Positions 1-64,000 of a stretch of DNA of 64,000 nt are shown here, one piece after another. Position 1 is the first letter of the stretch; the number at the start of each line of letters is the position of its first letter. The translations under genes and the position numbers were made by a program. This DNA comes from a virus, in IMG/VR virus record IMGVR_UViG_3300025154_000064, positions 1-64,000 of that record. One strand, written 5' to 3'. The notes beneath the pieces were generated by a model. The model was not told the DNA's origin. It searched no databases and saw only the letters and a program-made list of their open reading frames with translations.

Positions 1-21
1 TTTTTTTTTTTTTTTTTTTTT
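1..21. repeat. poly-T tract at window start
   Basis: The window opens with an uninterrupted run of about 21 T followed by AT-rich sequence. No gene reaches it. It may be a real homopolymer, or an artefact of a contig end; the sequence alone cannot decide. Confidence 0.6.
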
Positions 22-71
22 ATTATTACTATACTAGAAGAAACCATCAAATTTTCTTGCTGCAAAGTTGA

Positions 72-127
72 TCAATCGACACCGGCTTGAATTCAATTCA
101 AGGCTTTTTCCAGCCGGTGTCGATTGA
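72..127. repeat. 16-bp perfect inverted repeat
   Basis: TCAATCGACACCGGCT at 72-87 is exactly complementary to 112-127, with a 24-nt spacer holding an A/T-rich near-palindrome. It lies just past the last leftward gene (stop at 163), where a terminator is expected. No T-run follows on the leftward transcript, so it may instead be a processing site, a factor-dependent terminator or a protein-binding dyad. Confidence 0.65.
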
Positions 128-162
128 ACAGCAAAAACTAACTTTTCATCAAGCTTTGCCGC

Positions 163-351
163 CTACTTTCTATACACGTTAAGCCCCATAACGGCCGGGG
201 TGTCACCGAGCCGGACATTCCCCTCGGTCGAGGCGATAATGGTGGTCTTTCCGGTTTTCGACCGGCCAAAGTCGGCGGCCAGGTCAATGGTGACGGTCAT
301 AATGTTGCCGTTGATTGCGTATTTCACGCCTTTACCTACTGCTGTTTCCAT
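163..351 (-). CDS. small conserved-looking phage protein, 62 aa
   Basis: The protein starts METAVGKGVKY and contains a TGKTTIIASTEGN segment. The start at 351 is chosen because AAGGGAG lies 7 nt upstream; an in-frame ATG at 357 sits too close to that SD. It has the look of a small beta-rich protein. The GKT is not part of a full Walker A motif and nothing suggests an ATPase. It is the last gene of the leftward cluster. Function unknown. Confidence 0.6.
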   Translation of the reverse strand: METAVGKGVKYAINGNIMTVTIDLAADFGRSKTGKTTIIASTEGNVRLGDTPAVMGLNVYRK

Positions 352-370
352 GTTCATTCTCCCTTGTTGG

Positions 371-604
371 TTATACCGGTTTGTAGTAAGACGTTCCCTT
401 GCCGGCATTTCGGAACATGATATGTCCTTCCGGCATGGGACACGGCGAGACATTCGCCGTGTAACATGTGTTTCTCCAAATGCCGAGCCGGTGCTGCCAG
501 TCGGCGTCCTTGGTTTCGATGAAAATTTCCCCACGCGGGTTCATGACACGCTTTCCCTGCCATGTGTCCCAGATGTGAAATGTGTCCCATGATTGCTTTT
601 CCAC
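371..604 (-). CDS. small hypothetical protein, GTG start, 77 aa
   Basis: A GTG start at 604 has an ideal SD (AGGAGG, 6 nt away), which decides the start over the overlapping frame. The protein is rich in Trp and aromatic residues (WDTF, WDTWQGK, WQHRLGIW) with three Cys in its second half. It ends about 20 bp before the next leftward gene, so the two are probably co-transcribed. No family recognised. Confidence 0.6.
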   Translation of the reverse strand: MEKQSWDTFHIWDTWQGKRVMNPRGEIFIETKDADWQHRLGIWRNTCYTANVSPCPMPEGHIMFRNAGKGTSYYKPV

Positions 605-680
605 GGTTCACCTCCTATGGTTACTTTCTATGGTGCCAGTAAGCCGGTCAAGGGTTTGGCCGGCTTGCTTGAATCATAGA

Positions 681-815
681 CTATTTCCTTCCAGGAATTG
701 GTCGCGGCTTTACCAGCCGCAATTTCCCCTCAACCCGATGCAGGGAATTTTTCCGGGAAAGGATTGTTGAATACAGGTCCAGCTGCCAGCCTTCATTCTT
801 TGACTTTTCGCTCAT
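681..815 (-). CDS. very small hypothetical protein, 44 aa
   Basis: The ORF from ATG 815 is preceded by AAAGGAAAAGTC, a good SD at normal spacing. The product is basic (MSEKSKNEGWQLDLYS... ending RPIPGRK). The frame stays open upstream to 872 but has no better start. Orientation and spacing match the leftward cluster. Function unknown. Confidence 0.45.
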   Translation of the reverse strand: MSEKSKNEGWQLDLYSTILSRKNSLHRVEGKLRLVKPRPIPGRK

Positions 816-1046
816 GACTTTTCCTTTCGTGGTTTTCGAAGAAAATGATCCGGCCACGACAGCCGGTATCACCCTTGGGTAATTCTGTCCGGGCTCAATA
901 CCCAGCCTTGAGCCTTGCCTTGTGGAGTCGATACGGAAACGGCGGGTTTTTCTTCATATTTCCATCAAAACGCATAGCCGGGGCCGGAAGAAAGAGGATG
1001 AAATTCCGGGTAGTTTTCCAGCTGTGCGCTTTGGTGGGAATATGAG

Positions 1047-1068
1047 CCGGGAGGGGGTTTCCTCCCGG
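1047..1068. terminator. GC-rich hairpin after the NLTPH-like gene
   Basis: CCGGGAGG (1047-1054) pairs with CCTCCCGG (1061-1068) across a 6-nt loop, just downstream of the leftward gene ending at 1080. No U-run follows, so it could be a transcript-stabilising or weak termination hairpin. The 816-1046 stretch beyond it holds no gene I can support. Confidence 0.4.
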
Positions 1069-1079
1069 GTAATGGTGGG

Positions 1080-1436
1080 TTATTTCCTCAAAAATCTGGT
1101 CACGGCCACGATCTGGCCTTTTTCGTTTCGTATCGCACTTTTCCCTGTATCGGGTGCGATCACGTCCTGCCGGTTGGTCGCGGCGAAAACCATGCCGCTC
1201 ACCAGGACCAGCACGCCATTTTCCTCATCCGGCAGGCCGGTGACTTCGCCGGTTTCCACTTTTGCGGTTTCCACGTAAAAGGCGCCGATACTTTCCGGCT
1301 TCTGGATATAGACCTGTCCGGCCGGAATTTCCTCCACGGAAACCCGCGGGATGGTTCCAGATGGCGCGAAAGAAAGGTCGTTGCCGTCGCCCATGCGATA
1401 AACTATCGGATGGGGCGTGCAGTTTAAAATTTCCAT
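1080..1436 (-). CDS. phage protein of the NLTPH-type family, 118 aa
   Basis: The N-terminus MEILNCTPHPIVYR followed by a PSGTIPRVS segment, then ETGEVTGLP and a C-terminal IAPDTG...RNEKGQIVAVTRF, fits the widespread small phage/plasmid family whose members begin with a variant of 'NLTPH' and carry a GEVTGLP motif. The function of that family is unknown to me. The start at 1436 is set by AAAGGAGAAGTGTT upstream. The leader (1463-1496) can fold into an interrupted stem-loop. Confidence 0.75.
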   Translation of the reverse strand: MEILNCTPHPIVYRMGDGNDLSFAPSGTIPRVSVEEIPAGQVYIQKPESIGAFYVETAKVETGEVTGLPDEENGVLVLVSGMVFAATNRQDVIAPDTGKSAIRNEKGQIVAVTRFLRK

Positions 1437-1509
1437 AACACTTCTCCTTTGAGTTAAACGGTTACCAACAGGCAAGACTTTTCCTGCCAATTGGTAGCAA
1501 TTTAACAAA

Positions 1510-1541
1510 AGTGGCCGCCGGACAACTACACAGCGGCCACT
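1510..1541 (-). terminator. leftward terminator-like hairpin
   Basis: AGTGGCCGC (1510-1518) and GCGGCCACT (1533-1541) form a perfect 9-bp stem with a 14-nt loop. On the leftward transcript the stem is followed by TTTTGTT, so it resembles an intrinsic terminator. It separates the 1618 ORF from the gene ending at 1080. Confidence 0.6.
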
Positions 1542-1617
1542 CTAAATTTTCCAGTAGGATATTTTCCATCGATATTTTCCAAACGGAAACGTTATATGTA
1601 GGGCCAACATTTCAGGT

Positions 1618-1839
1618 TTAATGCCGTTCAGCGAAGTCCTTTAGCGCACGCGCCACCTTCACCTCACACCCGCCACTTAACAACCAGTACCGCGCAAACA
1701 CGCAACAGTACGGGCAGTCGGCCTTGATTCGGTTGGCCGGCAACAGCGCCGTCACCACCCCGACAAGCTTCAACCTATATCTGGCCCAAACGTCACCGTT
1801 CAGTATGTATCGGGAAAATACCCAATGCGAGTTATGCAC
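1618..1839 (-). CDS. possible small Cys-containing protein, 73 aa
   Basis: An open frame with plausible composition, including ADCPYCCVFARYW and a C-terminal VARALKDFAERH. The best start is GTG at 1839 with a poorly spaced GAGAGG about 9 nt upstream. A terminator-like hairpin lies just downstream, which supports a transcribed leftward gene. The start is uncertain and the call is tentative. Confidence 0.35.
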   Translation of the reverse strand: MHNSHWVFSRYILNGDVWARYRLKLVGVVTALLPANRIKADCPYCCVFARYWLLSGGCEVKVARALKDFAERH

Positions 1840-2031
1840 GTCGCAGTGCCTCTCATGCCTTGGCAGACTATCGGCTTACGAGTTGCCGGTGGGACTCAAG
1901 GGCGTTGCCGCCTTCCCCACCTGTCAAGCACACTGATGTCGCTCACCGTGTCAAGCGCTTGTTGTCTTTTACGATGCACTTGCAAGGCAAGAAATCATCA
2001 ACCGCTAAGTGCCAATCTTGCATGGCAGGGC

Positions 2032-2190
2032 CTATGGCAGTCGGATACCATAAGCTTTTGTGGACTTGATTGTTGCCGTCATCGCCTTTCGGCTCTGGGA
2101 TTTGATGCCAGAAGTACGCAGCAGCACGGTCATGGCATCAGTGGCCATGCTGCCGGTGGGTGTGACTAACCAGTGGTTACCGGGCACCAT
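2032..2190 (-). CDS. possible small hypothetical protein, 52 aa
   Basis: ATG at 2190 opens a 52-codon frame with coherent composition (MVPGNHWLVTPTGS... ending KAYGIRLP). No clear SD is visible. Around it (1840-2031 and 2191-2357) only tiny leftward frames of about 16-34 codons occur, some overlapping at GTGA-type junctions; none can be supported individually. Confidence 0.35.
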   Translation of the reverse strand: MVPGNHWLVTPTGSMATDAMTVLLRTSGIKSQSRKAMTATIKSTKAYGIRLP

Positions 2191-2299
2191 ATTGCGGCGG
2201 GTTAGGCCATAGTGCTGCCGGACCAGTTCGGCCAGTCGTCTTTGGTGTCGCGTATCGACCGGTGGAGTCGCCGCAAAGGGCGAGCAGGTCGGGCGATAC

Positions 2300-2409
2300 G
2301 TAACATGTTACAGGATAATATGTAACCGAAAACGGTAACATGCTATCCTTTAGCATGTTATTTAGATACCGGCGGCGACCAATAGCCCAAAACCGGTATT
2401 GATACCGGT
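2300..2409. promoter_or_regulatory. cluster of dyad operators
   Basis: Several exact dyads are packed together: palindrome GTAACATGTTAC at 2300-2311; TAACATGCTA (2336-2345) with its complement 2351-2360; ACCGGTAT at 2392-2399 with its complement 2402-2409. A near-perfect GTAACCG/CGGTAAC dyad lies at 2322-2339. The first two share a TAACATG half-site. The cluster lies where leftward and rightward transcription diverge, so an operator array for a switch regulator is the natural reading. It overlaps the 2358 ORF. Confidence 0.6.
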
Positions 2410-2498
2410 GTTGTCTCAAACGGTAGGTAAGGGCGGTTGAACAGCACGATTGAGCGAGTCCTGCAAATCCGGCAAAGCATTCGGGCTAATAACATCAT
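2358..2498 (-). CDS. possible leader peptide or small protein, 46 aa
   Basis: ATG at 2498 is preceded by AAAAGGAGTTC with an 11-nt spacing. The product would be MMLLARMLCRICRTRS... ending WSPPVSK. Its 3' half overlaps the palindrome cluster, which argues that the 3' part is regulatory DNA. Low confidence. Confidence 0.3.
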   Translation of the reverse strand: MMLLARMLCRICRTRSIVLFNRPYLPFETTPVSIPVLGYWSPPVSK

Positions 2499-2536
2499 TT
2501 TTTTTTGAACTCCTTTTTGGTTTGTCGTTTTTGTTG

Positions 2537-2669
2537 GCTTACACTCTATAGGGACGTTAAAAGCAGGTTTTTGTGGCATCGTAAAAACTTTTTTTTATTA
2601 GTTGTACCTAACAGCAAAAAACCGCTGCTTACACTATATAGGGACGCTAAAAAGGTCTTTTTGTGGCAT
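2537..2669 (+). repeat. 90-bp-spaced direct repeat with phage-promoter-like core
   Basis: Two copies of a motif close to CTTACACTATATAGGGACG occur, the first beginning at 2537 and the second at 2627. Each is followed at the same distance by TTTTTGTGGCAT (2568-2579 and 2658-2669). The ACACTATAGGGA-type core resembles promoters of T7/K11/SP6-class single-subunit RNA polymerases. No such polymerase gene is in the window. The repeats point rightward toward the regulator at 2826. Confidence 0.6.
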
Positions 2670-2741
2670 TTTTTTAAAAATATTTTATCGAATTTAAATA
2701 ATATGTTATAGCATATTTGTTAAAAATACGGATAAAACGTG

Positions 2742-2769
2742 TTGACTATGATTCAATTTTATATATAAG
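2742..2769 (+). promoter_or_regulatory. sigma70-like promoter for the 2826 regulator
   Basis: TTGACT at 2742-2747, a 16-bp spacer and TATAAG at 2764-2769 form a good housekeeping promoter about 55 bp before the regulator start. Confidence 0.6.
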
Positions 2770-2825
2770 GTAGCTCATACGGTATGTATTTTTTAACTAA
2801 CTCATTATTTGAAAGGGGATTAAAA

Positions 2826-3629
2826 ATGAAAAAAAGAATCAGTGAAGTATTAGCAATTTACAACGCACGCATGCAGCGGGCACGTCTATCGGACAATGAG
2901 AACATAGAGGCATACATGGATGCCATGAGTGAGGCATGGGTTCAGGTAGTTGAAACAAACTGCGATGTGCTTGACGCAATCCGGGAAAAGTTTGGTCTGG
3001 AAGATGATAAGTCGGCTTTTAGCCGATTTGTAAAGAGAATCACGAATAGCAAGAAAAAGCAGGAAACACGGTTAGCAAAACATGAGTGCCTTTCGATTGA
3101 TAGCACTTTTAGGAATACTAAAGGTGAAAGCTACACTATCGAAGGTGCCGACTATCGGCAAGAAAGAAATACCCACCATAATGAAGTGATAGAACATATT
3201 GAATCACTCTTGAAAGAATCTGACAAGCCGATTTTTGAAATGTATCACATCAAAGAATTAACACGATCTCAAATAGCAGGTATCACAGGCAAAGATAGAG
3301 AAACGATAACACGACGGTTAGCAGTGATAGCCACAAAAATCAATGGTTCGGGATTGCGTGACATTCTTGATAGCAAGTTGAGTGAGAATATCGGCGAGAT
3401 TACCGGCGCCAAACACCATACCGAACAAACCTACGATATGGACCCAAGCGAGTGCAAACGGATTGACGTTGCGGACCACAAGTCGGCGACGTTCAATCCA
3501 CCGAACGATGTATCCTATGCAAGCAAGCTAAGCATTACAGTACCCACTAAAAAACGTGATGTTGACGGTGTCAGTGTTTTAGGCGCTATCAGGTGCGCTG
3601 ATAACGGGTATCGCCGTATGGTTGAGTAA
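2826..3629 (+). CDS. sigma-region-4-like HTH regulator, 267 aa
   Basis: The middle of the protein (roughly residues 120-175) reads as an HTH of the sigma-70 region 4 type: a helix containing KPIFEMYHIKELTRSQIAGI, then TGKDRETITRRL. The N-terminal part has long polar helices; the C-terminal 90 residues are not recognised. The start at 2826 follows GAAAGGGGATTAAAA; an in-frame ATG at 2784 lacks an SD. It stands alone between a strong promoter and a terminator. It is likely a phage transcription activator, perhaps of late genes, but a true sigma factor is not shown. Confidence 0.65.
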   Translation: MKKRISEVLAIYNARMQRARLSDNENIEAYMDAMSEAWVQVVETNCDVLDAIREKFGLEDDKSAFSRFVKRITNSKKKQETRLAKHECLSIDSTFRNTKGESYTIEGADYRQERNTHHNEVIEHIESLLKESDKPIFEMYHIKELTRSQIAGITGKDRETITRRLAVIATKINGSGLRDILDSKLSENIGEITGAKHHTEQTYDMDPSECKRIDVADHKSATFNPPNDVSYASKLSITVPTKKRDVDGVSVLGAIRCADNGYRRMVE

Positions 3630-3648
3630 CTATCACTAACCAACCATT

Positions 3649-3686
3649 AAAAGCCCCTATGCCGTATGGTGTAGGGGCTTTTTTTG
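3649..3686 (+). terminator. strong intrinsic terminator
   Basis: AAAAGCCCCTA (3649-3659) pairs with TAGGGGCTTTT (3672-3682), followed by further T. It lies 20 bp after the regulator stop codon. The A-tract on the other side makes it potentially bidirectional. Confidence 0.9.
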
Positions 3687-3717
3687 TTTGTGCTATCTGA
3701 TTTAAGAACGATAATTC

Positions 3718-3816
3718 GGGTAATTATTCCCCACCAATAAAGCAAGCGGGGAATAATTACCCACATGTTGCAGTGTTGCAACACAGTCGCAAAAATGCGA
3801 CTATCCTTTAAGGATA
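3718..3816. repeat. set of three inverted repeats
   Basis: GGGTAATTATTCCCC at 3718-3732 is exactly complementary to 3748-3762. AGTCGCA (3785-3791) pairs with 3796-3802 across AAAA. TATCCTT at 3802-3808 pairs with 3810-3816. They sit in a non-coding stretch (3687-4265) and look like protein-binding dyads or structured RNA. No gene is supported here. Confidence 0.6.
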
Positions 3817-3901
3817 TATGTCCAAAAAGGATACACCACTTGACTCTGCGCGTGCCTATCGCGTGCTATCGTATATGATAGTTTACTGAGAGTCAAACAG
3901 G

Positions 3902-4078
3902 CTAACCGACAAACTAACCGACAAGGAGGAAACAAACAAGCCGAACGAACGAACGAACGAACGAACGAGACAAGCCAAGCCGACACGATACCGGATTATA
4001 CGCTATAATCCGGTATCGGCGAGCGTTTGAACCAGCTATAAGCCTGCTATCAGCCTGCTATCAAGTATCCCCCCCCCT
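3902..4078. repeat. tandem repeats and 15-bp inverted repeat in a non-coding stretch
   Basis: CTAACCGACAA occurs twice near 3902-3924. Six perfect CGAA units fill 3942-3965. A 15-bp perfect inverted repeat covers 3986-4000 and 4004-4018 with a 3-nt loop. AGCCTGCTATC is repeated in tandem near 4041-4062, followed by a C homopolymer of about 8. This density of short repeats in about 180 bp is unlike the rest of the window. Confidence 0.7.
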
Positions 4079-4171
4079 CACTTTATCTTGACACCCACCC
4101 ACCCGCTTTATGGGGAACGGGTGGTAGCCGCATTTTTTTTTCAGGTTTTTCGGAATAAAGCTTTTTTTAAA

Positions 4172-4201
4172 ATTATTCGAAAAAAAAGATAAAATTATCT
4201 T
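4172..4201. promoter_or_regulatory. AAGATAA-N2-TTATCTT palindrome, copy 1
   Basis: AAGATAA at 4186-4192 and TTATCTT at 4195-4201 form a perfect dyad preceded by AAAATTATTC. The same arrangement recurs at 17749-17768. This copy precedes the first gene of the 4.2 kb rightward block. Confidence 0.6.
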
Positions 4202-4265
4202 GCGCTATCTATAAAAATGAATTATGTCGAACAAAAGTGTCTTTTTCTTATTCGGAGTGCCGGCC

Positions 4266-4439
4266 ATGGACTGGTTCAACCTTGAAACGTTCACCATAAT
4301 CGCCTCATTGATATCGGCCATAGGCGCCGTGACACTTCCGGTCCTGATCCGCCTTTACCCTGGCGCCAGATGGCTGAAGGCGATTTATGCCATAGGCCGG
4401 GTTATCCTGCCCATTTTAACGAGGAAGAAACCTAAATGA
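4266..4439 (+). CDS. small membrane protein, 57 aa
   Basis: The protein has a hydrophobic segment at about residues 8-27 (TIIASLISAIGAVTLPVLI), a second moderately hydrophobic stretch near 38-52, and a basic tail RKKPK. The start at 4266 is chosen because CGGAG lies 8 nt upstream; the in-frame ATG at 4224 has no SD. It overlaps the next gene by ATGA. A holin-like or membrane-anchoring role is possible, but neither is shown. Confidence 0.6.
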   Translation: MDWFNLETFTIIASLISAIGAVTLPVLIRLYPGARWLKAIYAIGRVILPILTRKKPK

Positions 4440-4750
4440 CTGGCCCGACATTCAAACTGGTTTTTGATGCTCCTGTCAAGGCAAAGCGTCCTCGTAAGAA
4501 CCGAAACTGTTCTGGGCTCGAGAAGGACCACATTATCGTTAGGGCCTTCAAGGTTTATTATCTATTCAGAGAATGTGGTTATGTGACTACGCGGGATTTA
4601 ATGAAACACACCGGGGTTAACATGGTCACTGCGCAGCAATATTTAACAGCGCTTTTAAAGGCCGGTTTTACACGTAAGCTCGCAGGCCGGCGCCGTGGGC
4701 GAGACCTTGAAAAATACGTTCTTGTGAGGAAGCCTATCGATGATCTGTGA
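4436..4750 (+). CDS. putative winged-helix DNA-binding protein, 104 aa
   Basis: A basic N-terminus (KAKRPRKNRN) is followed by an HTH-like arrangement: YVTTRDLMKHTGVNMVTAQQ, then LTALLKAGFTRKLAGRRRGRD. This resembles winged-helix repressors and phage regulators. Possible roles are small terminase or late regulator. Translation is coupled to the upstream gene through an ATGA overlap. Confidence 0.55.
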   Translation: MTGPTFKLVFDAPVKAKRPRKNRNCSGLEKDHIIVRAFKVYYLFRECGYVTTRDLMKHTGVNMVTAQQYLTALLKAGFTRKLAGRRRGRDLEKYVLVRKPIDDL

Positions 4751-5006
4751 AGAGAAAGAGATCGCCGGCACACTGTACCGGTACCATCCTGACGAAGATA
4801 GCCCGATGTTTACCGCGAGTTGGATAGTCACGCTGGACGGCGAGATCAAAGCGTTTATGTGCATCAAGCCGGACAGGGCTTTTGCATTTGCCTTTGGTAG
4901 CTGGGTAAATAGTTACCCGGGAAAGCTGAAGCTGACCACGGCGACAAAGTCGGTAAAGAAAGTCATGAAACAATTTGGGTTTGTGGAGATGGAAAGGTGC
5001 CGTTAA
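4740..5006 (+). CDS. paralogous small phage protein A, 88 aa
   Basis: The protein is clearly related to the 86-aa product at 6336-6596. Shared positions include the N-terminal GTL.RYHP, the central SWI..., the AW or SW aromatic pair, and the C-terminal FGFVE(M/L)E. The two copies are 1.3 kb apart in the same strand and operon, so this is a local duplication. No known domain is recognised. Confidence 0.65.
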   Translation: MICEEKEIAGTLYRYHPDEDSPMFTASWIVTLDGEIKAFMCIKPDRAFAFAFGSWVNSYPGKLKLTTATKSVKKVMKQFGFVEMERCR

Positions 5007-5560
5007 ACAGGCAATTTGTTGGTGAGTTCCAGATATCAAAGGGTAACGTGGAAAACGTTACTGTTAATCTATGGGACGCTGTAAGAAAGTGCAAGGGGTC
5101 GAGTTGTGTTCTTGCTGATAGATGTGCTTACGCTGATTCAAAAAAAGATCCTGTAGAGGTTGAGCATTTACCATGCAGGGTTGAGCGAAGATATCTTGTT
5201 CTTGCTCTTGAACCGTATATAGAATTGGTAAAAGTTGTTAATGATCAGAGTCTTATGAACTTCATCGGACTGCACCTGGTGCCGTTATATCTGGATCTGT
5301 GCCAGCTTAAGATGGAGAAGATGAAGATAAAGAGCATAACCTATATAGACAAGAAGGGCGAAAAGAAAATTGATCCGCTTTTTGATGAGGTACGGAAGAC
5401 GCATAGGGAGATAATGTCCCTGTGCAAAGCTTTTGGACTTAATGACTTAGCGAAAAAAGCCGGCTTCTTGAGACTGGGGGGCCGTGGTTCGGTCATTGAC
5501 CCAGAGCTTCAGATGGACGGTGATGGTGACGCTTACGAAGAGATGGCTAAGGGGGGATAA
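4997..5560 (+). CDS. Cys-motif protein, possible small terminase, 187 aa
   Basis: A GTG start at 4997 overlaps the previous gene and has GGAGATGGAAAG upstream. The N-terminal half carries four Cys (CKGSSCVLADRC plus a later C near LPCRVERRY) that could bind metal. The C-terminal half is helical, and REIMSLCKAFGLNDLAKKAG resembles the C-terminal helix of phage small terminases. That role is inference only; the gene lies 7.7 kb from the large terminase. Confidence 0.5.
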   Translation: MPLNRQFVGEFQISKGNVENVTVNLWDAVRKCKGSSCVLADRCAYADSKKDPVEVEHLPCRVERRYLVLALEPYIELVKVVNDQSLMNFIGLHLVPLYLDLCQLKMEKMKIKSITYIDKKGEKKIDPLFDEVRKTHREIMSLCKAFGLNDLAKKAGFLRLGGRGSVIDPELQMDGDGDAYEEMAKGG

Positions 5561-5997
5561 TGGCTACTTGGTTGAATGGGAATGCTGGTGTGTATCGGGT
5601 AGAGAATTTGGATGGTAACGTGGTTGACGTGCTGCCCGGGGGCACGGTTGAGTCGACGAGCGATTTGTCTGGGGATGGTTTCACGAATTCTGATAGCGGT
5701 GTTGTTTATTCCGGCAGTGCTGTGAATGTATCCGGTTTGGCTGCTGACTGGGTTTTCCCAAGGGTTGGAAATTATTTTGATAGCCTGCAGTTTAACCCTG
5801 GCGCAATATCTGACAGATTGATTGTGCGGGATGGTTCTGCAACGGGTGATATTATTTTTGACTCGAAGGCATCGCTTGATGGTACGCCAATGGCAAGAGC
5901 CTTTGGCGGACAATTTTTTAAACCCTATATTAAACTTTCTGAGTGTGTCCTTTCTGCTGGTTACCTGGTAATTTTTATTATCGATAGGAGTAAATAA
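5560..5997 (+). CDS. putative structural protein, 145 aa
   Basis: A beta-rich protein with WLNGNAGVYRVENLDGN at the N-terminus and RLIVRDGSATGDIIFDSKA in the middle. It has no signal peptide. It overlaps the previous stop by one base (TAATG). Composition and position suggest a capsid or tail decoration subunit. Function unknown. Confidence 0.55.
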   Translation: MATWLNGNAGVYRVENLDGNVVDVLPGGTVESTSDLSGDGFTNSDSGVVYSGSAVNVSGLAADWVFPRVGNYFDSLQFNPGAISDRLIVRDGSATGDIIFDSKASLDGTPMARAFGGQFFKPYIKLSECVLSAGYLVIFIIDRSK

Positions 5998-6000
5998 TAA

Positions 6001-6210
6001 TTGCGAGAGTGCAAAGGCCCCGAGAATTGTGAACGATGCCCGATACCAGGGGCCTATTGTAAGGTAACAATACAGGCAAACAGATATGTCGAGGAGAGGC
6101 GTTGCAGCTACGAGTGGGCCCTGGAGCAAGTAAAGAGACGGTGCGCGGAGGATCAGTGGGAGAAAACACAGACACTGCGCGGTTCATTGAAGAGTCGAGA
6201 AAGCGGTTGA
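6001..6210 (+). CDS. Cys-rich small protein, TTG start, 69 aa
   Basis: The protein begins MRECKGPENCERCPIPGAYC with six Cys in the first 35 residues, a likely zinc or iron-sulfur site. TTG at 6001 follows GGAG with 10 nt spacing. The Cys cluster is reminiscent of CKGSSC...C in the 4997 product, but the folds need not be the same. The downstream part is helical and charged. Confidence 0.55.
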   Translation: MRECKGPENCERCPIPGAYCKVTIQANRYVEERRCSYEWALEQVKRRCAEDQWEKTQTLRGSLKSRESG

Positions 6211-6317
6211 ACCAGGCGATGGAGCGGATAAAAGAGATCAACCGGGCCCATGAAGAAGCTGGAAAGTCAAAATTAAAGTTTCGACGTGGCGCTAACTGCC
6301 TTGCGAGAGGGAATTAA
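6156..6317 (+). CDS. small coiled protein, GTG start, 53 aa
   Basis: GTG at 6156 has GGAGG only 5 nt upstream and lies inside the 3' end of the previous gene, in another frame. The product is highly charged and helical (RFIEESRKRLNQAMERIKEI) with a basic tail. The SD supports translation, but function is unknown. Confidence 0.45.
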   Translation: MGENTDTARFIEESRKRLNQAMERIKEINRAHEEAGKSKLKFRRGANCLARGN

Positions 6318-6335
6318 AAATGAGGATGCCCTTCG

Positions 6336-6596
6336 ATGATAGTTGAGGAGAAAATCACTGGAACTCTTTGCAGGTATCATCCCGGTTCTAAAGATCCAAA
6401 ATATACAGTATCGTGGATTCTGACGGATGATAATGAGATCAAGGGATTCATGATGTCAGAAATTGCGAGAGGCTTTGGTGTTGAGTTTGCCGCTTGGGTT
6501 CAGCAACAAAGGAAGCCCCTGCGAGTCATGACGGCAGTAAGAAGCGTTGCAACAATGGCAAAAAGATTCGGGTTTGTTGAATTGGAGAAGAAATGA
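6336..6596 (+). CDS. paralogous small phage protein B, 86 aa
   Basis: Paralogue of the product at 4740-5006, with the same length class and the shared GTL.RYHP start, SWIL, FAAWV and C-terminal RFGFVELE. Divergence between the copies is substantial, so the duplication is not recent. It overlaps the next gene by ATGA. Confidence 0.65.
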   Translation: MIVEEKITGTLCRYHPGSKDPKYTVSWILTDDNEIKGFMMSEIARGFGVEFAAWVQQQRKPLRVMTAVRSVATMAKRFGFVELEKK

Positions 6597-6922
6597 AAAA
6601 ATTAATTATGGCTTGTTTGATGCTGGCCTTGGCTGTTTCGGTTGAGGCTTCACCGTGGCTGGTGTGTGATCCGCAAGAAGGCATCACCGGATATTCGGTT
6701 AGCATGGACGGCGGCGAGTGGATGGATCGGCCCTATGAACTCTACGATGCTACTTGCGCGAAGGTCATGGATCTTGATGGATTAGCAGTGGGCCAGCATT
6801 CGGTTAAAGTCAAAGCCTACGCCATTGATCCTGTTTGGGGGAGACAAGAATCAGAAGCTGCCCCTTTCGATTTCGCAAGACCGGGAGTTCAGCAAATTAT
6901 AAATATGGGGTTAAAGAAATAA
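6593..6922 (+). CDS. secreted small protein with signal peptide, 109 aa
   Basis: The N-terminus MKKLIMACLMLALAVSVEA is a classical signal peptide with a probable cleavage after the VEA. The mature 90 residues are beta-rich (GITGYSVSMDGGEW, GQHSVKVKAYAIDP) and look like a small immunoglobulin-like or fibronectin-like domain. A phage-encoded exported protein next to receptor-binding genes might alter the host surface. Function is inferred only. Confidence 0.6.
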   Translation: MKKLIMACLMLALAVSVEASPWLVCDPQEGITGYSVSMDGGEWMDRPYELYDATCAKVMDLDGLAVGQHSVKVKAYAIDPVWGRQESEAAPFDFARPGVQQIINMGLKK

Positions 6923-6940
6923 TTCAGTGGAGCAAATAAT

Positions 6941-8305
6941 ATGGTCGAAATGGGGTTGGATTTAGGGCTTGGCCTTGGTGGAGGTGGTGGAGTTTTCTCT
7001 GCTGAATATGGCGTCGCATGGAACCAGACAACGGATGCTTACACTCGGCTTGGGTACGCCCCGTTTGTTGCAACGGCATTGGGTGTCAAGCCCACTGATT
7101 ATCTATTCCCGTTTTCCACGCGCCGATGTGTGGTCTCGGATGCTGGAGTGGTCCAATACTACTTATCTCCAACGGATAGCACGAAAAAAGCTGATGGCAG
7201 TTCTGCGGGTTTGACTGGCACAGACGGTCAAGTTATGGTGGAGATATCTGCCAAATATATTAAATATTCTTGGGTAGATCCGGTTCACTCCTGGTGGATA
7301 TCAAACGTTGCTTTACCTGGATATACGCTCCACCCTGCGTTTTCTTCGGCATCTGGTAAAGTCTATGTCGGAGCATATGAGGGCTATATCACAGGCGGGA
7401 AGCTCACCTCGATATCCGGTGTGCTGCCAACCGTGAGCCAAACCAGGGCGCAGTTCAGGGCAGCGGCGGCGGCACGGGGCGCGGGATGGCATCAGCAATC
7501 TTTCTGGATCGCGGATCTGCTGCAACGACTATATGTCATTGAATATGCCGATCTTGATTCTCAGGCCATGTTAGGTAGGGGGATTGATCAATATTCGATT
7601 TGGCCTGGAACGCCGCAAGCTCTGACAGGCAATACAAATGCAATCGGTAACGCATCGGGTAGCAACTCGGCAGCTGTACTGGTTTGGGCCGCTGCAACCG
7701 CAAAAACCAGCGGCCAGCTTGTAACACCGACAGTGGCAAACAATTATACGTACCGCTGCACCACTGGAGGCACCACGGGGGGCAGCCAGCCGACATGGCC
7801 CACCACGATCGGCGCTACTGTTGCAGATGGCAGCGTGGTATGGACCTGTGTACGGATAGGGCAATATGTGAGCTATCGGGGCGTGGAAAATCTATTCGGC
7901 CATATCTGGAGATTCGTTGATGGTATCAATATCCACAATTCAGCAGCTAACCGTTCACGCGCCTACGTTTGTGCTGATCCAGCCAGTTTTGCGGACGATA
8001 CTGAAACAAATTATTCGCTGGCCGGCATTCTGGCAGAGATGGATGGATATGCGCGGAATCTGGCGGCAACAGCTCTTGGTTTGTTTCTGCCAGGTGGCAC
8101 ATCTGGCGGCAGCTCTGCCACAGGGCTCGCGGACTATTATTACACCTATTTCGATAATGGCAATGACAGCGGGTGGCGGGTCTGTCGGCTTGGCGGGTAT
8201 GCGTCTAACGGTCTCGGTGCGGGCGCGTTCGTTTGGGATTCGTATAGCGGCTCTTCGGCTGCGAGTTCGGATATCGGCGGGCGGCTCTGCTTTACAAAAA
8301 CGTAA
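6941..8305 (+). CDS. tail/fibre protein with C-type-lectin fold, DGR-target-like, 454 aa
   Basis: The C-terminus (from about residue 315, YVSYRGVENLFGHIWRFVDG, to GWRVCRLGGYASNG...GGRLCF) has the hallmarks of the C-type-lectin/formylglycine-enzyme fold found in phage receptor-binding proteins and in variable proteins of diversity-generating retroelements. A separate module at roughly 255-310 (SGQLVTPTVANNYTYRC ... GSQPTWPTTIGATVADGS) matches a repeat module common in phage tail proteins and looks inserted. The N-terminus is glycine-rich. It likely sits on the virion and binds a receptor. No reverse transcriptase or template repeat is visible in the window. Confidence 0.7.
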   Translation: MVEMGLDLGLGLGGGGGVFSAEYGVAWNQTTDAYTRLGYAPFVATALGVKPTDYLFPFSTRRCVVSDAGVVQYYLSPTDSTKKADGSSAGLTGTDGQVMVEISAKYIKYSWVDPVHSWWISNVALPGYTLHPAFSSASGKVYVGAYEGYITGGKLTSISGVLPTVSQTRAQFRAAAAARGAGWHQQSFWIADLLQRLYVIEYADLDSQAMLGRGIDQYSIWPGTPQALTGNTNAIGNASGSNSAAVLVWAAATAKTSGQLVTPTVANNYTYRCTTGGTTGGSQPTWPTTIGATVADGSVVWTCVRIGQYVSYRGVENLFGHIWRFVDGINIHNSAANRSRAYVCADPASFADDTETNYSLAGILAEMDGYARNLAATALGLFLPGGTSGGSSATGLADYYYTYFDNGNDSGWRVCRLGGYASNGLGAGAFVWDSYSGSSAASSDIGGRLCFTKT

Positions 8306-8387
8306 TGCGCAACACGCGCGCTAACAAAAGCGGTTCAGAGAACAGGTGAAAATAGACCGTTATTATACATTGGCATAAGGAGTAATG

Positions 8388-8795
8388 ATGATTGAGGAAA
8401 GTCTTGAAAAATTGCCAGCGACACAGCCTTCGCGCAGCTGTACGATCATCCGCTATAATTACGAACAGATCGAGAGAGACGGTGTGCAGTTGTGGCAAAC
8501 AAACTCGGTATTCTTGTTCTCTGACACAGATATTAAAAAAGTTCCTATCGGCATTGTTGGAGAAATTAACCTGTCAAATCAATCGCTATCGGAGGCGGAA
8601 ATTGACGCCATATTGAGATATTTTTACAGTTACCGGGACCAGTTCCGCACCCCCTATCCGATGATCAATATCGGCGGGAGTAACGCTTCGCCGTCTGGGG
8701 ATTACCGGGAAGCCATCCAGCCGACAACCGGCAAGGAGCTGGCGTATTCATTGGTCAATCAGCACGGATGGACAATTATTTTTACGGAGGGATAG
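8388..8795 (+). CDS. hypothetical protein, 135 aa
   Basis: The start at 8388 is the second of two adjacent ATG codons and is better spaced from GGAG (about 6 nt). No known domain recognised. The central segment (IGIVGEINLSNQSLSEAEID) and the C-terminal PTTGKELAYSLVNQHGWTI are unremarkable. It lies directly after the lectin-fold protein and could be its chaperone or partner. Confidence 0.5.
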   Translation: MIEESLEKLPATQPSRSCTIIRYNYEQIERDGVQLWQTNSVFLFSDTDIKKVPIGIVGEINLSNQSLSEAEIDAILRYFYSYRDQFRTPYPMINIGGSNASPSGDYREAIQPTTGKELAYSLVNQHGWTIIFTEG

Positions 8796-8797
8796 AG

Positions 8798-9013
8798 ATG
8801 CCAAAACAGATACAAATTATAGGCGGAGAACTGAGAGAGCTGGATGTTGACGAAAAAAGCGTTGTTGCTATCCCTCCTGGGACAGAGATCATTTTCGAAG
8901 ACACACTGGCGTCATTTGCTAAGACCGCCGGGGGAACCTCTAAAAAGTTAGTAGACGATCTGGTTGTCGAAAAAGAATTGTCTGACAAGAGATCAGCATC
9001 AAAAGGGAAATAA
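8798..9013 (+). CDS. small hypothetical protein, 71 aa
   Basis: ATG at 8798 is preceded by GGAGGGATAGAG. The protein is acidic at first (ELRELDVDEKS) and lysine-rich at the end. No domain recognised. It follows the previous stop by 2 bp, so it belongs to the same operon. Confidence 0.5.
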   Translation: MPKQIQIIGGELRELDVDEKSVVAIPPGTEIIFEDTLASFAKTAGGTSKKLVDDLVVEKELSDKRSASKGK

Positions 9014-9177
9014 AGCTCACAAGCCCGAAGGATAAAAGTTGGCGGTTGGTGCATGATGGTAAAACAGTCCTGATGCTGTTCGAGTCAGATGGCGAAACCC
9101 AAACAGCCTACGAGCTATTCTGTGGGACGCTTGAGGAGTGCCAGAAGGAGATTGATAGGCTTGGTCTTAAAAAATAG
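9010..9177 (+). CDS. small phage protein with unclear start, about 55 aa
   Basis: The frame ending at the TAG 9175-9177 encodes KSWRLVHDGKTVLMLFES and ELFCGTLEECQKEIDRLGL, a coherent small globular protein. No ATG, GTG or TTG exists upstream of codon 9046 in the open frame (which begins after a stop at 8983). Conserved-looking sequence already begins near 9010, where the codon is ATA. Either a non-canonical start or internal TTG/GTG at 9046/9049 is used. Confidence 0.5.
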   Translation: MKLTSPKDKSWRLVHDGKTVLMLFESDGETQTAYELFCGTLEECQKEIDRLGLKK

Positions 9178-9267
9178 TTTCAGCGGCTCTATCATGGGTT
9201 GCCGCTGATCGGCGCCCGGACGTTTTTGAAATAGGAAGCTTAGACGGTTGTATAAAGGAGTGAAGAA

Positions 9268-9369
9268 ATGACACCAGAAGAAAAGATACTGATTCAAAAC
9301 GAGCTTTCCAGGTTTCCCGGCGCTGGAAACGATGTAATTGGACTACTTAAGAGCGTGGAAGGCCGATGA
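9268..9369 (+). CDS. micro-protein, 33 aa
   Basis: ATG at 9268 has AAAGGAGTGAAGAA directly upstream, an excellent SD. The product begins MTPEEKILIQNELSRF. Its TGA overlaps the ATG of the next large gene (ATGA at 9366). That coupling and the strong SD argue for a real gene, possibly mainly a translational coupler. Confidence 0.55.
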   Translation: MTPEEKILIQNELSRFPGAGNDVIGLLKSVEGR

Positions 9370-12368
9370 TACGAGCCCCATTTAAATTCCACTGCGCTTG
9401 GTCATGGCATAGTAGGCCCTCCGCAGTTAGATATGTCGGCACAAAAGACCAAACCTACTGGACCGCCATTAGTACAAACGGCTATCTATATCTGTTTTCG
9501 TACAACCACGCCACCGGAGAGGAGCAGTATAAAGCGCTTGGGAATCCAGGCGCAGATGATCACAATAACGGCTCTATCCATATATGCTCCGATGGGAAAA
9601 TACTGGTTGCGTGGGCCGGGCACAACAGCGCGTCAATATTCTACAGAAAAACAGCAAACGCGGAGGATATCACATCCCTTGGAACAGCGTATTCCGTCTC
9701 GACAAAAGGCACTTACTCCTATGCTCAACTCGTCAATCTGTCGAGTGAGGGAATGCTTTTACTTTTTACCCGTAGACCTTGGATATCTTCAGATGGTGGC
9801 AGTGGAAGCGGCGTAACCACCACAGAACGGGTATGGGATATTTTGATATCAACGGATGACGGCGGGTCTTTCGCTCATCATTCGGTTCCGCTGTGGTTTG
9901 ATGAGGACGGGTCAGTGGCATCGCCCTATACAGAGGTATGGGGCAACGGCGTGGATGAGATATATTTTGCCCGATCTAACGCGTTAACAGCATTCGTGGA
10001 CCGGAAAGATATCCTTTTTGCAAAATACGTTTCAGGGGCGGAAGGAACTGCGGGGTCTTTTTACAAGGCGGATGATACAAAAATATGTGACTGGGCGGAT
10101 CTTCCAATTATGGCGAGTGCGGATCTTGAGCTTGTTTGGGATTCGTCTGCCGAGGGTGATGAGAAGACGTATGCAAAGGATATCATTGTTGATGCCACAA
10201 CAGGCGATATCGCTATAGCTTTTACGACCATGAGCTCCGGTGAAGTAAACACATACCGCTATGCCAGATGGACAGGAGCAGCATGGAATAAAAACGCAAT
10301 CGTTGAGGCTGGATACGACTTCTGCGAAGTGACAGCACAACCCTCATACGAGGGGGGCATTGTTATAAACCCAGCGGATATCGATGAGGTCGTAATCAGC
10401 CGGGAAACCTCCACTGGCTCAGGGCATTGGGAGATAGAACGGTATGCGACGGCAAACGATGGCGACACCTGGACAAAAACAGAGGATATCACTTCAGCTG
10501 ATACTTTATTGCCGGATAAGGTTGTCAGGCCCCTCATACCGATAAACTTCTCGTCGGAACTGCCCGTATTGTGGATGGGCGGGGGATACGCAGATTTTGA
10601 CGATTACGAAACGTTTATATATACCGTAATTCCGACCAAGGCACCGGAGAATTTCAACAGGGACGCAAATTGCGTTGCATATTATGCATTTGAGTCAGGT
10701 GTTTTAACAAAAGATTCAGTTGGTTTTAACACTCTAACTGATAACGGCACCGTAAATGAAAGCACGGGAGCTGGAGATTTTAAAGAGGGTTCATGCTCAG
10801 CTTCATGCGTGGCTGCTCAAACAGAATATTTTTCTATTGCAGATGCTTCCCTTGATCCAGGGTTTCCGCTCAAGAACGGCGATGTGACAAAGCTTTTCAG
10901 TTTTTGTGGATGGGTGCGATTTACGTCACACGCGAACTATCGGACGGTTCTTGGTAAGTGGGGGGCGGTAGCTGGTACAAGGTCTCTGCTACTTAGGACT
11001 GATAGCGCTGGAACTCTTACGCTTTACACTGGTTATAGTAGCGGAGCGTCCACCCAATCGGTGCCGTTCGGTACCAATCTCGCAACGGGCGTATGGTATC
11101 ATATTGGGCTCACACTAAATGCGAATACTAACGCTTATCATTTACGCATATGGGATACTTCAGCAAATGACGGTGCCGGCGGGATTTTAGGAACTGATTT
11201 AGACGACGCATTTGCAAACGCAATCAATATAGAGGGCGCACCATTACAAATCGGTGCTCAGGACGGAACAAATACATTTAACGGCCTGTTTGACCAATTT
11301 GTTTTTTTTAATGATATCCTCACAACCGAGGATATAGACGCAATACGTGCCGATACGTATTTCCTGGGGGAGGGCGGGGAGACTGAATTCTGGAAAAGCC
11401 TTTCTGATTGGGCGGCTGGGATCGACTCAATCCCGGCGTTAACCAACTCTCTTTCAACGGGCGACACCGGCGCAGGCGAAGAAGCATTTTCAGGCGCGAA
11501 CGACTTTACGCTTTTGGAATCAGGCAGTGGCGTTGATTCAGCTGGCGCAACCATTGCGCTGACGGTCAGTGAGCAGGGTGTTGGCGCAGACGCGATCGCC
11601 CAGCTTATCTCTTCGATAGGTGTCCTGGATCAGGCGCTTGGCTCAGACGCCATCCCTATCTTGCTAAGTGCGCTATCTGTTCTTGAAAGTGGCATAGGCA
11701 CCGATGCTATTAGCACGCTAAAATACATCTTAAAGCAAGTCGCAGACAGTGCTATCGGAACTGATACGGTGTCAAGCGTGACGGCGGCGCTTGCGGTCTT
11801 AGATCAGGCAACTGGCGAAGATGCGATCGCAAGACTACTAAACGCTGTCGCTGTTCTGGACAGTGCGACAGGCTCAGATTTAATCGACGTCATATCAGAA
11901 AGTATTAAGTTGATTCAAGATAGTGGCACCGGGACCGATGCTTTGACAAGCTTGGCGGCAATGATAGCCATTGCAGAGCAGGCAAACGGCGCGGAAATCC
12001 TGTCAAGCTTGGCGGCGTTGACCGTTTTGGATCAAGCTACCGGCGCGGATGTTATAAGTGCGCTCAAGACCTATCTGGCTCAGGTGCACGACGGCGCCAC
12101 CGGCACTGACAGCACACCCTTGACGATCTCGGTATCAGTCCCAGTGTCCGACATAGGGGCAGGAGCAGAGCTGATAGCGCAAGTTATGGTGTCACTGTCT
12201 ATGTCTGATTTCTGTGATGCCAACGACGTCGCATTGAAGTTTATTCAGCTTCCGGATGGAGCATATTTGATAAAGTTCACCGTCAAGGCGAACACGACCC
12301 GCTTTGATGCAAAGGCTAAGTCTTGCCGCTTTGATGCAAAGGCGAAACCTTTTCGTTTTGACACTTAA
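9366..12368 (+). CDS. large surface protein: sialidase-like fold, LamG domain, tandem repeats, 1000 aa
   Basis: Residues about 1-430 are beta-rich with recurring SSDGG, STDDGGSF and ANDGDTW motifs typical of BNR/sialidase-type propellers. Residues about 440-650 form a LamG/concanavalin-A-like domain (VAYYAFESG, SFCGWVRF, WYHIGLTLNA, LFDQFVFFND). Residues about 700-940 hold some ten degenerate repeats of about 19-20 aa around VLDQATGxDAI. The C-terminus has RFDAKAK repeats (about 977-998). It probably forms a fibre, spike or decoration that binds host glycans. I did not identify a catalytic set, so enzymatic sialidase activity is not claimed. Confidence 0.65.
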   Translation: MIRAPFKFHCAWSWHSRPSAVRYVGTKDQTYWTAISTNGYLYLFSYNHATGEEQYKALGNPGADDHNNGSIHICSDGKILVAWAGHNSASIFYRKTANAEDITSLGTAYSVSTKGTYSYAQLVNLSSEGMLLLFTRRPWISSDGGSGSGVTTTERVWDILISTDDGGSFAHHSVPLWFDEDGSVASPYTEVWGNGVDEIYFARSNALTAFVDRKDILFAKYVSGAEGTAGSFYKADDTKICDWADLPIMASADLELVWDSSAEGDEKTYAKDIIVDATTGDIAIAFTTMSSGEVNTYRYARWTGAAWNKNAIVEAGYDFCEVTAQPSYEGGIVINPADIDEVVISRETSTGSGHWEIERYATANDGDTWTKTEDITSADTLLPDKVVRPLIPINFSSELPVLWMGGGYADFDDYETFIYTVIPTKAPENFNRDANCVAYYAFESGVLTKDSVGFNTLTDNGTVNESTGAGDFKEGSCSASCVAAQTEYFSIADASLDPGFPLKNGDVTKLFSFCGWVRFTSHANYRTVLGKWGAVAGTRSLLLRTDSAGTLTLYTGYSSGASTQSVPFGTNLATGVWYHIGLTLNANTNAYHLRIWDTSANDGAGGILGTDLDDAFANAINIEGAPLQIGAQDGTNTFNGLFDQFVFFNDILTTEDIDAIRADTYFLGEGGETEFWKSLSDWAAGIDSIPALTNSLSTGDTGAGEEAFSGANDFTLLESGSGVDSAGATIALTVSEQGVGADAIAQLISSIGVLDQALGSDAIPILLSALSVLESGIGTDAISTLKYILKQVADSAIGTDTVSSVTAALAVLDQATGEDAIARLLNAVAVLDSATGSDLIDVISESIKLIQDSGTGTDALTSLAAMIAIAEQANGAEILSSLAALTVLDQATGADVISALKTYLAQVHDGATGTDSTPLTISVSVPVSDIGAGAELIAQVMVSLSMSDFCDANDVALKFIQLPDGAYLIKFTVKANTTRFDAKAKSCRFDAKAKPFRFDT

Positions 12369-12392
12369 CAAGTAAAACTTACTGGAGGAAAA

Positions 12393-12875
12393 ATGCTTAA
12401 AGAAATTGGGAAACACATTACCAAGTGGACGATCACCAAGTTTGAAGACGAGGCGCACTTCGCGCAGGGCGACAGCTATGAAACGAGAGTGATCGAAGGA
12501 AACATTCTTCTTAACGAAGGCATCACTCTTATGCTGAACCTCTTGGCAGGCCTTGGTGGCACGGCCTACAACAACGCAAACGCTTATCTTGGGGTTGGTG
12601 AGAGTACAACGGCGGCAGCCGCATCGCAGACTGGTTTGTCTGGTGCGACCAAGACCTATAAGCCGATGGAAGCGACTTACCCGCAAGTGTCGGGGCAGAC
12701 GATAACCTTCCGCTCTGTCTTTGGTTCTACGGATGCAAATAACGTCTGGCAGGAATTTACGGTGGTCAACGCTTCCAGCGACACCGGCACGAATCTCAAC
12801 CGAAAAGTTGACAACCAGGGCACGAAAGTAGCTGGGCAGGTCTGGACACTCGACCTTGACATCACGTTCGCATAA
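12393..12875 (+). CDS. conserved phage structural protein, 160 aa
   Basis: GGAGG lies 4-5 nt before the ATG. The sequence has a pattern seen in phage minor structural proteins: NILLNEGITLMLNLLAG, then NNANAYLGVGEST, then LNRKVDNQGTKVAGQVWTL. Related proteins usually lie beside tail fibre genes. The exact role is unknown. Confidence 0.6.
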   Translation: MLKEIGKHITKWTITKFEDEAHFAQGDSYETRVIEGNILLNEGITLMLNLLAGLGGTAYNNANAYLGVGESTTAAAASQTGLSGATKTYKPMEATYPQVSGQTITFRSVFGSTDANNVWQEFTVVNASSDTGTNLNRKVDNQGTKVAGQVWTLDLDITFA

Positions 12876-12887
12876 TGAGGGGTGATT

Positions 12888-13235
12888 ATGGACTTCGATG
12901 GATCGGAAAAAATTGAAATCAGGGAAGGGTCTGACAACTGGGGACCATTTGTTTTCGGCTTATCGGGGTCCATTCCCTCTGGTGATACGATTGCCAGTGT
13001 AATAGTCAAGGCCTATGCCGGAACCTACAAGCCTGCCCAGGCGGTTGGAGATCAGACTGAAATTCCATTGATTGACGATGGGTTTGAGCCTGACATCGTA
13101 GACGACACAGACATTTCGATACGGCTCAAATATCCCGGCGACGACTATAAGGGGAAAACGACAATCGTGTTTGATGTCACACTCGAAGGCACAGGTAAAT
13201 ACCAGTTCTTTTGCCATCGTGTGAAAGTGGTTTAA
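12888..13235 (+). CDS. putative minor structural protein, 115 aa
   Basis: ATG at 12888 follows GAGGGGTGATT; an upstream in-frame GTG lies within that SD and is rejected. The protein is acidic and beta-rich (IEIREGSDNWGPFVF, ISIRLKYPGDDY, TTIVFDVTLEGTGKY), like small immunoglobulin-like or head-fibre subunits. It lies directly upstream of the terminase. Confidence 0.5.
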   Translation: MDFDGSEKIEIREGSDNWGPFVFGLSGSIPSGDTIASVIVKAYAGTYKPAQAVGDQTEIPLIDDGFEPDIVDDTDISIRLKYPGDDYKGKTTIVFDVTLEGTGKYQFFCHRVKVV

Positions 13236-13237
13236 TA

Positions 13238-15175
13238 ATGCAAAAAATCAACTGGTCGAAATACCGCGGCGACGGTAACAAGTGCATCGAGTTTGCAGAG
13301 GATAATGTGTGGGTGTCGGTTTACCCGCCAGGCAAAGAGATGTCGGCGCTTGTCCCTATAGGCGCGGCCAAGTGGTCGAAGGATGTAATGTGTCTGGGTA
13401 CCGGTATGTCCTATTACGATATATGGACAAGGCCGCATCCGGGCACTGGCCGGTCTTACCAGACAATGTGGGAAGAGCAGAAGAAGATCCTTCGAGAGGC
13501 GTTGGCCCTTGGCGACGATGGATTGTTCATGTACTGCCTGATTGTTTTTTGTTGGCCGCGTGGGGACGGGAAATCGTTCAATGCGGTTCTGATTCAGCTT
13601 TGGAAGTTTTGTTGCTGGCCGAGTCAGGACATAAGGTTTTGCGCGAACAGTAAGGACCAGACAGGCCATGCTCATTATACCGAACTTAAAAAAATGATCC
13701 TCAACTCGCCGAACATTCTTGCCTATGTTGGAAGGAAAAACGTGCAAGAGCACGGGACACGGTTAAAGAATAAGCGTGGCGTTGTTGTCAGTAAGATGGA
13801 GGTTATTTCAACGGCGTCAGGCCTTTTCTCAAACATTACCGGGTATGCGTTCTCGGAATTTTTTGAAATGAAGAACGAGGACTTCTTTGCAAAACTTGAC
13901 ATGAGCATGAGAAACACGCCGAACGCCTTTGGTATTATAGACACAACGGTTAGCTCTAAGGCACATGTTCTGCACAGGCTTTACAGATCGTTTATCGAGA
14001 AGACCGATAGCAAGCTTTATTTTTCATACCGAAGCAGCGCAACAGGACACTATACTGACTATATCCATCCGAAGAACTCTGCCGCGCAGCTGGCATCATA
14101 CAAGGTAAAGCATGCGCTGAACTTTGGCCGGTTTTTTTTGAATTTATGGTCTTCCGGATCGGAGCGGATCTTTTCAGAGGACCAGGTGGACGCCATCAAT
14201 TTTATTGGCGCAGACGCTCAAGTGCTGAACCATTACCGGGTTATCGAGCTTATTCAGGAAACCAATAAGATTATCGATTCAGATAGAGAACTGGTAGAGG
14301 GCGGGTTGGAAAACGTCTATTCCCGTGATAAACAGCTTGGTGATATTGACGAGCACCTTTGGCCTGTAGAAGATGTCTATTCTTTCACAGGTACAAATAC
14401 CGGAAATGGCATGATGACAACCAGAATGGCGATGGACATCCTGGGTGAAATGTATGATACTGAGTGGTCGGTTCTGGTTGGCGTTGACCGTGCACAACCA
14501 ATGAAGTTGAGGACGAACGCCAAAACGATCATGACAACAGTTATCAAGGGCCTACCGGGGAGCCGGAGCAACCCGAGTGTTGGTGTCATCAATAAGAGAG
14601 TCGATCCGGGGGTTAACCGCGCCAGGCCAGAGGCCTATATTGATGGACCAAAGTATATCTATTTTTTGGTCCATATCGCAAATATATCAGACAACTCGAT
14701 GTCAGCAATTAAGGCAGAGCTGATGATCGTAGATGAAGAGTTTGATGGTATAGATACAATCGGTTCTGAGAAATGGGGGATGTTTGATCTTGAGGAATGG
14801 ACCTCAGAAATAATGCCGGCAACAAAGGTGAACCTTTACCAGCCGACATATGATAAGCAGATTGGAATGTTCACAGCGCTTCATGAGCTGATCGTTGATG
14901 GACGGTGGAAGGCGCCCAGGACTGGCATATCTGGGTCCAAGGGTGGTGACATTGTCATAGAGGAACTTGGGATGCTTGACCACGACCAGGAAAAGCGGTG
15001 GTTTGGTAGCCCAGAAAAAGACGCCAAGTATGGTGTCCAGGACGATTTTTGCTATTCTGCAGGATGGGGCCTGTATGGTGGCAAGTCCCTGACAGTTGAA
15101 AATTTCAGGCCGAGGCTCGGAAAGCAGTTTTGGGGCACTATGTTGTTGCCGGGAAACCTAATAGGGGAATATTGA
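13238..15175 (+). CDS. terL: terminase large subunit, 645 aa
   Basis: The packaging motor ATPase/nuclease. A Walker A-type motif WPRGDGKS lies at residues 106-113. The C-terminal RNase H-like nuclease is indicated by VGVDRAQ (Asp about 417) and by DDFCYSAGWG near 602-611. Length is normal for TerL. The start at 13238 is 3 bp after the preceding stop and has only a weak purine-rich SD. It acts at the portal and is followed at once by a small gene and the portal. Confidence 0.85.
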   Translation: MQKINWSKYRGDGNKCIEFAEDNVWVSVYPPGKEMSALVPIGAAKWSKDVMCLGTGMSYYDIWTRPHPGTGRSYQTMWEEQKKILREALALGDDGLFMYCLIVFCWPRGDGKSFNAVLIQLWKFCCWPSQDIRFCANSKDQTGHAHYTELKKMILNSPNILAYVGRKNVQEHGTRLKNKRGVVVSKMEVISTASGLFSNITGYAFSEFFEMKNEDFFAKLDMSMRNTPNAFGIIDTTVSSKAHVLHRLYRSFIEKTDSKLYFSYRSSATGHYTDYIHPKNSAAQLASYKVKHALNFGRFFLNLWSSGSERIFSEDQVDAINFIGADAQVLNHYRVIELIQETNKIIDSDRELVEGGLENVYSRDKQLGDIDEHLWPVEDVYSFTGTNTGNGMMTTRMAMDILGEMYDTEWSVLVGVDRAQPMKLRTNAKTIMTTVIKGLPGSRSNPSVGVINKRVDPGVNRARPEAYIDGPKYIYFLVHIANISDNSMSAIKAELMIVDEEFDGIDTIGSEKWGMFDLEEWTSEIMPATKVNLYQPTYDKQIGMFTALHELIVDGRWKAPRTGISGSKGGDIVIEELGMLDHDQEKRWFGSPEKDAKYGVQDDFCYSAGWGLYGGKSLTVENFRPRLGKQFWGTMLLPGNLIGEY

Positions 15176-15179
15176 CGCA

Positions 15180-15491
15180 ATGGATTATAACGAAATGAGT
15201 GCAAAGCAGATGGTTGAGACTATAGAGACCAGATTCGGTCGTGCCATTGGGAACCGTTTGTCAAGATTGGATCCGGAATGGGGGACATGGTCCAGGGAAA
15301 TGAATTTGGTGCTTAGAAAGAGGATAAATTGCGGTGACACAGTCTCGAAACTGATCTTTTTTTATTGGATTGAGCACAGTAAGCTTCTTGAGCTTCACCA
15401 TAAGAGCAAACTTCTGGCAAGAATCAAGCAGGGTAAGCACCTTAAGGCTATAAAGAACATCCGCAAGCTGCTATTGTCCCATAAAATCTAA
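15180..15491 (+). CDS. hypothetical protein between terminase and portal, 103 aa
   Basis: A helical, very basic protein (KLLELHHKSKLLARIKQGKHLKAI). It starts 5 bp after terL. The basic C-terminal half might contact DNA during packaging, which is inference from position and charge only. Confidence 0.55.
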   Translation: MDYNEMSAKQMVETIETRFGRAIGNRLSRLDPEWGTWSREMNLVLRKRINCGDTVSKLIFFYWIEHSKLLELHHKSKLLARIKQGKHLKAIKNIRKLLLSHKI

Positions 15492-15542
15492 AAATATCCA
15501 CCAAAAGAGATAAATTTGAATTGACAGAACAATAATTTTATG

Positions 15543-15570
15543 CCTTTATTGAAGAAAATTTCAATAAAGG
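15543..15570 (+). promoter_or_regulatory. hairpin covering the portal ribosome-binding site
   Basis: CCTTTATTGAA (15543-15553) pairs exactly with TTCAATAAAGG (15560-15570) across 6 nt. The 3' arm ends in AAAGG, the only SD for the portal ATG at 15580. Folding would block ribosome access. A TTGACA at 15521 could be a -35, but no convincing -10 follows. Confidence 0.7.
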
Positions 15571-15579
15571 TGTGAAATT

Positions 15580-17178
15580 ATGGATTTTACTGCAATTCAA
15601 GAAACCATCAATAACCTTCCAGACGAAGTCCTTTCCCACATATCCCTTTCGATGCCATGGCAGTCCGGTGTGTACCGTGACCAGAAGACCACTGATGCCG
15701 ATGGTTTTAGTGTTGGCATACCCGGCGAGAAGGATATGGATTCCTATTCGCACGCCGACCTTCAGAAAGAGTGCTGGGACAAATTCAATAAGAACCCGCA
15801 GGTCAGCACGGCCACCCGTGGCGTCGCAGGCCGGATCACCGGATACGGTTTTGAAGTAACCTCTGAGATCTGGGAGATCCAAGAGGTTCTTGAAGAAGTG
15901 GAATTCGATCCGCGGAACCGCCTTTATCACTTTTGGCCCAAGATGGTAACCCGGGCCTTTATCGAGGGTGAGCTTTATTTGATCTTGACGTGCCATAATG
16001 ACGGCTTTGTCGAGGTCGACTTCTTGGATCCGGCGCTATTGTCAACCAAGGGTGACAAGGGGTCAGGTATCATATTCCATCCGGATAAAAAACTCTTCCC
16101 ATTGTTTTATATCGTCGATGGCGAGGATGCAGCAGGCAATAGTGTTGAAGTGCAAATCCCGAGCATCAACATTGCCAGGTACCCAGACCTTGTTAAAGCT
16201 GTACGCTCGCACAACGATTTTAATTTAGAATACCAGAAGTCGGCGCTTGGCGGGAAGACAGTCCTCGGCGGATACAAACGCTTCGTGGTAGCATGGGAAC
16301 GTGGGTTTATGACCAGGCGGGCGATCAGCTACCTTCGAACGGTCATTGAATGGTTAAACCATTACGAAAACCTGAAGAAATTCGAAATTGACCACAAGAA
16401 ATCTTCCGGAGCCTATGCCTGGGCCATAACCTTTGAGGATCCCAAATCGTTCAAAACGTGGCTCAATCTTTCAGATGAAGAGAGAGCCAAGACGGCGCTT
16501 ATGGCTCCGCTCGAACCCGGTGCAAGACTCTTCCTCCCGCCCGGGTGCAAGATCGAGCCGAAGAACCCGAACCTGCCACGCATCTCTGAGTCCGACACTG
16601 ACATCCTTCAGATGGCCATATCGGGCTTAAACGAGCCGGCAGACGTCACCACAGGCACCTCAAGCGGGACGTATGCCAGTGTGAAGGCAAGCCGCGGACC
16701 GATGAGCGATCGGACAAGCGACGAGGTGGCCGACTTCGACCGGTTCTACCGGCACGACTTTTATTCAGCCATCTTCTTCTTGAAAAGCAAGATAGCCGCA
16801 TTCCCGGAATTTTTCACAGTTGAAGAGGCGGTGGCTTTTAAAAATCAAAAGCCGGTCTTCAAGAAGGTGAAGCGCAAACCTCAGTTCCTTATCGATGTCC
16901 AGTATCCGATATCAGACACCATTGATCTGGGTGCTCGGGTCGGTGCCATGCTGGGTGTCAAGCATGGGCCCTTGTCGGAAACGATCGGAATACCTCAGTC
17001 AAAAGCTGCAAGAATGATAGGCGTTGGTGCCTTTGGTGCAAACAGATTGCGTAAAGCGACTGAAGATAAAAAGTATCCAAAACTCGCCTACCTTGACGGT
17101 CTCGATCCGGAGGCCAAACAGGAAAAGGCGCTCGGCGAACCTAAAAACAAAGATGGTAACGATGACGATAAAGAGTGA
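15580..17178 (+). CDS. portal protein, 532 aa
   Basis: The position after terL, the length, the N-terminal DxFNKNPQVSTATRGVAGRI region and the central GLNEPADVTTGTSSGTYASVKASRG segment fit phage portal proteins. The dodecameric portal is the DNA channel at one capsid vertex. The C-terminal tail is hydrophilic (NKDGNDDDKE). Its SD is inside a hairpin at 15543-15570. Confidence 0.75.
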   Translation: MDFTAIQETINNLPDEVLSHISLSMPWQSGVYRDQKTTDADGFSVGIPGEKDMDSYSHADLQKECWDKFNKNPQVSTATRGVAGRITGYGFEVTSEIWEIQEVLEEVEFDPRNRLYHFWPKMVTRAFIEGELYLILTCHNDGFVEVDFLDPALLSTKGDKGSGIIFHPDKKLFPLFYIVDGEDAAGNSVEVQIPSINIARYPDLVKAVRSHNDFNLEYQKSALGGKTVLGGYKRFVVAWERGFMTRRAISYLRTVIEWLNHYENLKKFEIDHKKSSGAYAWAITFEDPKSFKTWLNLSDEERAKTALMAPLEPGARLFLPPGCKIEPKNPNLPRISESDTDILQMAISGLNEPADVTTGTSSGTYASVKASRGPMSDRTSDEVADFDRFYRHDFYSAIFFLKSKIAAFPEFFTVEEAVAFKNQKPVFKKVKRKPQFLIDVQYPISDTIDLGARVGAMLGVKHGPLSETIGIPQSKAARMIGVGAFGANRLRKATEDKKYPKLAYLDGLDPEAKQEKALGEPKNKDGNDDDKE

Positions 17179-17422
17179 TCAAGACGACCTTTTGGTCCGG
17201 CTGGATGAACGCACGAAATACATTGTTTTCACCCTTGACGAACTTAAATCTCATGCCGACAACGGGGGCTGGTTGCGGTGCAGGGAGCGTGAAGGGCAGA
17301 TTAAGACGCTTGAAGAGAACCAGAAGTCGCACCGATTGGGGCACAGATGGTATGTCAATTTGGTAATTGGTCTGGGGATAACCGAAATATTGGCCTTGAT
17401 TTTTGCGAGGTGGAAACTTTGA
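17162..17422 (+). CDS. coiled protein with C-terminal membrane anchor, 86 aa
   Basis: The gene overlaps the end of the portal gene in another frame; ATG at 17162 is the most likely start. An acidic, coiled N-terminal region (about 1-55) is followed by one hydrophobic segment (about 60-80, YVNLVIGLGITEILALIF) and a basic end. The topology resembles small XhlA-like or holin-associated proteins. It precedes a lipoprotein gene, so a membrane role is likely. Confidence 0.55.
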   Translation: MTIKSDQDDLLVRLDERTKYIVFTLDELKSHADNGGWLRCREREGQIKTLEENQKSHRLGHRWYVNLVIGLGITEILALIFARWKL

Positions 17423-17721
17423 AGAAAGCAATCTTTTTGCTGGTGATGGCGGTCATCCTATCCGGGTGCGCCGTTAAGGTGATGTACCGAGTGACAGAGC
17501 AAGTCCCAGGAAAAGGTCTCCTCATCTCTCACGAAGTGAACTATGAGCGGCCGATCTTTGTCGGGCAGAGCATAGGCGAATTGTCGTTCACAAGGGATGT
17601 GATAGGTTCACCGACCATAAAACTGACGGGCCAGAAGTCAGAGGCGACGAATTTGGCAGAGAGCGCAGCAAGGGTGGCCGAGTCCGCCGCGGCCATAACA
17701 AAGACCGGATTTCAAAAATAA
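17419..17721 (+). CDS. phage lipoprotein, TTG start, 100 aa
   Basis: TTG at 17419 follows GAGGTGG at about 6 nt and overlaps the previous stop. The N-terminus LKKAIFLLVMAVILSGC is a lipoprotein signal with lipobox LSGC. The mature part ends in an Ala/Glu-rich helix. An outer spanin or an exclusion lipoprotein are alternatives; its position with the membrane protein at 17162 would suit a two-gene membrane unit, but this is not shown. Confidence 0.65.
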   Translation: MKKAIFLLVMAVILSGCAVKVMYRVTEQVPGKGLLISHEVNYERPIFVGQSIGELSFTRDVIGSPTIKLTGQKSEATNLAESAARVAESAAAITKTGFQK

Positions 17722-17768
17722 TTCAATTAAATTCAAAATTATTCTTGCAAAAGATAATTTTATCTTTT
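17720..17768. promoter_or_regulatory. AAGATAA-N2-TTATCTT palindrome, copy 2
   Basis: AAAAGATAA at 17749-17757 pairs with TTATCTTTT at 17760-17768 and is preceded by AAAATTATTC (17735-17744), as in copy 1 at 4172-4201. Upstream are two AATTCAA half-sites like those in the operator at 50018. It marks the start of the protease/capsid transcription unit. Confidence 0.6.
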
Positions 17769-17790
17769 ATATGTGAAAAATAATTTAGAT

Positions 17791-17882
17791 GTGCTCTGGT
17801 TTGGCCACCAGGAGCACGGTTCCACCGGAGGGGATAAGACGGGTGTCCCGATCACACTCGTTTTTATCCCCTTCTTTTTTTT
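17791..17882 (+). terminator. leader hairpins and terminator before the protease gene
   Basis: A first stem (GTGCTC 17791-17796 with GAGCAC 17812-17817, extended by CTGGT/ACCAG) is followed by GGGGATAA (17830-17837) paired with TTATCCCC (17864-17871) and a T-rich run to 17882. The second looks like an intrinsic terminator. It separates the portal block from the capsid block, or acts as an attenuator in the leader. Confidence 0.65.
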
Positions 17883-17899
17883 AAAAAAAGGAATCAAAG

Positions 17900-19246
17900 A
17901 TGGAACTAAACGATTTCGCCGATAGAACGCCATGGCTAATCACCGCAGACAAGCTTGAGGCGATGTTTCACCATATTCCGGCCAGCGCCGACCTGCCGGC
18001 AGATTTATTCAGCTGGCTTCCTGAAGAAGATAAAACCTATCCGGTAAAAAATAGTGTGGCTGTTCTTCCGATAATTGGTCCGTTATTCAAACGCGCAACA
18101 TTTTTCTCTCGATACTTCGGCGATGTGTCTATGACAGGCATTGCTAAGGCTTTTCTATCGGCAGTTGCAGATGACAGCGTGAAGGCGATTGTCCTGAATA
18201 TTGACTCTCCAGGCGGCACTGTTTCTGGTACCGAGGCACTTAGCGATGCAATCTATTCCGCCAAGGGGAAGAAGCCTGTTATCGCTTTCGCCAATGGAAT
18301 GATGTGTTCCGCCGCGTATTGGGTTGGAAGCGGTGTTGATAAGATAGTCGTCGAGAGCACGGCCACTGTCGGAAGTATCGGCGTTGTGATGGTCCATGTC
18401 GATTGGAGTGAGGCTGAAAAGAAGTATGGTATCAAGCGAACAGTGCTGACGGCCGGCCAGTACAAGGCTATAGGAAATGACGCTGAGCCTCTGTCCGACA
18501 AGGCTCGGAAGGTTCTTCAAGACCATCTTGATTATATATACTCGGTATTCGTCGCCGCTGTTGAGAGAAACAGGGGCGTTTCAAACGAGCAGGCCTTGGC
18601 CATGGCCGACGGGAAAGTCTTTATTGGCCTCCAAGCAGTTGATGCCGGACTCGCCGATACTGTTGGCTCTCTCGATAGCGCCATAGAAATGGCCATTCAA
18701 ATGGCTGATAAAAAACAGAAATCTTCAATACACAAGGAGGCTAAGACCGTAATGGATTTAGAAACGTTGAAGAAAGAACACCCCCTGTTGGTAGCGCAGC
18801 TTCAGGGTGAAGTTAAGGCATCGATGGATGCCACGATTGAAGCACTCAAGGCTGACAAAATCAAGCTTGAGACAGAAGTGAAAGATCTCGGCAAACAAGT
18901 GGTAGGGTTGGAGGCCAAAATTTCAGATCAGGAAATGAAAGCCGCAAAAGACAGCGCTGACAAACTGTTCGACGGCAAGCTGGCTGCGAGTAAAGTCCCT
19001 GAGAAAATGTATTCCAAGGTTAAACGCGGCGTTTCTTTTGACGCTTTCTTTAAAGATGGTGCCTTTGATGCCGCAGGTTTTGGCGCAGCAGTCGAAGAAG
19101 AAATCAAAGACTGGGAAGGTGATCTTACCGAGTCTTCCGTGCAGGGAGCAGGCGGTCCGGGTCGAGAGATTGGAGCGGAAGATACCGACAAGGACGAAGA
19201 TGCCATGGTTAACAAATTACTGAAACTGTCCGGTCAGGGCGAGTAA
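17900..19246 (+). CDS. S49-type capsid maturation protease with scaffold tail, 448 aa
   Basis: Residues about 50-270 are a ClpP/SppA-fold S49 peptidase like lambda gpC: IDSPGGTVSG oxyanion region at 102-111, nucleophile Ser137 in MMCSAAYW and the likely base Lys189 in TAGQYKAIG. Residues from about 285 form an Ala/Lys/Glu-rich coiled scaffold. The protease cleaves scaffold and portal inside the procapsid. An in-frame internal start at 18752 would make scaffold alone. Confidence 0.85.
   Translation: MELNDFADRTPWLITADKLEAMFHHIPASADLPADLFSWLPEEDKTYPVKNSVAVLPIIGPLFKRATFFSRYFGDVSMTGIAKAFLSAVADDSVKAIVLNIDSPGGTVSGTEALSDAIYSAKGKKPVIAFANGMMCSAAYWVGSGVDKIVVESTATVGSIGVVMVHVDWSEAEKKYGIKRTVLTAGQYKAIGNDAEPLSDKARKVLQDHLDYIYSVFVAAVERNRGVSNEQALAMADGKVFIGLQAVDAGLADTVGSLDSAIEMAIQMADKKQKSSIHKEAKTVMDLETLKKEHPLLVAQLQGEVKASMDATIEALKADKIKLETEVKDLGKQVVGLEAKISDQEMKAAKDSADKLFDGKLAASKVPEKMYSKVKRGVSFDAFFKDGAFDAAGFGAAVEEEIKDWEGDLTESSVQGAGGPGREIGAEDTDKDEDAMVNKLLKLSGQGE
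18752..19246 (+). CDS. nested internal-start scaffold protein, 164 aa
   Basis: Within the protease gene, AAGGAGG at about 18734 precedes an in-frame ATG at 18752 by about 10 nt. The resulting MDLETLKKEHPLLVAQLQ product is a coiled, charged protein corresponding to the scaffold half. This matches the lambda C/Nu3 arrangement, where an internal start supplies scaffold in excess over protease. The internal start is read from sequence; its use is inference. Confidence 0.6.
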   Translation: MDLETLKKEHPLLVAQLQGEVKASMDATIEALKADKIKLETEVKDLGKQVVGLEAKISDQEMKAAKDSADKLFDGKLAASKVPEKMYSKVKRGVSFDAFFKDGAFDAAGFGAAVEEEIKDWEGDLTESSVQGAGGPGREIGAEDTDKDEDAMVNKLLKLSGQGE

Positions 19247-19264
19247 CCAAAAAGGAGAAAAGTC

Positions 19265-19966
19265 ATGAACTATGGAGACACCCCTTACGTGCAGCGAGGG
19301 GATCAGATCGATCGAAGAGAAATTTTTGGGCCGTGTAATCTTGGTGCAATTATTCAGCTTCCTGTAACAATCCCGGCTGGTTTTGGGTATATCCCGGCTG
19401 GAACTGTCATGGGCGCCATCACTGAGTCTACCTCAAGAGCTGGCCAGTATGTTCCCTACACCCCGCAGGATGCCGCCGGCGGACTTGCGGCGGCGCTGAC
19501 GACCCTTTTCGGCGCTTCTTATTTGCTGGCCGATCCCGGAGCAGCGGCTACCGTCCTTGAGGTGACCATGGACGATTCCTATCGATTCGCTGTTGGTGAT
19601 CACATCGCTATTCTGGACGGCGATACTACGGCTATTGAGGGCTCTGCTATCACTGCCATCGACCGGACCACCTACAAGGATAAGGCCACGATTGCCTGCT
19701 CGGCCATTACCGGTTCCGAAGATGTTGATATGGTGGATGGCGCATGTGTGATTCACCAGACCCAAACGGGTACGCCGTTTCAGAACGCTGTTGGTATCCT
19801 GGTGGGCGGTGTGAATACGGGTATTGGCGTTAACGCCAAGGGCGCTCAGGGTGTGATTGTAATATCCAACGCGGTCCTCAATTACGGTGCACTTTACAAC
19901 CTTGACGCCGGCGCCATTACGGATCTTAGCGCCGTTGTGTCTGGCAATTATGTAATTCTTAAATAA
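19265..19966 (+). CDS. head decoration protein (gpD-like) with inserted domain, 233 aa
   Basis: Position between protease and major capsid, and the segments GPCNLGAIIQLPVTIPAG and AVGILVGGVNTGIG, fit a gpD-like trimeric stabiliser. At 233 aa it is about twice the usual length. The excess is explained by an inserted beta-rich module at about 90-160 containing SYRFAVGDHIAILDGD and SAITAIDRTTYKDKATI. SD AAAGGAG is well placed. Confidence 0.7.
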   Translation: MNYGDTPYVQRGDQIDRREIFGPCNLGAIIQLPVTIPAGFGYIPAGTVMGAITESTSRAGQYVPYTPQDAAGGLAAALTTLFGASYLLADPGAAATVLEVTMDDSYRFAVGDHIAILDGDTTAIEGSAITAIDRTTYKDKATIACSAITGSEDVDMVDGACVIHQTQTGTPFQNAVGILVGGVNTGIGVNAKGAQGVIVISNAVLNYGALYNLDAGAITDLSAVVSGNYVILK

Positions 19967-19980
19967 GGGAGGGTAGTACA

Positions 19981-21213
19981 ATGAGAGGTGATGCAATTCC
20001 CGAGCTGAAGCAGACTGCGCTTCAAAAGCTCATTACCAGATTCCAGACTGCTGCGAACCTGGTTCTTATGAAACTGTTTGGATCCGACCGCTACGAATCT
20101 GAGGATATCGAGTGGGAAGCTCAGGTTGGTAACCGGCGCATGACGCCGTTTGCTGCTGAGGATGCGCCGGCGCCCATGGTGGGGATGGAAGGTATTTCAA
20201 GCCATAGTGCCCGTGCTGCCTTTTGGAAAGAGAAGATGTATCTGGGTTCCTCCTTTATGAACAACATCCGGGAACCCGGGAATATCAATAAGCACTATGC
20301 CGCTTCCAAACTTCTGGCCAAAGAAAGCGCCAAGCTTCGAAACCGGTGTGATCGCCGTAAAGAGTGGATGTTCTGCCAGATGCTTACCCAGGGTGGATTC
20401 ACCTATCTTGATAAGCGAGGCCAGAAGGTTTCTGTTGACTATGGTATTCCTGACACCAGTCTTCCGACGCTTGAGAGCTCTCGCTTGTGGAATCAGGACA
20501 CGGCGAATGTGCTTGAGGATTGGTTCGATATCGTGGAGCATTTTGAATATGCTTCTCAGGCGGCGATCACCCATGCTCTGGTAACGAGTGAGGTTGTCCG
20601 GGCAATGGTTTTAAACAAGGGGCTTCAAACCTTGCTGCAAAAGTCCGCCTTTGGGAATGGTGATCTTCTGGCGAGGCCTGCTCAAGTAATCGGTTCGTTG
20701 CTGAATATCCCCAACTTTATTATTTACAATGAAATGTATGAGGTCCGCTGCTGGATGCGGTCCGCTCTGGCCGCCGGTGCCGGCCCCCATACCATATCTG
20801 TCGATGAGGTCGGTGATATTGAGGTGGGTGATACTATCTACGGTGTAAGGATCAACGAAAGCGGCGGTAAGCACACCAAGACCGCGGCCATGACGGTTAC
20901 CGCCGTGAGCGCTTCTGCCGGCACAATTACAGCTACCGGTACCATCGCCACGGCACTTCGACCCCAGCTGGATTTCATCTATACCATCAGGAAGTTCCTG
21001 CCGAAAGACCGCTTCACTGTTTTTGCAAACGAGATTGAGGGGCAAAAGATTGCCGAGTTTGCCGAGGCGCCGTTCGATCTTGATCGACATTACGGCATCA
21101 AAGTTGATAGTGACGTGGTATGGGATCCGGATGGGGTCTTTGTTCGAGTTCAAAACAAAGGCTTGCCTTTATTGTTCCATGAAGATGCGGTCTATTCCGT
21201 GAAGGTTCTGTAA
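19981..21213 (+). CDS. major capsid protein (gpE-like), 410 aa
   Basis: Order, length and sequence style (RKEWMFCQMLTQGGFTY, the central AAITHALVTSEVVRAM, and C-terminal LPKDRFTVFAN) fit the lambda gpE family. A beta-rich insertion at about residues 265-325 has VGDIEVGDTIYGVR and TAVSASAGTITATG, a module related in style to the insertion in the decoration protein. It forms the icosahedral shell. SD is GGAGGG. Confidence 0.75.
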   Translation: MRGDAIPELKQTALQKLITRFQTAANLVLMKLFGSDRYESEDIEWEAQVGNRRMTPFAAEDAPAPMVGMEGISSHSARAAFWKEKMYLGSSFMNNIREPGNINKHYAASKLLAKESAKLRNRCDRRKEWMFCQMLTQGGFTYLDKRGQKVSVDYGIPDTSLPTLESSRLWNQDTANVLEDWFDIVEHFEYASQAAITHALVTSEVVRAMVLNKGLQTLLQKSAFGNGDLLARPAQVIGSLLNIPNFIIYNEMYEVRCWMRSALAAGAGPHTISVDEVGDIEVGDTIYGVRINESGGKHTKTAAMTVTAVSASAGTITATGTIATALRPQLDFIYTIRKFLPKDRFTVFANEIEGQKIAEFAEAPFDLDRHYGIKVDSDVVWDPDGVFVRVQNKGLPLLFHEDAVYSVKVL

Positions 21214-21265
21214 GCAAATGGGCCGCCGGCTCCCGGCGGCCCTGGTAAAAAAATAGGAGGTTTAA

Positions 21266-22276
21266 ATGCCGTATATTTTGGATCAAGTTCCCGGTCCTTG
21301 GGCTGGTGTTAAAGAGAAGGCTTTCGCTGATCGTGCTCAGACGTTTGTAGAAGCCGATTTGGTCTTTCAAGAAGGGGTTGTAAACGCTTCGGCTGCTGTC
21401 AATAATACGCTCAACTTTATCCTTGGTGATTGTCTTTTTAGTACTGCTGGGCTGGCTATCGGTTCAACTAAGTCGAAAGTTGCTCATGGCGCGTTCAGTT
21501 ATGCTATCAATGGGATGAAATACACTGTCGCTGCCAATGCTGCAGGTATCACTCTGCCCGCTGTGACCGTCCCTCAGAACCTGTATGGTGCATGGGCTTT
21601 TGATGTTGGAATCAACGGCGTAGTTGATGTTTGGCCATCAACAGGTAATTCTACCGGTTATGCTTCTGCCAATGTTGCTGTCTACGGTATTCCCAATCCG
21701 GAACCAGATCATATTCGTATGGGAGTCCTGACCGTTATCAGCTCGGATGCTGCAGGATTTATCGCGGGTACCACCCTTTTGGATGCCGGCGCGGTAACTG
21801 CTGTTTACCGTAACTTTTCGGCTCTCAAAACGGGTCTTCTCTCTTCTCCGAGAATGGCCGAAGATGACGCTACTGCGAATGTTGCAGAGATTTTTTCAGG
21901 CTTCACTTATATGATCAATGGAGCCATATACAATAAAGCCGTCGCCGCTGGAATTGCTTTGACCGGTGGCGTGGTCACAAAGGCTGCCAAGTTTGGTGCC
22001 TATCGGTTCTTTATCGATGCGGCCGGAACAGTAACCATGCAGTCTGCGCCTTCAGAGCTTATAGATGGTTCACAAAAGCAAAATTACCTATCTGCCGCGT
22101 CCGCTATTGCGGCCATGGATCTCATGCCTCCGATAGGCGCCACATGCTCTATCGCAACACTCGTTATCACCACTGCAGCTTCTGATTTCACGCCAGCCTC
22201 GACAGATCTGGGCGCCGGCGACGTTACGGATACCTGGTATGACGGAAAATATGTGCTTGAGAAGATTTTTGCTTAA
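21266..22276 (+). CDS. structural protein with internal duplication, 336 aa
   Basis: Two related halves are visible: FSYAINGMKYTVAANAAG...AWAFDVGINGVVDV (about 75-130) and FTYMINGAIYNKAVAAG...YRFFIDAAGTVTM (about 212-255). Each is followed by a similar DxxxIGxLTV/TLVIT strand region. The gene is next to the capsid gene with SD GGAGG. A capsid-surface or head-fibre protein is likely. The precise role is unknown. Confidence 0.55.
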   Translation: MPYILDQVPGPWAGVKEKAFADRAQTFVEADLVFQEGVVNASAAVNNTLNFILGDCLFSTAGLAIGSTKSKVAHGAFSYAINGMKYTVAANAAGITLPAVTVPQNLYGAWAFDVGINGVVDVWPSTGNSTGYASANVAVYGIPNPEPDHIRMGVLTVISSDAAGFIAGTTLLDAGAVTAVYRNFSALKTGLLSSPRMAEDDATANVAEIFSGFTYMINGAIYNKAVAAGIALTGGVVTKAAKFGAYRFFIDAAGTVTMQSAPSELIDGSQKQNYLSAASAIAAMDLMPPIGATCSIATLVITTAASDFTPASTDLGAGDVTDTWYDGKYVLEKIFA

Positions 22277-22295
22277 CGCTTTTTGGAGACAATAA

Positions 22296-22532
22296 ATGCT
22301 TGAAAATATAAAAAAAGTAAGGGTTAAAAAAACGCTACTATGCCATGGTGGCCCGGTTGGTGGGTATGCTGCCGGCGATGTTTTTGAAGCGCCGTTCCCG
22401 GATGGTATCGCCAGAGAATTAAAGGCGGATAGTAAAAACATCCTCAATGGCAAGGGTACTCTTGAGATCCTTAACGACGGTGATGTTGATACAGAAAAGC
22501 CGGTGAAAGAATGGAAAAAGAAGACCTCTTAA
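22296..22532 (+). CDS. small hypothetical protein, 78 aa
   Basis: The N-terminus is beta-type (KKVRVKKTLLCHGGPVGGYAAGDVFEAPF), like small SH3-type phage proteins. It overlaps the next gene by 22 bp. Position suggests a head completion accessory. Confidence 0.5.
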   Translation: MLENIKKVRVKKTLLCHGGPVGGYAAGDVFEAPFPDGIARELKADSKNILNGKGTLEILNDGDVDTEKPVKEWKKKTS

Positions 22533-22921
22533 CGCTTCTTACCGACGACACGAGTATCGGTGCAAACCTCATAGAAGATGATATCTCTGAGGCCTGCGAT
22601 GACGCAGCCGCCGATACTGGGTGGGCATTTCCGGTTACCGACACGTTTAAGATAAGATGGACCAAGCAACGTGCGAGGCGCCACTGCTATTTTAAGCTTT
22701 GGTCACAGTCGGCAAGGAAGTTCAAGGTTGAACAGCTGAACCTTAACCAGAGGTTCGACCACTATGGAAAACTTGTCGAGCAGCTTGATGCAGAATTCCA
22801 AAGGGCTATTGACGATAATCCAGGAAAGTTTTTAGCCGTTGACGCCTATAAGCTATTTGGAACTGTCACCGGATCTGGCTTTAAGTACGATGAACTCGGA
22901 AGGGATATCACGTATAAATGA
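22511..22921 (+). CDS. head-tail connector protein, 136 aa
   Basis: Length, acidic helical N-terminus (DDTSIGANLIEDDISEACDDA), position directly after the capsid genes and ATGA overlap with the next gene fit a gp6-type adaptor that binds below the portal. Assigned mainly from order; sequence similarity is not obvious by eye. Confidence 0.5.
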   Translation: MEKEDLLTLLTDDTSIGANLIEDDISEACDDAAADTGWAFPVTDTFKIRWTKQRARRHCYFKLWSQSARKFKVEQLNLNQRFDHYGKLVEQLDAEFQRAIDDNPGKFLAVDAYKLFGTVTGSGFKYDELGRDITYK

Positions 22922-23526
22922 GCGTTGGCGAAGATATAAAAGAGGTGATCGAGGAGATTGGTGAAACCATAACCATACTCAGAAGTCCTTCGAATATTAC
23001 GGGAGAGCACATCAAATCGACCGTAAACGCTCAGGTTACGAAACCTTTTATCCGTGAGTTTTTCATGGAAGCATGGCTATCGTATGATACTCAAGCTGTT
23101 GCCGGTGATTGGGTGCGGTTCGCGGACGGCCGTGTCTTCATCATAATGAACAGGACTGCATCGCTTTTTGAAGGCGAGATAATGCGGTACAACGCGGTGC
23201 TCTATAAAACCAATGCGATTGCTACCATTCAACGCCAGGATGTCACCAGGCCGGCGGTGAAGGCAGTTGTCACATGGGCAACCGTAAAGGCTAACGCCAA
23301 CGTCCTTATAACGGAAGCTCTCTACGGGAATTCCTTGGATGCTGACGAGGACGGCGGTCAGTTCAGTATGAGCGAAAATGATCTTTACATCCCGGCATCT
23401 GTTGGCATCAAACCCAACGATCGGGTCTATATATCATCGACTGAATATTACAAGGTTGAGGCCGTCAGGTATCGCCGGTTTGACAATGTCCATCTTGCGA
23501 CAATTGGCGAGGATACCCGGGAATGA
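22918..23526 (+). CDS. head closure / neck protein, 202 aa
   Basis: A beta-rich protein with WVRFADGRVFIIMN in its first half and IKPNDRVYISSTEYYKVEAV near the end, a style seen in stopper proteins of siphoviruses. It overlaps both neighbours by 4 bp, so translation is coupled. Role assigned from position. Confidence 0.5.
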   Translation: MSVGEDIKEVIEEIGETITILRSPSNITGEHIKSTVNAQVTKPFIREFFMEAWLSYDTQAVAGDWVRFADGRVFIIMNRTASLFEGEIMRYNAVLYKTNAIATIQRQDVTRPAVKAVVTWATVKANANVLITEALYGNSLDADEDGGQFSMSENDLYIPASVGIKPNDRVYISSTEYYKVEAVRYRRFDNVHLATIGEDTRE

Positions 23527-24053
23527 TTTATCACACGCTTAACAAAAGAGACATCGATAGGATAGAACACGCTTGTGAGCGCGTTCTCGCTCAGGCGAGA
23601 ATCGAACGTGAAGATCTTCCGTATCGTAGCGCGAGAGAGTTCAGGGGTCTTCTTTTCAACAACATTATGACCCAGAAGTATGCGACCGGTTACGCCCCCT
23701 ATTCACCTCGGTATGCAGAGTGGAAGACACAAACGATGATGATGGGCTCGCAGTTCTGGCGCCTGTTTGGCGACATGCTGAACAGCCTCACGATCGAGAT
23801 GAAAGACGACGGCTGGTTCGCCGGCATCCCAGGGGACGTGATGGACTCTGGCGGGAAGTCATGGTTCGGCACGCCAGAATCCAGGAGAGGCAAAAGCAAG
23901 CCGGTCAGCATGTATGCATCGGTCATGGAACTCGGCCTCAACAACCATCCGGCCAGACCGGTGTTTGGACCGACCACTGAAGAGTATGCTGTCGATGGAT
24001 GGCCGAAACAGGGCGCTGAATCGATCAAAAGGATTAGCAACGCATGGACGTAG
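23523..24053 (+). CDS. neck / tail completion protein (HK97 gp10-like), 176 aa
   Basis: Features such as GYAPYSPRYAEWK, FWRLFGDMLNSLTI and C-terminal HPARPVFGPTTEEY match the common phage morphogenesis proteins that join tail to neck (the P-AR-F motif near the end is typical). It overlaps both neighbours. Confidence 0.6.
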   Translation: MIYHTLNKRDIDRIEHACERVLAQARIEREDLPYRSAREFRGLLFNNIMTQKYATGYAPYSPRYAEWKTQTMMMGSQFWRLFGDMLNSLTIEMKDDGWFAGIPGDVMDSGGKSWFGTPESRRGKSKPVSMYASVMELGLNNHPARPVFGPTTEEYAVDGWPKQGAESIKRISNAWT

Positions 24054-24289
24054 AAAAAGAAATTCATAAGCCGCAACTCATGGCTATGGTTCCGACAGAC
24101 GTGCAGTGCATGGTTGGTATCCTGGCATCTGATCTTCGGCTGATACACAAGGCGATGGGGTTGTGCTCAAACGACGGTCCACTCAGGAACGACGAAGAGC
24201 GTGCAGCGTGGGAATATTTTGCGGGTCCGTTTTATGAGTTCTTGGACCAGACCATAAAGGATATCGACAATGGACCAGACGGCAAGTGA
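24044..24289 (+). CDS. hypothetical neck-region protein, 81 aa
   Basis: A small, mostly helical and acidic protein (ERAAWEYFAGPFYEFLDQTI) overlapping its two neighbours by 10 and 20 bp. No domain recognised. Confidence 0.5.
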   Translation: MDVEKEIHKPQLMAMVPTDVQCMVGILASDLRLIHKAMGLCSNDGPLRNDEERAAWEYFAGPFYEFLDQTIKDIDNGPDGK

Positions 24290-24728
24290 GGTCAATCTTC
24301 GCTATTCCATAAAGAAGTTTTTGGTCCAGGAGATATTCACTGTCCGTGGGAAAGCCGTCACTTTCGATATTACCATGGCTGAGCCGGATCTGAACGACAA
24401 GACGGTTACAGAGTGGATTGTCGTTAAAATCGGCAAGATGTATAGAACGGGAATGTCAGATTTAATGGTCGACTTTATATGTGCCGCCAGAAAGGATTTT
24501 GAGGGCGACAAGCTCGCCGGCTTGTCGGATGTCGTTTTCGATGTGATGACCGACAGTCTACAGCAGGACGGGAAAAGAAGAATACCTTTTTTTAAGCCAA
24601 CACCAACACCGACGCAAATCGGATCGTTGCTGGTTCAGGATTGTAAAGATGGCGGCGAGATGTTCGCGCCTGACAGAACGAAGGTAAAAATAATCAATTG
24701 CAGGCTCAGGTGGGCCGCAAAAGCTTAG
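24270..24728 (+). CDS. putative tail terminator protein, 152 aa
   Basis: It lies directly before the tail tube gene and has the length of tail terminator proteins (gpU class), with alternating strands and helices and a C-terminal CRLRWAAKA strand. Assigned from order and size. Confidence 0.5.
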   Translation: MDQTASEVNLRYSIKKFLVQEIFTVRGKAVTFDITMAEPDLNDKTVTEWIVVKIGKMYRTGMSDLMVDFICAARKDFEGDKLAGLSDVVFDVMTDSLQQDGKRRIPFFKPTPTPTQIGSLLVQDCKDGGEMFAPDRTKVKIINCRLRWAAKA

Positions 24729-24742
24729 AGGAGATTTAGAAA

Positions 24743-25660
24743 ATGACTCATGGTCCGGTAACAAGATACGAAAAAGCATGGGCGCTTGGCCTCATTCAGA
24801 TCCGCGTTGGGAACTCTGCGGACAATATCGCTCAGGTGGATCCGGTTCTTCCGTCAAGCGCCTCTGTCGGCGCCTTGGCCTCAACAAAATTTATGGCGAG
24901 TGCAGAATTTTACAAAAAGAAATCCGGGTTCCCCCTCACCGAAGATGGGTCCGTTCCCCTTTCAGATGCTGCGGCAATCTCTGGTGGCTTCCGAGAAATC
25001 ACGCCTTTCACTATGGCATTGGCTCGTGGCCTTGATCCTTCGGCAGCTCTTGCGGCAACTGCTTCCTACGTTTGTAAAAAATCTACCGCAGGAACCACGG
25101 ACGCTACGAAGGTTATTGATGTATCCGGAACGCCTGTAACGGATGAATACCTGGTAGCCTTTACAGGTGCAACAGCAGGCAGTATTTATGGCCGGAAAGG
25201 TGGTCTCGTTCACACCTTCTCTGCGCTTACTGCTATGACTCAGGCGGGTGGACTGTTCACAATTCCGGCGAGTTTCTTCACAGGCACCTGGGCATCAGGT
25301 GATGTTTACGTTTTCAGGACCACGAAGGCGGCTACTGCCGGCGATGCTTACCCCGGGGATCCTGACGACTGGGAAGTGGATGAGCCTTCCATCGGTTTTG
25401 GTGGTTTGGTGTCGCCGGCAGATCTTCGGATAGAGGGCGTTTATACTTATCCTGACGGCCTAAAGCAAATGGTGTTTGTATTTCCCCGCGGCCAGATCTC
25501 AGCTTCGATCGACGTGGACTTCGCGGAGCAGGACCCTGCAGCGATTCCGGTTCAGTTTGAGTCAAAAACCGCAAGCTCTCAGAATGTTGCTGGCAATGCT
25601 GTGTGGAACAGCATGCCGCTTGGTCACGTTAAATGGGGTGTTGGTATAGCCGCTGCGTAA
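24743..25660 (+). CDS. major tail tube protein with inserted domain, 305 aa
   Basis: Position before the chaperone pair and tape measure defines the tube protein. The C-terminal LRIEGVYTYPDGLKQMVFVF and ISASIDVDFAEQDPAAIPVQFE strands fit tube subunits. A Thr/Ala/Gly-rich segment at about 110-200 (including TGTWASGDVYVFRT) looks like an inserted or surface domain. SD is AGAGGAG. Confidence 0.7.
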   Translation: MTHGPVTRYEKAWALGLIQIRVGNSADNIAQVDPVLPSSASVGALASTKFMASAEFYKKKSGFPLTEDGSVPLSDAAAISGGFREITPFTMALARGLDPSAALAATASYVCKKSTAGTTDATKVIDVSGTPVTDEYLVAFTGATAGSIYGRKGGLVHTFSALTAMTQAGGLFTIPASFFTGTWASGDVYVFRTTKAATAGDAYPGDPDDWEVDEPSIGFGGLVSPADLRIEGVYTYPDGLKQMVFVFPRGQISASIDVDFAEQDPAAIPVQFESKTASSQNVAGNAVWNSMPLGHVKWGVGIAAA

Positions 25661-25669
25661 GGGGGAAAT

Positions 25670-26146
25670 ATGAGTGACCTTGAAAAATTGATTGGGCCAA
25701 AGCCTGAGAAGGTAATAATCGGGATTCGTGAGTTCGAGGAACTTAAGATTTGGCCGCTGTCAATGGCAGACCAGCTGGAAGTCGGTAAGCTTTTTGACGA
25801 AGCTCTTATGGCTATTCTCAATGAAGTCAGCGACAATTTTACTCTGATCGTCACCGTGAAGAAAATCGTCTTCGATAACATTCACATCATTATCCAGAAG
25901 GCGACGGACTTTGACACTGAGGCCAAGGCGAAAAAGGCGCTGGGCAAAATAACAAACGATCAATTCGTTGAGATTTGCGAAAAGATTTACAAGATGAATT
26001 TTGAGAAAATCTCAAAAAACGTGTTGAGCCTCCTCGGAAGGGTGAACTTATTGGATACGGGGAGGCCATCACCTACGTCGTTGAACGATACCCAAGATAC
26101 GGAATCGAGCACTTCACAAAACTCGGTTACCGAGAAGGTGGCTTAA
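25670..26146 (+). CDS. tail assembly chaperone, short form (gpG-like), 158 aa
   Basis: An acidic, helical protein directly between tube and tape measure genes, as for lambda gpG. A slippery heptamer A AAA AAC lies at 26014-26020 in the correct phase, with a possible downstream stem (26028-26033 with 26061-26066). Most ribosomes would finish this 158-residue product. Confidence 0.75.
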   Translation: MSDLEKLIGPKPEKVIIGIREFEELKIWPLSMADQLEVGKLFDEALMAILNEVSDNFTLIVTVKKIVFDNIHIIIQKATDFDTEAKAKKALGKITNDQFVEICEKIYKMNFEKISKNVLSLLGRVNLLDTGRPSPTSLNDTQDTESSTSQNSVTEKVA

Positions 26147-26394
26147 CGCTCGATCAAATGTCGGTCCTGTTCAACCATGCACAGGACCGACAGTCAAAAG
26201 AAATTAGGCTTATGGCCGAAATTCATGGCGTGAAATTTAAGTCCAGCAGTGGTGCAGCATCCAGCACAAAGACAGAGGTTTTCGAATACAACGGTGATCC
26301 TGAATCGGTAAAGCACCTGTCGGAAGAGCAACGCAAAGCGATGACAGACCGGCTACTCGGAAAACACACAAAGGCGTTTAAGAAACATGGGTGA
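26020..26394 (+). CDS. tail assembly chaperone, -1 frameshift extension (gpGT-like)
   Basis: The -1 frame is open from 26020 to the TGA at 26394. It encodes a coherent protein that begins well before any ATG (RKGELIGYGEAITYVV, YGIEHFTKLGYREGG), followed by LTLDQMSVLFNHAQDRQ. The fusion with 25670-26019 gives about 241 residues. As in lambda G/GT, the long form would recruit the tail tube and tape measure. It ends by overlapping the tape-measure ATG at 26387. Confidence 0.75.
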   Translation, partial: RVEPPRKGELIGYGEAITYVVERYPRYGIEHFTKLGYREGGLTLDQMSVLFNHAQDRQSKEIRLMAEIHGVKFKSSSGAASSTKTEVFEYNGDPESVKHLSEEQRKAMTDRLLGKHTKAFKKHG

Positions 26395-29300
26395 TAAAGT
26401 ACAAGAACTCGGCACTCGCTTTACCGGAGATATTAAAGACATATCTGAGAAGGTTAGACAGCTCATGGCGCTGCTCAACCAGCTCGATACGTACAGCCGG
26501 ACTTCTTCGAGCATCCTTGGCCAGGTTACCCAAAAAGCTATCGCACTTAACGGTGCGATAGCGAAAACGCCTGTTGCCAAAAACTTCGCGCAGAACAAGG
26601 TGATGCTTTCTGAGTTCCAGCTTGCCTTGGGCGGTGCCACAAACGAGTCCAAGAAGTTTCAGGCTGCGCTTACCACCCTCGGAGAAGGCAAAACCGGAAT
26701 TGCGCTGAAAACCATTAAGTCGCAGTTAGAGCAAGTCGAAAGGGCTATTGTTAAAACGGCCCAAAAAATGAAAATGCTCGGCCAGGATGGTGAGAAGTTC
26801 TTTAACGAAACAGACCGCATAAAGGCTTTCAACGACGCTCTGGCCGGCAAAACCCGGGCAACTGCGACAACCACCCGAACACCAGTCGAACCGAAGGCAC
26901 CTTCAGGCTTTCTTGACCAGATCAAAAATGCCGCAAGGGTGACACTTGCTTATGGTCTTGTTGGCTCTGCTATTGGCTCGGTAGCTATGGCTGCCAAGGC
27001 TGGTGTCGGGAATATCGTTGAGTTTGACCAGGCGCTACATAACCTTCAAGCCATTACCGAAGCGACCAACGACGAGACATCGGTGATGGGTAACCGAATC
27101 AAGCAGATCGCATCTGATACCAAATATACAGCACAACAGGTTTCAGATGGAATGACACTTCTTGGCCAGGCCGGCCTTGACGCCGCTCAGGCGACCGCTG
27201 TCATCGGCCCGGCCGCTACGTTGGCGACCGGTACCCTCAGCAAAATGGAAGAGACTGTTGATCTCCTGAGCACCACGTTGGTGGCTTTCAAGATGGATGC
27301 GGCAGAGGCTGGCCGGGTGACTGACGTCATGGCCGCAGCAGTTAATAAGTCGAAGCTTACGATTGAACAGCTCCGGACGGTTTTCAACTATGTTGGTTCT
27401 TCGGCGCACATGATTGGAATGTCTATTGAAGAACTGGCTGCATCCACGATGGTTCTTGCAAATACCGGTCTGAGAGCGTCAACAATCGGTACCGGATTGC
27501 GGCAGGTTCTTGCGAAGCTTCTATCCCCAAGTGAAAAATTAAGAGAATCGTTTGAGGCCCATAGCATATCTCTTGATGCTGTGAATCCAAAGGTCGTTGG
27601 TTTCCAACAAGCCATGAAGAACATGATCCCTATCCTGTGGGATGTAAAGAAAAATACTGTCGATATGTCTAAGGCCTATGAGCTGTTTGAGCTTCGTGGT
27701 GCCCAGGCAGCGGCCGTCCTTGTGGAATCGTTTGCCGGCGGACGATTTAAGCAGGCGTTTGAAGATACTTTAGAGATCGGATCAGCAGCAGAGATGGCAG
27801 CTAAGCAGTCTGAAGGACTTGGCGTCATGTGGGACAACCTTGTTGCGAAGGCTGGCGTGCTGGCTATCGCTTTGGGGGATCTTGGTGTTGTCGGTGCGAT
27901 GAAAGGCGTTATAAGTGTAGCAGGCCTGCTTACAGATGTTATGACAGATATGGCGAGTGTGACCGCCGATGCTTTTGACTCGCTCTTTAATTCTACTGAA
28001 AGGCAAAAGAGGCTTGCAGGAGAGCAGGTAGTAGAAAACAAGGCCGTTGTTGGGTCTCTCAAAGTTTATATCGAAGCGCTGAAGGTAACACAGAAAGAGG
28101 TCGGGACAAACAATCAGGTTTCGACTGCTCATTTGTCTATTCTGAAGAGGCTTAAGGCTGATCATCCAGAGCTGGCCGACAAGATTGATTTAACAAAGGT
28201 TTCATTTAACAGTCTTGGAACTGTCATCGCGTCAGTAAACAGGCTGATGGATGAGCACAACCAAAAGACAATGGAAGGCCGGCTCAAGAAAATATCTCTC
28301 GCAGAGTCTGCGAGAGCAGAGCTTGATAATTTAAAGGCTGAGGCAGAAAAGACGAAGGCAACTATTGCAGCGTTAAAACCTGTTTCATCTGCAAAAGGCC
28401 AGGGCCAAAACGAAATAAATAAGTCGCGAGAGATGGACATAAAATATCTTGAAGCGCACCTAAAAGATATAGAAGACAAGATAAAGCTGTCAACAAAATC
28501 AATTGATGAAACCGTTTCAGAGTGGTCTGCGGAAATAGCAAACGCACTTAAAGGGTCAGAATCGCCATCAATGGATATAGTCGATACCATGATAGGCAAC
28601 ATGATTCGACTCGGTAAAGTTTCAGAGGAAACTGGAAAAAAGATTCGTGAAAATGTCACAGCGAAACTCAAAGCTGTGGCGGTTGACCTCGACACCAGCA
28701 AGTTCACCACCAGAATAAAAACCATGGGGAAAGACTTCGACGCCGTCTTTAAAACGCTTGACCCGAGCAAGAAGCTCGATTTCGTCGAAAAGTTTGGTGC
28801 TCTGGAAAAGAAAATAGCCAATATCAGAAAAACTTATGCGAACACGGACATCCCGGGAGAGGACGTAGAAGCTGACATAGCCGCCAAGAAGAAAGCTTTT
28901 CTTGAAGAATACCTCAAGAAAGAAGCCGATTCCAGTCAAAAGGTGGTGGACAACGCCAGCCAGGAAGCGCAGAAGCGAATCCAGATCCAGGAATACTATT
29001 ATGCAACGGTCGCAAGGCTAACATCAGATGAGCATGAAAAGCTTGAGCAAGAGCGTTTGAAGGAAAGCGAGTCGATCAAGAAGCAGTACGAAGAGGCCAT
29101 CGCCATGGCCAATAAGACCGGTGAAGACAAAGCCGCTATCAAGGCAAAATATGATAACCTTCAAGATCAAAATACCAAATTCTATACGCAGAAAGGTTAC
29201 GACCTTGATCAGAAAAAATCGCTTGAATTGTTGGATATTGAGATCATCAAGAGGAAGCAACTCGCGGAACAGAAAAAACGTGACACCTTAGACGACTCTG

Positions 29301-30259
29301 GCGGATTGGCCACTATTAAAGCGAACGAAGCGAAGGTGACGATTGAGAGCCTTGAACAGGAAATGCGTATCCGGAAGGACTTCCGGGATAAGACCATCGC
29401 TAATTACAAGGAAGGTTCGAATGATGCCATCGCAGCTGAGAAGGCCTATCAGGCAGCCGTTCTTAAGGTTGGCGAGGCTATCACGGATGAGGATGAGCGC
29501 CAACATGCGCTAAGGGTGCAGCAGACCGTAAAAGAGCTTAAAATGAAGCTGAAGATGGTGCAGGAATACTCGGTTGAATATTACCGGATCATGGAGGAGC
29601 TTCGTAAGCTTGATGAGATAGAGCCGATATCGGATGAAGAACGCCTCGCCGGATCGCTTGACTGGGTGGATGGCATTAGGCTCGGGTTGATCCGTTCCGC
29701 AAAAGAGCAGAAAACCCAAGCGCAACACATTGCTGATATCTGGCAGAACGCAACGAATGCGATAGGCGATGGATTCGGGACGCTTTTTGAGGATGTTCTG
29801 GTTGGGAAGGTTAAGAGCGCCGGTGACTATATCGTCAGCTTTTTAAGCTCTGTGGCCAAGTCGGTCAACAACGTTCTGGCCAACGCTATTGGTCAGGGGA
29901 TAGCGACTACCATAGGCGGGATGTTTTCTGGCGGAAGTGCCGGCCAGAGCCCTTATGACTCTGGGATAGCCATGGCGCAGGGTGGATGGATAACCGAGCC
30001 AATCGTCGGCCGCGGTATCAACACCGGCAAGAGGTATACTCTCGGAGAGCGCGGCCCAGAGCTGGTCACGCCAGCCGGCCAAGTGCGGCCGGATTCATTC
30101 CCGCCGAGTGTTTCAGTCATAATAAACAATAACACAGGATCAAACATGAAAAGCCAGCAATCAAATGCCAGGTTTGATGGTCAACAGTGGGTTGTAACAA
30201 CGCTGATTGATGCTATAGATCGAAATGTTAACGGCATAAGAGGCATGCTTGGCGGATAA
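26387..30259 (+). CDS. tail tape measure protein, 1290 aa
   Basis: Length sets tail length. Residues about 175-520 are the conserved tape-measure core (VEFDQALHNLQAITEATND, TAQQVSDGMTLLGQAGLD, AVNKSKLTIEQLRTVFNYVG, ASTIGTGLRQVLAKLLSP, FELRGAQAAAVL). Long helical and coiled segments follow. The C-terminus holds GGWITEPIVGRGINTG and LGERGPELVTPAG, typical for this family. A hydrophobic helix near 490-515 may help DNA pass the inner membrane. Confidence 0.9.
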   Translation: MGDKVQELGTRFTGDIKDISEKVRQLMALLNQLDTYSRTSSSILGQVTQKAIALNGAIAKTPVAKNFAQNKVMLSEFQLALGGATNESKKFQAALTTLGEGKTGIALKTIKSQLEQVERAIVKTAQKMKMLGQDGEKFFNETDRIKAFNDALAGKTRATATTTRTPVEPKAPSGFLDQIKNAARVTLAYGLVGSAIGSVAMAAKAGVGNIVEFDQALHNLQAITEATNDETSVMGNRIKQIASDTKYTAQQVSDGMTLLGQAGLDAAQATAVIGPAATLATGTLSKMEETVDLLSTTLVAFKMDAAEAGRVTDVMAAAVNKSKLTIEQLRTVFNYVGSSAHMIGMSIEELAASTMVLANTGLRASTIGTGLRQVLAKLLSPSEKLRESFEAHSISLDAVNPKVVGFQQAMKNMIPILWDVKKNTVDMSKAYELFELRGAQAAAVLVESFAGGRFKQAFEDTLEIGSAAEMAAKQSEGLGVMWDNLVAKAGVLAIALGDLGVVGAMKGVISVAGLLTDVMTDMASVTADAFDSLFNSTERQKRLAGEQVVENKAVVGSLKVYIEALKVTQKEVGTNNQVSTAHLSILKRLKADHPELADKIDLTKVSFNSLGTVIASVNRLMDEHNQKTMEGRLKKISLAESARAELDNLKAEAEKTKATIAALKPVSSAKGQGQNEINKSREMDIKYLEAHLKDIEDKIKLSTKSIDETVSEWSAEIANALKGSESPSMDIVDTMIGNMIRLGKVSEETGKKIRENVTAKLKAVAVDLDTSKFTTRIKTMGKDFDAVFKTLDPSKKLDFVEKFGALEKKIANIRKTYANTDIPGEDVEADIAAKKKAFLEEYLKKEADSSQKVVDNASQEAQKRIQIQEYYYATVARLTSDEHEKLEQERLKESESIKKQYEEAIAMANKTGEDKAAIKAKYDNLQDQNTKFYTQKGYDLDQKKSLELLDIEIIKRKQLAEQKKRDTLDDSGGLATIKANEAKVTIESLEQEMRIRKDFRDKTIANYKEGSNDAIAAEKAYQAAVLKVGEAITDEDERQHALRVQQTVKELKMKLKMVQEYSVEYYRIMEELRKLDEIEPISDEERLAGSLDWVDGIRLGLIRSAKEQKTQAQHIADIWQNATNAIGDGFGTLFEDVLVGKVKSAGDYIVSFLSSVAKSVNNVLANAIGQGIATTIGGMFSGGSAGQSPYDSGIAMAQGGWITEPIVGRGINTGKRYTLGERGPELVTPAGQVRPDSFPPSVSVIINNNTGSNMKSQQSNARFDGQQWVVTTLIDAIDRNVNGIRGMLGG

Positions 30260-30293
30260 AAAGTGTTGCAAAATTCAAAAATAAATTATATGC

Positions 30294-30400
30294 AGGACAA
30301 AATTGAATTAAGTTTGTCCTGGCTGGCCACCTTGGACAAAAAAAATAGGGTATGATCGGGGTATCCATTTACTGATCATACCTTTTTTTTGTCCAAGGTG
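30294..30400 (+). promoter_or_regulatory. leader with alternative hairpins before the tail-tip genes
   Basis: AGGACAAA (30294-30301) pairs with TTTGTCCT (30313-30320). A second, long stem joins CACCTTGGACAAAAAAAA (30328-30345) and GGTATGATC (30349-30357) with GATCATACC (30374-30382) and 30383-30400, leaving a TAG bulge. The inner part plus T8 is an intrinsic terminator; the outer 3' arm contains AAGGTG, the SD of the next gene. 30313-30319 can also pair with 30334-30340, so the two folds can exclude each other. Confidence 0.75.
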
Positions 30401-30404
30401 ACTT

Positions 30405-30752
30405 ATGGCAGATGTAAATTGGCCCACCATAGAAGCACCCCATCCGGATCTCTTTTCCCAGAAGCTTATTAAACCAAAGCACAAGACCGAGACCAGCAAT
30501 GGCCGGCTGATTACCCGGGCCAAGTTCACTGGCTTCCGGTGGGAGTTTACTTTGGGTTGGGATATGATTTCAGACAGCGATTACGAAGACCTTTATGAGT
30601 TCTTTGATTCAATGGGTGGTGGCGTATTTAATTGGACACACATCAAAACCGGTGTGGTTTATGAATGTGTCTTCCTTGACGACGAAATGCCGGAGGCCAA
30701 ACCTTTTCATCTGCATTGGGAACTCAAAGGTCTAAGGATAGGTGAAAGATAA
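30405..30752 (+). CDS. minor tail protein (gpM-like), 115 aa
   Basis: Order directly after the tape measure, and WEFTLGWDMISDSDYEDLYEFF with HLHWELKGLRIGER, fit small phage minor tail proteins. Its SD (AAGGTG) lies in the 3' arm of a long hairpin, so expression may depend on RNA refolding or readthrough. Confidence 0.6.
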   Translation: MADVNWPTIEAPHPDLFSQKLIKPKHKTETSNGRLITRAKFTGFRWEFTLGWDMISDSDYEDLYEFFDSMGGGVFNWTHIKTGVVYECVFLDDEMPEAKPFHLHWELKGLRIGER

Positions 30753-31394
30753 ATGCTTCCTCTCGGAACGAATTACCTTAAGGCCAAGAACAAGTTGTCG
30801 GATGACAACGCCTGGATTGTTCTGCTTCAGATTGATTTTGAAGATGAGACCTTGAGGCTATGCGCGAACAATCAGGATATCATATGGAACGGTGAAGAGT
30901 GGATCGCGTTCCCCTTCTCTCTTGACGTTATCAAAGATGCCACCAAGGATGAAGTCCCAAAGGTGGTCGTTAGGGTCGCCAACGTAAACCAGGCAGTCCA
31001 ATACCATGTTGAACAGTATGCCGGCGGTGTCGGATCAGATGTGACCGTCCGGGTGATCTACACCGGTGACCTTGATGAGGTCGTGAAGATACCGACGTTT
31101 AAATTCAAGGTTTCTGGGTGCCGGTGTGACGCCGTTTGGGCCACTTTTGAGTTGGGAGCCTCCTCTCCCTACTTGAGTCCTGATCCAAGGGATCGTATCC
31201 TGAAGAACTTTTGCCGGTTTCGGTTCCCGCATAGTTCAGACCCGCGGTGCCCTTATACAGGGACCGTATACACCTCGTGCAATAAAACCCTGTCTGATTG
31301 CAAACTCAGAAACGATGATGCGCTAACTGATAAACAGGATTCAAAATACTACGGCGGGTTCCCGTCGATGGGGTCCTATGCCATCTACCTTTGA
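30753..31394 (+). CDS. minor tail protein (gpL-like, Cys-rich C-terminus), 213 aa
   Basis: The N-terminal half is a beta domain ending in TFKFKVSGCRCDAVWATFELG. The C-terminal part has the conserved layout NFCRFRFPHSS...RCPYTG...SCNKTLSDCKLRN followed by a GGFPSMG turn. Lambda gpL carries four Cys that bind an iron-sulfur cluster in the tail tip; the same kind of Cys set is present here. It abuts the previous gene. Confidence 0.75.
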   Translation: MLPLGTNYLKAKNKLSDDNAWIVLLQIDFEDETLRLCANNQDIIWNGEEWIAFPFSLDVIKDATKDEVPKVVVRVANVNQAVQYHVEQYAGGVGSDVTVRVIYTGDLDEVVKIPTFKFKVSGCRCDAVWATFELGASSPYLSPDPRDRILKNFCRFRFPHSSDPRCPYTGTVYTSCNKTLSDCKLRNDDALTDKQDSKYYGGFPSMGSYAIYL

Positions 31395-31779
31395 TCATAG
31401 CAAATTCATTTTGGTTCCTTTTAAGCCTGGTGGCCGGGACTTTTCCGGCGCCGATTGCTGGGGTCTGGCCATGCTGGTCTACAAGGATTTTGGCATCGAC
31501 CTTCCGGATTTCAGAATCGCTTGCGAGGAAAGTCTCAAAATTGATTTCGCTGTTTCAGAGCAGAGGAAGACCTGGGCCCGGCTGGCAGAACCGGTGGCGC
31601 CGTGCGTTGTGGTGATCCGGATGAGCAACAAGTACCCTCGGGTGTGCAATCACCTGGGGGTTTATGTCGGCGCCGGCAAGTTTGTCCATACATTAAAAAA
31701 GCAGGGGTCTTCGGTTGTACGTATAGACCATCCCTATTTTAGCCAGAAGATTGAAGGGTATTATGAATTTCGAAAATGA
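31378..31779 (+). CDS. NlpC/P60-type tail peptidase (gpK-like), 133 aa
   Basis: The catalytic Cys lies in SGADCWGLAMLVYKDFG (Cys about 27) and the His in CNHLGVYVGAGKFVH (His about 91). These are hallmarks of NlpC/P60 hydrolases, which cut peptidoglycan peptides during DNA entry. It is short and lacks the JAB domain of lambda gpK. It overlaps both neighbours. Confidence 0.8.
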   Translation: MPSTFDHSKFILVPFKPGGRDFSGADCWGLAMLVYKDFGIDLPDFRIACEESLKIDFAVSEQRKTWARLAEPVAPCVVVIRMSNKYPRVCNHLGVYVGAGKFVHTLKKQGSSVVRIDHPYFSQKIEGYYEFRK

Positions 31780-34700
31780 AGTCCTTGTGACATTTGTCCG
31801 TAACCCGTGGGAACCCTACACCTCAAGGGTTGTATCCGCCGTCCCGTTTGTCCCCGGGAAATCCATAATGGATTATTCCGTTGATGCCGGTGAAGTTCCG
31901 GTTGGATATGAGATCGTTGCCAGCCTGAATGGAAAGGTTGTCGATGACGTCGAACAAGTGGTCTTGTGCCCGGGGTGCGGGATTGTCTTTTGCGCTATTC
32001 CAATGGGTGGGGATTCCGGGAAGCAGATTCTGAGGATTGTCGCAGCTATTGTTGTTACGGTTATTGCTTATGTTTATGGCGGTCCACTTGGTGGTGCTGT
32101 CGGAAACGCTTTCGGTGCAACATGGTCGGCTGGAACGGCTGCTATTGTCGGTGGATCGATGATTGCTGTAGCCGGCGGAATCCTTATAAATGTAGCGCTT
32201 CCAATGCAATCAGGCAAGGTCTCAGGCCTTCTTGACGGCGACTGGGCCAAATCAAACAACTATGGCTGGTCAAACCCGACAAATGCGCTTGAAGAGGGTG
32301 TTGTTCTTCCCAGCCTGATCGGGACCCGCCGGTTCGCGCCGCCGCTTTTACGGTGGTACCGGTACATGGCTGAGGATGAATTCTCACAGCAACGGATTCG
32401 GCTGCAGTATGCTCTCGCAGACGACTTATTAAAGCCCATAACAGAAGAAGATATTTTTATAAATGGTGACCCCATTATATCTTTTTACTCTAAGGATTAT
32501 GTCGTTGATGCTGTCGAAGATACAGAATATTCCATAATCGTAACACTCCCAGAGAACAAAACTGTCATATTGAATTGGGGCGATGGTTCGCCAGAGGTGA
32601 CGCTTGATGAGCCGATGCAAAGCGTCTCTGTTTTGCATACCTACGCTTCAACAGACACTTTTATTCTAACCATATCTGGTAATTATAAAGATATGGAAAT
32701 AGACACAAACACCCTTCCGGTTACCGAAGAAAAACAATCTACAGCGGCATTTCACCAGACTCTTGGCGATGATTCCGAAACATACTCTTGCCCCTGGTTC
32801 AATGACTCAATCGTTGAAAATGCTTTCCCTGCTGTTGAAATCAAAGATTCCACAAGGTCTTTCGAGGCAAAATATAAATTTTCAGGTGGCTCAAGAGTTC
32901 TTTATAACTTCGTTGTCACGCGAACCACTGGCCAGCCATCAACAATGTTGTTCTTAGAATTCTTTTTCGGAAAAGGACTTTACAGCATTGTCGATGATAC
33001 CACTCACCGAGGGTACACAGCTGATTGGCGAGACATGGGTACCAGGACTAAAAAGGTGCCGTGCTATGATTATTTTATTAAAGTCAGGTACAGGAAGGTC
33101 GGAACTGAACCATGGACAACTATTGATCTACCCAAAGTTGCTCCGCCAACAACCTTTGAGACGCCATTCAGGGTCGCATATTCAATTACCGATTTAGAGC
33201 TGTCAAATTATGAAATCCAATATATGGGGGACTATTTAGACATAGATGAACGGGCTTATGGCTCTATTATATTGGAAAAACTTTGTGGTTATACAAGCAT
33301 TACGGGCGCTCAAACCTTTTCTACGAACGGTTCTGATGTAACCAAGGTAGGCCTCGGTCTCATAATGCCAAATGGTATTTATCATCTCAAGACGGATGGC
33401 ACTAAAGAGAATCATTCCATAACGGTAAACGTAGATGCCAGGGCATATGGAACGACACCTTGGCTTTACAGTAAAACAAAAACCTTTAGTGATGCAACAG
33501 CCAGCGCTCTCAGGGCGATCGTTGTTTTCGAGAACTTGCCTCCAGACAAGTATGAATTAAGAGCTTACATAAGCGGCGTTGTCGAAGAAGATATCCAATA
33601 TGTAGCGATGCTTTATGCCGAATTTCTTCAAGAGGGAACGAACGACATAATGATTCACCGTGGTGTATCGGTCCTTTCTCTCGAATTTTTGGCCACCGAA
33701 AAGCTCAATTCGATGCCCCTCGTTGAGGTCAAGGCCACTTGCGATGATTATGTAGAAAACCGGCTTTCAACCAATCCGGCCTGGGCGGCGTATTACCGGC
33801 TGATTGATAAACATGGTGTCATGGCGGAAGATATCCTCTTTGACGAATTCGAATCGTGGGCCGAAACTTGCGACGCCGAAGGATATAAAATAGGTCTTTA
33901 TCTTGATACCCAGTTTAACCTTCATGACGTTCTTGGCCAAATCGGTATGGCTGGCAAGGCGTCGGTAATCCGCCGCGGCACGAAATGGGGGGTTATTCAG
34001 GATGCTGTCGCTACGCCTGTTCAGATGTTTTCAATGGAAAACATCACCATGGACTCTTTCGAGGAAACCTTTCTTAGCGCAGACGAAAAAGCGAATACAA
34101 TCCTTGCGTGGTATTTTGATGAGGAAAACGATTATAGAAGAACATCCATTGAGGTTAGGGACCCAAGCGTCAATAGTTTAGATGCGATCAAGAAGGTTGA
34201 GGTGTCCCTGTATGGCGTTACCAACAAGGCTCAGGCTGTAAAGATAGCCGTTTCACTCTTGAATCATACTCGGCTGGTGAATCGCACGGTGTCTTGGCTT
34301 GCAGATGTGGACGCGATAGCCTGCCAGGTCGGTGACGTTGTTTACTTCCAGCATGAGGTCCCCATGTGGGGGCACGCCGCCGGACGTGTTGTCTCTTCAA
34401 CGCTAAATTCTGTCACGATAGACAGGCCTTCTGATTATTCCGGTGAAATCGATGGCGTTTCGATATCGACCTTTACTTTCAAGATTTTTGTTCGGCACCA
34501 GGAACCCAATACCAGTGGCGAATATGATTCTATCGAGATTTTCAATATCGTAAACCCATACCCTAACGATGATGTCGTAACATATACCCTGCAAAGTCCC
34601 GCTGTTTGGTCGAGGCTTCCTGAAAAAGACAGCATCGTTTCCATTGGTCGCATCACCGGGACAGAGCAGAGCACCGGGAATATCAGGACCAGTGTTAAAA

Positions 34701-37700
34701 AATTTCGCGTTCTCAATATAGAGCGATACGAAGACCAAACCTTCAAGATTACGGCCTTGGAATATTACGATGATGCCTATGAAACTGATTATATCGTTGA
34801 TCTTCCGGCTATAGAATCTGGCCTTACCAAAATTGATTTGGTATCAGCCGACACCGGTTGGCACATTTCGGGAAGAGTGAAGCATAACTGCATCCACCTT
34901 ACATGGTTTGGGAACGTAGCCAAGTATTATATCCTTTATCGTTACAAGACAAGCTCTGGGTGGAGTTCCTGGACCATTGCCGGGGACACGAGCAAAAACC
35001 ATTTTGATATTTATGGCTTGCAGACCGGGCTCACCTATCAGTTCGCTGTTACCATGAATGTTGATAACCCCCTTGGTGGCGCTACCATCATTATCGATTA
35101 CAACGAAGCTGATACGGCCATAGACCCATCGACTCTTCCGGCCGTGACGAACCTACGTGTTGTTGGCGGCACCGATGTCTTTAGTGGGACATCAATTGAA
35201 ATTACCTGGGATGAGGTCGCTTACTTTACATTCCATGCTTACAAAGTCGAAGTCAGAAAAACGTCCGATCCGACGGTGCTGCTCAGGACAGAATTAGTCA
35301 CTCAAAACAAATTCGCATATAAATTATGGATGAACATTTTAGATAACAATTGGATACCAAGCGTTGATATCCGATTCGTTGTTTATATGGTTGATGAGTA
35401 TGGGAACGCTGGGCCCGGGGTTTTCATTGATGTGTCGAAGAGCGACACCGATGAAATTACCGGCCTCCAAGTAAAGGGTGGCGGCGTAACGTTCGAGACC
35501 AGGGATCTAAGCGTTGAATGGACGCCTCCTGCGACAATGCCGTCTTTCAACCGGTATGTTATTGAGGTCCGCCACGGCGTTACTCTCAAGCGAACCTATT
35601 ATAGCATTTCACCGACATTTGATTACACCTTTGAGATGAATAAGACTGATGGCGACGGCACCCCGAGCCCAGTTATCGTTATAGCAGTCAAGGTTGAAGA
35701 CAGTTTCGGAGCTGTGACGACTGGGGTTTCACAGGCCTTCACGAACTATGCTCCCGCGGCCGTGACCGGCCTTCAGGTAAAAGGTGGAGGCCTTGTCTTC
35801 AACGCCAGTGATCTTGAGGTGGAATGGACAGGTCCGTCACCCATTCCGGATGACTTTGAGAGATACCGCATCGATTTTGATCATGGCGCTTCGACACTGA
35901 GAACCATCTACACTACCGAATTGTCAACGGCCTATACGTATTGGATGAACACAATGGATGGCGGGGAGGCGGGCCCGGCCGGCGAAGTCGGTGTTACCGT
36001 CTACACCGTTGACTGCTTTAATCAAAGCTCTGTCGCAGCTGAAGGGACTTTTACCAACCCAGCGCCGGCCCCTGTTTCTGGACTTTCAGGCAGGGCCTAT
36101 ATGGCCGGGGCCGAGTTCACCTGGTATGCAAGTACCGCAAAAGATTTTGCATATTACGAGTATAAGTGCACGCTTGACGATAGCGCTTGGCCAACAGATT
36201 GGACAAGAACAAATAATCAGCTCTTTATTCGAATGCTTTCAGCTGATGAAGCAGCTGCGCACGATACAATTTATTTCAAAATCCGTGTTCTCGATTCAAT
36301 GGGCAACTTTTCTACCGAAGAGGCCACCTTCGTTGAAGTTGATCAGCTGTATGTTGAACCCACTGCGATTGACGACTTCGCTGATATTTCTGCCGGGTTC
36401 CCGAGGATACCTGTGGTTGTTGGTGACACCTTCACAAACAATTCACCAACCACCGGGAAGGTATCATGGAATGCGCACCATCTATTCTATAACGGCACCG
36501 ATTATAGCATACTTGCCGGAGAAACAGGCGTTTCCGCAAATGGTGACGCTATCTATATCTGGTGGGACAATGGAGCGAATACTTACAATTCGTCAACTGC
36601 CGGGGATCATCCTTCGGATCTAATGGGCGTTGGCGATTTTATTATCGCTGTCAACACGAATGGTTCCGTCACCATGGCATGGAATTCTATCGCAAACCAA
36701 GTGATAGGGTCTGCCTATATTCAGAAGGCTGCCATAAACGATCTGCATGTGAATGAGCTTTCAGCATCGAAGCTTACGGCCGGGTCAGTTATGACACCTG
36801 GGGTGAAGATTGGCGGCGTTGACACATTGAGCACGCCGGTTGCAGCGAGCCTCTACATAACAGCCGATAGCATTGGGTATTGGGACGGGTCTGCATGGCA
36901 GTCTCTCATAAAAAATGATGGCACATGGAAGTTCGGTGGCGATGCGAACGCTTATATTGAATGGACCGGCACTCAGCTAAATATCAAGGGGTCGATTGTC
37001 CAGTCACCTGCCGGAACGACCTTTCCTGTTCCTTGCTGGCGCGGTGCCTATGACGCTGGGACAACATACTACAGGGGAGATGTTGTATATTCATCTGGAA
37101 CGTCTTGGATTTACATAAACACAACTTCAGGTGCCGGCCACACGCCAGCTGACGATGCCTATTGGGACATCTATGCTCAGCAGGGCGCAACAGGCGAGAC
37201 AGGTGAGGCTGGAGCTGTTGGGTATAACGCTGCAACGCTTACTGCCTATCTTCGAAGCGCCACGACTCCAGCGACGACCCCGGGAGCGTTGACATATACT
37301 TTTTCAACGGCCTCTTGGACACCGGGAAACTCATGGTCAAAGACAGTTCCATCCGGTACCGATCCGGTATGGGCGGTCGCAGTTACGGCCTACTCAAACA
37401 CCGATACTGATAGCATTCTTTCAACAGATTGGAGCGCTCCGGTTCAGGTTTTTGCCAACGGCGAAACGGGCGCCAGCGGCCTGAATGTTGCGACGGCATA
37501 TCTTTACCAGAGGACAGCTTCCAGCACTGCGCCAACGGCTATGCCTACCGCAGCCTTAACTTTCACATTTGCAACGGGTGCCATCACCGGCACCCCTGGC
37601 AACAGCTGGACGGCGGCGATACCGGCGCTTGACGCCGCAAAGCCTTATCTTTGGGTGACGACGGCAACCGCAAGCAATACGGCGGCAACTGATTCGGTAG

Positions 37701-39802
37701 CCGTCGGCGAGTGGGCGGCGTCAAGGTTATTATCTCAGGATGGCGCGCCGGGAACTGCAGCAAGGGTGGTGTCCCTTACGATCGGTAATCCTGCTATTGT
37801 CTATGATGTCGAAGGAGATAGAGACACCCCCCTATATACGGATGCTACCGCCACCGCATTAAATACAACTGGAACAGTGTATTATGATTTTTTAAAAAAT
37901 GGTTCTTCCGTCCAAAATACCACAAGCAGTTCTTACAGGTATTATCCACCTGATCTATTTACTTCAATGCCTGAGACTCTTGAAGTAAATATCAGAGAAG
38001 GCGCGAGCACCGGGACAATCCTCGCCAAAGATAAAATAGTAGTTTTTGGTGTAAAGGCAGGGGCAAACGCCATTACCGTCGGGATTTCAAACGCAGCCCA
38101 CGTATTACCGGCGAGTTCAACAGGTGTTGTTTCATCGTATGCCGGATCTGGGACGATACTATCCGTCTGGGAAGGGGCAACGCAGTTATCCTATTCTACC
38201 AGTGGGAATTCGACTTGGAATGTGGTCTCAGCCGTTGGCAGCTCGATTACAGTTGGTACCCCAAGCACCGTCGGTCAATCGAGGGTTTACGGCGACCACA
38301 GTGCAATGACGGCCGATCTTGCAACCGTTACCTATACCATAGCGGTTAGAAATTCAGGTGGAGGAACCCAGACTTTCACGATACTGCAGTCCTTGAGCAA
38401 ATCAAAAGCAGGTGTTGCGGGTGTTGATGGTGACGATGGGGCCACCGGGGCGCCTGGACCTGGCGTCGTGTTTCGTGGCGACTTCACAACGTGGGTGTCA
38501 ACTACGTTTTATTATACCGCACAACGCCGCGATGTCATTCTTAGAAGTGGGACATATTATCTCTATAATATTCCATCGACAAGCTCTGGTAATGTCGAAT
38601 CTTCCTACACTTCTGGTGACTGGACGCCATTTGGCGCGACGTTCTCAAGCGTCGCTACTGGTCTCTTACTTGCCGAAGATGCAACAATTACACGTAATCT
38701 TACCATAGGAACTGACGGTACTAATTATGGCTCATTAAGATCTGTAAGTAAAACTGGCTACGGGGATTCGACTGCTGGCTTCTGGTTTGGGTATTCTTCC
38801 GGCTACAAGATGGATATAGGAAATTCCACTGATTATCTCCGGTGGACCGGATCAGCTGTGAACATAGCGTCGTCTGGTGCCGATGCTATCGTTATTAGCG
38901 GCGGCTCTGGTATCCGTATCGCTTCAGGCGGAGATATAATCTTGACAGGCGCGACGAGCGACCCAGGTGAGGTTATTTTCAGCGGAACGTCTCGGTCAAC
39001 AAGGCTTTTTACCATCTTAGATGGTACCACCATGCAAATGGAGCCTTCCGCTGCTGGTTATGTCAACCTTTATTTTGGTTATTCGCTAAAATTCAATACC
39101 ATTACGTCTTACGCCACAAACTACGGAATATCTGGCAGCACTTTAATTGATTTAATAAACGGTTCAAACCACGTTAAGTTTAATTCAACTGGTTTTTATC
39201 CAGATCCTACCGGAACGATCGATTTGGGCACGACTTCATATAGATGGAATGACATAAACGCAAATAGAATATTCCTCTCAGGGAATACATCAACTACGTC
39301 TGCAACAGCATATATTGATTCTTACGACACGTCGAGTACAAAATTTTCTCTGGTTTGCAGGAACTCTACGCCAGAGAATACGTTCTGGGTGACCGGTGCC
39401 GGCACCGCATGGTTAATGGGTGGTGTCGCTGTAACTTCTGACGAAAAATACAAAACAGGAATAGTTGAGTTCTCGGATAAGGATGGTGTCCAAGAAATAG
39501 TTGGCGGGAAAATGGGCATGATAAAGCCGAGAAGGTATGTGCTCAATGGGACTGAAGATGTCACAGCCGGGTTTTTGGCGCAAGAGATACAGAACATAAT
39601 ACCAGAAGCCACAAAAGTCCTTCAGCACCCACCTTTGATTGATAAAGATGGCAAAGAGCTTCCTGGTGAGGAATTCTTGTCATTGAATATTTATCCGATA
39701 TTACCATACATGGTTCAGTGGATAAAAGAGCAGCAGTCCTACATAGACGCCTTAGTCGCAAGAGTTGAGGCCTTAGAAACCAAACAGTTACAAGCAGCAT
39801 AA
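31763..39802 (+). CDS. central tail tip / host specificity fibre (gpI-gpJ-like) with S74 chaperone, 2679 aa
   Basis: The start at 31763 follows AAGGGTATT. Residues 1-150 have a gpI-like part with a hydrophobic Gly-rich stretch (about 90-148). A PKD-type repeat lies near 246-320 (LNWGDGSPEVTL). A gpJ-like core occupies roughly 630-1120. Several fibronectin-type modules span about 1120-1450. Paired repeat modules lie near 1800-1990 (YNAATLTAYLRSATTPA; LNVATAYLYQRTASS). A short collagen-like DGDDGATGAPGPG follows. The C-terminal 120 residues are a peptidase S74 intramolecular chaperone: Ser about 2559 in TSDEKYKT and Lys five residues on. It binds the host receptor. Confidence 0.85.
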   Translation: MNFENEVLVTFVRNPWEPYTSRVVSAVPFVPGKSIMDYSVDAGEVPVGYEIVASLNGKVVDDVEQVVLCPGCGIVFCAIPMGGDSGKQILRIVAAIVVTVIAYVYGGPLGGAVGNAFGATWSAGTAAIVGGSMIAVAGGILINVALPMQSGKVSGLLDGDWAKSNNYGWSNPTNALEEGVVLPSLIGTRRFAPPLLRWYRYMAEDEFSQQRIRLQYALADDLLKPITEEDIFINGDPIISFYSKDYVVDAVEDTEYSIIVTLPENKTVILNWGDGSPEVTLDEPMQSVSVLHTYASTDTFILTISGNYKDMEIDTNTLPVTEEKQSTAAFHQTLGDDSETYSCPWFNDSIVENAFPAVEIKDSTRSFEAKYKFSGGSRVLYNFVVTRTTGQPSTMLFLEFFFGKGLYSIVDDTTHRGYTADWRDMGTRTKKVPCYDYFIKVRYRKVGTEPWTTIDLPKVAPPTTFETPFRVAYSITDLELSNYEIQYMGDYLDIDERAYGSIILEKLCGYTSITGAQTFSTNGSDVTKVGLGLIMPNGIYHLKTDGTKENHSITVNVDARAYGTTPWLYSKTKTFSDATASALRAIVVFENLPPDKYELRAYISGVVEEDIQYVAMLYAEFLQEGTNDIMIHRGVSVLSLEFLATEKLNSMPLVEVKATCDDYVENRLSTNPAWAAYYRLIDKHGVMAEDILFDEFESWAETCDAEGYKIGLYLDTQFNLHDVLGQIGMAGKASVIRRGTKWGVIQDAVATPVQMFSMENITMDSFEETFLSADEKANTILAWYFDEENDYRRTSIEVRDPSVNSLDAIKKVEVSLYGVTNKAQAVKIAVSLLNHTRLVNRTVSWLADVDAIACQVGDVVYFQHEVPMWGHAAGRVVSSTLNSVTIDRPSDYSGEIDGVSISTFTFKIFVRHQEPNTSGEYDSIEIFNIVNPYPNDDVVTYTLQSPAVWSRLPEKDSIVSIGRITGTEQSTGNIRTSVKKFRVLNIERYEDQTFKITALEYYDDAYETDYIVDLPAIESGLTKIDLVSADTGWHISGRVKHNCIHLTWFGNVAKYYILYRYKTSSGWSSWTIAGDTSKNHFDIYGLQTGLTYQFAVTMNVDNPLGGATIIIDYNEADTAIDPSTLPAVTNLRVVGGTDVFSGTSIEITWDEVAYFTFHAYKVEVRKTSDPTVLLRTELVTQNKFAYKLWMNILDNNWIPSVDIRFVVYMVDEYGNAGPGVFIDVSKSDTDEITGLQVKGGGVTFETRDLSVEWTPPATMPSFNRYVIEVRHGVTLKRTYYSISPTFDYTFEMNKTDGDGTPSPVIVIAVKVEDSFGAVTTGVSQAFTNYAPAAVTGLQVKGGGLVFNASDLEVEWTGPSPIPDDFERYRIDFDHGASTLRTIYTTELSTAYTYWMNTMDGGEAGPAGEVGVTVYTVDCFNQSSVAAEGTFTNPAPAPVSGLSGRAYMAGAEFTWYASTAKDFAYYEYKCTLDDSAWPTDWTRTNNQLFIRMLSADEAAAHDTIYFKIRVLDSMGNFSTEEATFVEVDQLYVEPTAIDDFADISAGFPRIPVVVGDTFTNNSPTTGKVSWNAHHLFYNGTDYSILAGETGVSANGDAIYIWWDNGANTYNSSTAGDHPSDLMGVGDFIIAVNTNGSVTMAWNSIANQVIGSAYIQKAAINDLHVNELSASKLTAGSVMTPGVKIGGVDTLSTPVAASLYITADSIGYWDGSAWQSLIKNDGTWKFGGDANAYIEWTGTQLNIKGSIVQSPAGTTFPVPCWRGAYDAGTTYYRGDVVYSSGTSWIYINTTSGAGHTPADDAYWDIYAQQGATGETGEAGAVGYNAATLTAYLRSATTPATTPGALTYTFSTASWTPGNSWSKTVPSGTDPVWAVAVTAYSNTDTDSILSTDWSAPVQVFANGETGASGLNVATAYLYQRTASSTAPTAMPTAALTFTFATGAITGTPGNSWTAAIPALDAAKPYLWVTTATASNTAATDSVAVGEWAASRLLSQDGAPGTAARVVSLTIGNPAIVYDVEGDRDTPLYTDATATALNTTGTVYYDFLKNGSSVQNTTSSSYRYYPPDLFTSMPETLEVNIREGASTGTILAKDKIVVFGVKAGANAITVGISNAAHVLPASSTGVVSSYAGSGTILSVWEGATQLSYSTSGNSTWNVVSAVGSSITVGTPSTVGQSRVYGDHSAMTADLATVTYTIAVRNSGGGTQTFTILQSLSKSKAGVAGVDGDDGATGAPGPGVVFRGDFTTWVSTTFYYTAQRRDVILRSGTYYLYNIPSTSSGNVESSYTSGDWTPFGATFSSVATGLLLAEDATITRNLTIGTDGTNYGSLRSVSKTGYGDSTAGFWFGYSSGYKMDIGNSTDYLRWTGSAVNIASSGADAIVISGGSGIRIASGGDIILTGATSDPGEVIFSGTSRSTRLFTILDGTTMQMEPSAAGYVNLYFGYSLKFNTITSYATNYGISGSTLIDLINGSNHVKFNSTGFYPDPTGTIDLGTTSYRWNDINANRIFLSGNTSTTSATAYIDSYDTSSTKFSLVCRNSTPENTFWVTGAGTAWLMGGVAVTSDEKYKTGIVEFSDKDGVQEIVGGKMGMIKPRRYVLNGTEDVTAGFLAQEIQNIIPEATKVLQHPPLIDKDGKELPGEEFLSLNIYPILPYMVQWIKEQQSYIDALVARVEALETKQLQAA

Positions 39803-39816
39803 AGGAGAAAAAACAC

Positions 39817-39960
39817 ATGGAAGAGCAACAAATCCCCATTCAGGCAATCAAAGAAACAATAGCCGATCTTTGTTTGGAAAAAAAGATGCTTCAAATGACG
39901 ATATGGGCGCAGTCTGAAGAGATCAAACAGCTAAAAGCGCGACTGCAAAAAGGTGAATAA
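39817..39960 (+). CDS. small coiled-coil protein, 47 aa
   Basis: ATG at 39817 follows AAAGGAG. The product (MEEQQIPIQAIKETIADLCL... EEIKQLKARLQKGE) is a predicted coiled coil. Its TAA is directly followed by the next ATG. Such proteins often follow S74 fibres. Function unknown. Confidence 0.6.
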   Translation: MEEQQIPIQAIKETIADLCLEKKMLQMTIWAQSEEIKQLKARLQKGE

Positions 39961-40482
39961 ATGAAACTCGACATTCGACCCGGGGATATATTTTGCACAA
40001 CCGATCCAAGATGGATCGGTCCGATAACCAATGCCGTACAGGCCTTCTGGGATCCTGACGGCAAATCAAAATATTCGCATTCTGGGATCATCTATGATGA
40101 GAACGGCGTAACTTCCGAAGCTCTCTGGACGATCCGGAAGAACCACCTACGGAAATATATTGGCAAGCCAGTGATCATTGGCCGGCACAAAGACATGACT
40201 GGCAATCTGTTCTGGCAGGCTTACCGGCAGATTCAGAGCCAAGAAGGCACCTGGTACCCGTTTCATAGGCTCTTTCTTCACATGCTCCCACCTCTTGCCA
40301 AATACATTCACTTCACTGGCATCCCGGTTTGCTCTGAGTGGGCATCTAAGCTTTTGGTGAAGTCGAATCTAATGGAGCACTGGGCCGGAATAACACCCAA
40401 CTATCTGGCCGACATGATGATCATGTGGGATGACTGGACGGTTCTCTACGAAGATACACTGACGCTGGATATGTTCAACTAA
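39961..40482 (+). CDS. permuted NlpC/P60 (YiiX-like) hydrolase, 173 aa
   Basis: RPGDIFCTTDP at the N-terminus, a His in YSHSGIIYDENG, and a Cys in GIPVCSEWASKLL near residue 124 form the His-then-Cys order of circularly permuted papain-fold enzymes (YiiX/C92-type). It may act on cell-wall peptides or lipids during entry or lysis. Substrate is not known. Confidence 0.65.
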   Translation: MKLDIRPGDIFCTTDPRWIGPITNAVQAFWDPDGKSKYSHSGIIYDENGVTSEALWTIRKNHLRKYIGKPVIIGRHKDMTGNLFWQAYRQIQSQEGTWYPFHRLFLHMLPPLAKYIHFTGIPVCSEWASKLLVKSNLMEHWAGITPNYLADMMIMWDDWTVLYEDTLTLDMFN

Positions 40483-40490
40483 GGAACCAA

Positions 40491-41819
40491 ATGGCTAAAA
40501 AAAAGAATAAAATCTTTGTATTAGATACTAATGTGATTCTTCATGACAGTGAGTGCCTGTACCAGTTCGATGAGCACGACATCGTCATTCCAATAATGGT
40601 AATCGAAGAACTTGACAATTTTAAACGTGGCCGGGAAACGGTCAACCGGCACGCGAGAGAGTTCCTTCGTGGTATCGATAAGCTGTTCGGCGACAAGCCG
40701 GTTTGCAACGGCGTCAAGATAAGGGAAGGCTCAGGTAAAATCACCATAGCTGTCCATGGTTTTATCCATGATTATATTCAAAAATCTTTCCACCAGGGTA
40801 AGGTCGACCACCAGATTCTAAACATGGCTTATTGCATCGCTGAGCTGGAATCCTTCGACCGGACCATATTGGTAACCAAAGACATTAACCTTCGAATGAA
40901 GGCCAAGGCTGTCGGCCTGAAGGCGGAAGATTACACATCGGACCGTGTCGACAACCTGGACCAATTTTACAAGGGGTACCGGGTCATCGACAACGTTCCG
41001 CCGGCGATGGTTAATCAGCTTCACCAGCCGCCATTTGAAATGGAAATGGGGATGGATCTGACCGACACGCCGCCGTTGGACAATGAGTTCTTCGTCCTTA
41101 AAAATGGTAGCCTGTCGGTACTCGGATCCTACGAGGTCAAGTCAAACCTGGTCCGCAAGATCGAGAACCGGACGTGCGCCGGCGTTAAGGCCAAAAATGC
41201 AGAGCAGGCCTTTGCGATTGACGCCTTACTCGATAAGGATATCCCCCTGGTAACCATTACCGGCAAGGCCGGGACCGGCAAAACGCTTTTAGCCTTGGCA
41301 GCGGCGCTCGAGCAAAAAAAACATTTCCGGCAGATATTTTTGGCCCGGCCGGTCGTGCCTCTGAGCAACAAAGACATTGGGTTTCTTCCCGGGGACATCA
41401 AGAGCAAGCTCGACCCCTACATGCAGCCGCTGTTTGACAACCTGTCAGTGATTGCCGGACTTCCGGCGGAGGCCCACAAGAAGATCGACACCAAAGAGCT
41501 TCTTGAATCCGAAAAGATTGTCATTGCCCCTCTGTCGTATATCCGCGGTAGAAGCCTGGTCAAAATATTTTTCATAGTTGATGAAGCGCAGAACCTTACG
41601 CCGCATGAGGTCAAAACAATTGTCACCCGGGCGGGGGAGGGGACCAAGATTATTTTTACTGGCGACATCTTCCAAATCGATCACCCCTACCTGGATAGCC
41701 GTACCAACGGCCTTAGCTACCTCATAGACCGCATGAAGGACCACAAGCTTTATGCGCACATCAACCTTGAGAAAGGCGAGCGGTCGAAACTTTCTGATCT
41801 TGCGGCGGAGGTTTTATAA
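40491..41819 (+). CDS. phoH: PhoH-like ATPase with N-terminal PIN domain, 442 aa
   Basis: Residues 1-150 are a PIN-type RNase domain (FVLDTNVILHD, VIEELDNFKRG, ILVTKDINLRMKA). A P-loop GKAGTGKT lies near 258-265, with VVPLSNKDIGFLPGD and the Walker B FIVDEAQNLTPHE. The architecture matches bacterial PhoH2 (PIN-PhoH), an RNA-acting enzyme often carried by phages. It overlaps the next gene by one base. Confidence 0.9.
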   Translation: MAKKKNKIFVLDTNVILHDSECLYQFDEHDIVIPIMVIEELDNFKRGRETVNRHAREFLRGIDKLFGDKPVCNGVKIREGSGKITIAVHGFIHDYIQKSFHQGKVDHQILNMAYCIAELESFDRTILVTKDINLRMKAKAVGLKAEDYTSDRVDNLDQFYKGYRVIDNVPPAMVNQLHQPPFEMEMGMDLTDTPPLDNEFFVLKNGSLSVLGSYEVKSNLVRKIENRTCAGVKAKNAEQAFAIDALLDKDIPLVTITGKAGTGKTLLALAAALEQKKHFRQIFLARPVVPLSNKDIGFLPGDIKSKLDPYMQPLFDNLSVIAGLPAEAHKKIDTKELLESEKIVIAPLSYIRGRSLVKIFFIVDEAQNLTPHEVKTIVTRAGEGTKIIFTGDIFQIDHPYLDSRTNGLSYLIDRMKDHKLYAHINLEKGERSKLSDLAAEVL

Positions 41820-42319
41820 TGGGAAAAATAATCGCGCTTAGTGGCTCGCATGGGACAGGGAAATCGACTGCCGTATTCGAATGCGCGGCTGCGCTCAAAA
41901 AGACAACACGGTCTGAAATCGGTATCATAACCGAAGTTGCCCGCCGGTGTCCGCTTCCTGTGCTCGGACTTGATTGCATGCCGTCAGTCCAGGCTCAACT
42001 ATGGATCTTTGCCGAGCAGATACGGTGCGAGATCGATGCAAGCCTGCAATATGATATCACAGTGTCAGACCGAACGGTTGTGGATGACATCGCATACACA
42101 CTTATGGCTGGGTTTACCGACTTAGCGACTGCTCAACTTGAGGTCGCAAGGCATCACATGGGGATATACCATGAGATCCGGTTTCAGCGGATTGATCCGG
42201 ATAGGGTGTGCCTGGTGGATGACGGATTCAGGTCTGTTGATCCTTGCAAGCAGGCAGAGCTGGAACAATTGTTGATTGAGTTGTATCGGCAGCTTGGGGT
42301 TGATCTATCTCTCGCTTGA
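41819..42319 (+). CDS. AAA/P-loop kinase-like protein, 166 aa
   Basis: A Walker A motif SGSHGTGKST lies at residues 8-17. ITEVARRCPLP and a VSDRTVVDDIAYT segment follow, as in NadR-type/AAA_28 kinases that phosphorylate nucleosides or nicotinamide riboside. Short compared with NadR. Substrate unknown. Convergent with the lipoprotein gene, overlapping it by 15 bp. Confidence 0.7.
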   Translation: MGKIIALSGSHGTGKSTAVFECAAALKKTTRSEIGIITEVARRCPLPVLGLDCMPSVQAQLWIFAEQIRCEIDASLQYDITVSDRTVVDDIAYTLMAGFTDLATAQLEVARHHMGIYHEIRFQRIDPDRVCLVDDGFRSVDPCKQAELEQLLIELYRQLGVDLSLA

Positions 42320-42685
42320 GCTCATTGCTGTTAATTCACCATCTTCGAAATAAAGGAATTTTGTTGGTGTGAATAATAGTTGTGGGCGGCCGATATATTC
42401 GCTTGTCCCATATACCCACTGTTCGAGCGCACCATTTATTCCTACGGTTTTGTTAACATACTTGGGTCCCCCCCAGCTTGCGATGACCTCTTCCTTTGTC
42501 ATTGTTGGAAAAACGACTCCTTTCCAAATAGCATCTCTTGTTATCGCATTGAGCTGGGGATGCGCATCCAGATATTGTGAGCGCCGCACCATGCACTCCA
42601 TGCGATAGTCCTGGAGTGCGTTATGGCGTCCAGCACAACCATAGCTAAGCAATACGACAATAAGGATTAATATTTTTTTTAACAT
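42305..42685 (-). CDS. BamE/SmpA-like lipoprotein, 126 aa
   Basis: MLKKILILIVVLLSYGC is a lipoprotein signal (lipobox ending SYGC). The mature domain has TMTKEEVIASWGGPKYVN, an aromatic EQWVYG strand and FLYFEDGELTAM, the layout of BamE/SmpA-like domains. The start at 42685 follows GGGAGG. It points away from neighbouring late genes and may be a lysogeny 'moron' that changes the host envelope, for example for superinfection exclusion. That role is inference. Confidence 0.7.
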   Translation of the reverse strand: MLKKILILIVVLLSYGCAGRHNALQDYRMECMVRRSQYLDAHPQLNAITRDAIWKGVVFPTMTKEEVIASWGGPKYVNKTVGINGALEQWVYGTSEYIGRPQLLFTPTKFLYFEDGELTAMSSSER

Positions 42686-42707
42686 AATTGTTCCTCCCAA
42701 CATCTAC

Positions 42708-42741
42708 AGGATGGTGACGGACTAAAATCCGTCACCATCCT
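42708..42741. repeat. 34-bp flanking repeat, copy 1
   Basis: A perfect 14-bp hairpin (42708-42721 with 42728-42741). The whole 34 bp recurs with 29 identical positions at 43210-43243, on the other side of the HNH gene, in the same orientation. Confidence 0.8.
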
Positions 42742-42751
42742 AACATAATCT

Positions 42752-43111
42752 TCAGTTATCTGTTTTTTTTCTGTAATCCGCTCTCGCCTTTTTGCACGCT
42801 TCGCACCGGCACCGATGATTTACGTATCCAGATATTGTTCCATGCTTTATTGGCCTTCTTCTGAGAAGTCCATGCAATTTGTCGTGGCACGACTTGCAAA
42901 GGGGAACACATTTCGAAAGTTCCATATCCAGCCTTGATTCTTCCCATGACCAAATCTTATGAGACTCTTTTGACTCTTGGTCAATATGATGAATTTCAAT
43001 ATTTTGGTCTGACCAACAAAAAACGCATGGTCCAAAATTTTTTAACTTGGCCGCTTTTCGAGCCTTAATCCAATCTCTTTGGTACTGTCTTTTTTGTTCT
43101 ATGTTTATCAT
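42752..43111 (-). CDS. HNH endonuclease, 119 aa
   Basis: The core shows PCVFC, IEIHHIDQES, and CVPLCKSCHDKLHG: a zinc-ribbon-supported HNH motif. A C-terminal HGTISGYVNHRCRCEACKKA segment is a second Cys/His element often seen in phage HNH proteins. Start ATG 43111 with GGAG 13 nt upstream. It lies between two 34-bp repeats and beside the attP-like site, which suggests a small homing cassette. A packaging HNH is an alternative, but it is far from terL. Confidence 0.75.
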   Translation of the reverse strand: MINIEQKRQYQRDWIKARKAAKLKNFGPCVFCWSDQNIEIHHIDQESKESHKIWSWEESRLDMELSKCVPLCKSCHDKLHGLLRRRPIKHGTISGYVNHRCRCEACKKARADYRKKTDN

Positions 43112-43139
43112 TTTTTTTGTGTGTCTCCTATAAAAAAAA

Positions 43140-43185
43140 TGGTCAAGGTTCCGCAGAGTCCATTATGGCTTCCGAACCTTGACCA
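43140..43185 (-). terminator. intrinsic terminator of the integrase operon
   Basis: TGGTCAAGGTTC (43140-43151) pairs with GAACCTTGACCA (43174-43185). On the leftward transcript the stem is followed by eight T. It lies downstream of the 43434 and integrase genes and just upstream of the HNH gene. Confidence 0.85.
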
Positions 43186-43209
43186 AAAAATAAAATAATC
43201 AGGCGCGCC

Positions 43210-43251
43210 AGGATGGTTACAGGATAGAATCCGTCACCATCCTGTAACCAT
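43210..43251. repeat. 34-bp flanking repeat, copy 2, within a larger dyad
   Basis: 43210-43243 matches copy 1 at 42708-42741 in 29 of 34 positions. Here ATGGTTACAGGAT (43213-43225) also pairs with 43239-43251. It lies 33 bp from the attP-like core and could alternatively be an integrase arm-type site. Confidence 0.75.
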
Positions 43252-43283
43252 ATTAAATGTTGACAACGCCTGATTTTATTTGT

Positions 43284-43312
43284 AAAAATGGCGGAGGCGC
43301 ATGGGAATCGAA
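43284..43312 (-). other. attP-like core matching the 3' end of a selC (tRNA-Sec) gene
   Basis: On the minus strand this reads TTCGATT (T-loop), CCCAT (3' half of T-stem), GCGCCTCC, G, CCA. The 8-nt acceptor strand plus G73 and CCA is the layout of bacterial selenocysteine tRNA (8+5 arrangement), not of normal 7-nt acceptor tRNAs. The 5' T-stem half is absent, so this is not a tRNA but a typical phage attachment core. It lies in the integrase region, in the non-coding 43112-43433 stretch. Confidence 0.65.
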
Positions 43313-43433
43313 ATCAACCGCTAAGTCAATTTTTCTTAATAATTTCAAGCATGTTTTTTTAGAGCTTGTCACTGTATTTTGCGATCTGTTTGTTTTTATT
43401 ATATTTATTTTGGGTTACCATATGGTTGCGGTC

Positions 43434-43847
43434 CTATTCACGCGGGTTTGCGCCGTCACCATCTGCCACCACCTCATAGTTGTAATCTTTGCAGGCATAT
43501 CGGTTCGCCACAACCTCCTCACGGGTAAAGAGATCTCTCACCCATTCACTATCAAACCGAAACCCGCTAACCGGATTCACATCACCGACCTGCGCTTCCT
43601 CCCATTCTTTCGTTAATGGATGCTCAGGGGTGTTGTGTTGTGCCGGGTACCAATCATTCCGTTTGCATATGCGCTTGACTTTATCTCCAAAATAGATTTC
43701 ATTCCCGAACATATCGACTTCGCCAGTCCACATTTTCGGTTCTGAGCAGAACTCTTCGGAGAATTTATAAAACATGTCTGAGATATCGCGGGGTGTTTGA
43801 GCGTAAAAATCTTTCCAGTCCTTCTTCATTTGCGCTTTAAATTTCAT
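43434..43847 (-). CDS. hypothetical protein downstream of integrase, 137 aa
   Basis: It overlaps the integrase stop by ATGA, so it is translated with it. VDMFGNEIYFGDKVKRICKRN resembles small beta-barrel (KOW/YopX-type) phage proteins. Placed between int and attP, an accessory recombination role such as excision is conceivable but unsupported by motif. Confidence 0.55.
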   Translation of the reverse strand: MKFKAQMKKDWKDFYAQTPRDISDMFYKFSEEFCSEPKMWTGEVDMFGNEIYFGDKVKRICKRNDWYPAQHNTPEHPLTKEWEEAQVGDVNPVSGFRFDSEWVRDLFTREEVVANRYACKDYNYEVVADGDGANPRE

Positions 43848-44953
43848 ATCGCATCCCTTTCCAATTTAACCACCTTCCCCCGTTCCATAAGTTCGCGCTT
43901 CCGAGCCACTTCCATTTTGGCATATTTACGGACGGATTCGAGCCGGGCATGGTCGGTGATTTGTTGAAGGTCCGAAATTGACAGACCTTTTTCGTTTATG
44001 TATTGTGAACACGATGAATGTTTCAAGCCGGAATAGAGGTCGATGCTTTCCCCAGCATCCCGGCAGGCCTTGTGCCAAATCAGATTTAGGGAATCGTTTG
44101 TGTATCGTTTCCCTGGTGATCTGGACCTCCAATTGACGAACAAGAATGGGCTACCCAACGTTCGCGCAATTGGCGCGAAATATCGAACAAACTCAGAATG
44201 GGCCGGGATGATATGTTCGACGCCGGTTTTAGTCCGTTCAACAATCCGTCGAGCGCTTTCCGATCGACGGATAATAAAGATTCCATTCTCACGGTCCCAA
44301 TCCTCCCATTTTAAAACGCATGCCTCTGCCGGCCGGCGCAGGTGATATTTCAGCCACAAAAAGATGGCCCGGTGCTCCGCCGGGATCGCGTCAATTATTG
44401 CCATCTGGCGGTCCTCAGGCAACCAGACGATGCTTGGTTCCTGAATCTGGTAAAGCCGTTTTTCCGGGAAGGCCGGGACCTCCGGGATGCGGCGCGATTT
44501 CCATGCGTATTTCAAGCACGCATGGAGGCAATACATCGTGTTTAGTTTGCCCTTACCGGTGCGCTTTATTGAGTTGAGGAGCATCACCAAAACGTCGAAC
44601 TGGATCTCGTGCAACTGGAACGGATGCGCCTTGAAAAACGGCCCCAGGTGATTCCTTATTGAATTTTCGTAATCTTTGACGGTCGCCGGCGTCAATGTGG
44701 GGCGAACAGCGTTAAGCCATTCTGTGAGGTATGGGATGACATCGGTGAACTGTTCGCCGGTGAACTTTTCAATCCGAAAAATCCCGGCCTCTTGATCGGC
44801 CTGCATGGTAGCCAGTAGTTTGCCGGCGACCTTTTTATGGTACATCCTTTCCCCGCGATAGCGAGAAATAAAAAATGATTTCTTGCGCTTGGCATCATAC
44901 CATTTTACAAACCACCACCCTGAGTCTTTACGGAAATGGATTGATCCTTTCAT
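43844..44953 (-). CDS. int: tyrosine site-specific integrase, 369 aa
   Basis: N-terminal arm-binding strand region (SIHFRKDSGWWFVKWYDAKR), core-binding helices (about 85-190), and catalytic domain. The first Arg lies in KYHLRRPAEACVLKW, the Lys in the RRIVERTKTG hairpin, the late His in QITDHARLESV and the nucleophile Tyr in VRKYAKM. The HxxR box reads SGLKHSS, so the usual Arg appears as Lys. Start 44953 is chosen over 45019 because GGGGGTGT precedes it. Confidence 0.85.
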   Translation of the reverse strand: MKGSIHFRKDSGWWFVKWYDAKRKKSFFISRYRGERMYHKKVAGKLLATMQADQEAGIFRIEKFTGEQFTDVIPYLTEWLNAVRPTLTPATVKDYENSIRNHLGPFFKAHPFQLHEIQFDVLVMLLNSIKRTGKGKLNTMYCLHACLKYAWKSRRIPEVPAFPEKRLYQIQEPSIVWLPEDRQMAIIDAIPAEHRAIFLWLKYHLRRPAEACVLKWEDWDRENGIFIIRRSESARRIVERTKTGVEHIIPAHSEFVRYFAPIARTLGSPFLFVNWRSRSPGKRYTNDSLNLIWHKACRDAGESIDLYSGLKHSSCSQYINEKGLSISDLQQITDHARLESVRKYAKMEVARKRELMERGKVVKLERDAI

Positions 44954-45033
44954 GCAGACACCCCCAGTTGTTGTTAAACCACTGGGAAGGTTACTGTATA
45001 TGGTGGACTTGGTCAACATTTATTGAATTTCAA

Positions 45034-45210
45034 TCAATCGTCAATGGTATAGTCTATAATCGCTGCGACGATAAGGCTTAAGCCAATCACAATTGTGATA
45101 AAAAAGGTCCCAGCCACAATAAAGGTGCTTGTCGCGCCAGCCTTTATCATCCACCAGCCTGAGGCACAGGCGCCGCCGGCCAGCATCGGAACAAAAAGTC
45201 TTGTCAGCAT
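45034..45210 (-). CDS. small membrane protein, 58 aa
   Basis: ATG at 45210 follows AAAGGGGGAAGC. The sequence (MLTRLFVPMLAGGACASGWW... FIVAGTFFITIVIGLSLIVAAII) has two hydrophobic segments. It overlaps the previous gene by 7 bp. Function unknown. Confidence 0.6.
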   Translation of the reverse strand: MLTRLFVPMLAGGACASGWWMIKAGATSTFIVAGTFFITIVIGLSLIVAAIIDYTIDD

Positions 45211-45509
45211 GCTTCCCCCTTTATAATAATGTTATGTTGGTACCAATCTTTCGCAGCATCGTAAGCCGCGTCTCTTACGATACGCTGCATGTAATCTTTA
45301 TATGACCCGTGATCCTTTCTTGTTTGAGCATCCACAGCTGCCACCATGATCTCACCAAGCTTCCCCGTCTGCAATAAACGACAGAGATGCTTTTCAGCTG
45401 TCACAGCAATGACTCTTTCGGTCTCGCCACGAATGAACTCCCGTGAAAGACCCATTTCGTTCATCAAAACATTGCGAATATCGTTTATTTGGTCCTTGTT
45501 ATCTTTCAC
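45204..45509 (-). CDS. hypothetical helical protein, GTG start, 101 aa
   Basis: GTG at 45509 is 8 nt after AAGGAT. The product is helical and charged, with RKDHGSYKDYMQRIVRDAAYDAAKDWYQ. No domain recognised. It lies in the accessory operon. Confidence 0.55.
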   Translation of the reverse strand: MKDNKDQINDIRNVLMNEMGLSREFIRGETERVIAVTAEKHLCRLLQTGKLGEIMVAAVDAQTRKDHGSYKDYMQRIVRDAAYDAAKDWYQHNIIIKGEAC

Positions 45510-45512
45510 ATG

Positions 45513-45650
45513 TCATCCTTTCGATTGATACTTTGGACTCGCCAACAGCATAATAAGTAGCGGCCATCCGCTATCTGATGCGTAGCAAGCCACGCCTATT
45601 GTCAAAAAATATGCCAAGAAAACTATCGTCGCCAAAACCTTGTTATTCAT
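45513..45650 (-). CDS. very small membrane protein, 45 aa
   Basis: [22 protein letters not shown] is a single hydrophobic helix, followed by a second short hydrophobic stretch ([10 protein letters not shown]). It overlaps the RF-like gene by 8 bp and ends 4 bp before the next start region. It is tightly packed in the operon, hence probably real. Confidence 0.5.
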
Positions 45651-45996
45651 CTCGAACAATCCATTTCCCGTCTTCGTCTACAATCTCAACCCGGATGTTA
45701 CCCGGGGCCATAGCCTCATCGACCCTCTGTTCAATAGTTTTCCCACCGGTAAGCTCGAAAGCTGTACGTTGCACCCATAGCTTGAATTCAGCGGTCCTGG
45801 TGAGACGTTCAAGAGCAATCCGTTTGTTCTGGTGTTGCGATCGCTCTGAACGGCTTTCCCCGACGGCCCGGGACGCCCGGTGAATTATCCTGACACCGGA
45901 TTCGGTTTTGTTCTGGTGCTGGCCACCCGGGCCACCGGACCTGAAGGTCTGGACCTCGAAGTCCTTTTTGCTTATCGTGAACAGGGGTTCTTTCAT
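45643..45996 (-). CDS. GGQ-domain release-factor-like peptidyl-tRNA hydrolase, 117 aa
   Basis: [19 protein letters not shown] (GGQ at residues 24-26) is the catalytic loop of class I release factors and of rescue factors such as ArfB/Prf[19 protein letters not shown] follows, typical for this domain. There is no codon-recognition domain. It could hydrolyse peptidyl-tRNA on stalled ribosomes or on a repaired ribosome. It sits in a repressor-linked accessory operon, unusual for such a gene. Confidence 0.85.
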
Positions 45997-46298
45997 CTTA
46001 AAATTCGCCTAAGCCTGTTAGCTCCATATTCAGCTGCAACATAGTTTGCGCAATTAGAACAATAGAAAGTTCCATGGTTATAAGCAGACTCGTCTGTTGC
46101 GACTTTATCCTCGCATATAGAACACATTGTCGGTTGATTGGCGTTTACAGCCATCCTCAATATTTCAAATCCGTTTTCCGAAAGCCAATGGTGGAATTCC
46201 TTTGCAGTGTGAGAGCACTCTGCGTTCTGGCAAGCACCTAACTCAAAACTTAAACACTCTATATCACTACAAAATTCATATTTTTGATATTTATTCAT
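45993..46298 (-). CDS. Cys-rich zinc-binding protein, 101 aa
   Basis: Two Cys sets are visible: C..IEC.......CQNAEC at the N-terminus and CSICEDK...YCSNCANY near 60-84, the latter a clear zinc ribbon. ATGA overlap with the RF-like gene shows coupling. Function unknown. Confidence 0.6.
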
Positions 46299-46299
46299 C

Positions 46300-46551
46300 T
46301 CAAGCCCTCGCCATCTCGCCGCCCATCTTGCTGTCTATCGCAGAGCAGTACCCTTCGCCGTCATCATCCACCGTAAAGTGGGGGCAGGCTGGCTCATCAA
46401 CCAGGTTATACATCCTCGCAACCTCTGTTGGGTCACACATGCACATATTGCCGGATCCACACTCAGGACATTTGGCGTCATTGATATCCGGGAAGCCATC
46501 GAAGAGTGAGCTGCATTCCAGACAAAAAGATATTTTGTCGATCTTTTTCAT
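46300..46551 (-). CDS. small multi-Cys zinc protein, 83 aa
   Basis: Pairs FCLEC and CPECGSGNMCMC indicate a zinc ribbon, with two more Cys (ACPHF, YCSA) near the end. It follows the 46552 gene without a gap. Confidence 0.6.
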   Translation of the reverse strand: MKKIDKISFCLECSSLFDGFPDINDAKCPECGSGNMCMCDPTEVARMYNLVDEPACPHFTVDDDGEGYCSAIDSKMGGEMARA

Positions 46552-47076
46552 TTATTTAATCCCAACCGCTTCGAGCGACTTCATAATTAAACCCTTCAGG
46601 GTCGTTTCCTGATATTCCTTGATAGACTCGCTCAGTTGTTTTTTGCAGAACTGCTCTGATGACCTGGTGAAATCATTTTTTATTCTCTCAAGCCATGCTG
46701 CCATAGACTTTTTTAATTCATGGTTTATCCACGTTTCATTGTCACCACCAGCGCAGGCTTTTATAACGTTGCCGCGAGAGTCAACCGGTGAAAGCATTTT
46801 CTCGTCTATCTGCTTTTTAATGTAATCCTCGACAGAGCCTATAAATGTAGGTTTTCCCCATCTATCGGTAATAGCGATATCCTCATTGATAAGATTCATA
46901 AGCTTAGCATCAATCGCTTTGGACACTTCCCCAACTATCGCATCAACATGGTCCTTCGATATTTTGGCGAACACTATGTCAGAAATCTCTTTCTTGACAT
47001 TTTTGGTTACGACATCTTCAAATGATCTTTCGTCAAAGATGTCGTTTGTATCAACTTCTATCTTGAGTATAGCCAT
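46552..47076 (-). CDS. hypothetical helical protein, 174 aa
   Basis: Strongly helical and charged (DERSFEDVVTKNVKKEISDIVFAKI; AAWLERIKNDFTRSSEQFCKK). SD GGAAAGGATAT lies upstream. A GKPTFIGSVEDYIKKQIDE motif in the middle is distinctive but not assigned. Function unknown. Confidence 0.55.
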   Translation of the reverse strand: MAILKIEVDTNDIFDERSFEDVVTKNVKKEISDIVFAKISKDHVDAIVGEVSKAIDAKLMNLINEDIAITDRWGKPTFIGSVEDYIKKQIDEKMLSPVDSRGNVIKACAGGDNETWINHELKKSMAAWLERIKNDFTRSSEQFCKKQLSESIKEYQETTLKGLIMKSLEAVGIK

Positions 47077-47181
47077 TGTTTTGTATATCCTTTCCTTTCA
47101 GAGTGGCCCGGAATGGTGCGCTTGCAATCAACGGTACAGAGTAACCCCTGATTACAGAGGCGTCCCGGGCGCTGTTGAAAC

Positions 47182-47448
47182 TTAAGCCAAGCTTAAATTC
47201 TTGACCCTTGGCCAGTAAACTTTCCGCCGGCCACCGCGGGGACCCGCCGGTAAAGCCACCAGATAGGATTCGTGATCGCGCGTGCATGAGTTCGGATCGA
47301 CAGCATTGAAAACGAATTTCTTATCATCGAACTTGTTGCACTCGGCAAACTGGCTGCCGTCAACAGGCACGATTCCGATAACCTCGCCAGTCTTCATTGT
47401 CCCTTTTGATGCCCATTTAACCTTGTCGCCTTTTTTAAATTTCGCCAT
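47182..47448 (-). CDS. small KOW/SH3-like protein, 88 aa
   Basis: MAKFKKGDKVKWASKGTMKTGEVIGIVP is a KOW/DUF2945-type small barrel start. The C-terminal RDHESYLVALPAG closes the barrel, and a basic GGRRKVYWPR tail may bind nucleic acid. Confidence 0.6.
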   Translation of the reverse strand: MAKFKKGDKVKWASKGTMKTGEVIGIVPVDGSQFAECNKFDDKKFVFNAVDPNSCTRDHESYLVALPAGPRGGRRKVYWPRVKNLSLA

Positions 47449-47467
47449 TGTCTTCTTATCCTTTATG

Positions 47468-47569
47468 TTATTGGGTTATTGAGCTACCAATCCATTTGGT
47501 CGCTCTCATATCAAAAATGAGTGCGGGCTCTTCTTCGATGCCGTAATTTGGATACCAACCCCCAGGCAT
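47468..47569 (-). CDS. possible micro-protein, 33 aa
   Basis: ATG at 47569 opens MPGGWYPNYGIEEEPALIF...TKWIGSSITQ. Composition is sensible, but the SD is weak or absent. Located in a gap between two operon genes. Low confidence. Confidence 0.35.
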   Translation of the reverse strand: MPGGWYPNYGIEEEPALIFDMRATKWIGSSITQ

Positions 47570-47620
47570 CGAGTACTATATTCCCGGCGCCCGCCGACCG
47601 GTGAAAGGAGCGGGGGCCGG

Positions 47621-48082
47621 TTATTTCACCGGATTGTAAATTGCCTCCAGGATGGCACCGATACGCAGCATCCACCTGGGGTCATCCTTGTTGAACTCGA
47701 TCTCACTGTAAAAGTCCTCAACATCGTGAGGTTGGATCTTGAACGGATTGTCAGCGTCAACGTCTACCAGCGCGTGGCACAGCTCGTGTCGAATGATCCG
47801 GATGCGGTCCGGATCTTCGATAATGTTCCAGAGCATGCTATCCAGGCGCATGATATAGTCGTAGCCATCGGCGACAGCTGCATCGTCTATTGACAAGAAG
47901 CGCTCGACATCGTTCGTCTTGGCCAGACTGGCTGCAGCCAGCTTCCCGGAAACGGTGCGCTTCTTGGTGTCCATCAACGCAAGGATGTTGGCGCTAACGA
48001 GCTGGTGGAACTGAACGTCCTTACGGACCTTATCAAGAAGGTCGTAGACTGTTTGTGGTGCTGGTTCGAATCGTAGGTCCAT
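47621..48082 (-). CDS. putative phage metallopeptidase (HExxH), 153 aa
   Basis: RIIRHELCHALVDVD gives H99-E100-x-x-H103. A further PHDVEDF near 118-124 supplies another possible zinc ligand. This layout matches the small 'putative phage metallopeptidase' family. Its substrate is unknown; related genes often lie among anti-defence or accessory genes. Confidence 0.75.
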   Translation of the reverse strand: MDLRFEPAPQTVYDLLDKVRKDVQFHQLVSANILALMDTKKRTVSGKLAAASLAKTNDVERFLSIDDAAVADGYDYIMRLDSMLWNIIEDPDRIRIIRHELCHALVDVDADNPFKIQPHDVEDFYSEIEFNKDDPRWMLRIGAILEAIYNPVK

Positions 48083-48107
48083 TGGTGTTATCCTTTCTTT
48101 TTTTGGG

Positions 48108-48272
48108 TCACTTCGCTTTCTTCTTCATTTCATCCTCGACCTCTTTCGAGTACGAGAATTTCAAAACGCTATCGACTGCCACATCGCCCCCGCAGAACAC
48201 GCAGGGCCGGTCATCTTCGTGGTCCGTTTCTCTCTTTCCTCCGCACTGCACGCATTTAAATACGTGTATCAT
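48108..48272 (-). CDS. rubredoxin-like zinc-ribbon protein, 54 aa
   Basis: FKCVQCGGKRE ... RPCVFCGGDVAV forms a CxxC-CxxC zinc ribbon, followed by an acidic/basic helix. ATG 48272 lies inside the 3' end of the patatin gene, indicating coupling. Partnership with the patatin-like protein is possible. Confidence 0.6.
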   Translation of the reverse strand: MIHVFKCVQCGGKRETDHEDDRPCVFCGGDVAVDSVLKFSYSKEVEDEMKKKAK

Positions 48273-48942
48273 CTTCGCCAAGCCTTTCGCCGAAAAATTC
48301 CCGGGTAGATTGGACGCCTTCCCTGAAGAGTGCATCGAAAGCGTCTGCCGGCTCATCTGTAATCGGAATCTCATCGCCTGATAGCAGGATAGTCCTACGC
48401 AAATTGTAATTAAGGATACCGTCAAGCCGGTTTCTTTTATTAAGGATGATATTTACGAGTCCATTAAGAGTGGACGTCGCCGGGGAGACACGATCATAAA
48501 AGAAGATACCGATGGCGGGGTCACCCAGCGCGTTTAAATCAAACGCGCTGGTTAAAATGCCATCGGTGAGACCATCATCAGTACCAAATAGGAGCGATGC
48601 GCTTTGCAGGACCGAAACCTCGGTTCCTTTTATAATGTCCAGCTGGCCGCTTTCCAGGTTCGACACGCCAACTTTTAATTTATCGATATTTTTCCCTCGA
48701 AGAGCGTTGACAAGAAACGTTGCGAAATACTTCCGGCTATATACAGGGACATCTTTTGCAAGTTTGGCAACTTCACCCGCATTGTACCCGGCTGCCCATA
48801 ATGCGCCAACAACCGAACCTGAAGATATTCCAATGATATTGTTGGCTACAAACCCTTTTTCTTCCAGCACTGATACAGCACCAGCGATAGCGTAGAGCGC
48901 TCTGTGACCGACCCCTTCAATTACAAAATTACACTTTGGCAT
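48256..48942 (-). CDS. patatin-like phospholipase, 228 aa
   Basis: The N-terminal FVIEGVGHRALYAIAGAVSVL is the oxyanion-hole start of patatins, and IIGISSGSVVGALWAAG gives GxSxG with Ser40 as nucleophile. The catalytic Asp is probably Asp127 in LTDGILTSAFDL (usually DGG/DGA, here DGI). Such enzymes hydrolyse membrane lipids. It is the main gene of the leftward operon behind an operator-bearing promoter. Roles in lysogenic conversion or defence are inference. Confidence 0.8.
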   Translation of the reverse strand: MPKCNFVIEGVGHRALYAIAGAVSVLEEKGFVANNIIGISSGSVVGALWAAGYNAGEVAKLAKDVPVYSRKYFATFLVNALRGKNIDKLKVGVSNLESGQLDIIKGTEVSVLQSASLLFGTDDGLTDGILTSAFDLNALGDPAIGIFFYDRVSPATSTLNGLVNIILNKRNRLDGILNYNLRRTILLSGDEIPITDEPADAFDALFREGVQSTREFFGERLGEDDTRI

Positions 48943-48986
48943 TGGTTCCCCTTTCCGAGTTGGTGTTAATGTTGATTACGAAAACG

Positions 48987-49015
48987 GTTTTAATTCAAAA
49001 TTGAAGTGCAGTCAA
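48987..49015 (-). promoter_or_regulatory. leftward promoter with operator in the spacer
   Basis: Reading leftward: TTGACT (49015-49010), 17-bp spacer, TAAAAC (48992-48987). The spacer holds TTCAAAATTGAA (48994-49005), the same dyad as in the Cro-like promoter at 50010. It drives the patatin-to-integrase operon and should be blocked by the same repressor. Confidence 0.65.
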
Positions 49016-49076
49016 GCGTAAATATACCTAAAATCAATTTTATTTTAACATGGATTTTTGAGCGTAGGGAAGGGTT

Positions 49077-49095
49077 GGTGCCCGGATTGGGCACC
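49077..49095. repeat. short GC-rich hairpin
   Basis: GGTGCCC (49077-49083) and GGGCACC (49089-49095) form a perfect 7-bp stem with a 5-nt loop, between the 42-aa gene and the promoter at 49015. No U-run follows. It may end leftward transcription weakly or stabilise RNA. Confidence 0.45.
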
Positions 49096-49130
49096 ACTTT
49101 AGGTAGGTATTATTCGTTAAGTTAAATAAA

Positions 49131-49259
49131 TCAGTCTATTGATTCCATATCTCTGATTATCATTTGAAGGCGTTCTTGCGCAGCTTTGATTAATTCTACG
49201 TCACCGATGATAACAGCGTAATGCAATATTGAACTATAGTAAACAAATCTTCTATCCAT
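49131..49259 (-). CDS. small hypothetical protein, 42 aa
   Basis: ATG at 49259 has GGGGAGG at ideal spacing. The product (MDRRFVYYSSILHYAVIIGDVELIKAAQERLQM...) is helical and resembles a single ankyrin-like helix pair. It lies alone between the repressor terminator and the accessory operon promoter. Confidence 0.5.
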   Translation of the reverse strand: MDRRFVYYSSILHYAVIIGDVELIKAAQERLQMIIRDMESID

Positions 49260-49403
49260 TTATTACCTCCCCCATTATAAAAAAAAGTTAATCTGTATTA
49301 TCATATAGACATAAGCAATAACTGCTCCATTCTTTATGGTAAGTTAGATTTTTTTAAATTGTTGATAAATTGGATAATATTTACTGCTGGGGGGGGGTGT
49401 AAA

Positions 49404-49461
49404 AAAAAGGCATTGTAACTTTTTGTTACAATGCCTTTTTTGCCTGGTACAAAAAGTACCA
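49404..49461. terminator. bidirectional terminator after the repressor gene
   Basis: AAAAAGGCATTGTAAC (49404-49419) is perfectly complementary to 49425-49440, with T-runs on either strand. A second small stem (TGGTAC 49445-49450 with GTACCA 49456-49461) follows. It ends the leftward repressor transcript. Confidence 0.9.
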
Positions 49462-49465
49462 AGGG

Positions 49466-49960
49466 TCACTTTTTACCTTTTGGCTTCTTTGCGGGTACCT
49501 TATTGAGATTTAATTGAACAGGTTTCGGCTCCGGTTTAGGACCCGGTTCAACGACATCGACTTTGTTTTCAAGCAGAAGCTTTGGCATCTTTCTAATTGT
49601 ATCCTCCGCCATTTCCTTCTGGCCCATGGCGACCGAGAGATTAATCATCCTGATAAAAGGTTCAAGGTTCGGGAACATCTTCATTGCCTTTTCATCAAGC
49701 ACTACATACTCGGTTACGGTAAAGTCGTCTTCTAATAAATCCTTTATGCCAACCCCTAGGACCTCAGCGATTCTGTTAAGCTCAGCACGTGTCGGTATGC
49801 ATAAATTGTTTTTAATTTTTGCTATCCTAACGTTCGAATGTTTCAGCGGCTTTCTAACTCGATGCTTAGGGTCTTCGTAAACCATTTTCCCTAATTCGGT
49901 ATCATCAATCCCCTCTCTTTCCTGTAATACCATAATTCGTTCACCAAGATTTAATTTCAT
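49466..49960 (-). CDS. CI-like phage repressor, 164 aa
   Basis: The N-terminal 80 residues contain an HTH_XRE-type fold: LGERIMVLQEREGIDDTELGKMV, then NVRIAKIKNNLCIPTRAELNRIAEVLGVG. A middle helical domain may dimerise. The C-terminus is a Pro/Lys tail (KPEPKPVQ, KKPKGKK). There is no S24 self-cleavage domain, so induction is not by RecA-type autoproteolysis. Divergent from the Cro-like gene, with dyads between them. SD GGAGGG. Confidence 0.75.
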   Translation of the reverse strand: MKLNLGERIMVLQEREGIDDTELGKMVYEDPKHRVRKPLKHSNVRIAKIKNNLCIPTRAELNRIAEVLGVGIKDLLEDDFTVTEYVVLDEKAMKMFPNLEPFIRMINLSVAMGQKEMAEDTIRKMPKLLLENKVDVVEPGPKPEPKPVQLNLNKVPAKKPKGKK

Positions 49961-50009
49961 GCCGCACTCCCTCCAAGAGTCAAAAAATTAATAAAATTTC
50001 AATTTTATC

Positions 50010-50038
50010 TTGACCTGAATTCAAAATTGAATTATTTA
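50010..50038 (+). promoter_or_regulatory. Cro-like gene promoter with operator in the spacer
   Basis: TTGACC (50010-50015), a 17-bp spacer and TATTTA (50033-50038). The spacer contains the perfect dyad AATTCAA (50018-50024), AA, TTGAATT (50027-50033). Binding there would block RNA polymerase. A further half-site region (TTCAAAAATCAATTT) follows at about 50041-50055. Confidence 0.7.
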
Positions 50039-50078
50039 GGTTCAAAAATCAATTTAAACCTTCAAACAACGGTGCCAA

Positions 50079-50336
50079 ATGAACATCAACGATTACCTCG
50101 ATTCAAAAAACATGACCCAAAATGATTTCGCAACCCTCATCGGCCGATCACCCAGTTATATTACAAAGTTTAAAAAGCAACTGGTTACGCCATCTCTCAT
50201 AGAGGCAATTATTATTTATTTGGCATCCGATCAGCATGTCAATCTGCAAGACATGATCCCTCTTAATGTCATGAAACATCAAAACCAACCATGCAGCAAA
50301 GAATTGGCATCAGTATCATTTATAAAACATATTTGA
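50079..50336 (+). CDS. Cro-like HTH protein, 85 aa
   Basis: MNINDYLDSKNMTQNDFATLIGRSPSYITKFKK is a compact XRE/YdaS-type HTH. The short length and divergent orientation from the repressor fit a Cro-type antagonist controlling entry to lytic growth. No strong SD is seen at the ATG (GGTGCCAA upstream). Confidence 0.7.
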   Translation: MNINDYLDSKNMTQNDFATLIGRSPSYITKFKKQLVTPSLIEAIIIYLASDQHVNLQDMIPLNVMKHQNQPCSKELASVSFIKHI

Positions 50337-50377
50337 ATCTAAGTCAAGTTCTTTTTTTGATTTAGATTCATTCTTTT
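50334..50377 (+). terminator. terminator-like hairpin after the Cro-like gene
   Basis: TGAATCTAA (50334-50342) pairs with TTAGATTCA (50362-50370), followed by TTCTTTTT. The loop is long and T-rich. It would reduce readthrough into the recombination operon, so antitermination may be used. Confidence 0.6.
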
Positions 50378-50399
50378 TATCTTTTTATTGAGGTCAATA

Positions 50400-50540
50400 A
50401 TGAAAGATCCGAAGCGCGTGAGAAGGTTAATACGCAAAACTATCCGAATTCAAATGGAAAGTTTTTTAACATCAATATTTAACCAGCCTCTTCACGTTCG
50501 CCTGCTATTCGCTTGGCGAATTATAAGGGGTAAATTTTAA
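50400..50540 (+). CDS. small basic protein, 46 aa
   Basis: ATG at 50400 follows GAGG at about 6 nt. The product is very basic (MKDPKRVRRLIRKTIRIQ... RLLFAWRIIRGKF), suggesting nucleic acid or RNA polymerase binding. Its position just after a terminator would suit a small regulatory or antitermination factor, which is inference. Confidence 0.5.
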   Translation: MKDPKRVRRLIRKTIRIQMESFLTSIFNQPLHVRLLFAWRIIRGKF

Positions 50541-50555
50541 TGAGAGGAAAATAAT

Positions 50556-50834
50556 ATGGCAGTGGAACTCGGGGATGAAGTGATCGACATGGTATCGGGA
50601 TTTAAGGGGATTGCGGCAGCTTGCCATAACTACCTGAACGGATGCAACCGCATATCGGTTCAACCACCTGTAGACAATGACGGAAGGCTGCCGGAAGCGC
50701 AATCGTTCGATGAACCCCAACTCAAAGTATTAACCGCCGGCAAGGTCCAGAACTTCGCCAAAACAAAAGCCACACCCACCGGTGGGCCTGAAAAATTTTC
50801 TGACACCCCCAAAACAACAGGAAGGAACCGTTAA
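50556..50834 (+). CDS. conserved phage KOW-like small protein, 92 aa
   Basis: LGDEVIDMVSGFKGIAAACHNYLNGCNRISVQPP matches a recurrent phage family with a small barrel and a FDEPQLKV segment, often found near recombination genes. Function unknown. SD GAGAGGAAAA. Confidence 0.65.
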   Translation: MAVELGDEVIDMVSGFKGIAAACHNYLNGCNRISVQPPVDNDGRLPEAQSFDEPQLKVLTAGKVQNFAKTKATPTGGPEKFSDTPKTTGRNR

Positions 50835-51581
50835 ATGGAAATTCAAAAAACAAGAAAGAGCAAGCCGCCTCGCATCCTTATACATGGCAACCACGGGCTC
50901 GGGAAAAGCTCCCTGGCAGCGGCGGCGCCGGCACCGATTTTTATCCAGACAGAGGACGGCCTCGATGAGATCGACGCAGAGGCTTTCCCGATGGCCAAAG
51001 ACTTCGACACCGTTATGTCGCAGCTCATGCAGGTCTATCAAGAACCGCATGATTACAAAACGCTCGTTATCGACTCGATGGACTGGACCGAGCGCCTGAT
51101 CAACGCGCATGTGTGTAAGGAAGGCGGCAAGGACTCGATCAGCGACTTCGGGTATGGCGCAGGTTTCCAGATCGTCTATGAACAGTTCGGCCGGATCGTC
51201 AAGGCGCTCGATATGATCCGCGAAGAGCGGAAGATGGCGATCATACTTACGGCTCACAGCCAGATCAAGCAATATAACAATCCACTCGGCGCCGACTTCG
51301 ACCGCCACCAGATCAAGTTGCGTGACAAGAACGCAGAGCTCTTCCTCGAATGGTGCGATTGCGTTGGGTACCTGCGCTTCCAGACCTACGTGAAAGAAAA
51401 GAAAGAAGGCTTCTCGACCACCACCAAGGCGACAGGCGGAAGCGACCGAGTTCTATCCTGCTACCCATCGGCGGCTTTCGTATCCAAGAATCGTTACGCA
51501 ATCACTGAAGACATCGATATTCCAGACCCGGCCACCGGCTGGGACAACCTCATCAAAGCGATCAAGGGAGAAAAATCATGA
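50835..51581 (+). CDS. Sak4-like RecA-fold ATPase, 248 aa
   Basis: RILIHGNHGLGKSSLAAAAP is a Walker A region (about 14-33), FIQTEDGLDEID and TLVIDSMDWTERL (Walker B) follow, then IILTAHSQIKQ (motif with His). This is the pattern of phage Sak4/AAA_24 single-strand annealing ATPases. The SSB-like gene next to it supports a recombination role. ATGA overlap with the next gene. Confidence 0.8.
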   Translation: MEIQKTRKSKPPRILIHGNHGLGKSSLAAAAPAPIFIQTEDGLDEIDAEAFPMAKDFDTVMSQLMQVYQEPHDYKTLVIDSMDWTERLINAHVCKEGGKDSISDFGYGAGFQIVYEQFGRIVKALDMIREERKMAIILTAHSQIKQYNNPLGADFDRHQIKLRDKNAELFLEWCDCVGYLRFQTYVKEKKEGFSTTTKATGGSDRVLSCYPSAAFVSKNRYAITEDIDIPDPATGWDNLIKAIKGEKS

Positions 51582-52087
51582 GCGAGAATTTTACAATCAA
51601 CATCGAAAAAGAAGCGGCAGAGTTTAAAGGTGAATTTAAGGTACTTCCCCCTGGGTGGAAGAAGGTTGTCATCCTGAGCGGTGACATGGTGGCTACAAAA
51701 GGGAACAACGGAGAGATGCTGGTCCTTACATACGAGTGTCAGGAAGGAAAGGTCTCTGACCGGCTGAACATCTTCAATTCGTCAGAGGTCGCTCAGAAAA
51801 TCGGCCGGCAGGCGCTGGCAAAGATCTGTGAAAGCGTCGGCCTTACCGGGAACTTTTCGCTGAAAGATATTCCGAAACTTTTCGGCCGCTACATGGACAT
51901 CGAACTGGGAGTCGAAAAGTTCAAGTCGAACAAGGCCGATGCCAATGGACACTTTAAGGACCTGCAATCCAACAAGGTTAAAAACTACGCCAAAGCCGAC
52001 ACCAAATCTGTGAACGCGCCGCCTGCACCACCGGCTGGGACCGAAGCTTCCGGAAGCCAACCCGACGAGAAAAAACTACCCTGGTAA
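51578..52087 (+). CDS. SSB-like protein (DUF669-type), 169 aa
   Basis: The body (GEFKVLPPGWKKVVILSGDMVATKGNNG, then LFGRYMDIELGVEKF) fits DUF669-like phage ssDNA-binding proteins. A Pro/Ala linker leads to an acidic tip DEKKLPW, like the SSB C-terminal peptide that recruits partners. It would cover ssDNA and work with the Sak4-like ATPase. Confidence 0.75.
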   Translation: MSENFTINIEKEAAEFKGEFKVLPPGWKKVVILSGDMVATKGNNGEMLVLTYECQEGKVSDRLNIFNSSEVAQKIGRQALAKICESVGLTGNFSLKDIPKLFGRYMDIELGVEKFKSNKADANGHFKDLQSNKVKNYAKADTKSVNAPPAPPAGTEASGSQPDEKKLPW

Positions 52088-52097
52088 GGAGGTGGCC

Positions 52098-52484
52098 ATG
52101 AATGAAATCGAAAGCGCAATTGTCCGCGGCGCCGAACTGAAAATCCAGATCGACAACATGACGGAAGAGCTTCGCAAGATCAACGTCTTCCTTTCGGAGA
52201 ATGCCGCCTATAAACCTGGTAGCAAAACCGGCCACCTTGATGCGCATGGTATCAAGGTGGATGTCACCCTGAAGGACAACGTGAAATACGATCAGGAGAA
52301 GCTGATCACTGTCCAACAGCACTTCGAATTTTTCCCGAACGTGTTCAAGTCCGAATGGAAGCCGGTCGCCAAGGCGCTCACCGAGGCCATGGCTGGCAAC
52401 GATGAGTTTCGAAAAGCCATCGAGTGGTCACGAACTGTTACACCCGGGGCGCCGCAGGTCAAGTACACGAAGATTGAGGAATAG
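52098..52484 (+). CDS. hypothetical recombination-operon protein, 128 aa
   Basis: The N-terminus is coiled (ELKIQIDNMTEELRKINVF), followed by a small beta domain (GKTGHLDAHGIKVDVTL style). ATG 52098 follows GGAGGTGGCC. Its spot between SSB and nuclease genes suggests an accessory role. Function unknown. Confidence 0.55.
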   Translation: MNEIESAIVRGAELKIQIDNMTEELRKINVFLSENAAYKPGSKTGHLDAHGIKVDVTLKDNVKYDQEKLITVQQHFEFFPNVFKSEWKPVAKALTEAMAGNDEFRKAIEWSRTVTPGAPQVKYTKIEE

Positions 52485-52525
52485 ACCGTCGCCGCAACCT
52501 TGGGAGGGGAACCCGGCGATGTCAC

Positions 52526-52554
52526 ACCCCATGGGTCATTGCGGCCCATGGGGT
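52526..52554 (+). promoter_or_regulatory. hairpin over the Cas4-like gene start region
   Basis: ACCCCATGGG (52526-52535) is complementary to CCCATGGGGT (52545-52554), a perfect 10-bp stem with a 9-nt loop ending 5 bp before ATG 52560. The only SD-like GGGG is in the 3' arm. Confidence 0.65.
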
Positions 52555-52559
52555 TTACC

Positions 52560-53309
52560 ATGAAAGGACTTGAAGTGATTAATATCGACTACGGTGACAA
52601 CGACGCCACCAGCGCTAAAGCAATCGACGCTTACCTTGAATCTACCCAGACGTATCGTGACTGGCTGGGACTTAGCGCCATTGGCCATAAGTGCCCGAGG
52701 TACATGTGGTACCAGGCACGCGGAATGCAAAATCAGACCGAACCAAAGCAGGCCAGGCTGCTTCGGACCTTCGCATTCGGCAACGCAATTGAAGATCTGC
52801 TCGCGCTATGGCTGAAAGGCGCCGGTTTCGAGCTTACATGTCAGCAATGGAAAGTGAAGTTTACTCGCGGCGATAGCGTCCTGCAGGGTTCCATCGACGG
52901 GAAGATATCCGGCCTGCTGGAAGCGCCTGCAACCACTCATTTGTGGGAATGTAAGTCAATGAAGAACGCGAGTTTCAACAAACTGCTGAAGTCCGGGTAT
53001 GAAGCCTACGATGAAAAATATCGGACGCAGATCCATTGCTACGCGCATGGACTCGGATTATCTCGAATCTATGTTACTGTTTTGAATAAGGATACAAGCC
53101 AGATCTACACGGAGCGCATCCGGACCGATGCTGAATTCGCCGAATCCCAGCTCAATCGTGCTTTCGACATTGTTGAACTTAAACATCCCCCCGATGGTAG
53201 CTGCCCAAACAGTAGCTGGTATGAAGCGAAGTGGTGCGACTATCGTGAGTTCTGCTTTGGTGGCCGGCGTGCTGTGGTCCAGAAGAAAAAGGGGGACGTG
53301 CCTTGGTAG
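52560..53309 (+). CDS. Cas4/RecB-like PD-(D/E)XK nuclease, 249 aa
   Basis: GSIDGKISG (Asp113), HLWECKSM (E130-x-K132) and RTQIHCYAHGLGLSRIYV form the PD-(D/E)XK core; FGNAIEDLLALWL upstream is the helical lead. Late Cys residues (SCPNSS, WCDYREFCFGG) and Cys45 (HKCPRY) could carry an iron-sulfur cluster as in Cas4. It probably acts as the exonuclease paired with the annealing proteins. Confidence 0.75.
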   Translation: MKGLEVINIDYGDNDATSAKAIDAYLESTQTYRDWLGLSAIGHKCPRYMWYQARGMQNQTEPKQARLLRTFAFGNAIEDLLALWLKGAGFELTCQQWKVKFTRGDSVLQGSIDGKISGLLEAPATTHLWECKSMKNASFNKLLKSGYEAYDEKYRTQIHCYAHGLGLSRIYVTVLNKDTSQIYTERIRTDAEFAESQLNRAFDIVELKHPPDGSCPNSSWYEAKWCDYREFCFGGRRAVVQKKKGDVPW

Positions 53310-54130
53310 AGGAGAAAGCTTGCAGTAAGTGCGGAAGTGTTAAGGCACTGGATGAATTCAATAAGCATAAAGGCAGAAAAGATGGATATAATACTTGGTG
53401 CATGGTGTGTGAAAAGGAGTATAAAAACGCATATTACAAAGACAATAAAGTAGCCATATCATCTAAGGTCAAAGCGTATGTTGAATTTAATAAAGAGAAG
53501 GTGTCTACACGTAAAAAAGCATACTATAAAAAAAATAAGGATCAAATAGCCTTAAGAGATAAGGAATACCGCGAAAAGAATAAGGAGAGAATAACTTCCA
53601 GGCTAAAGGCATGGTACGAAAAGAACAAAAAGTATGCATCTGAGCAAGCGAAGATATATCGAGAGAACAATAAAGAGAAGGTGAGCACATGGACCAAGTT
53701 GTGGAGAGAGAATAACCATGAAAAAGTTAAAAGTTATACAAAGAAATGTAATGCTAAAATAAGGTCAACCCCAAAAGGAAAACTTAACAACAATATATCT
53801 CGTGGCATCAGTCGATCTCTCAATGGTGCCAAGTCTGGCCGCCACTGGGAAGATTTGGTCGGATATACTATTGACCAACTCAAACGCCACCTTGAGAAAC
53901 AATTTGATGAACACATGACCTGGGAAAATTACGGCTCATACTGGCATCTCGAACATATCATACCAGTCTCAGCTTTCAATTTCCAAAGTCCTGAAGACCG
54001 AGATTTTAAACGCTGCTGGGCGCTAAAGAATCTGAGACCTCTTGAGAAAATAGAGAACATCAAGAAGTCGAATAAGCTTGAAAAACATTTTCAACCATCA
54101 CTTGTATTTAAGGTGAAGAATGCAGCCTGA
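53303..54130 (+). CDS. HNH homing-type endonuclease with zinc finger and repeats, 275 aa
   Basis: TTG start at 53303 overlapping the nuclease stop, after GGGGGACGTG. An N-terminal zinc finger (ACSKCGSVKALDEFNKHKGR ... CMVCEKEY) is followed by Lys/Asn-rich helical repeats around YYKKNKDQ/WYEKNKK (about 55-150), then HNH: SYWHLEHIIPVSAFN and CWALKNLRPL. A/T-rich codons set it apart from its neighbours. It looks like a free-standing homing endonuclease inserted between nuclease and helicase genes. Confidence 0.85.
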   Translation: MVEEKACSKCGSVKALDEFNKHKGRKDGYNTWCMVCEKEYKNAYYKDNKVAISSKVKAYVEFNKEKVSTRKKAYYKKNKDQIALRDKEYREKNKERITSRLKAWYEKNKKYASEQAKIYRENNKEKVSTWTKLWRENNHEKVKSYTKKCNAKIRSTPKGKLNNNISRGISRSLNGAKSGRHWEDLVGYTIDQLKRHLEKQFDEHMTWENYGSYWHLEHIIPVSAFNFQSPEDRDFKRCWALKNLRPLEKIENIKKSNKLEKHFQPSLVFKVKNAA

Positions 54131-55862
54131 GCTAAGACCATACCAGATCGAAGCGCTCAACGCTTTAGGTGAAGCCATCAAGACGAAAGACAGGCTTCTG
54201 CTGATCGCCGCGACAGGTGCAGGCAAGACTGCAATGATATGCCGCTTCATCCAGAAGTTTTATTTCGAATATCCGGACCGGAACTTCCTTGTCGTGTCTC
54301 ATAAACAGTTAATAATTGAGCAGTTCATTGCTGCATTCAAGAAGTTCACTGAAATAAAAAGTTCAGATATAGGCGTTTGTTGCTCCGGCATGGGACGCCG
54401 TGAGCTTAAATCAAGAATCGTCCTTGCTACGATCCAGACCATTGTCAATTGCCTTGGGGACTACGCAGGAGCGAGCTTAGTTGTGGTCGATGAAACGCAC
54501 AGGGTTTCGGTAGGGTTGGATTCTCAGTATAACCAGCTTCTAAACACGCTTGAAGAGTATGTTCCTGGCCACAAAACCATAGGTGTTACCGGCACAGGTT
54601 TTAGGCTCGGCCACGGTGAGATTTTTGGTTCAAGATGTAAAGCCGATAGAGTTAATTTCTTCCCGGAAGTTACGCATAGGGTGCTTTATTCAACCTTAAG
54701 GGATTCAGGGTACCTCATGCCGCTCAAGGGTTATATCGCCGACGGCAATGCAGCCAAGGACCTCTCTTCGGTACCGCTTGTAGCCGGCGAATACAATATG
54801 TCAGATGCCGGGAAGGTCATGAGCAAGTATGTCAATGCTGCCGTTGACGCATTGGAACTGTATGGAGCTGAGCATAAGCATGTTTGCATATTTTGCTGTG
54901 TCATAAAGCACGTTGAAGAAATAGTTGAGGCCTTCAGGTCAAGGGGTCACTCGATAGTGCCGATCCACTCAAAGCTTTCAAAGACAGAGCGTGAAAATAA
55001 TTTGAGGTCGTGGCAATCAGGCGAAGTCCGAATCGCTGCGAGCGTGAATGTATTGACAGAGGCATTCGACTACCCAGCGCTATCATGCATAGTCTTTTGC
55101 AGACCTTCGAAGAGCAGCACCGTGTGGCTGCAAGCCATAGGGCGTATCCTTAGAATGCATCCTGACAAGAAGGAAAGCCTGCTGATCGACCTTACAGGCA
55201 ATGCTATGTACTTCGGCCTGGATTTAGACTCACCCAAGGTAATTATCCCTTATGGCTCTGGAAACTCTGAAGCCCCAACGAAAATATGCCCCTTCGTATA
55301 TCCAGACGGCCGGATCTGTGGCGAAAGGGTCCACACTGCAACACGGTTCTGCCCGAGCTGCGAATTTGAGTGGACCGTGGAGGAAGTGGAGGCAGTGCTT
55401 CCTGAACTAAAAAAAGTTTCCTTCGGCGCACCAGTAGAGGCGCCGCTCTGGCACAAAGTTTCTTATATGTCGATCAGCATCCACCAGAATCAGGAAACCG
55501 GAAAGCGCCTGCTTCGCCTGCAATTCGAATGCCCTGGCGAGAATGTCTACGCTAAAAATATCTTTGTTTCCGATTGGTTATGTTTCAAGTGCCACTATAG
55601 CGGTTTTGCTGTCGAAAAAGGCAAAGAGAAATGGAACATGTTCAGCTACAGGGATTACCCTGAGGATGTCGATACCGCTGAATGGTACGCGAAAGAATCT
55701 TTCGCCACACCGAAACAGGTGCTCTTAAAGAAAGACGGCAAGTGGCATCGGATACTGGACTACAAGTTCGAGGAAGAGGAAGAATCGCTGCATATGGATA
55801 CCGCTTTCGCTAATCCGTTTGACAAAGATCAACTATACACAGGTGAGGACTTGCCGTTTTGA
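54120..55862 (+). CDS. SF2 DEAH-type helicase, 580 aa
   Basis: LRPYQIEALNAL (Q-like motif), LIAATGAGKT (Walker A, about 29-37), VVVDETHRVS (DETH, about 121-130), GVTGTGFRLG (motif III region), then VNVLTEAFDYPALSCIVFCRP and WLQAIGRILRMHP (motifs V and VI). A zinc-ribbon-like Cys set (KICPFVYPDGRICG, FCPSCEFEW) follows near 385-425. It probably unwinds DNA in replication or recombination. Confidence 0.85.
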   Translation: MQPELRPYQIEALNALGEAIKTKDRLLLIAATGAGKTAMICRFIQKFYFEYPDRNFLVVSHKQLIIEQFIAAFKKFTEIKSSDIGVCCSGMGRRELKSRIVLATIQTIVNCLGDYAGASLVVVDETHRVSVGLDSQYNQLLNTLEEYVPGHKTIGVTGTGFRLGHGEIFGSRCKADRVNFFPEVTHRVLYSTLRDSGYLMPLKGYIADGNAAKDLSSVPLVAGEYNMSDAGKVMSKYVNAAVDALELYGAEHKHVCIFCCVIKHVEEIVEAFRSRGHSIVPIHSKLSKTERENNLRSWQSGEVRIAASVNVLTEAFDYPALSCIVFCRPSKSSTVWLQAIGRILRMHPDKKESLLIDLTGNAMYFGLDLDSPKVIIPYGSGNSEAPTKICPFVYPDGRICGERVHTATRFCPSCEFEWTVEEVEAVLPELKKVSFGAPVEAPLWHKVSYMSISIHQNQETGKRLLRLQFECPGENVYAKNIFVSDWLCFKCHYSGFAVEKGKEKWNMFSYRDYPEDVDTAEWYAKESFATPKQVLLKKDGKWHRILDYKFEEEEESLHMDTAFANPFDKDQLYTGEDLPF

Positions 55863-56077
55863 AACCATGCCCAAAAATAATAGACGGTATCTGCACCATT
55901 CATCGATTACCGAACCCGCCGGAAGCTGTGTGCCGGAAGTGCCAGCACCGGCCGGTTGTGGTGTGCGACAAATGGATTTTCGACGATGAATGGTGCCGGT
56001 TCCTGGACGCTGATGGGTGCGTGCATTTTCATGCCCGCACTGAGTGCGCAAGCTGTTTGATGAAAGAGGAGGATTAA
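55859..56077 (+). CDS. Cys-rich small protein, TTG start, 72 aa
   Basis: TTG at 55859 overlaps the helicase stop. The product has nine Cys, with pairs such as CRKCQH and CASCLM. It is probably zinc- or iron-sulfur-binding. Function unknown. Confidence 0.55.
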   Translation: MKPCPKIIDGICTIHRLPNPPEAVCRKCQHRPVVVCDKWIFDDEWCRFLDADGCVHFHARTECASCLMKEED

Positions 56078-56079
56078 GG

Positions 56080-56157
56080 ATGAACTGGCCTGAAGCGGTT
56101 GTGATGGTGGCGTTTTTTGCAATGCTGGCGATTGCGTTTTGGAGGCTTTTGAAATGA
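56080..56157 (+). CDS. 25-residue membrane micro-protein
   Basis: ATG at 56080 has GAGGAGG upstream. The product is one hydrophobic helix (PEAVVMVAFFAMLAIAFW) with a basic end. Its TGA overlaps the next ATG. The strong SD and packing argue that it is made. Confidence 0.5.
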   Translation: MNWPEAVVMVAFFAMLAIAFWRLLK

Positions 56158-56321
56158 AAATAGAACGTTGCGGGGATTGTGAGCATATTAAGCTGTTGCC
56201 TTCGTCAGGACTCTTCGGTGGACAATGGGTGTGCGGCAAGACTGGACAGCCTGTCAACCCGGGAAGGTTCATCGTGTGCGAGTTAAAATATCAAACATAC
56301 GCGACATCGGAAGCAAAATGA
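56154..56321 (+). CDS. small zinc-binding protein, 55 aa
   Basis: RCGDCEHIKLLP (CxxC) with later Cys in WVCGKTGQPV and FIVCELKY form a four-Cys site. ATGA overlaps on both sides. Function unknown. Confidence 0.55.
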   Translation: MKIERCGDCEHIKLLPSSGLFGGQWVCGKTGQPVNPGRFIVCELKYQTYATSEAK

Positions 56322-58582
56322 ACTTCTCGGACATCCAGCACCTTATAGAAGCCGGCCTGCATATCTTCCCTTGCGCCACCGACAAGTCACCCTTGTGCCG
56401 CTGGAAAGACCAATATTCTTGGTCACCAACAGAGACTTTCGCCGCGGTTGGAATGGCCACCGGTTCGCTATCCGGCAATGTGGAGGTGATAGACGTCGAC
56501 AATCCGAACTTGTTCGAGTCTCTTCCAAAGGTCAATGCCGTGGTGGCCCGTACAGTTTCAGGCGGCTACCACCTGATCTACCGATGCGAGGCGCCTGAAC
56601 CCAACCAAAAGCTGGCTATGTCATACCAGCGCGTTGCCGGCTACGGCGAGTACGGTTTTGATTGGCGGCCCGGGAAACTTTACAAGGCCAAGGAATACGG
56701 CGACGGCTGGTATATTTCGACTGCCAGCGTCGAGACCCGTGGGGTTGGTGGCTACATCCTTATATCGCCATCGCCGGGCTACGAATTATTGAAAGGCTCA
56801 CTGACCGATATCCCTGTGCTCACCACCGAGCAACGCGATAAACTCTTTTTCCACTGCCGATCGCTGGGTGAACATCCGCCGACACCCAAAGTGATATCAC
56901 GCAAGCCATCTGCAGGTGCCACCGGCACCCGCCCGGGTGATGCCTTCAACTGTCAAGTAACGCTTGACGATTTGACCTGCTTGCTTACCAAGCATGGCTG
57001 GACAGTCACCGGCGACCAAGGGCAAAATAGGCACTTCGCACGTCCCGGGAAGGTAACCGGCACTAGCGCGACACTGGGCGGATCAGCGGATTGTCCATTG
57101 TTCTATGTGTTCACGTCGTCAACCGAGTTCGAGGCTGAGAAGGCCTACACCCCGTTCCAGGTGCTGGCCAAGCTTGAACACGGCGACGACTATTCCGCCG
57201 CGGCGTTGAGCCTGGCCAAGTTCGGGTATGGTGAAGCTGAGCGAGACCCTACCATTGAACTGATCACGCACGAAGAAGCCTGCGCCATGCCAGGCATCGG
57301 AACACCGCTGAACGATATCCCGGCAGGGTCCCTTATCGATCTTGGCATGGCTGGCCTCGTAAGTGCCGGCGCTGTCAACATTCAGCAATTGCTCTATCCG
57401 ATAGTGATCAGCCACATTGCCAGAGCATCGAACGGGTACATCTGCTGCGAGCACGTTCACCCGTCATTCTCATTCATCAAGGTGGCAGGTACGAGCGTTG
57501 GGAAGAGCAAGAGTAACCAGATAATGCAGGCTGTTGTCCGCCCGGCTTTCGAAGAGACGGTAATAAAAACCATAGGCAAGCGGGAATGTGAAGTCAACGT
57601 CAACATTTTTTATGGACCTGACGAAGTGGCATCCGGCCAGGCGATGTTAAAAGCTTTAGCCGACCGGCCAAAGGCGTTGTTCGTTTTTGATGAAATAACC
57701 GGGTTATTCTCTGGGACCGGCGGCAAACAAGATCCAATGTCTGCAGACAAAAAGAAGGTCCTTCTGCAGCTAAGCACCCATGGGGGGAGCGTTTATGAAA
57801 AGAAATACGCTGACGACCAGAAGGACGTCGTTATAGATGGACTTCTCTTTAATATGCTTGGGAACGCGACACCGGTTATTTTCGACCACTTCAATAATGA
57901 AGATATAGATACCGGAACTATACAAAGGCTGGATTTTTCTGTGTACGACGGGAAGATTCCACGAAGGTCGACTACACAGCTCAGTAATGCGACCCTTGAA
58001 GTTTTCTCAGAGCGATTGAAAGCGATAATGGATGTATCGCCGGCTTGCATTGGTAACCTTTTAGGTGCCTCTGACGTTGGTCTTGATGACGCGGCCAAAA
58101 AATTTATGAACGATCTGTCAGACAAAATCACAGACGAACAGAACTCTATTTTTGATGATGGAGAAATAGGTCTTATAGGCCGAGCCTATAACACAACACT
58201 TAAATACGGAATTATCCACGCCGTGGCGACAAAAGATGTGTCTGAAATGTTCATATCGCCATTAAACATTGATGACGTCAAATACGGCTATGGCGTTGCA
58301 TCAGCCTTTCTCAGTTGGCAACGAAAAGTCCTTTTAAAAAAAATTCCTGCCGGCGAGTTTGCTGCCAACTGCGATGCTTTTATGGAAGCTGTGATCTCTG
58401 CTCAAAAGATGAAAGGCCAGCTGCCTACCGGTAAGCTGGTGGCATCAAGAAAGAGGAGGATCAAGAACTTAAAACCGAACGAGTGGGATCTGGTAGTGAA
58501 AGTCCTGAAAGCGAGGGGTGAATTAGTGACCGAAGAAGTTAAAAACAAGACGATTTATCGAGCAGTAAGGGGGGTTGAATGA
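56318..58582 (+). CDS. prim-pol / DUF3987-type primase-helicase, 754 aa
   Basis: The N-terminal bifunctional primase/polymerase domain (about 1-200) shows EVIDVDNPN with two Asp (59, 61) and TVSGGYHLIYR with His85. The second half is a DUF3987-like P-loop domain: VAGTSVGKSKSNQIM near 389-403 and ALFVFDEITGLFSG near 451-464. It likely primes and unwinds DNA at the phage origin. It overlaps both neighbours by 4 bp. Confidence 0.8.
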   Translation: MNFSDIQHLIEAGLHIFPCATDKSPLCRWKDQYSWSPTETFAAVGMATGSLSGNVEVIDVDNPNLFESLPKVNAVVARTVSGGYHLIYRCEAPEPNQKLAMSYQRVAGYGEYGFDWRPGKLYKAKEYGDGWYISTASVETRGVGGYILISPSPGYELLKGSLTDIPVLTTEQRDKLFFHCRSLGEHPPTPKVISRKPSAGATGTRPGDAFNCQVTLDDLTCLLTKHGWTVTGDQGQNRHFARPGKVTGTSATLGGSADCPLFYVFTSSTEFEAEKAYTPFQVLAKLEHGDDYSAAALSLAKFGYGEAERDPTIELITHEEACAMPGIGTPLNDIPAGSLIDLGMAGLVSAGAVNIQQLLYPIVISHIARASNGYICCEHVHPSFSFIKVAGTSVGKSKSNQIMQAVVRPAFEETVIKTIGKRECEVNVNIFYGPDEVASGQAMLKALADRPKALFVFDEITGLFSGTGGKQDPMSADKKKVLLQLSTHGGSVYEKKYADDQKDVVIDGLLFNMLGNATPVIFDHFNNEDIDTGTIQRLDFSVYDGKIPRRSTTQLSNATLEVFSERLKAIMDVSPACIGNLLGASDVGLDDAAKKFMNDLSDKITDEQNSIFDDGEIGLIGRAYNTTLKYGIIHAVATKDVSEMFISPLNIDDVKYGYGVASAFLSWQRKVLLKKIPAGEFAANCDAFMEAVISAQKMKGQLPTGKLVASRKRRIKNLKPNEWDLVVKVLKARGELVTEEVKNKTIYRAVRGVE

Positions 58583-58977
58583 GCGAGGTTGTAAGGTCTG
58601 AGCATCTTGAACAGAGGGATTTTTTTGATTTCCTTCGAAAGCTTGAATTCGGAAATCCGGACATCCGGTTCGTGTATGCGGTCCCGAATGGTGGTCTTCG
58701 AAACATCCGGGTGGCCAAGCAGTTGAAGGACGAAGGGGTTAAGCCCGGGGTACCAGATATCTGCTGGCCGTGCCCGATGGGAGAGTTTCACGGGTTATAT
58801 ATCGAGATGAAGCGGACAAAGCTGGGGAAGGTTTCGGCCGATCAGCGCGTTTGGATAGATTGGCTGAAGAAGAAGGGATACTACGTTAAGGTCTGCAAGG
58901 GGTTTGAGGAAGCGAAGAGCGTTTTTTTAAATTACATGAAAATGGGTGAATTCAATGACAAAAGAAGAGCTGCGTAA
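58579..58977 (+). CDS. VRR-NUC domain nuclease, 132 aa
   Basis: VYAVPNGGLRN, EGVKPGVPDICWPCPMG, LYIEMKRTKLGKVSADQ and WIDWLKKKGYYV match the stand-alone VRR-NUC (PD-(D/E)XK) family, often a Holliday-junction-type nuclease in phages. The acid is Asp in GVPD and E-x-K in IEMK. Confidence 0.85.
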   Translation: MSEVVRSEHLEQRDFFDFLRKLEFGNPDIRFVYAVPNGGLRNIRVAKQLKDEGVKPGVPDICWPCPMGEFHGLYIEMKRTKLGKVSADQRVWIDWLKKKGYYVKVCKGFEEAKSVFLNYMKMGEFNDKRRAA

Positions 58978-59302
58978 GATTTTCGAGACAGAAGAAACGG
59001 CAGAAATAACATGGCAAGGTGCGTGCCACGATTGCGGATGCGATATTGAGGTCGTAACCAATATGGCAATCGACGGCGCTCTCACTGTTACCGGTGGTGC
59101 CATTTATGGAGACAAGGATGGCGTACACCATATGAAATGTGAGGCCTGCTTCGAAAAGGATAGTACGCTTCATAATTTTCGTGAGTGTGAGGTTTTTGTT
59201 CGGTGTGTAGGGTATCTTCGGCCGGTAAAGGATATGAACCCTGGGAAGCAGGCCGAGGTCGCAAACCGGAAAAAGTTTGATACGGGGGAATATCTTTCAT
59301 GA
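58955..59302 (+). CDS. small protein with NrdD-like C-terminal motif, 115 aa
   Basis: An N-terminal CHDCGCDIEV and a later MKCEACFEK give a CxxC-CxxC zinc site. The C-terminus RECEVFVRCVGYLRPVKDMNPGKQAEV resembles the end of class III ribonucleotide reductases (GYLRPV...KGKQ). It is far too short to be a reductase. It may be a decoy or regulatory fragment. The start at 58955 is preferred over an in-frame GTG at 58946. Confidence 0.55.
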   Translation: MTKEELRKIFETEETAEITWQGACHDCGCDIEVVTNMAIDGALTVTGGAIYGDKDGVHHMKCEACFEKDSTLHNFRECEVFVRCVGYLRPVKDMNPGKQAEVANRKKFDTGEYLS

Positions 59303-59580
59303 CTATCATGCAACACGTCAGCAAGTGGATGGCGAAGAAGTTTTTAAATGCGACGCACTGTCGGCTCGGTGCCCGTGTTGGGAATCAGCTTTTCTCAGAA
59401 GCTGACATGCTGTTATCGCCGCTGGCAATGAGCGCATTCAAAGCGATAGGAACCGATCCTGATCACGAATACAGCATAGGTAGCGTCGAAAATGATAACT
59501 GGGAACCGGTAGAGGAGCGGGAAGGCATAGCCGTCGGGACCATCGTTATCCTTCCGGAAGGGGCCAGTCATGACAATTGA
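59299..59580 (+). CDS. hypothetical protein, 93 aa
   Basis: Overlaps both neighbours; a GGGGG SD lies 10 nt before ATG 59299. SPLAMSAFKAIGTDPDHEYSI is distinctive but not assigned. Confidence 0.5.
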   Translation: MTIMQHVSKWMAKKFLNATHCRLGARVGNQLFSEADMLLSPLAMSAFKAIGTDPDHEYSIGSVENDNWEPVEEREGIAVGTIVILPEGASHDN

Positions 59581-59914
59581 CTATAACTTTTTGAGCATGC
59601 GCCACAATAAGGAATACGGAACAGAATACCAAGACGGAAAGGCCATGGTAGCCGACCTTTACGCCAAACTCGGCAGCGCCTATGGGGTCGCTGATAGGCT
59701 CATAATCAACCACAAGTCTGTTTATAATTTCATGAAAAAGCATGGAATGAAGACGCAGCCAAGGGGGAGGGAGCGCTTCACAGACAAGAAGGATATAATC
59801 CTTGAAACGCTCAGGATAACACCGAACATGCCAAGGCAAGAAATTGCAGCGCTGGCAGGATCATCGGTTTCATTGGTTAAATATTATGTCAACAGAAGGA
59901 GAAAAAAAGCATGA
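59570..59914 (+). CDS. HTH-containing small protein, 114 aa
   Basis: Two HTH-like stretches are visible: KLGSAYGVADRLIINHKSVYNFMKKHG (about 39-65) and PRQEIAALAGSSVSLVKYYV (about 88-107). It probably binds DNA, maybe as a regulator of the replication operon. Confidence 0.6.
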   Translation: MTIDYNFLSMRHNKEYGTEYQDGKAMVADLYAKLGSAYGVADRLIINHKSVYNFMKKHGMKTQPRGRERFTDKKDIILETLRITPNMPRQEIAALAGSSVSLVKYYVNRRRKKA

Positions 59915-60255
59915 ACGTTAAAATCTATCTCACAATTGGTTTGGGGTACATCATCGGCGATGTCGTTTCCGAAGATGAAGATTATATCGATATACAGTAC
60001 GCAGGAAAGGTTGGCGCCACAGCTCAGGGTGTGATGATCGCAGAGCCGATTCCGCCATGGTTTAATAACGCGGAAGAGTTGATAAGAGAATTCAAGATTC
60101 CTACGGATATTATAATCTTTGAAGGCTATGCGCATCCGGATCTTGCAAGCGCTTATGAGCAGTATGCTCAGAAGTTCAAAGCTAAATCAGCCGGCCTGGT
60201 GATTGCGAAAGCCAGCGACATTCCAAACAACGTAACGCCATTTCAGAGGAGATAA
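59911..60255 (+). CDS. hypothetical protein, 114 aa
   Basis: MNVKIYLTIGLGYIIGDVV followed by DYIDIQYAGKV is an Sm-like or small-barrel start. The second half is helical. ATGA overlap upstream. Function unknown. Confidence 0.5.
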   Translation: MNVKIYLTIGLGYIIGDVVSEDEDYIDIQYAGKVGATAQGVMIAEPIPPWFNNAEELIREFKIPTDIIIFEGYAHPDLASAYEQYAQKFKAKSAGLVIAKASDIPNNVTPFQRR

Positions 60256-60258
60256 TCA

Positions 60259-60522
60259 ATGTCAAACAGAGGAAATCAGTGGGTGGAATTTTCCAAAGAG
60301 GTCCTATGCCACATCGATGACTATACCGTTCCGCAGTACGGCGATATGCCGGACGATCAGGTTGAAGAGTTCACGCTGGCCGATTTCAAAACCAATTTGA
60401 AGAAATACATGAACCGCATAGGCAGCAACGCACGCGGGAACGATGAGGCAGTCAGGGACGCATTCAAGATCGCGCATTACGCATGCATAATGTGTGCGCT
60501 GCTCAGGAAAGAGGTTGAATAG
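60259..60522 (+). CDS. hypothetical protein, 87 aa
   Basis: Acidic, helical (VEFSKEVLCHIDDYTVPQYGDMPDDQVEEF). No domain recognised. It lies in the replication operon next to the HAD gene. Confidence 0.5.
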   Translation: MSNRGNQWVEFSKEVLCHIDDYTVPQYGDMPDDQVEEFTLADFKTNLKKYMNRIGSNARGNDEAVRDAFKIAHYACIMCALLRKEVE

Positions 60523-60524
60523 CC

Positions 60525-61142
60525 ATGAAAACAAGAAGTTTAATAGCCTCTGACATGGATGGGGTCCTGGTAGATACCGTCGGACACCTTAAGAAAGTCG
60601 GCGCTGAGCATGGGTACCGAATAGAATATTCGGATCATTATTCGCTGGACATATATAAAGACGGCGAAAAAGTTGACTACTGGGATCCGGATGTCACAGA
60701 CCTCTTCAACGAGACCTTCGACAGGTACGATGAGATAGAGATATTCCCTGGCGCCGAAGAGTTCATCCATAAGATGTATGAATTGACAGGCCAGCCGTTT
60801 TTGATCGTAACCGCAAGGCCTATCAGCCATGCCACCGAGACGCACAAGCTCATTAAACGATTCGCAAAGAAAACCCCGTATGTCGTGGCGTTTGCGGACG
60901 GGTGCGACAAACACCGGTACCTGAGTGGGTATAAGTTTTTCATTGAGGATCGGCGCCGGACAGCCATAGACCTCGTCAACATGGGGAAAATAGTTTTCCT
61001 TATCGACACTGTCTATAACCAACCTACGGAAGAGATGACCTCAAACAAGATTCTCATGGAGGAAATAATCCGGATCGATAGCCTGGAAGATCTTATCCCA
61101 AAGGCAAAATATTATTCGTCTCACGCGGGAGGAACCTTTTGA
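60525..61142 (+). CDS. HAD-family phosphatase, 205 aa
   Basis: IASDMDGVLVDT (Asp10, Asp12), FLIVTARPISHATE (motif II) and YKFFIEDRRRTAIDL (motif IV, ED) are the HAD motifs. Resembles small 5'-nucleotidase-like HAD proteins. It may dephosphorylate nucleotides and change the host pool. Substrate unknown. Confidence 0.8.
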   Translation: MKTRSLIASDMDGVLVDTVGHLKKVGAEHGYRIEYSDHYSLDIYKDGEKVDYWDPDVTDLFNETFDRYDEIEIFPGAEEFIHKMYELTGQPFLIVTARPISHATETHKLIKRFAKKTPYVVAFADGCDKHRYLSGYKFFIEDRRRTAIDLVNMGKIVFLIDTVYNQPTEEMTSNKILMEEIIRIDSLEDLIPKAKYYSSHAGGTF

Positions 61143-61358
61143 ATGGACCTTATCGAAGAGGCTGATAAACTGATCGAAGAGATGACTGCTTTAGCCATCA
61201 GTAAGGCCAAGGAAGCGTTGTTAGCAACCGGCACGGTGAAGTGTGAGGATTGTGGTTGCACCATACCAATAAAGAGACGAAAGGCGATCCCGAGCTGCAC
61301 AAGGTGTATTGATTGCCAAATAGATTACGACGAGGTGAACCATGGAAAAAAAATATGA
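61143..61358 (+). CDS. DksA/TraR-type zinc-finger protein, 71 aa
   Basis: A helical lead is followed by KCEDCGCTIPIKRRKAIPSC and CIDCQ, the C4 zinc finger of DksA/TraR. Short TraR-like proteins bind the RNA polymerase secondary channel. Here the length equals TraR, so transcriptional modulation of the host is likely. Confidence 0.8.
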   Translation: MDLIEEADKLIEEMTALAISKAKEALLATGTVKCEDCGCTIPIKRRKAIPSCTRCIDCQIDYDEVNHGKKI

Positions 61359-61761
61359 AGACATTGTTTTTCTTGCGCTGTGCGTTTGGCGGGAAGCCAG
61401 AGGGGAAAAAGAGATGGCGCAAGTCGGGGTGGCACAATGCATAATGAATCGTGTCAAGCGGCCTGGGTGGTGGGGGAATGACGTCAAGTCGGTCATCTTC
61501 AAAAAGTGGCAGTTTTCGTCCCTCACGGATCCGAAAGATCGACAACTGACCGTGTGGCCGGAAAAAGATACGTTAGATTGGATTCGTGCGGTTCACGTAG
61601 CCGAAGATGTCGTTGAGGGACGGGTCCTAAACCCGGTCTTAGGCGCCGACAGCTACCACGATATCAGTATCCCGGCACCGAAGTGGACAAAAACGGCAAG
61701 GTATGTTACGCAGCTCGGACGGATAAAGTTCTATGATGTTGACCATGACTATGAGGTATAA
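61342..61761 (+). CDS. SleB-type cell wall hydrolase (endolysin), 139 aa
   Basis: LALCVWREARGEKEMAQVGVAQCIMNRV is the conserved Hydrolase_2/SleB start, with Glu18 as the likely catalytic acid. ADSYHDISIPAPKW lies downstream. It cleaves peptidoglycan glycan strands at lysis. No signal peptide is present, so a holin would be needed. Overlaps the DksA-like gene. Confidence 0.85.
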   Translation: MEKKYEDIVFLALCVWREARGEKEMAQVGVAQCIMNRVKRPGWWGNDVKSVIFKKWQFSSLTDPKDRQLTVWPEKDTLDWIRAVHVAEDVVEGRVLNPVLGADSYHDISIPAPKWTKTARYVTQLGRIKFYDVDHDYEV

Positions 61762-61763
61762 TA

Positions 61764-62330
61764 ATGCAGAAGGTTTTATGGCTGGACACTGAGACGACAG
61801 GCGTTGACCCGGTAAAGAATTCCATAATTCAAATTGCCGGCATTGTCGAAGTTGACGAAGTCGCTATCGACAGATTTTCGATTTTCATGCAGCCATTCCC
61901 TGGCGCAGAGATAGAGCCTGAAGCTCTGGTGGTGAGCGGCACAACGCTGGAAAAACTCGAAACATACAAAAGCTTCGCTCTTGGTATGGACAGATTCAAG
62001 TGTAAACTCGAAGAGAACATCGACAAGTTCAGCAAGACCGACAAGTTCATTCTCGCCGGGTACAATATCGGTTATGATGCTGGATTTCTGAGGCAGGCTT
62101 TTTTGCATGTGGGTGACAACTTCTTCGGAAGCTGGTTTTTTAGCTGTAACCTTGATGTCATGACCTATGTGGCAGAGGATGTTAAGCGAGGGGCCCGATA
62201 TGAAAGTCACAGCCTTGGCTCGGTGTGTGCTGTGAACGGGGTTTGTCTTGAGTGTGCGCATGATGCGCTGGCGGATATCGCCGCTACCCGGGAACTTTAT
62301 TATTCAATGAGGTTAAAGCTGGGAATGTGA
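61764..62330 (+). CDS. DnaQ-like 3'-5' exonuclease, 188 aa
   Basis: LWLDTETTGVDP (Asp8, Glu10), ILAGYNIGYDAGFLRQA (Asp in motif II) and CAHDALADIAAT (His and Asp of motif III) make the DEDDh set. It may proofread or degrade ssDNA in replication. Last gene of the rightward block. Confidence 0.85.
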   Translation: MQKVLWLDTETTGVDPVKNSIIQIAGIVEVDEVAIDRFSIFMQPFPGAEIEPEALVVSGTTLEKLETYKSFALGMDRFKCKLEENIDKFSKTDKFILAGYNIGYDAGFLRQAFLHVGDNFFGSWFFSCNLDVMTYVAEDVKRGARYESHSLGSVCAVNGVCLECAHDALADIAATRELYYSMRLKLGM

Positions 62331-62336
62331 AATGTG

Positions 62337-62369
62337 ACCCCTTACGGCGACATGGTCGCCGTAAGGGGT
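62337..62369. terminator. hairpin between convergent genes
   Basis: ACCCCTTACGGCGA (62337-62350) pairs with TCGCCGTAAGGGGT (62356-62369), closing a 5-nt loop. It separates the rightward exonuclease gene from the leftward 62374 gene. The U-run is weak. Confidence 0.75.
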
Positions 62370-62373
62370 TGGC

Positions 62374-62682
62374 TTAACCAAAAATCTTCTTAGAAAGATG
62401 GTGAATGTCAGCCCACGCTAAAATATCTTCAGGCATTGCTGCTCTTGTAATTGGATGCTCAAAATACCACCCAAGATATCTTGGACTACAGTTTCCAATA
62501 AAATCCATTACATCCGCTGCAAGGCGTTGCACCAATCCGGTCTTTACGAACCTGTCAAAAATAATTTTATCGTGCTGCTCTTTCGTTATATTCCAAAGCT
62601 TTTCCATACTCTGGGTGTGCGCATTTTTCATTTTGCGCTCAAGGTATTCACTGTAAGTATTATAGCCAAAATATCGTTCCAT
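62374..62682 (-). CDS. hypothetical protein, 102 aa
   Basis: ATG at 62682 follows AAGGTGGAG and overlaps the stop of the upstream leftward gene. Aromatic and helical (MERYFGYNTYSEYLERK; SPRYLGWYFEHPITRAAMP). No domain recognised. Confidence 0.55.
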   Translation of the reverse strand: MERYFGYNTYSEYLERKMKNAHTQSMEKLWNITKEQHDKIIFDRFVKTGLVQRLAADVMDFIGNCSPRYLGWYFEHPITRAAMPEDILAWADIHHLSKKIFG

Positions 62683-62683
62683 T

Positions 62684-63310
62684 TCACTCCACCTTCCAAA
62701 CATCTATTCCGTTATGGTTGGTTACAACAAGCTGGTGTTTTGTGACAAGAGATACCAATCTGTTGGTAAGCCCGCGAAGATTACGTAAGCTGGGGCTTCC
62801 TGGCCTAATGCTTCTTAAAATATCAACGATCGGAATAACGCTTTTCGGAACAGGTGGGTGCTTGACCTGATATTCAATCGCCTGGGCAAACATCAGACCA
62901 GCACCGAACACCCATATTGGATTATCAGGCTCATCGATCATGGCTGCCATATCAACGTGCTCTTCGATCTCGGCACGCTCTTCATCCGGGCACCACTGCA
63001 TTAAAAGATCATCCACAAACCAATCATCTGCTGTTCGCTTCGGCCAAGTTAATATCTGGACCAGAGTGTCCGGGGTCCCTTTGGCAAAATAAGCAGACGA
63101 AAAAAGAGGATGAACCGTTTCGGCGAGGTAGGCGTGGCCGAGTTCGTGAAGATACTCGATGTCGCGCCATTCAGCGTCAGGCGGCGGGACATAAATTGTG
63201 TGTGTCTTCTCGACTGGGTTAGAGGTTATTTCCATGTGGCGAGTCTCATGTTGGATTGTTGAGACTCGCCACTTTAGGGACGATTGTATCTTTTGGATTA
63301 GAGATATCAC
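62684..63310 (-). CDS. putative zinc metalloprotease (HExxH), 208 aa or 183 aa
   Basis: HTIYVPPPDAEWRDIEYLHELGHAYLAE contains HELGH, the zinc motif of M78/ImmA-like and related gluzincins. The frame opens with GTG at 63310 overlapping the previous stop (GTGA), giving 208 aa, or with ATG at 63235 (183 aa, zinc motif at 30-34). A perfect 12-bp hairpin (63236-63247 with 63261-63272) lies just before the ATG. Substrate unknown. Confidence 0.65.
   Translation of the reverse strand: MISLIQKIQSSLKWRVSTIQHETRHMEITSNPVEKTHTIYVPPPDAEWRDIEYLHELGHAYLAETVHPLFSSAYFAKGTPDTLVQILTWPKRTADDWFVDDLLMQWCPDEERAEIEEHVDMAAMIDEPDNPIWVFGAGLMFAQAIEYQVKHPPVPKSVIPIVDILRSIRPGSPSLRNLRGLTNRLVSLVTKHQLVVTNHNGIDVWKVE
63236..63272 (-). 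repeat. 12-bp perfect hairpin before an internal ATG
   Basis: GTGGCGAGTCTC (63236-63247) is complementary to 63261-63272 with a 13-nt loop. On the leftward strand it ends one base before ATG 63235 of the metalloprotease gene. It may control initiation there or mark the true 5' UTR. Confidence 0.6.
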
Positions 63311-64000
63311 ATCCCATATTCTCTCGAGAACTCAAAATCGCCAACGGTAAGCCGGACCATGAACCCAATGCGAGTAACTTCAGTTTCGCAGTCATCGCAC
63401 TTAGCCGTGTGTATCCGCGGTTCGATCGTGGCGGTTGGAATAGCCTCTTTGATTTTAAGCAGCGCATCATATTGATCTGCCGACAAATGTTCGGCATCTT
63501 CAACGTCAAACGAAACATCGTGGCGGTCATATTCATCTTCACCTTCGCACACATCGCTCTTGGTCAGTTTCTTGTAGCGATTAAAGACATCAAGAGGCGC
63601 GTAAACCTCAGCCCTGATCGCATCGATTATTTCCTGGTCCGGCAGGAAGCCGTCTTTGTATCGAAGCTTCTGGTTCTCGGTTCCGTTGGCTTCGACCCAG
63701 GCTTTGATCTGATTGACTTTGCGTTGTTCCTTAGCTATAGCTTCGGCCTTGAGAGCTTCCTGTTCGCGCTTGTATTCTTCGGCGTTGGTTCTGATTTTTT
63801 TATCCCTGATCATTTGATCGATATTATCCTCAAGATTGAGCCAGAATGCAAGCGACTTTGCGTCTTCATATGCATCTTTGATGTCTGCATTGTCTTTTAC
63901 AAGATAGTCTAACAGTAGACCTTCATCGCTACGTCTGGGATTGTTCTGCAATCCAAGGACTTCTTTTACCGTGTCAGCATAACCGATATATGGCAGCTCC
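63307..64000 (-). CDS. hypothetical protein, cut by window edge, at least 231 aa
   Basis: The leftward frame is open to position 64000 (ELPYIGYADTVKEVLGLQNNP precedes the part after 63951), so the gene begins outside the window. The product has a long charged helical region (EEYKREQEALKAEAIAKEQRKV) and a C-terminal zinc-type AKCDDCETEVTRIGFMVRL. Function unknown. Confidence 0.6.
   Translation of the reverse strand, partial: ELPYIGYADTVKEVLGLQNNPRRSDEGLLLDYLVKDNADIKDAYEDAKSLAFWLNLEDNIDQMIRDKKIRTNAEEYKREQEALKAEAIAKEQRKVNQIKAWVEANGTENQKLRYKDGFLPDQEIIDAIRAEVYAPLDVFNRYKKLTKSDVCEGEDEYDRHDVSFDVEDAEHLSADQYDALLKIKEAIPTATIEPRIHTAKCDDCETEVTRIGFMVRLTVGDFEFSREYGM

Follow-up and report, generated by a model that had tools for sequence, protein, structure and literature searches.

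The gap at 3687-4265 of this phage genome is crowded with repeats, and the question that it raises is what the gap does and whether the repeats are the part that matters. The window analyzed here (64,000 nucleotides) is the first 64 kb of a source record of 88,974 bp, the ends of which overlap by ~126 bases, the pattern left by circular assembly; in assembly terms, the phage genome is a circle of ~88.8 kb. Judged from the sequences, the interval, where the late operon begins, is moderately likely to combine control of that operon with the start of packaging.

Genomic setting of the interval

Genes on the minus strand extend from 62.4 kb round the junction to ~2.4 kb and are followed by a sigma-factor-like gene on the plus strand. 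The late operon, also on the plus strand, runs from ~4.27 kb to 42 kb and includes the terminase and structural genes. The interval is located between the sigma-like gene and the head of this operon, within the following setting.

2784-3629, plus strand: sigma-factor-like gene, 281 aa (phrog_1740 RNA polymerase sigma factor, E=1.4e-6; Pfam Sigma70_r4_2 only at E=0.075)
3649-3682, plus strand: rho-independent terminator of the sigma-like gene (15-pair stem, 4-nt loop, T tail; single-strand fold z=-5.5)
4266-4439, plus strand: 57-aa ORF, first gene of the late operon (ORF list/annotation)
4436-4750, plus strand: HTH regulator-like gene of the late operon (annotated by sequence similarity)
4740-5006, plus strand: small late-operon gene with no assigned function (ORF list)
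4997-5560, plus strand: small-terminase (TerS) candidate, 187 aa (family present in 130 loci, usually just upstream of TerL)
13211-15175, plus strand: large terminase, TerL (phrog_9, E=2.5e-11; phrog_2, E=1.5e-7)

Apart from small unsupported ORFs, the interval is non-coding, as the original prediction held. The first late ORF may start at the ATG at 4266 or at 4224, and the last 42 bases of the interval precede 4266. Terminator-like hairpins also occur behind the corresponding genes of two related loci (L098, 6332-6364; L105, 1037-1077). Neither the terminator at 3649-3682 nor the conserved element described below was part of the original prediction. The sigma-like protein, used as a query, retrieved no relatives from IMG/VR; a weak counterpart of its gene occupies the same place in the related record G002 (E=1.6e-4), and by similarity the gene was detected in 1 of 8 relatives. 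Upstream of it, a 62-nt sequence that includes TTACACTMTATAGGGACG is present in two copies, 74% identical (2537-2598 and 2627-2688), which are possibly paired promoters or operators. The word TATAGGGAC from these copies has just one further occurrence in the genome.

No relative of the phage was found in INPHARED, either by DNA or by the TerL or portal protein, and the GTDB genomes contained a few prophage fragments that were weakly informative. The genome encodes two tyrosine recombinases, both on the minus strand (window 43844-45019 and L009:943-1788; Phage_integrase E=2e-16 and 3e-16), and a 481-aa protein (L010:5424-6869, minus strand) that combines a ParB-nuclease-like N-terminus with a DUF5131/radical-SAM-like C-terminus.

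Repeats and hairpins within the interval

The repeats that had drawn attention to the gap are real. Both 15-bp inverted repeats, beginning at 3718/3748 and 3986/4004, are perfect, and the tandem CGAA and two further tandem repeats are all present at 3902-4063. The interval contains the following features, none of them assigned to a strand.

3718-3732/3748-3762: perfect 15-bp inverted repeat with a 15-nt loop (fold z=-5.3)
3766-3832: three small abutting hairpins (3766-3783, 3785-3802, 3803-3832; fold z=-7.7)
3840-3896: three-way dyad with closing arms TTGACTCT/AGAGTCAA (fold z=-3.3)
3902-3924: tandem CTAACCGACAAA, 1.9 copies (repeat search)
3942-3968: tandem CGAA, 6.8 copies (repeat search)
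3986-4018: 33-bp palindrome (15-bp arms 3986-4000/4004-4018, 3-nt loop; fold z=-5.1)
4035-4063: tandem GCTATCAGCCT, 2.6 copies (repeat search)
4133-4200: stretch of A/T tracts from the conserved element (see below) to the late operon (from the sequence)

According to the folding z-scores, the left half of the interval, if single-stranded, is a series of hairpins. Their abundance was compared with 300 dinucleotide-preserving shuffles of 3687-4265, none of which contained arms of 15 bp (longest, 11), reached the three observed inverted repeats with arms of at least 9 bp (shuffle mean 0.08) or reached the observed 131 bases of tandem repeat (mean 0.4). Among nine other candidate gaps of the genome none had a tandem repeat at the same search setting, while hairpins of 13-18 bp were present in three. 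Outside such gaps, two 27-bp tandem repeats were observed at 12299-12351, at the 3' end of a 1000-aa ORF, where the peptide FDAKAK is repeated. A protelomerase-type telomere was rejected, since the 33-bp palindrome is unconserved and is centered on an odd number of bases (3 nt), and the genome assembles as a circle.

Turnover of the repeats among related phages

Relatives were gathered by a TerL search (5 viral loci) and a portal search (80 viral loci). The closest loci belong to two records, G002 (12.2 kb; L012/L105) and G001 (92.5 kb; L013/L098), the portal proteins of which are 66-68% identical to that of the window. In the window, G001 and G002 alike, TerS is preceded, in order, by a gene that is sigma-like in its features or its position, a hairpin terminator, a tandem array and inverted repeats. 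The arrays occupy the same place and are unrelated in sequence, being CGAA in the window, TCTGC (19 copies) in L098 and a 13-bp TGCCTGGCCTGAT unit (9 copies) in L012/L105. A TTAT-RSNCT-ATAA hairpin that by eye resembles the window palindrome occurs in both L098 and L105, slightly left of their elements.

In 60 loci, tandem repeats covered 8.7% of the sequence up to 2.5 kb upstream of TerS and 0.4% of that downstream (coverage was greater upstream in 50 loci and smaller in 2; p=2e-10). As the downstream control consists largely of coding sequence, the contrast indicates a repeat-rich gap and not by itself a function. Each locus carries its own, unrelated repeats upstream of TerS. Repeats and hairpins thus recur at this place with unrelated sequences, which indicates that the repeats drift, and the hairpins and tandem repeats left of the element are, on this comparison, a fast-drifting flank. 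Related TGTCTCAAATTA...GAGACA repeats are located at L098:4380-4620 and L105:1470-1665; they precede the sigma-like gene in one of these relatives and follow it in the other, which indicates that an array of operators has changed gaps.

A conserved bipartite element

The three closest gaps were aligned, and a profile was then built from six loci and iterated. The result is an element of two boxes, 53 bp to the right of the 33-bp palindrome.

4072-4140, plus strand: bipartite element of ~69 bp, the proposed packaging-initiation site (nhmmer E=3.1e-7; covariance-model E=5.0e-11)
4072-4091, plus strand: box A, CCCCCCTCACTTTATCTTGA (element alignment)
4118-4141, plus strand: box B, CGGGTGGTAGCCGCATTTTTTTTT (element alignment)

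In the window, the pattern reads CCCCCCTC-N4-TATCTTGA, ~25 variable bases and GGGNCC...CCACAAAATTTTT; the consensus, drawn by eye, is CCCCCCTCGATCTATCTTGA, ~25 variable bases, and GGGNCC or GAGNCTC followed by CCACAAAATTTTT. The length is nearly constant (65-70 nt), and the sequence of the spacer is unconserved. In a subgroup of five loci (L059, L150, L163, L173 and L181), a YACGTCAAG-type hairpin stands in place of box A. The match of the covariance model in the window, which is one of its 28 training sequences, is the sole one in the 88,974-bp record.

With the iterated profile, the element was detected in 45 of 99 non-redundant TerS loci, including loci whose TerS is only ~21-45% identical to that of the window. 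Its position was then assessed in five half-and-half splits, in which the training positions came from the full-set model and the test loci lay outside the training half. Each split yielded 17-25 matches per 50 withheld loci. Every match lay upstream of TerS on the plus strand, with none at any other place (binomial p 5e-15 to 1e-22), and reversed sequences yielded no matches. A sequence-only covariance model, applied to the whole of 20 related virus records, matched 19 of them, and in each of these the best match preceded TerS on the strand that encodes it; nine of the matched records were absent from the training alignment (G004, G007-G010, G012, G013, G016 and G018). Only two records, G006 and G012, contained a further, weaker, near-full-length match. 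The one in G006 (28252-28335, minus strand; E=6e-4) is on the opposite strand and far from the terminase genes.

The association was also approached from the DNA side, by two pattern scans over 2.9 million IMG/VR contigs. The scans returned 8 distinct contigs, and in all 8 a TerS of this family is encoded downstream of the pattern, on the strand that carries it, including one in which TerS was outside the locus first fetched and was found 3.2 kb downstream. Comparison of the interval between close relatives, the check that had been suggested for the repeats, therefore has a divided outcome: the repeats drift, whereas the element among them is conserved.

The core of the element, GGGNCC/GAGNCTC, has two-fold symmetry and is accompanied by an A-tract, and the aligned copies have no consensus RNA fold. 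Together with the near-fixed spacing of the boxes and the unconserved spacer, these properties give the element the marks of a DNA site, putatively one for protein binding. A structured leader RNA was considered and set aside, since the Rfam gathering search of the window returned no RNA family and the element showed no consensus fold.

The terminase genes

The assignment of the 187-aa product of 4997-5560 as TerS is likely, on the basis of its position and of matches to its predicted structure. TerL starts less than 150 bp downstream of TerS in 48 of the 83 loci that have both genes, and 150-5000 bp downstream in 33. The window has a much larger gap of 7.65 kb (5560-13211) occupied by tail- or moron-like genes; the gap is below 5 kb in 81 of the 83 loci. 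Alignments of the family show four invariant Cys residues. The TerS candidate had no significant match to known TerS proteins in Pfam, PHROGs or the PDB, and hhalign gave no match to HK97 TerS. Its AlphaFold model (pLDDT 83) was compared with the predicted viral proteins of BFVD. Of the 20 best matches, ~12 carry the name terminase small subunit, and several belong to the P27 family, at weak E-values (best, 0.004 for an uncharacterized protein; best named terminase small subunit, 0.02). The assignment would thus add a small terminase that sequence-family searches miss.

The TerL protein matches both the PHROG that holds HK97 TerL (cos) and the PHROG that holds P22 TerL (pac), and for this reason does not settle the type of packaging. 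Alignment of TerL by hhalign with the single lambda, HK97 and P22 sequences produced nothing informative.

The element as a probable packaging-initiation site

A cos or pac site was among the functions first proposed for the gap, and a packaging site is the best supported of them, by virtue of the conserved element and not of the repeats that had been listed, which are unshared even with the closest relatives. The position of the element, its single copy per genome, its fixed orientation to the terminase genes and its co-occurrence with them (in 19 of 20 records, in the held-out loci and in all 8 contigs of the DNA-first scans) are what packaging-initiation sites show. As part of the reading favored for the interval, the element at 4072-4140 is probably the site at which packaging starts.

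In the proposed mechanism, TerS would most likely recognize the element or its two boxes and would bring TerL to cut the replicated concatemer there. Loading of the DNA would then proceed from the element in the direction of the late genes, probably by the headful (pac) mechanism, and in many relatives a late promoter would lie between the element and the first gene.

A pac site is preferred to a cos site. Unique genome ends at the element, as expected of cos, were not observed: none of the 16 near-complete records ends inside it (these being ends of assemblies, not of virions), and in ~10 of the 16 the ends overlap by 30-127 bp at places unrelated to the element, which favors pac. Such circular assemblies fit headful permutation, although intracellular DNA that is circular or concatemeric yields such assemblies as well. 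Of the contig ends up to 3 kb upstream of TerS, 48 in number, 28 are within 1 kb and ~4 are in the element or within ~35 nt of it, roughly as expected. The start of one short contig, L122, is a single nucleotide ahead of box A, no more than chance would give. The contig termini thus show no excess at the element and give no indication of a fixed end there.

Possible regulation of the late operon

In the main alternative, the element serves transcription and has no part in packaging: it might be an insulator, or it might be bound by an activator of the phage, such as the sigma-like protein or a regulator of late genes. This is rather unlikely but has points in its favor. The element is strictly at the operon head, even where several genes precede TerS; the intervening genes span 0.9 kb in the window and ~3-6 kb in L016, L058, L100, L101 and G021, so that the element is tied more closely to the operon head than to terS. 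A single copy would also suit one long late operon, and the sigma-like gene is directly upstream in the window, with its weak counterpart in G002.

The promoters themselves argue the other way. Sigma70-like promoters (TTGACA-N16-18-TAnnnT) occur between the element and the gene in many loci, at p<=0.05 in 14 of 38 loci where ~2 are expected. Their distance from the element ranges from 13 to 455 bp, unlike that of a classical activator site, which places the element outside the transcript and without the fixed spacing of an activator. In the window, a weak promoter-like TTAAAA-N17-TAAAAT is located at 4167-4195 and is not above chance (p=0.76). Moreover, the conserved boxes contain no -10/-35 pair, the lack of a consensus RNA fold is against an antiterminator leader, and the sigma-like gene, detected in 1 of 8 relatives, is not co-conserved with the element at that sensitivity of search.

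Replication and partition as possible roles, and drift

As a replication origin, another function first proposed for the gap, the interval would contain iterons (the repeats), initiation structures (the hairpins) and, in the element, a conserved part of the origin. The array of hairpins, the A/T-rich stretch, the divergent transcription and a cumulative GC-skew minimum near 2.0 kb are in keeping with this, as are iteron-like TTTATCCAAC arrays in L035 and L062. Third-position GC skew is ~zero in all gene blocks, which means that the skew minimum follows gene direction only. DnaA-box-like sites are few in the genome and absent from the interval, the primase-polymerase and helicase genes are at 54-58.6 kb, ~35-50 kb away, and relatives have entirely different repeats, whereas the element goes with TerS. 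An origin here thus lacks specific support and is improbable. The TTTATCCAAC arrays of L035 and L062, dense, upstream of TerS and similar in sequence to a DnaA box, could be iterons in those two loci.

A partition centromere had also been suggested, and a parS-like site would consist of the 33-bp palindrome or the repeats, bound by a ParB-like protein. A candidate gene for such a protein is encoded ~4 kb away on the circular map.

Record 87757-88686 (L010:7757-8686), minus strand: ParB-like protein gene (ParB_N, E=6e-9)

An ortholog is present in G001 near that phage's own repeats, and 5 of the 7 GATACCGG octamers are in the first 4.3 kb. The sequence of the palindrome is unconserved, however, no ParA gene was identified among the subset of genes searched, and ParB was found in 1 of 8 relatives tested, against a nearly universal element, which leaves the suggestion unsupported and a centromere highly improbable. 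The G001 ortholog adjoins repeated TGTCTCAA/GAGACA sequences, and a role of the ParB-like gene and such repeats in phage-plasmid partition or in regulation is possible. The words GATACCGG and GCTATC were also considered as operators or iterons; they are locally enriched and form no clear pattern.

Finally, the repeats may be nothing but a hypervariable gap, prone to slippage or recombination and functionless in themselves, which fits the upstream excess of tandem repeats with unrelated units at each locus and is true at most of the repeats, but as an account of the interval it has very little probability because it leaves the conserved element in the same gap unexplained.

Comparison with known packaging sites

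The records of the cos phages lambda and HK97 begin at cos, and their terS genes start at base 191 and base 50, respectively. The candidate site in the window's family is similarly located just upstream of the terS-terL cassette, and the TerL of the family matches the PHROG of the HK97 enzyme. It differs in that no fixed contig ends occur at the element, most near-complete relatives being circles broken at unrelated places. The pac site of P22 lies within terS (gene 3), unlike the intergenic site described here; the likeness to P22 is in the TerL match and in the circular assemblies, which fit headful permutation.

The nearest experimental parallel is the pac site of the Bacillus phages SPP1 and SF6. 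In SPP1, pac is located at the terS promoters and the start of terS and includes several sets of direct repeats, and in SPP1 and SF6 bent DNA is important in its recognition (PMC4737164, PMC6316719). In contrast to SPP1, the candidate site of the present family is not inside terS and in many relatives precedes the late promoter, its bipartite sequence is conserved, the TerS has a Cys4 N-terminus, and genes may separate the site from terS.

An exact literature search for the box A consensus together with terminase and cohesive ends gave no match. We tentatively propose, as a distinct possibility, that packaging-initiation sites of this kind form a new class, in which a bipartite element present in single copy would be recognized by a Cys4-containing small terminase. 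On this proposal, the element would comprise a C-rich box with ATCT, a near-fixed spacer of ~25 bp and a GGGNCC/GAGNCTC core with an A-tract. The class would extend over a large uncultured family of phages of ~80-93 kb, for which INPHARED yielded no relative and in which the flanking repeats are replaced from lineage to lineage.

Significance

Packaging sites are known for few phages, usually only because their virion ends were mapped. In the present case, a conserved candidate, shared by dozens of uncultured phages of distant lineages, emerged from comparative genomics alone. The locus is also an example of a conserved signal within a gap whose surroundings all turn over. Most likely, the signal for the start of packaging in an uncultured phage family lies in this gap, and the eye-catching repeats are its drifting surroundings. 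If so, the element would provide a sequence signature for the start, orientation and probable mode of packaging in a family that has no isolate in INPHARED, and would serve as a marker with which the genomes of these phages could be oriented and closed.
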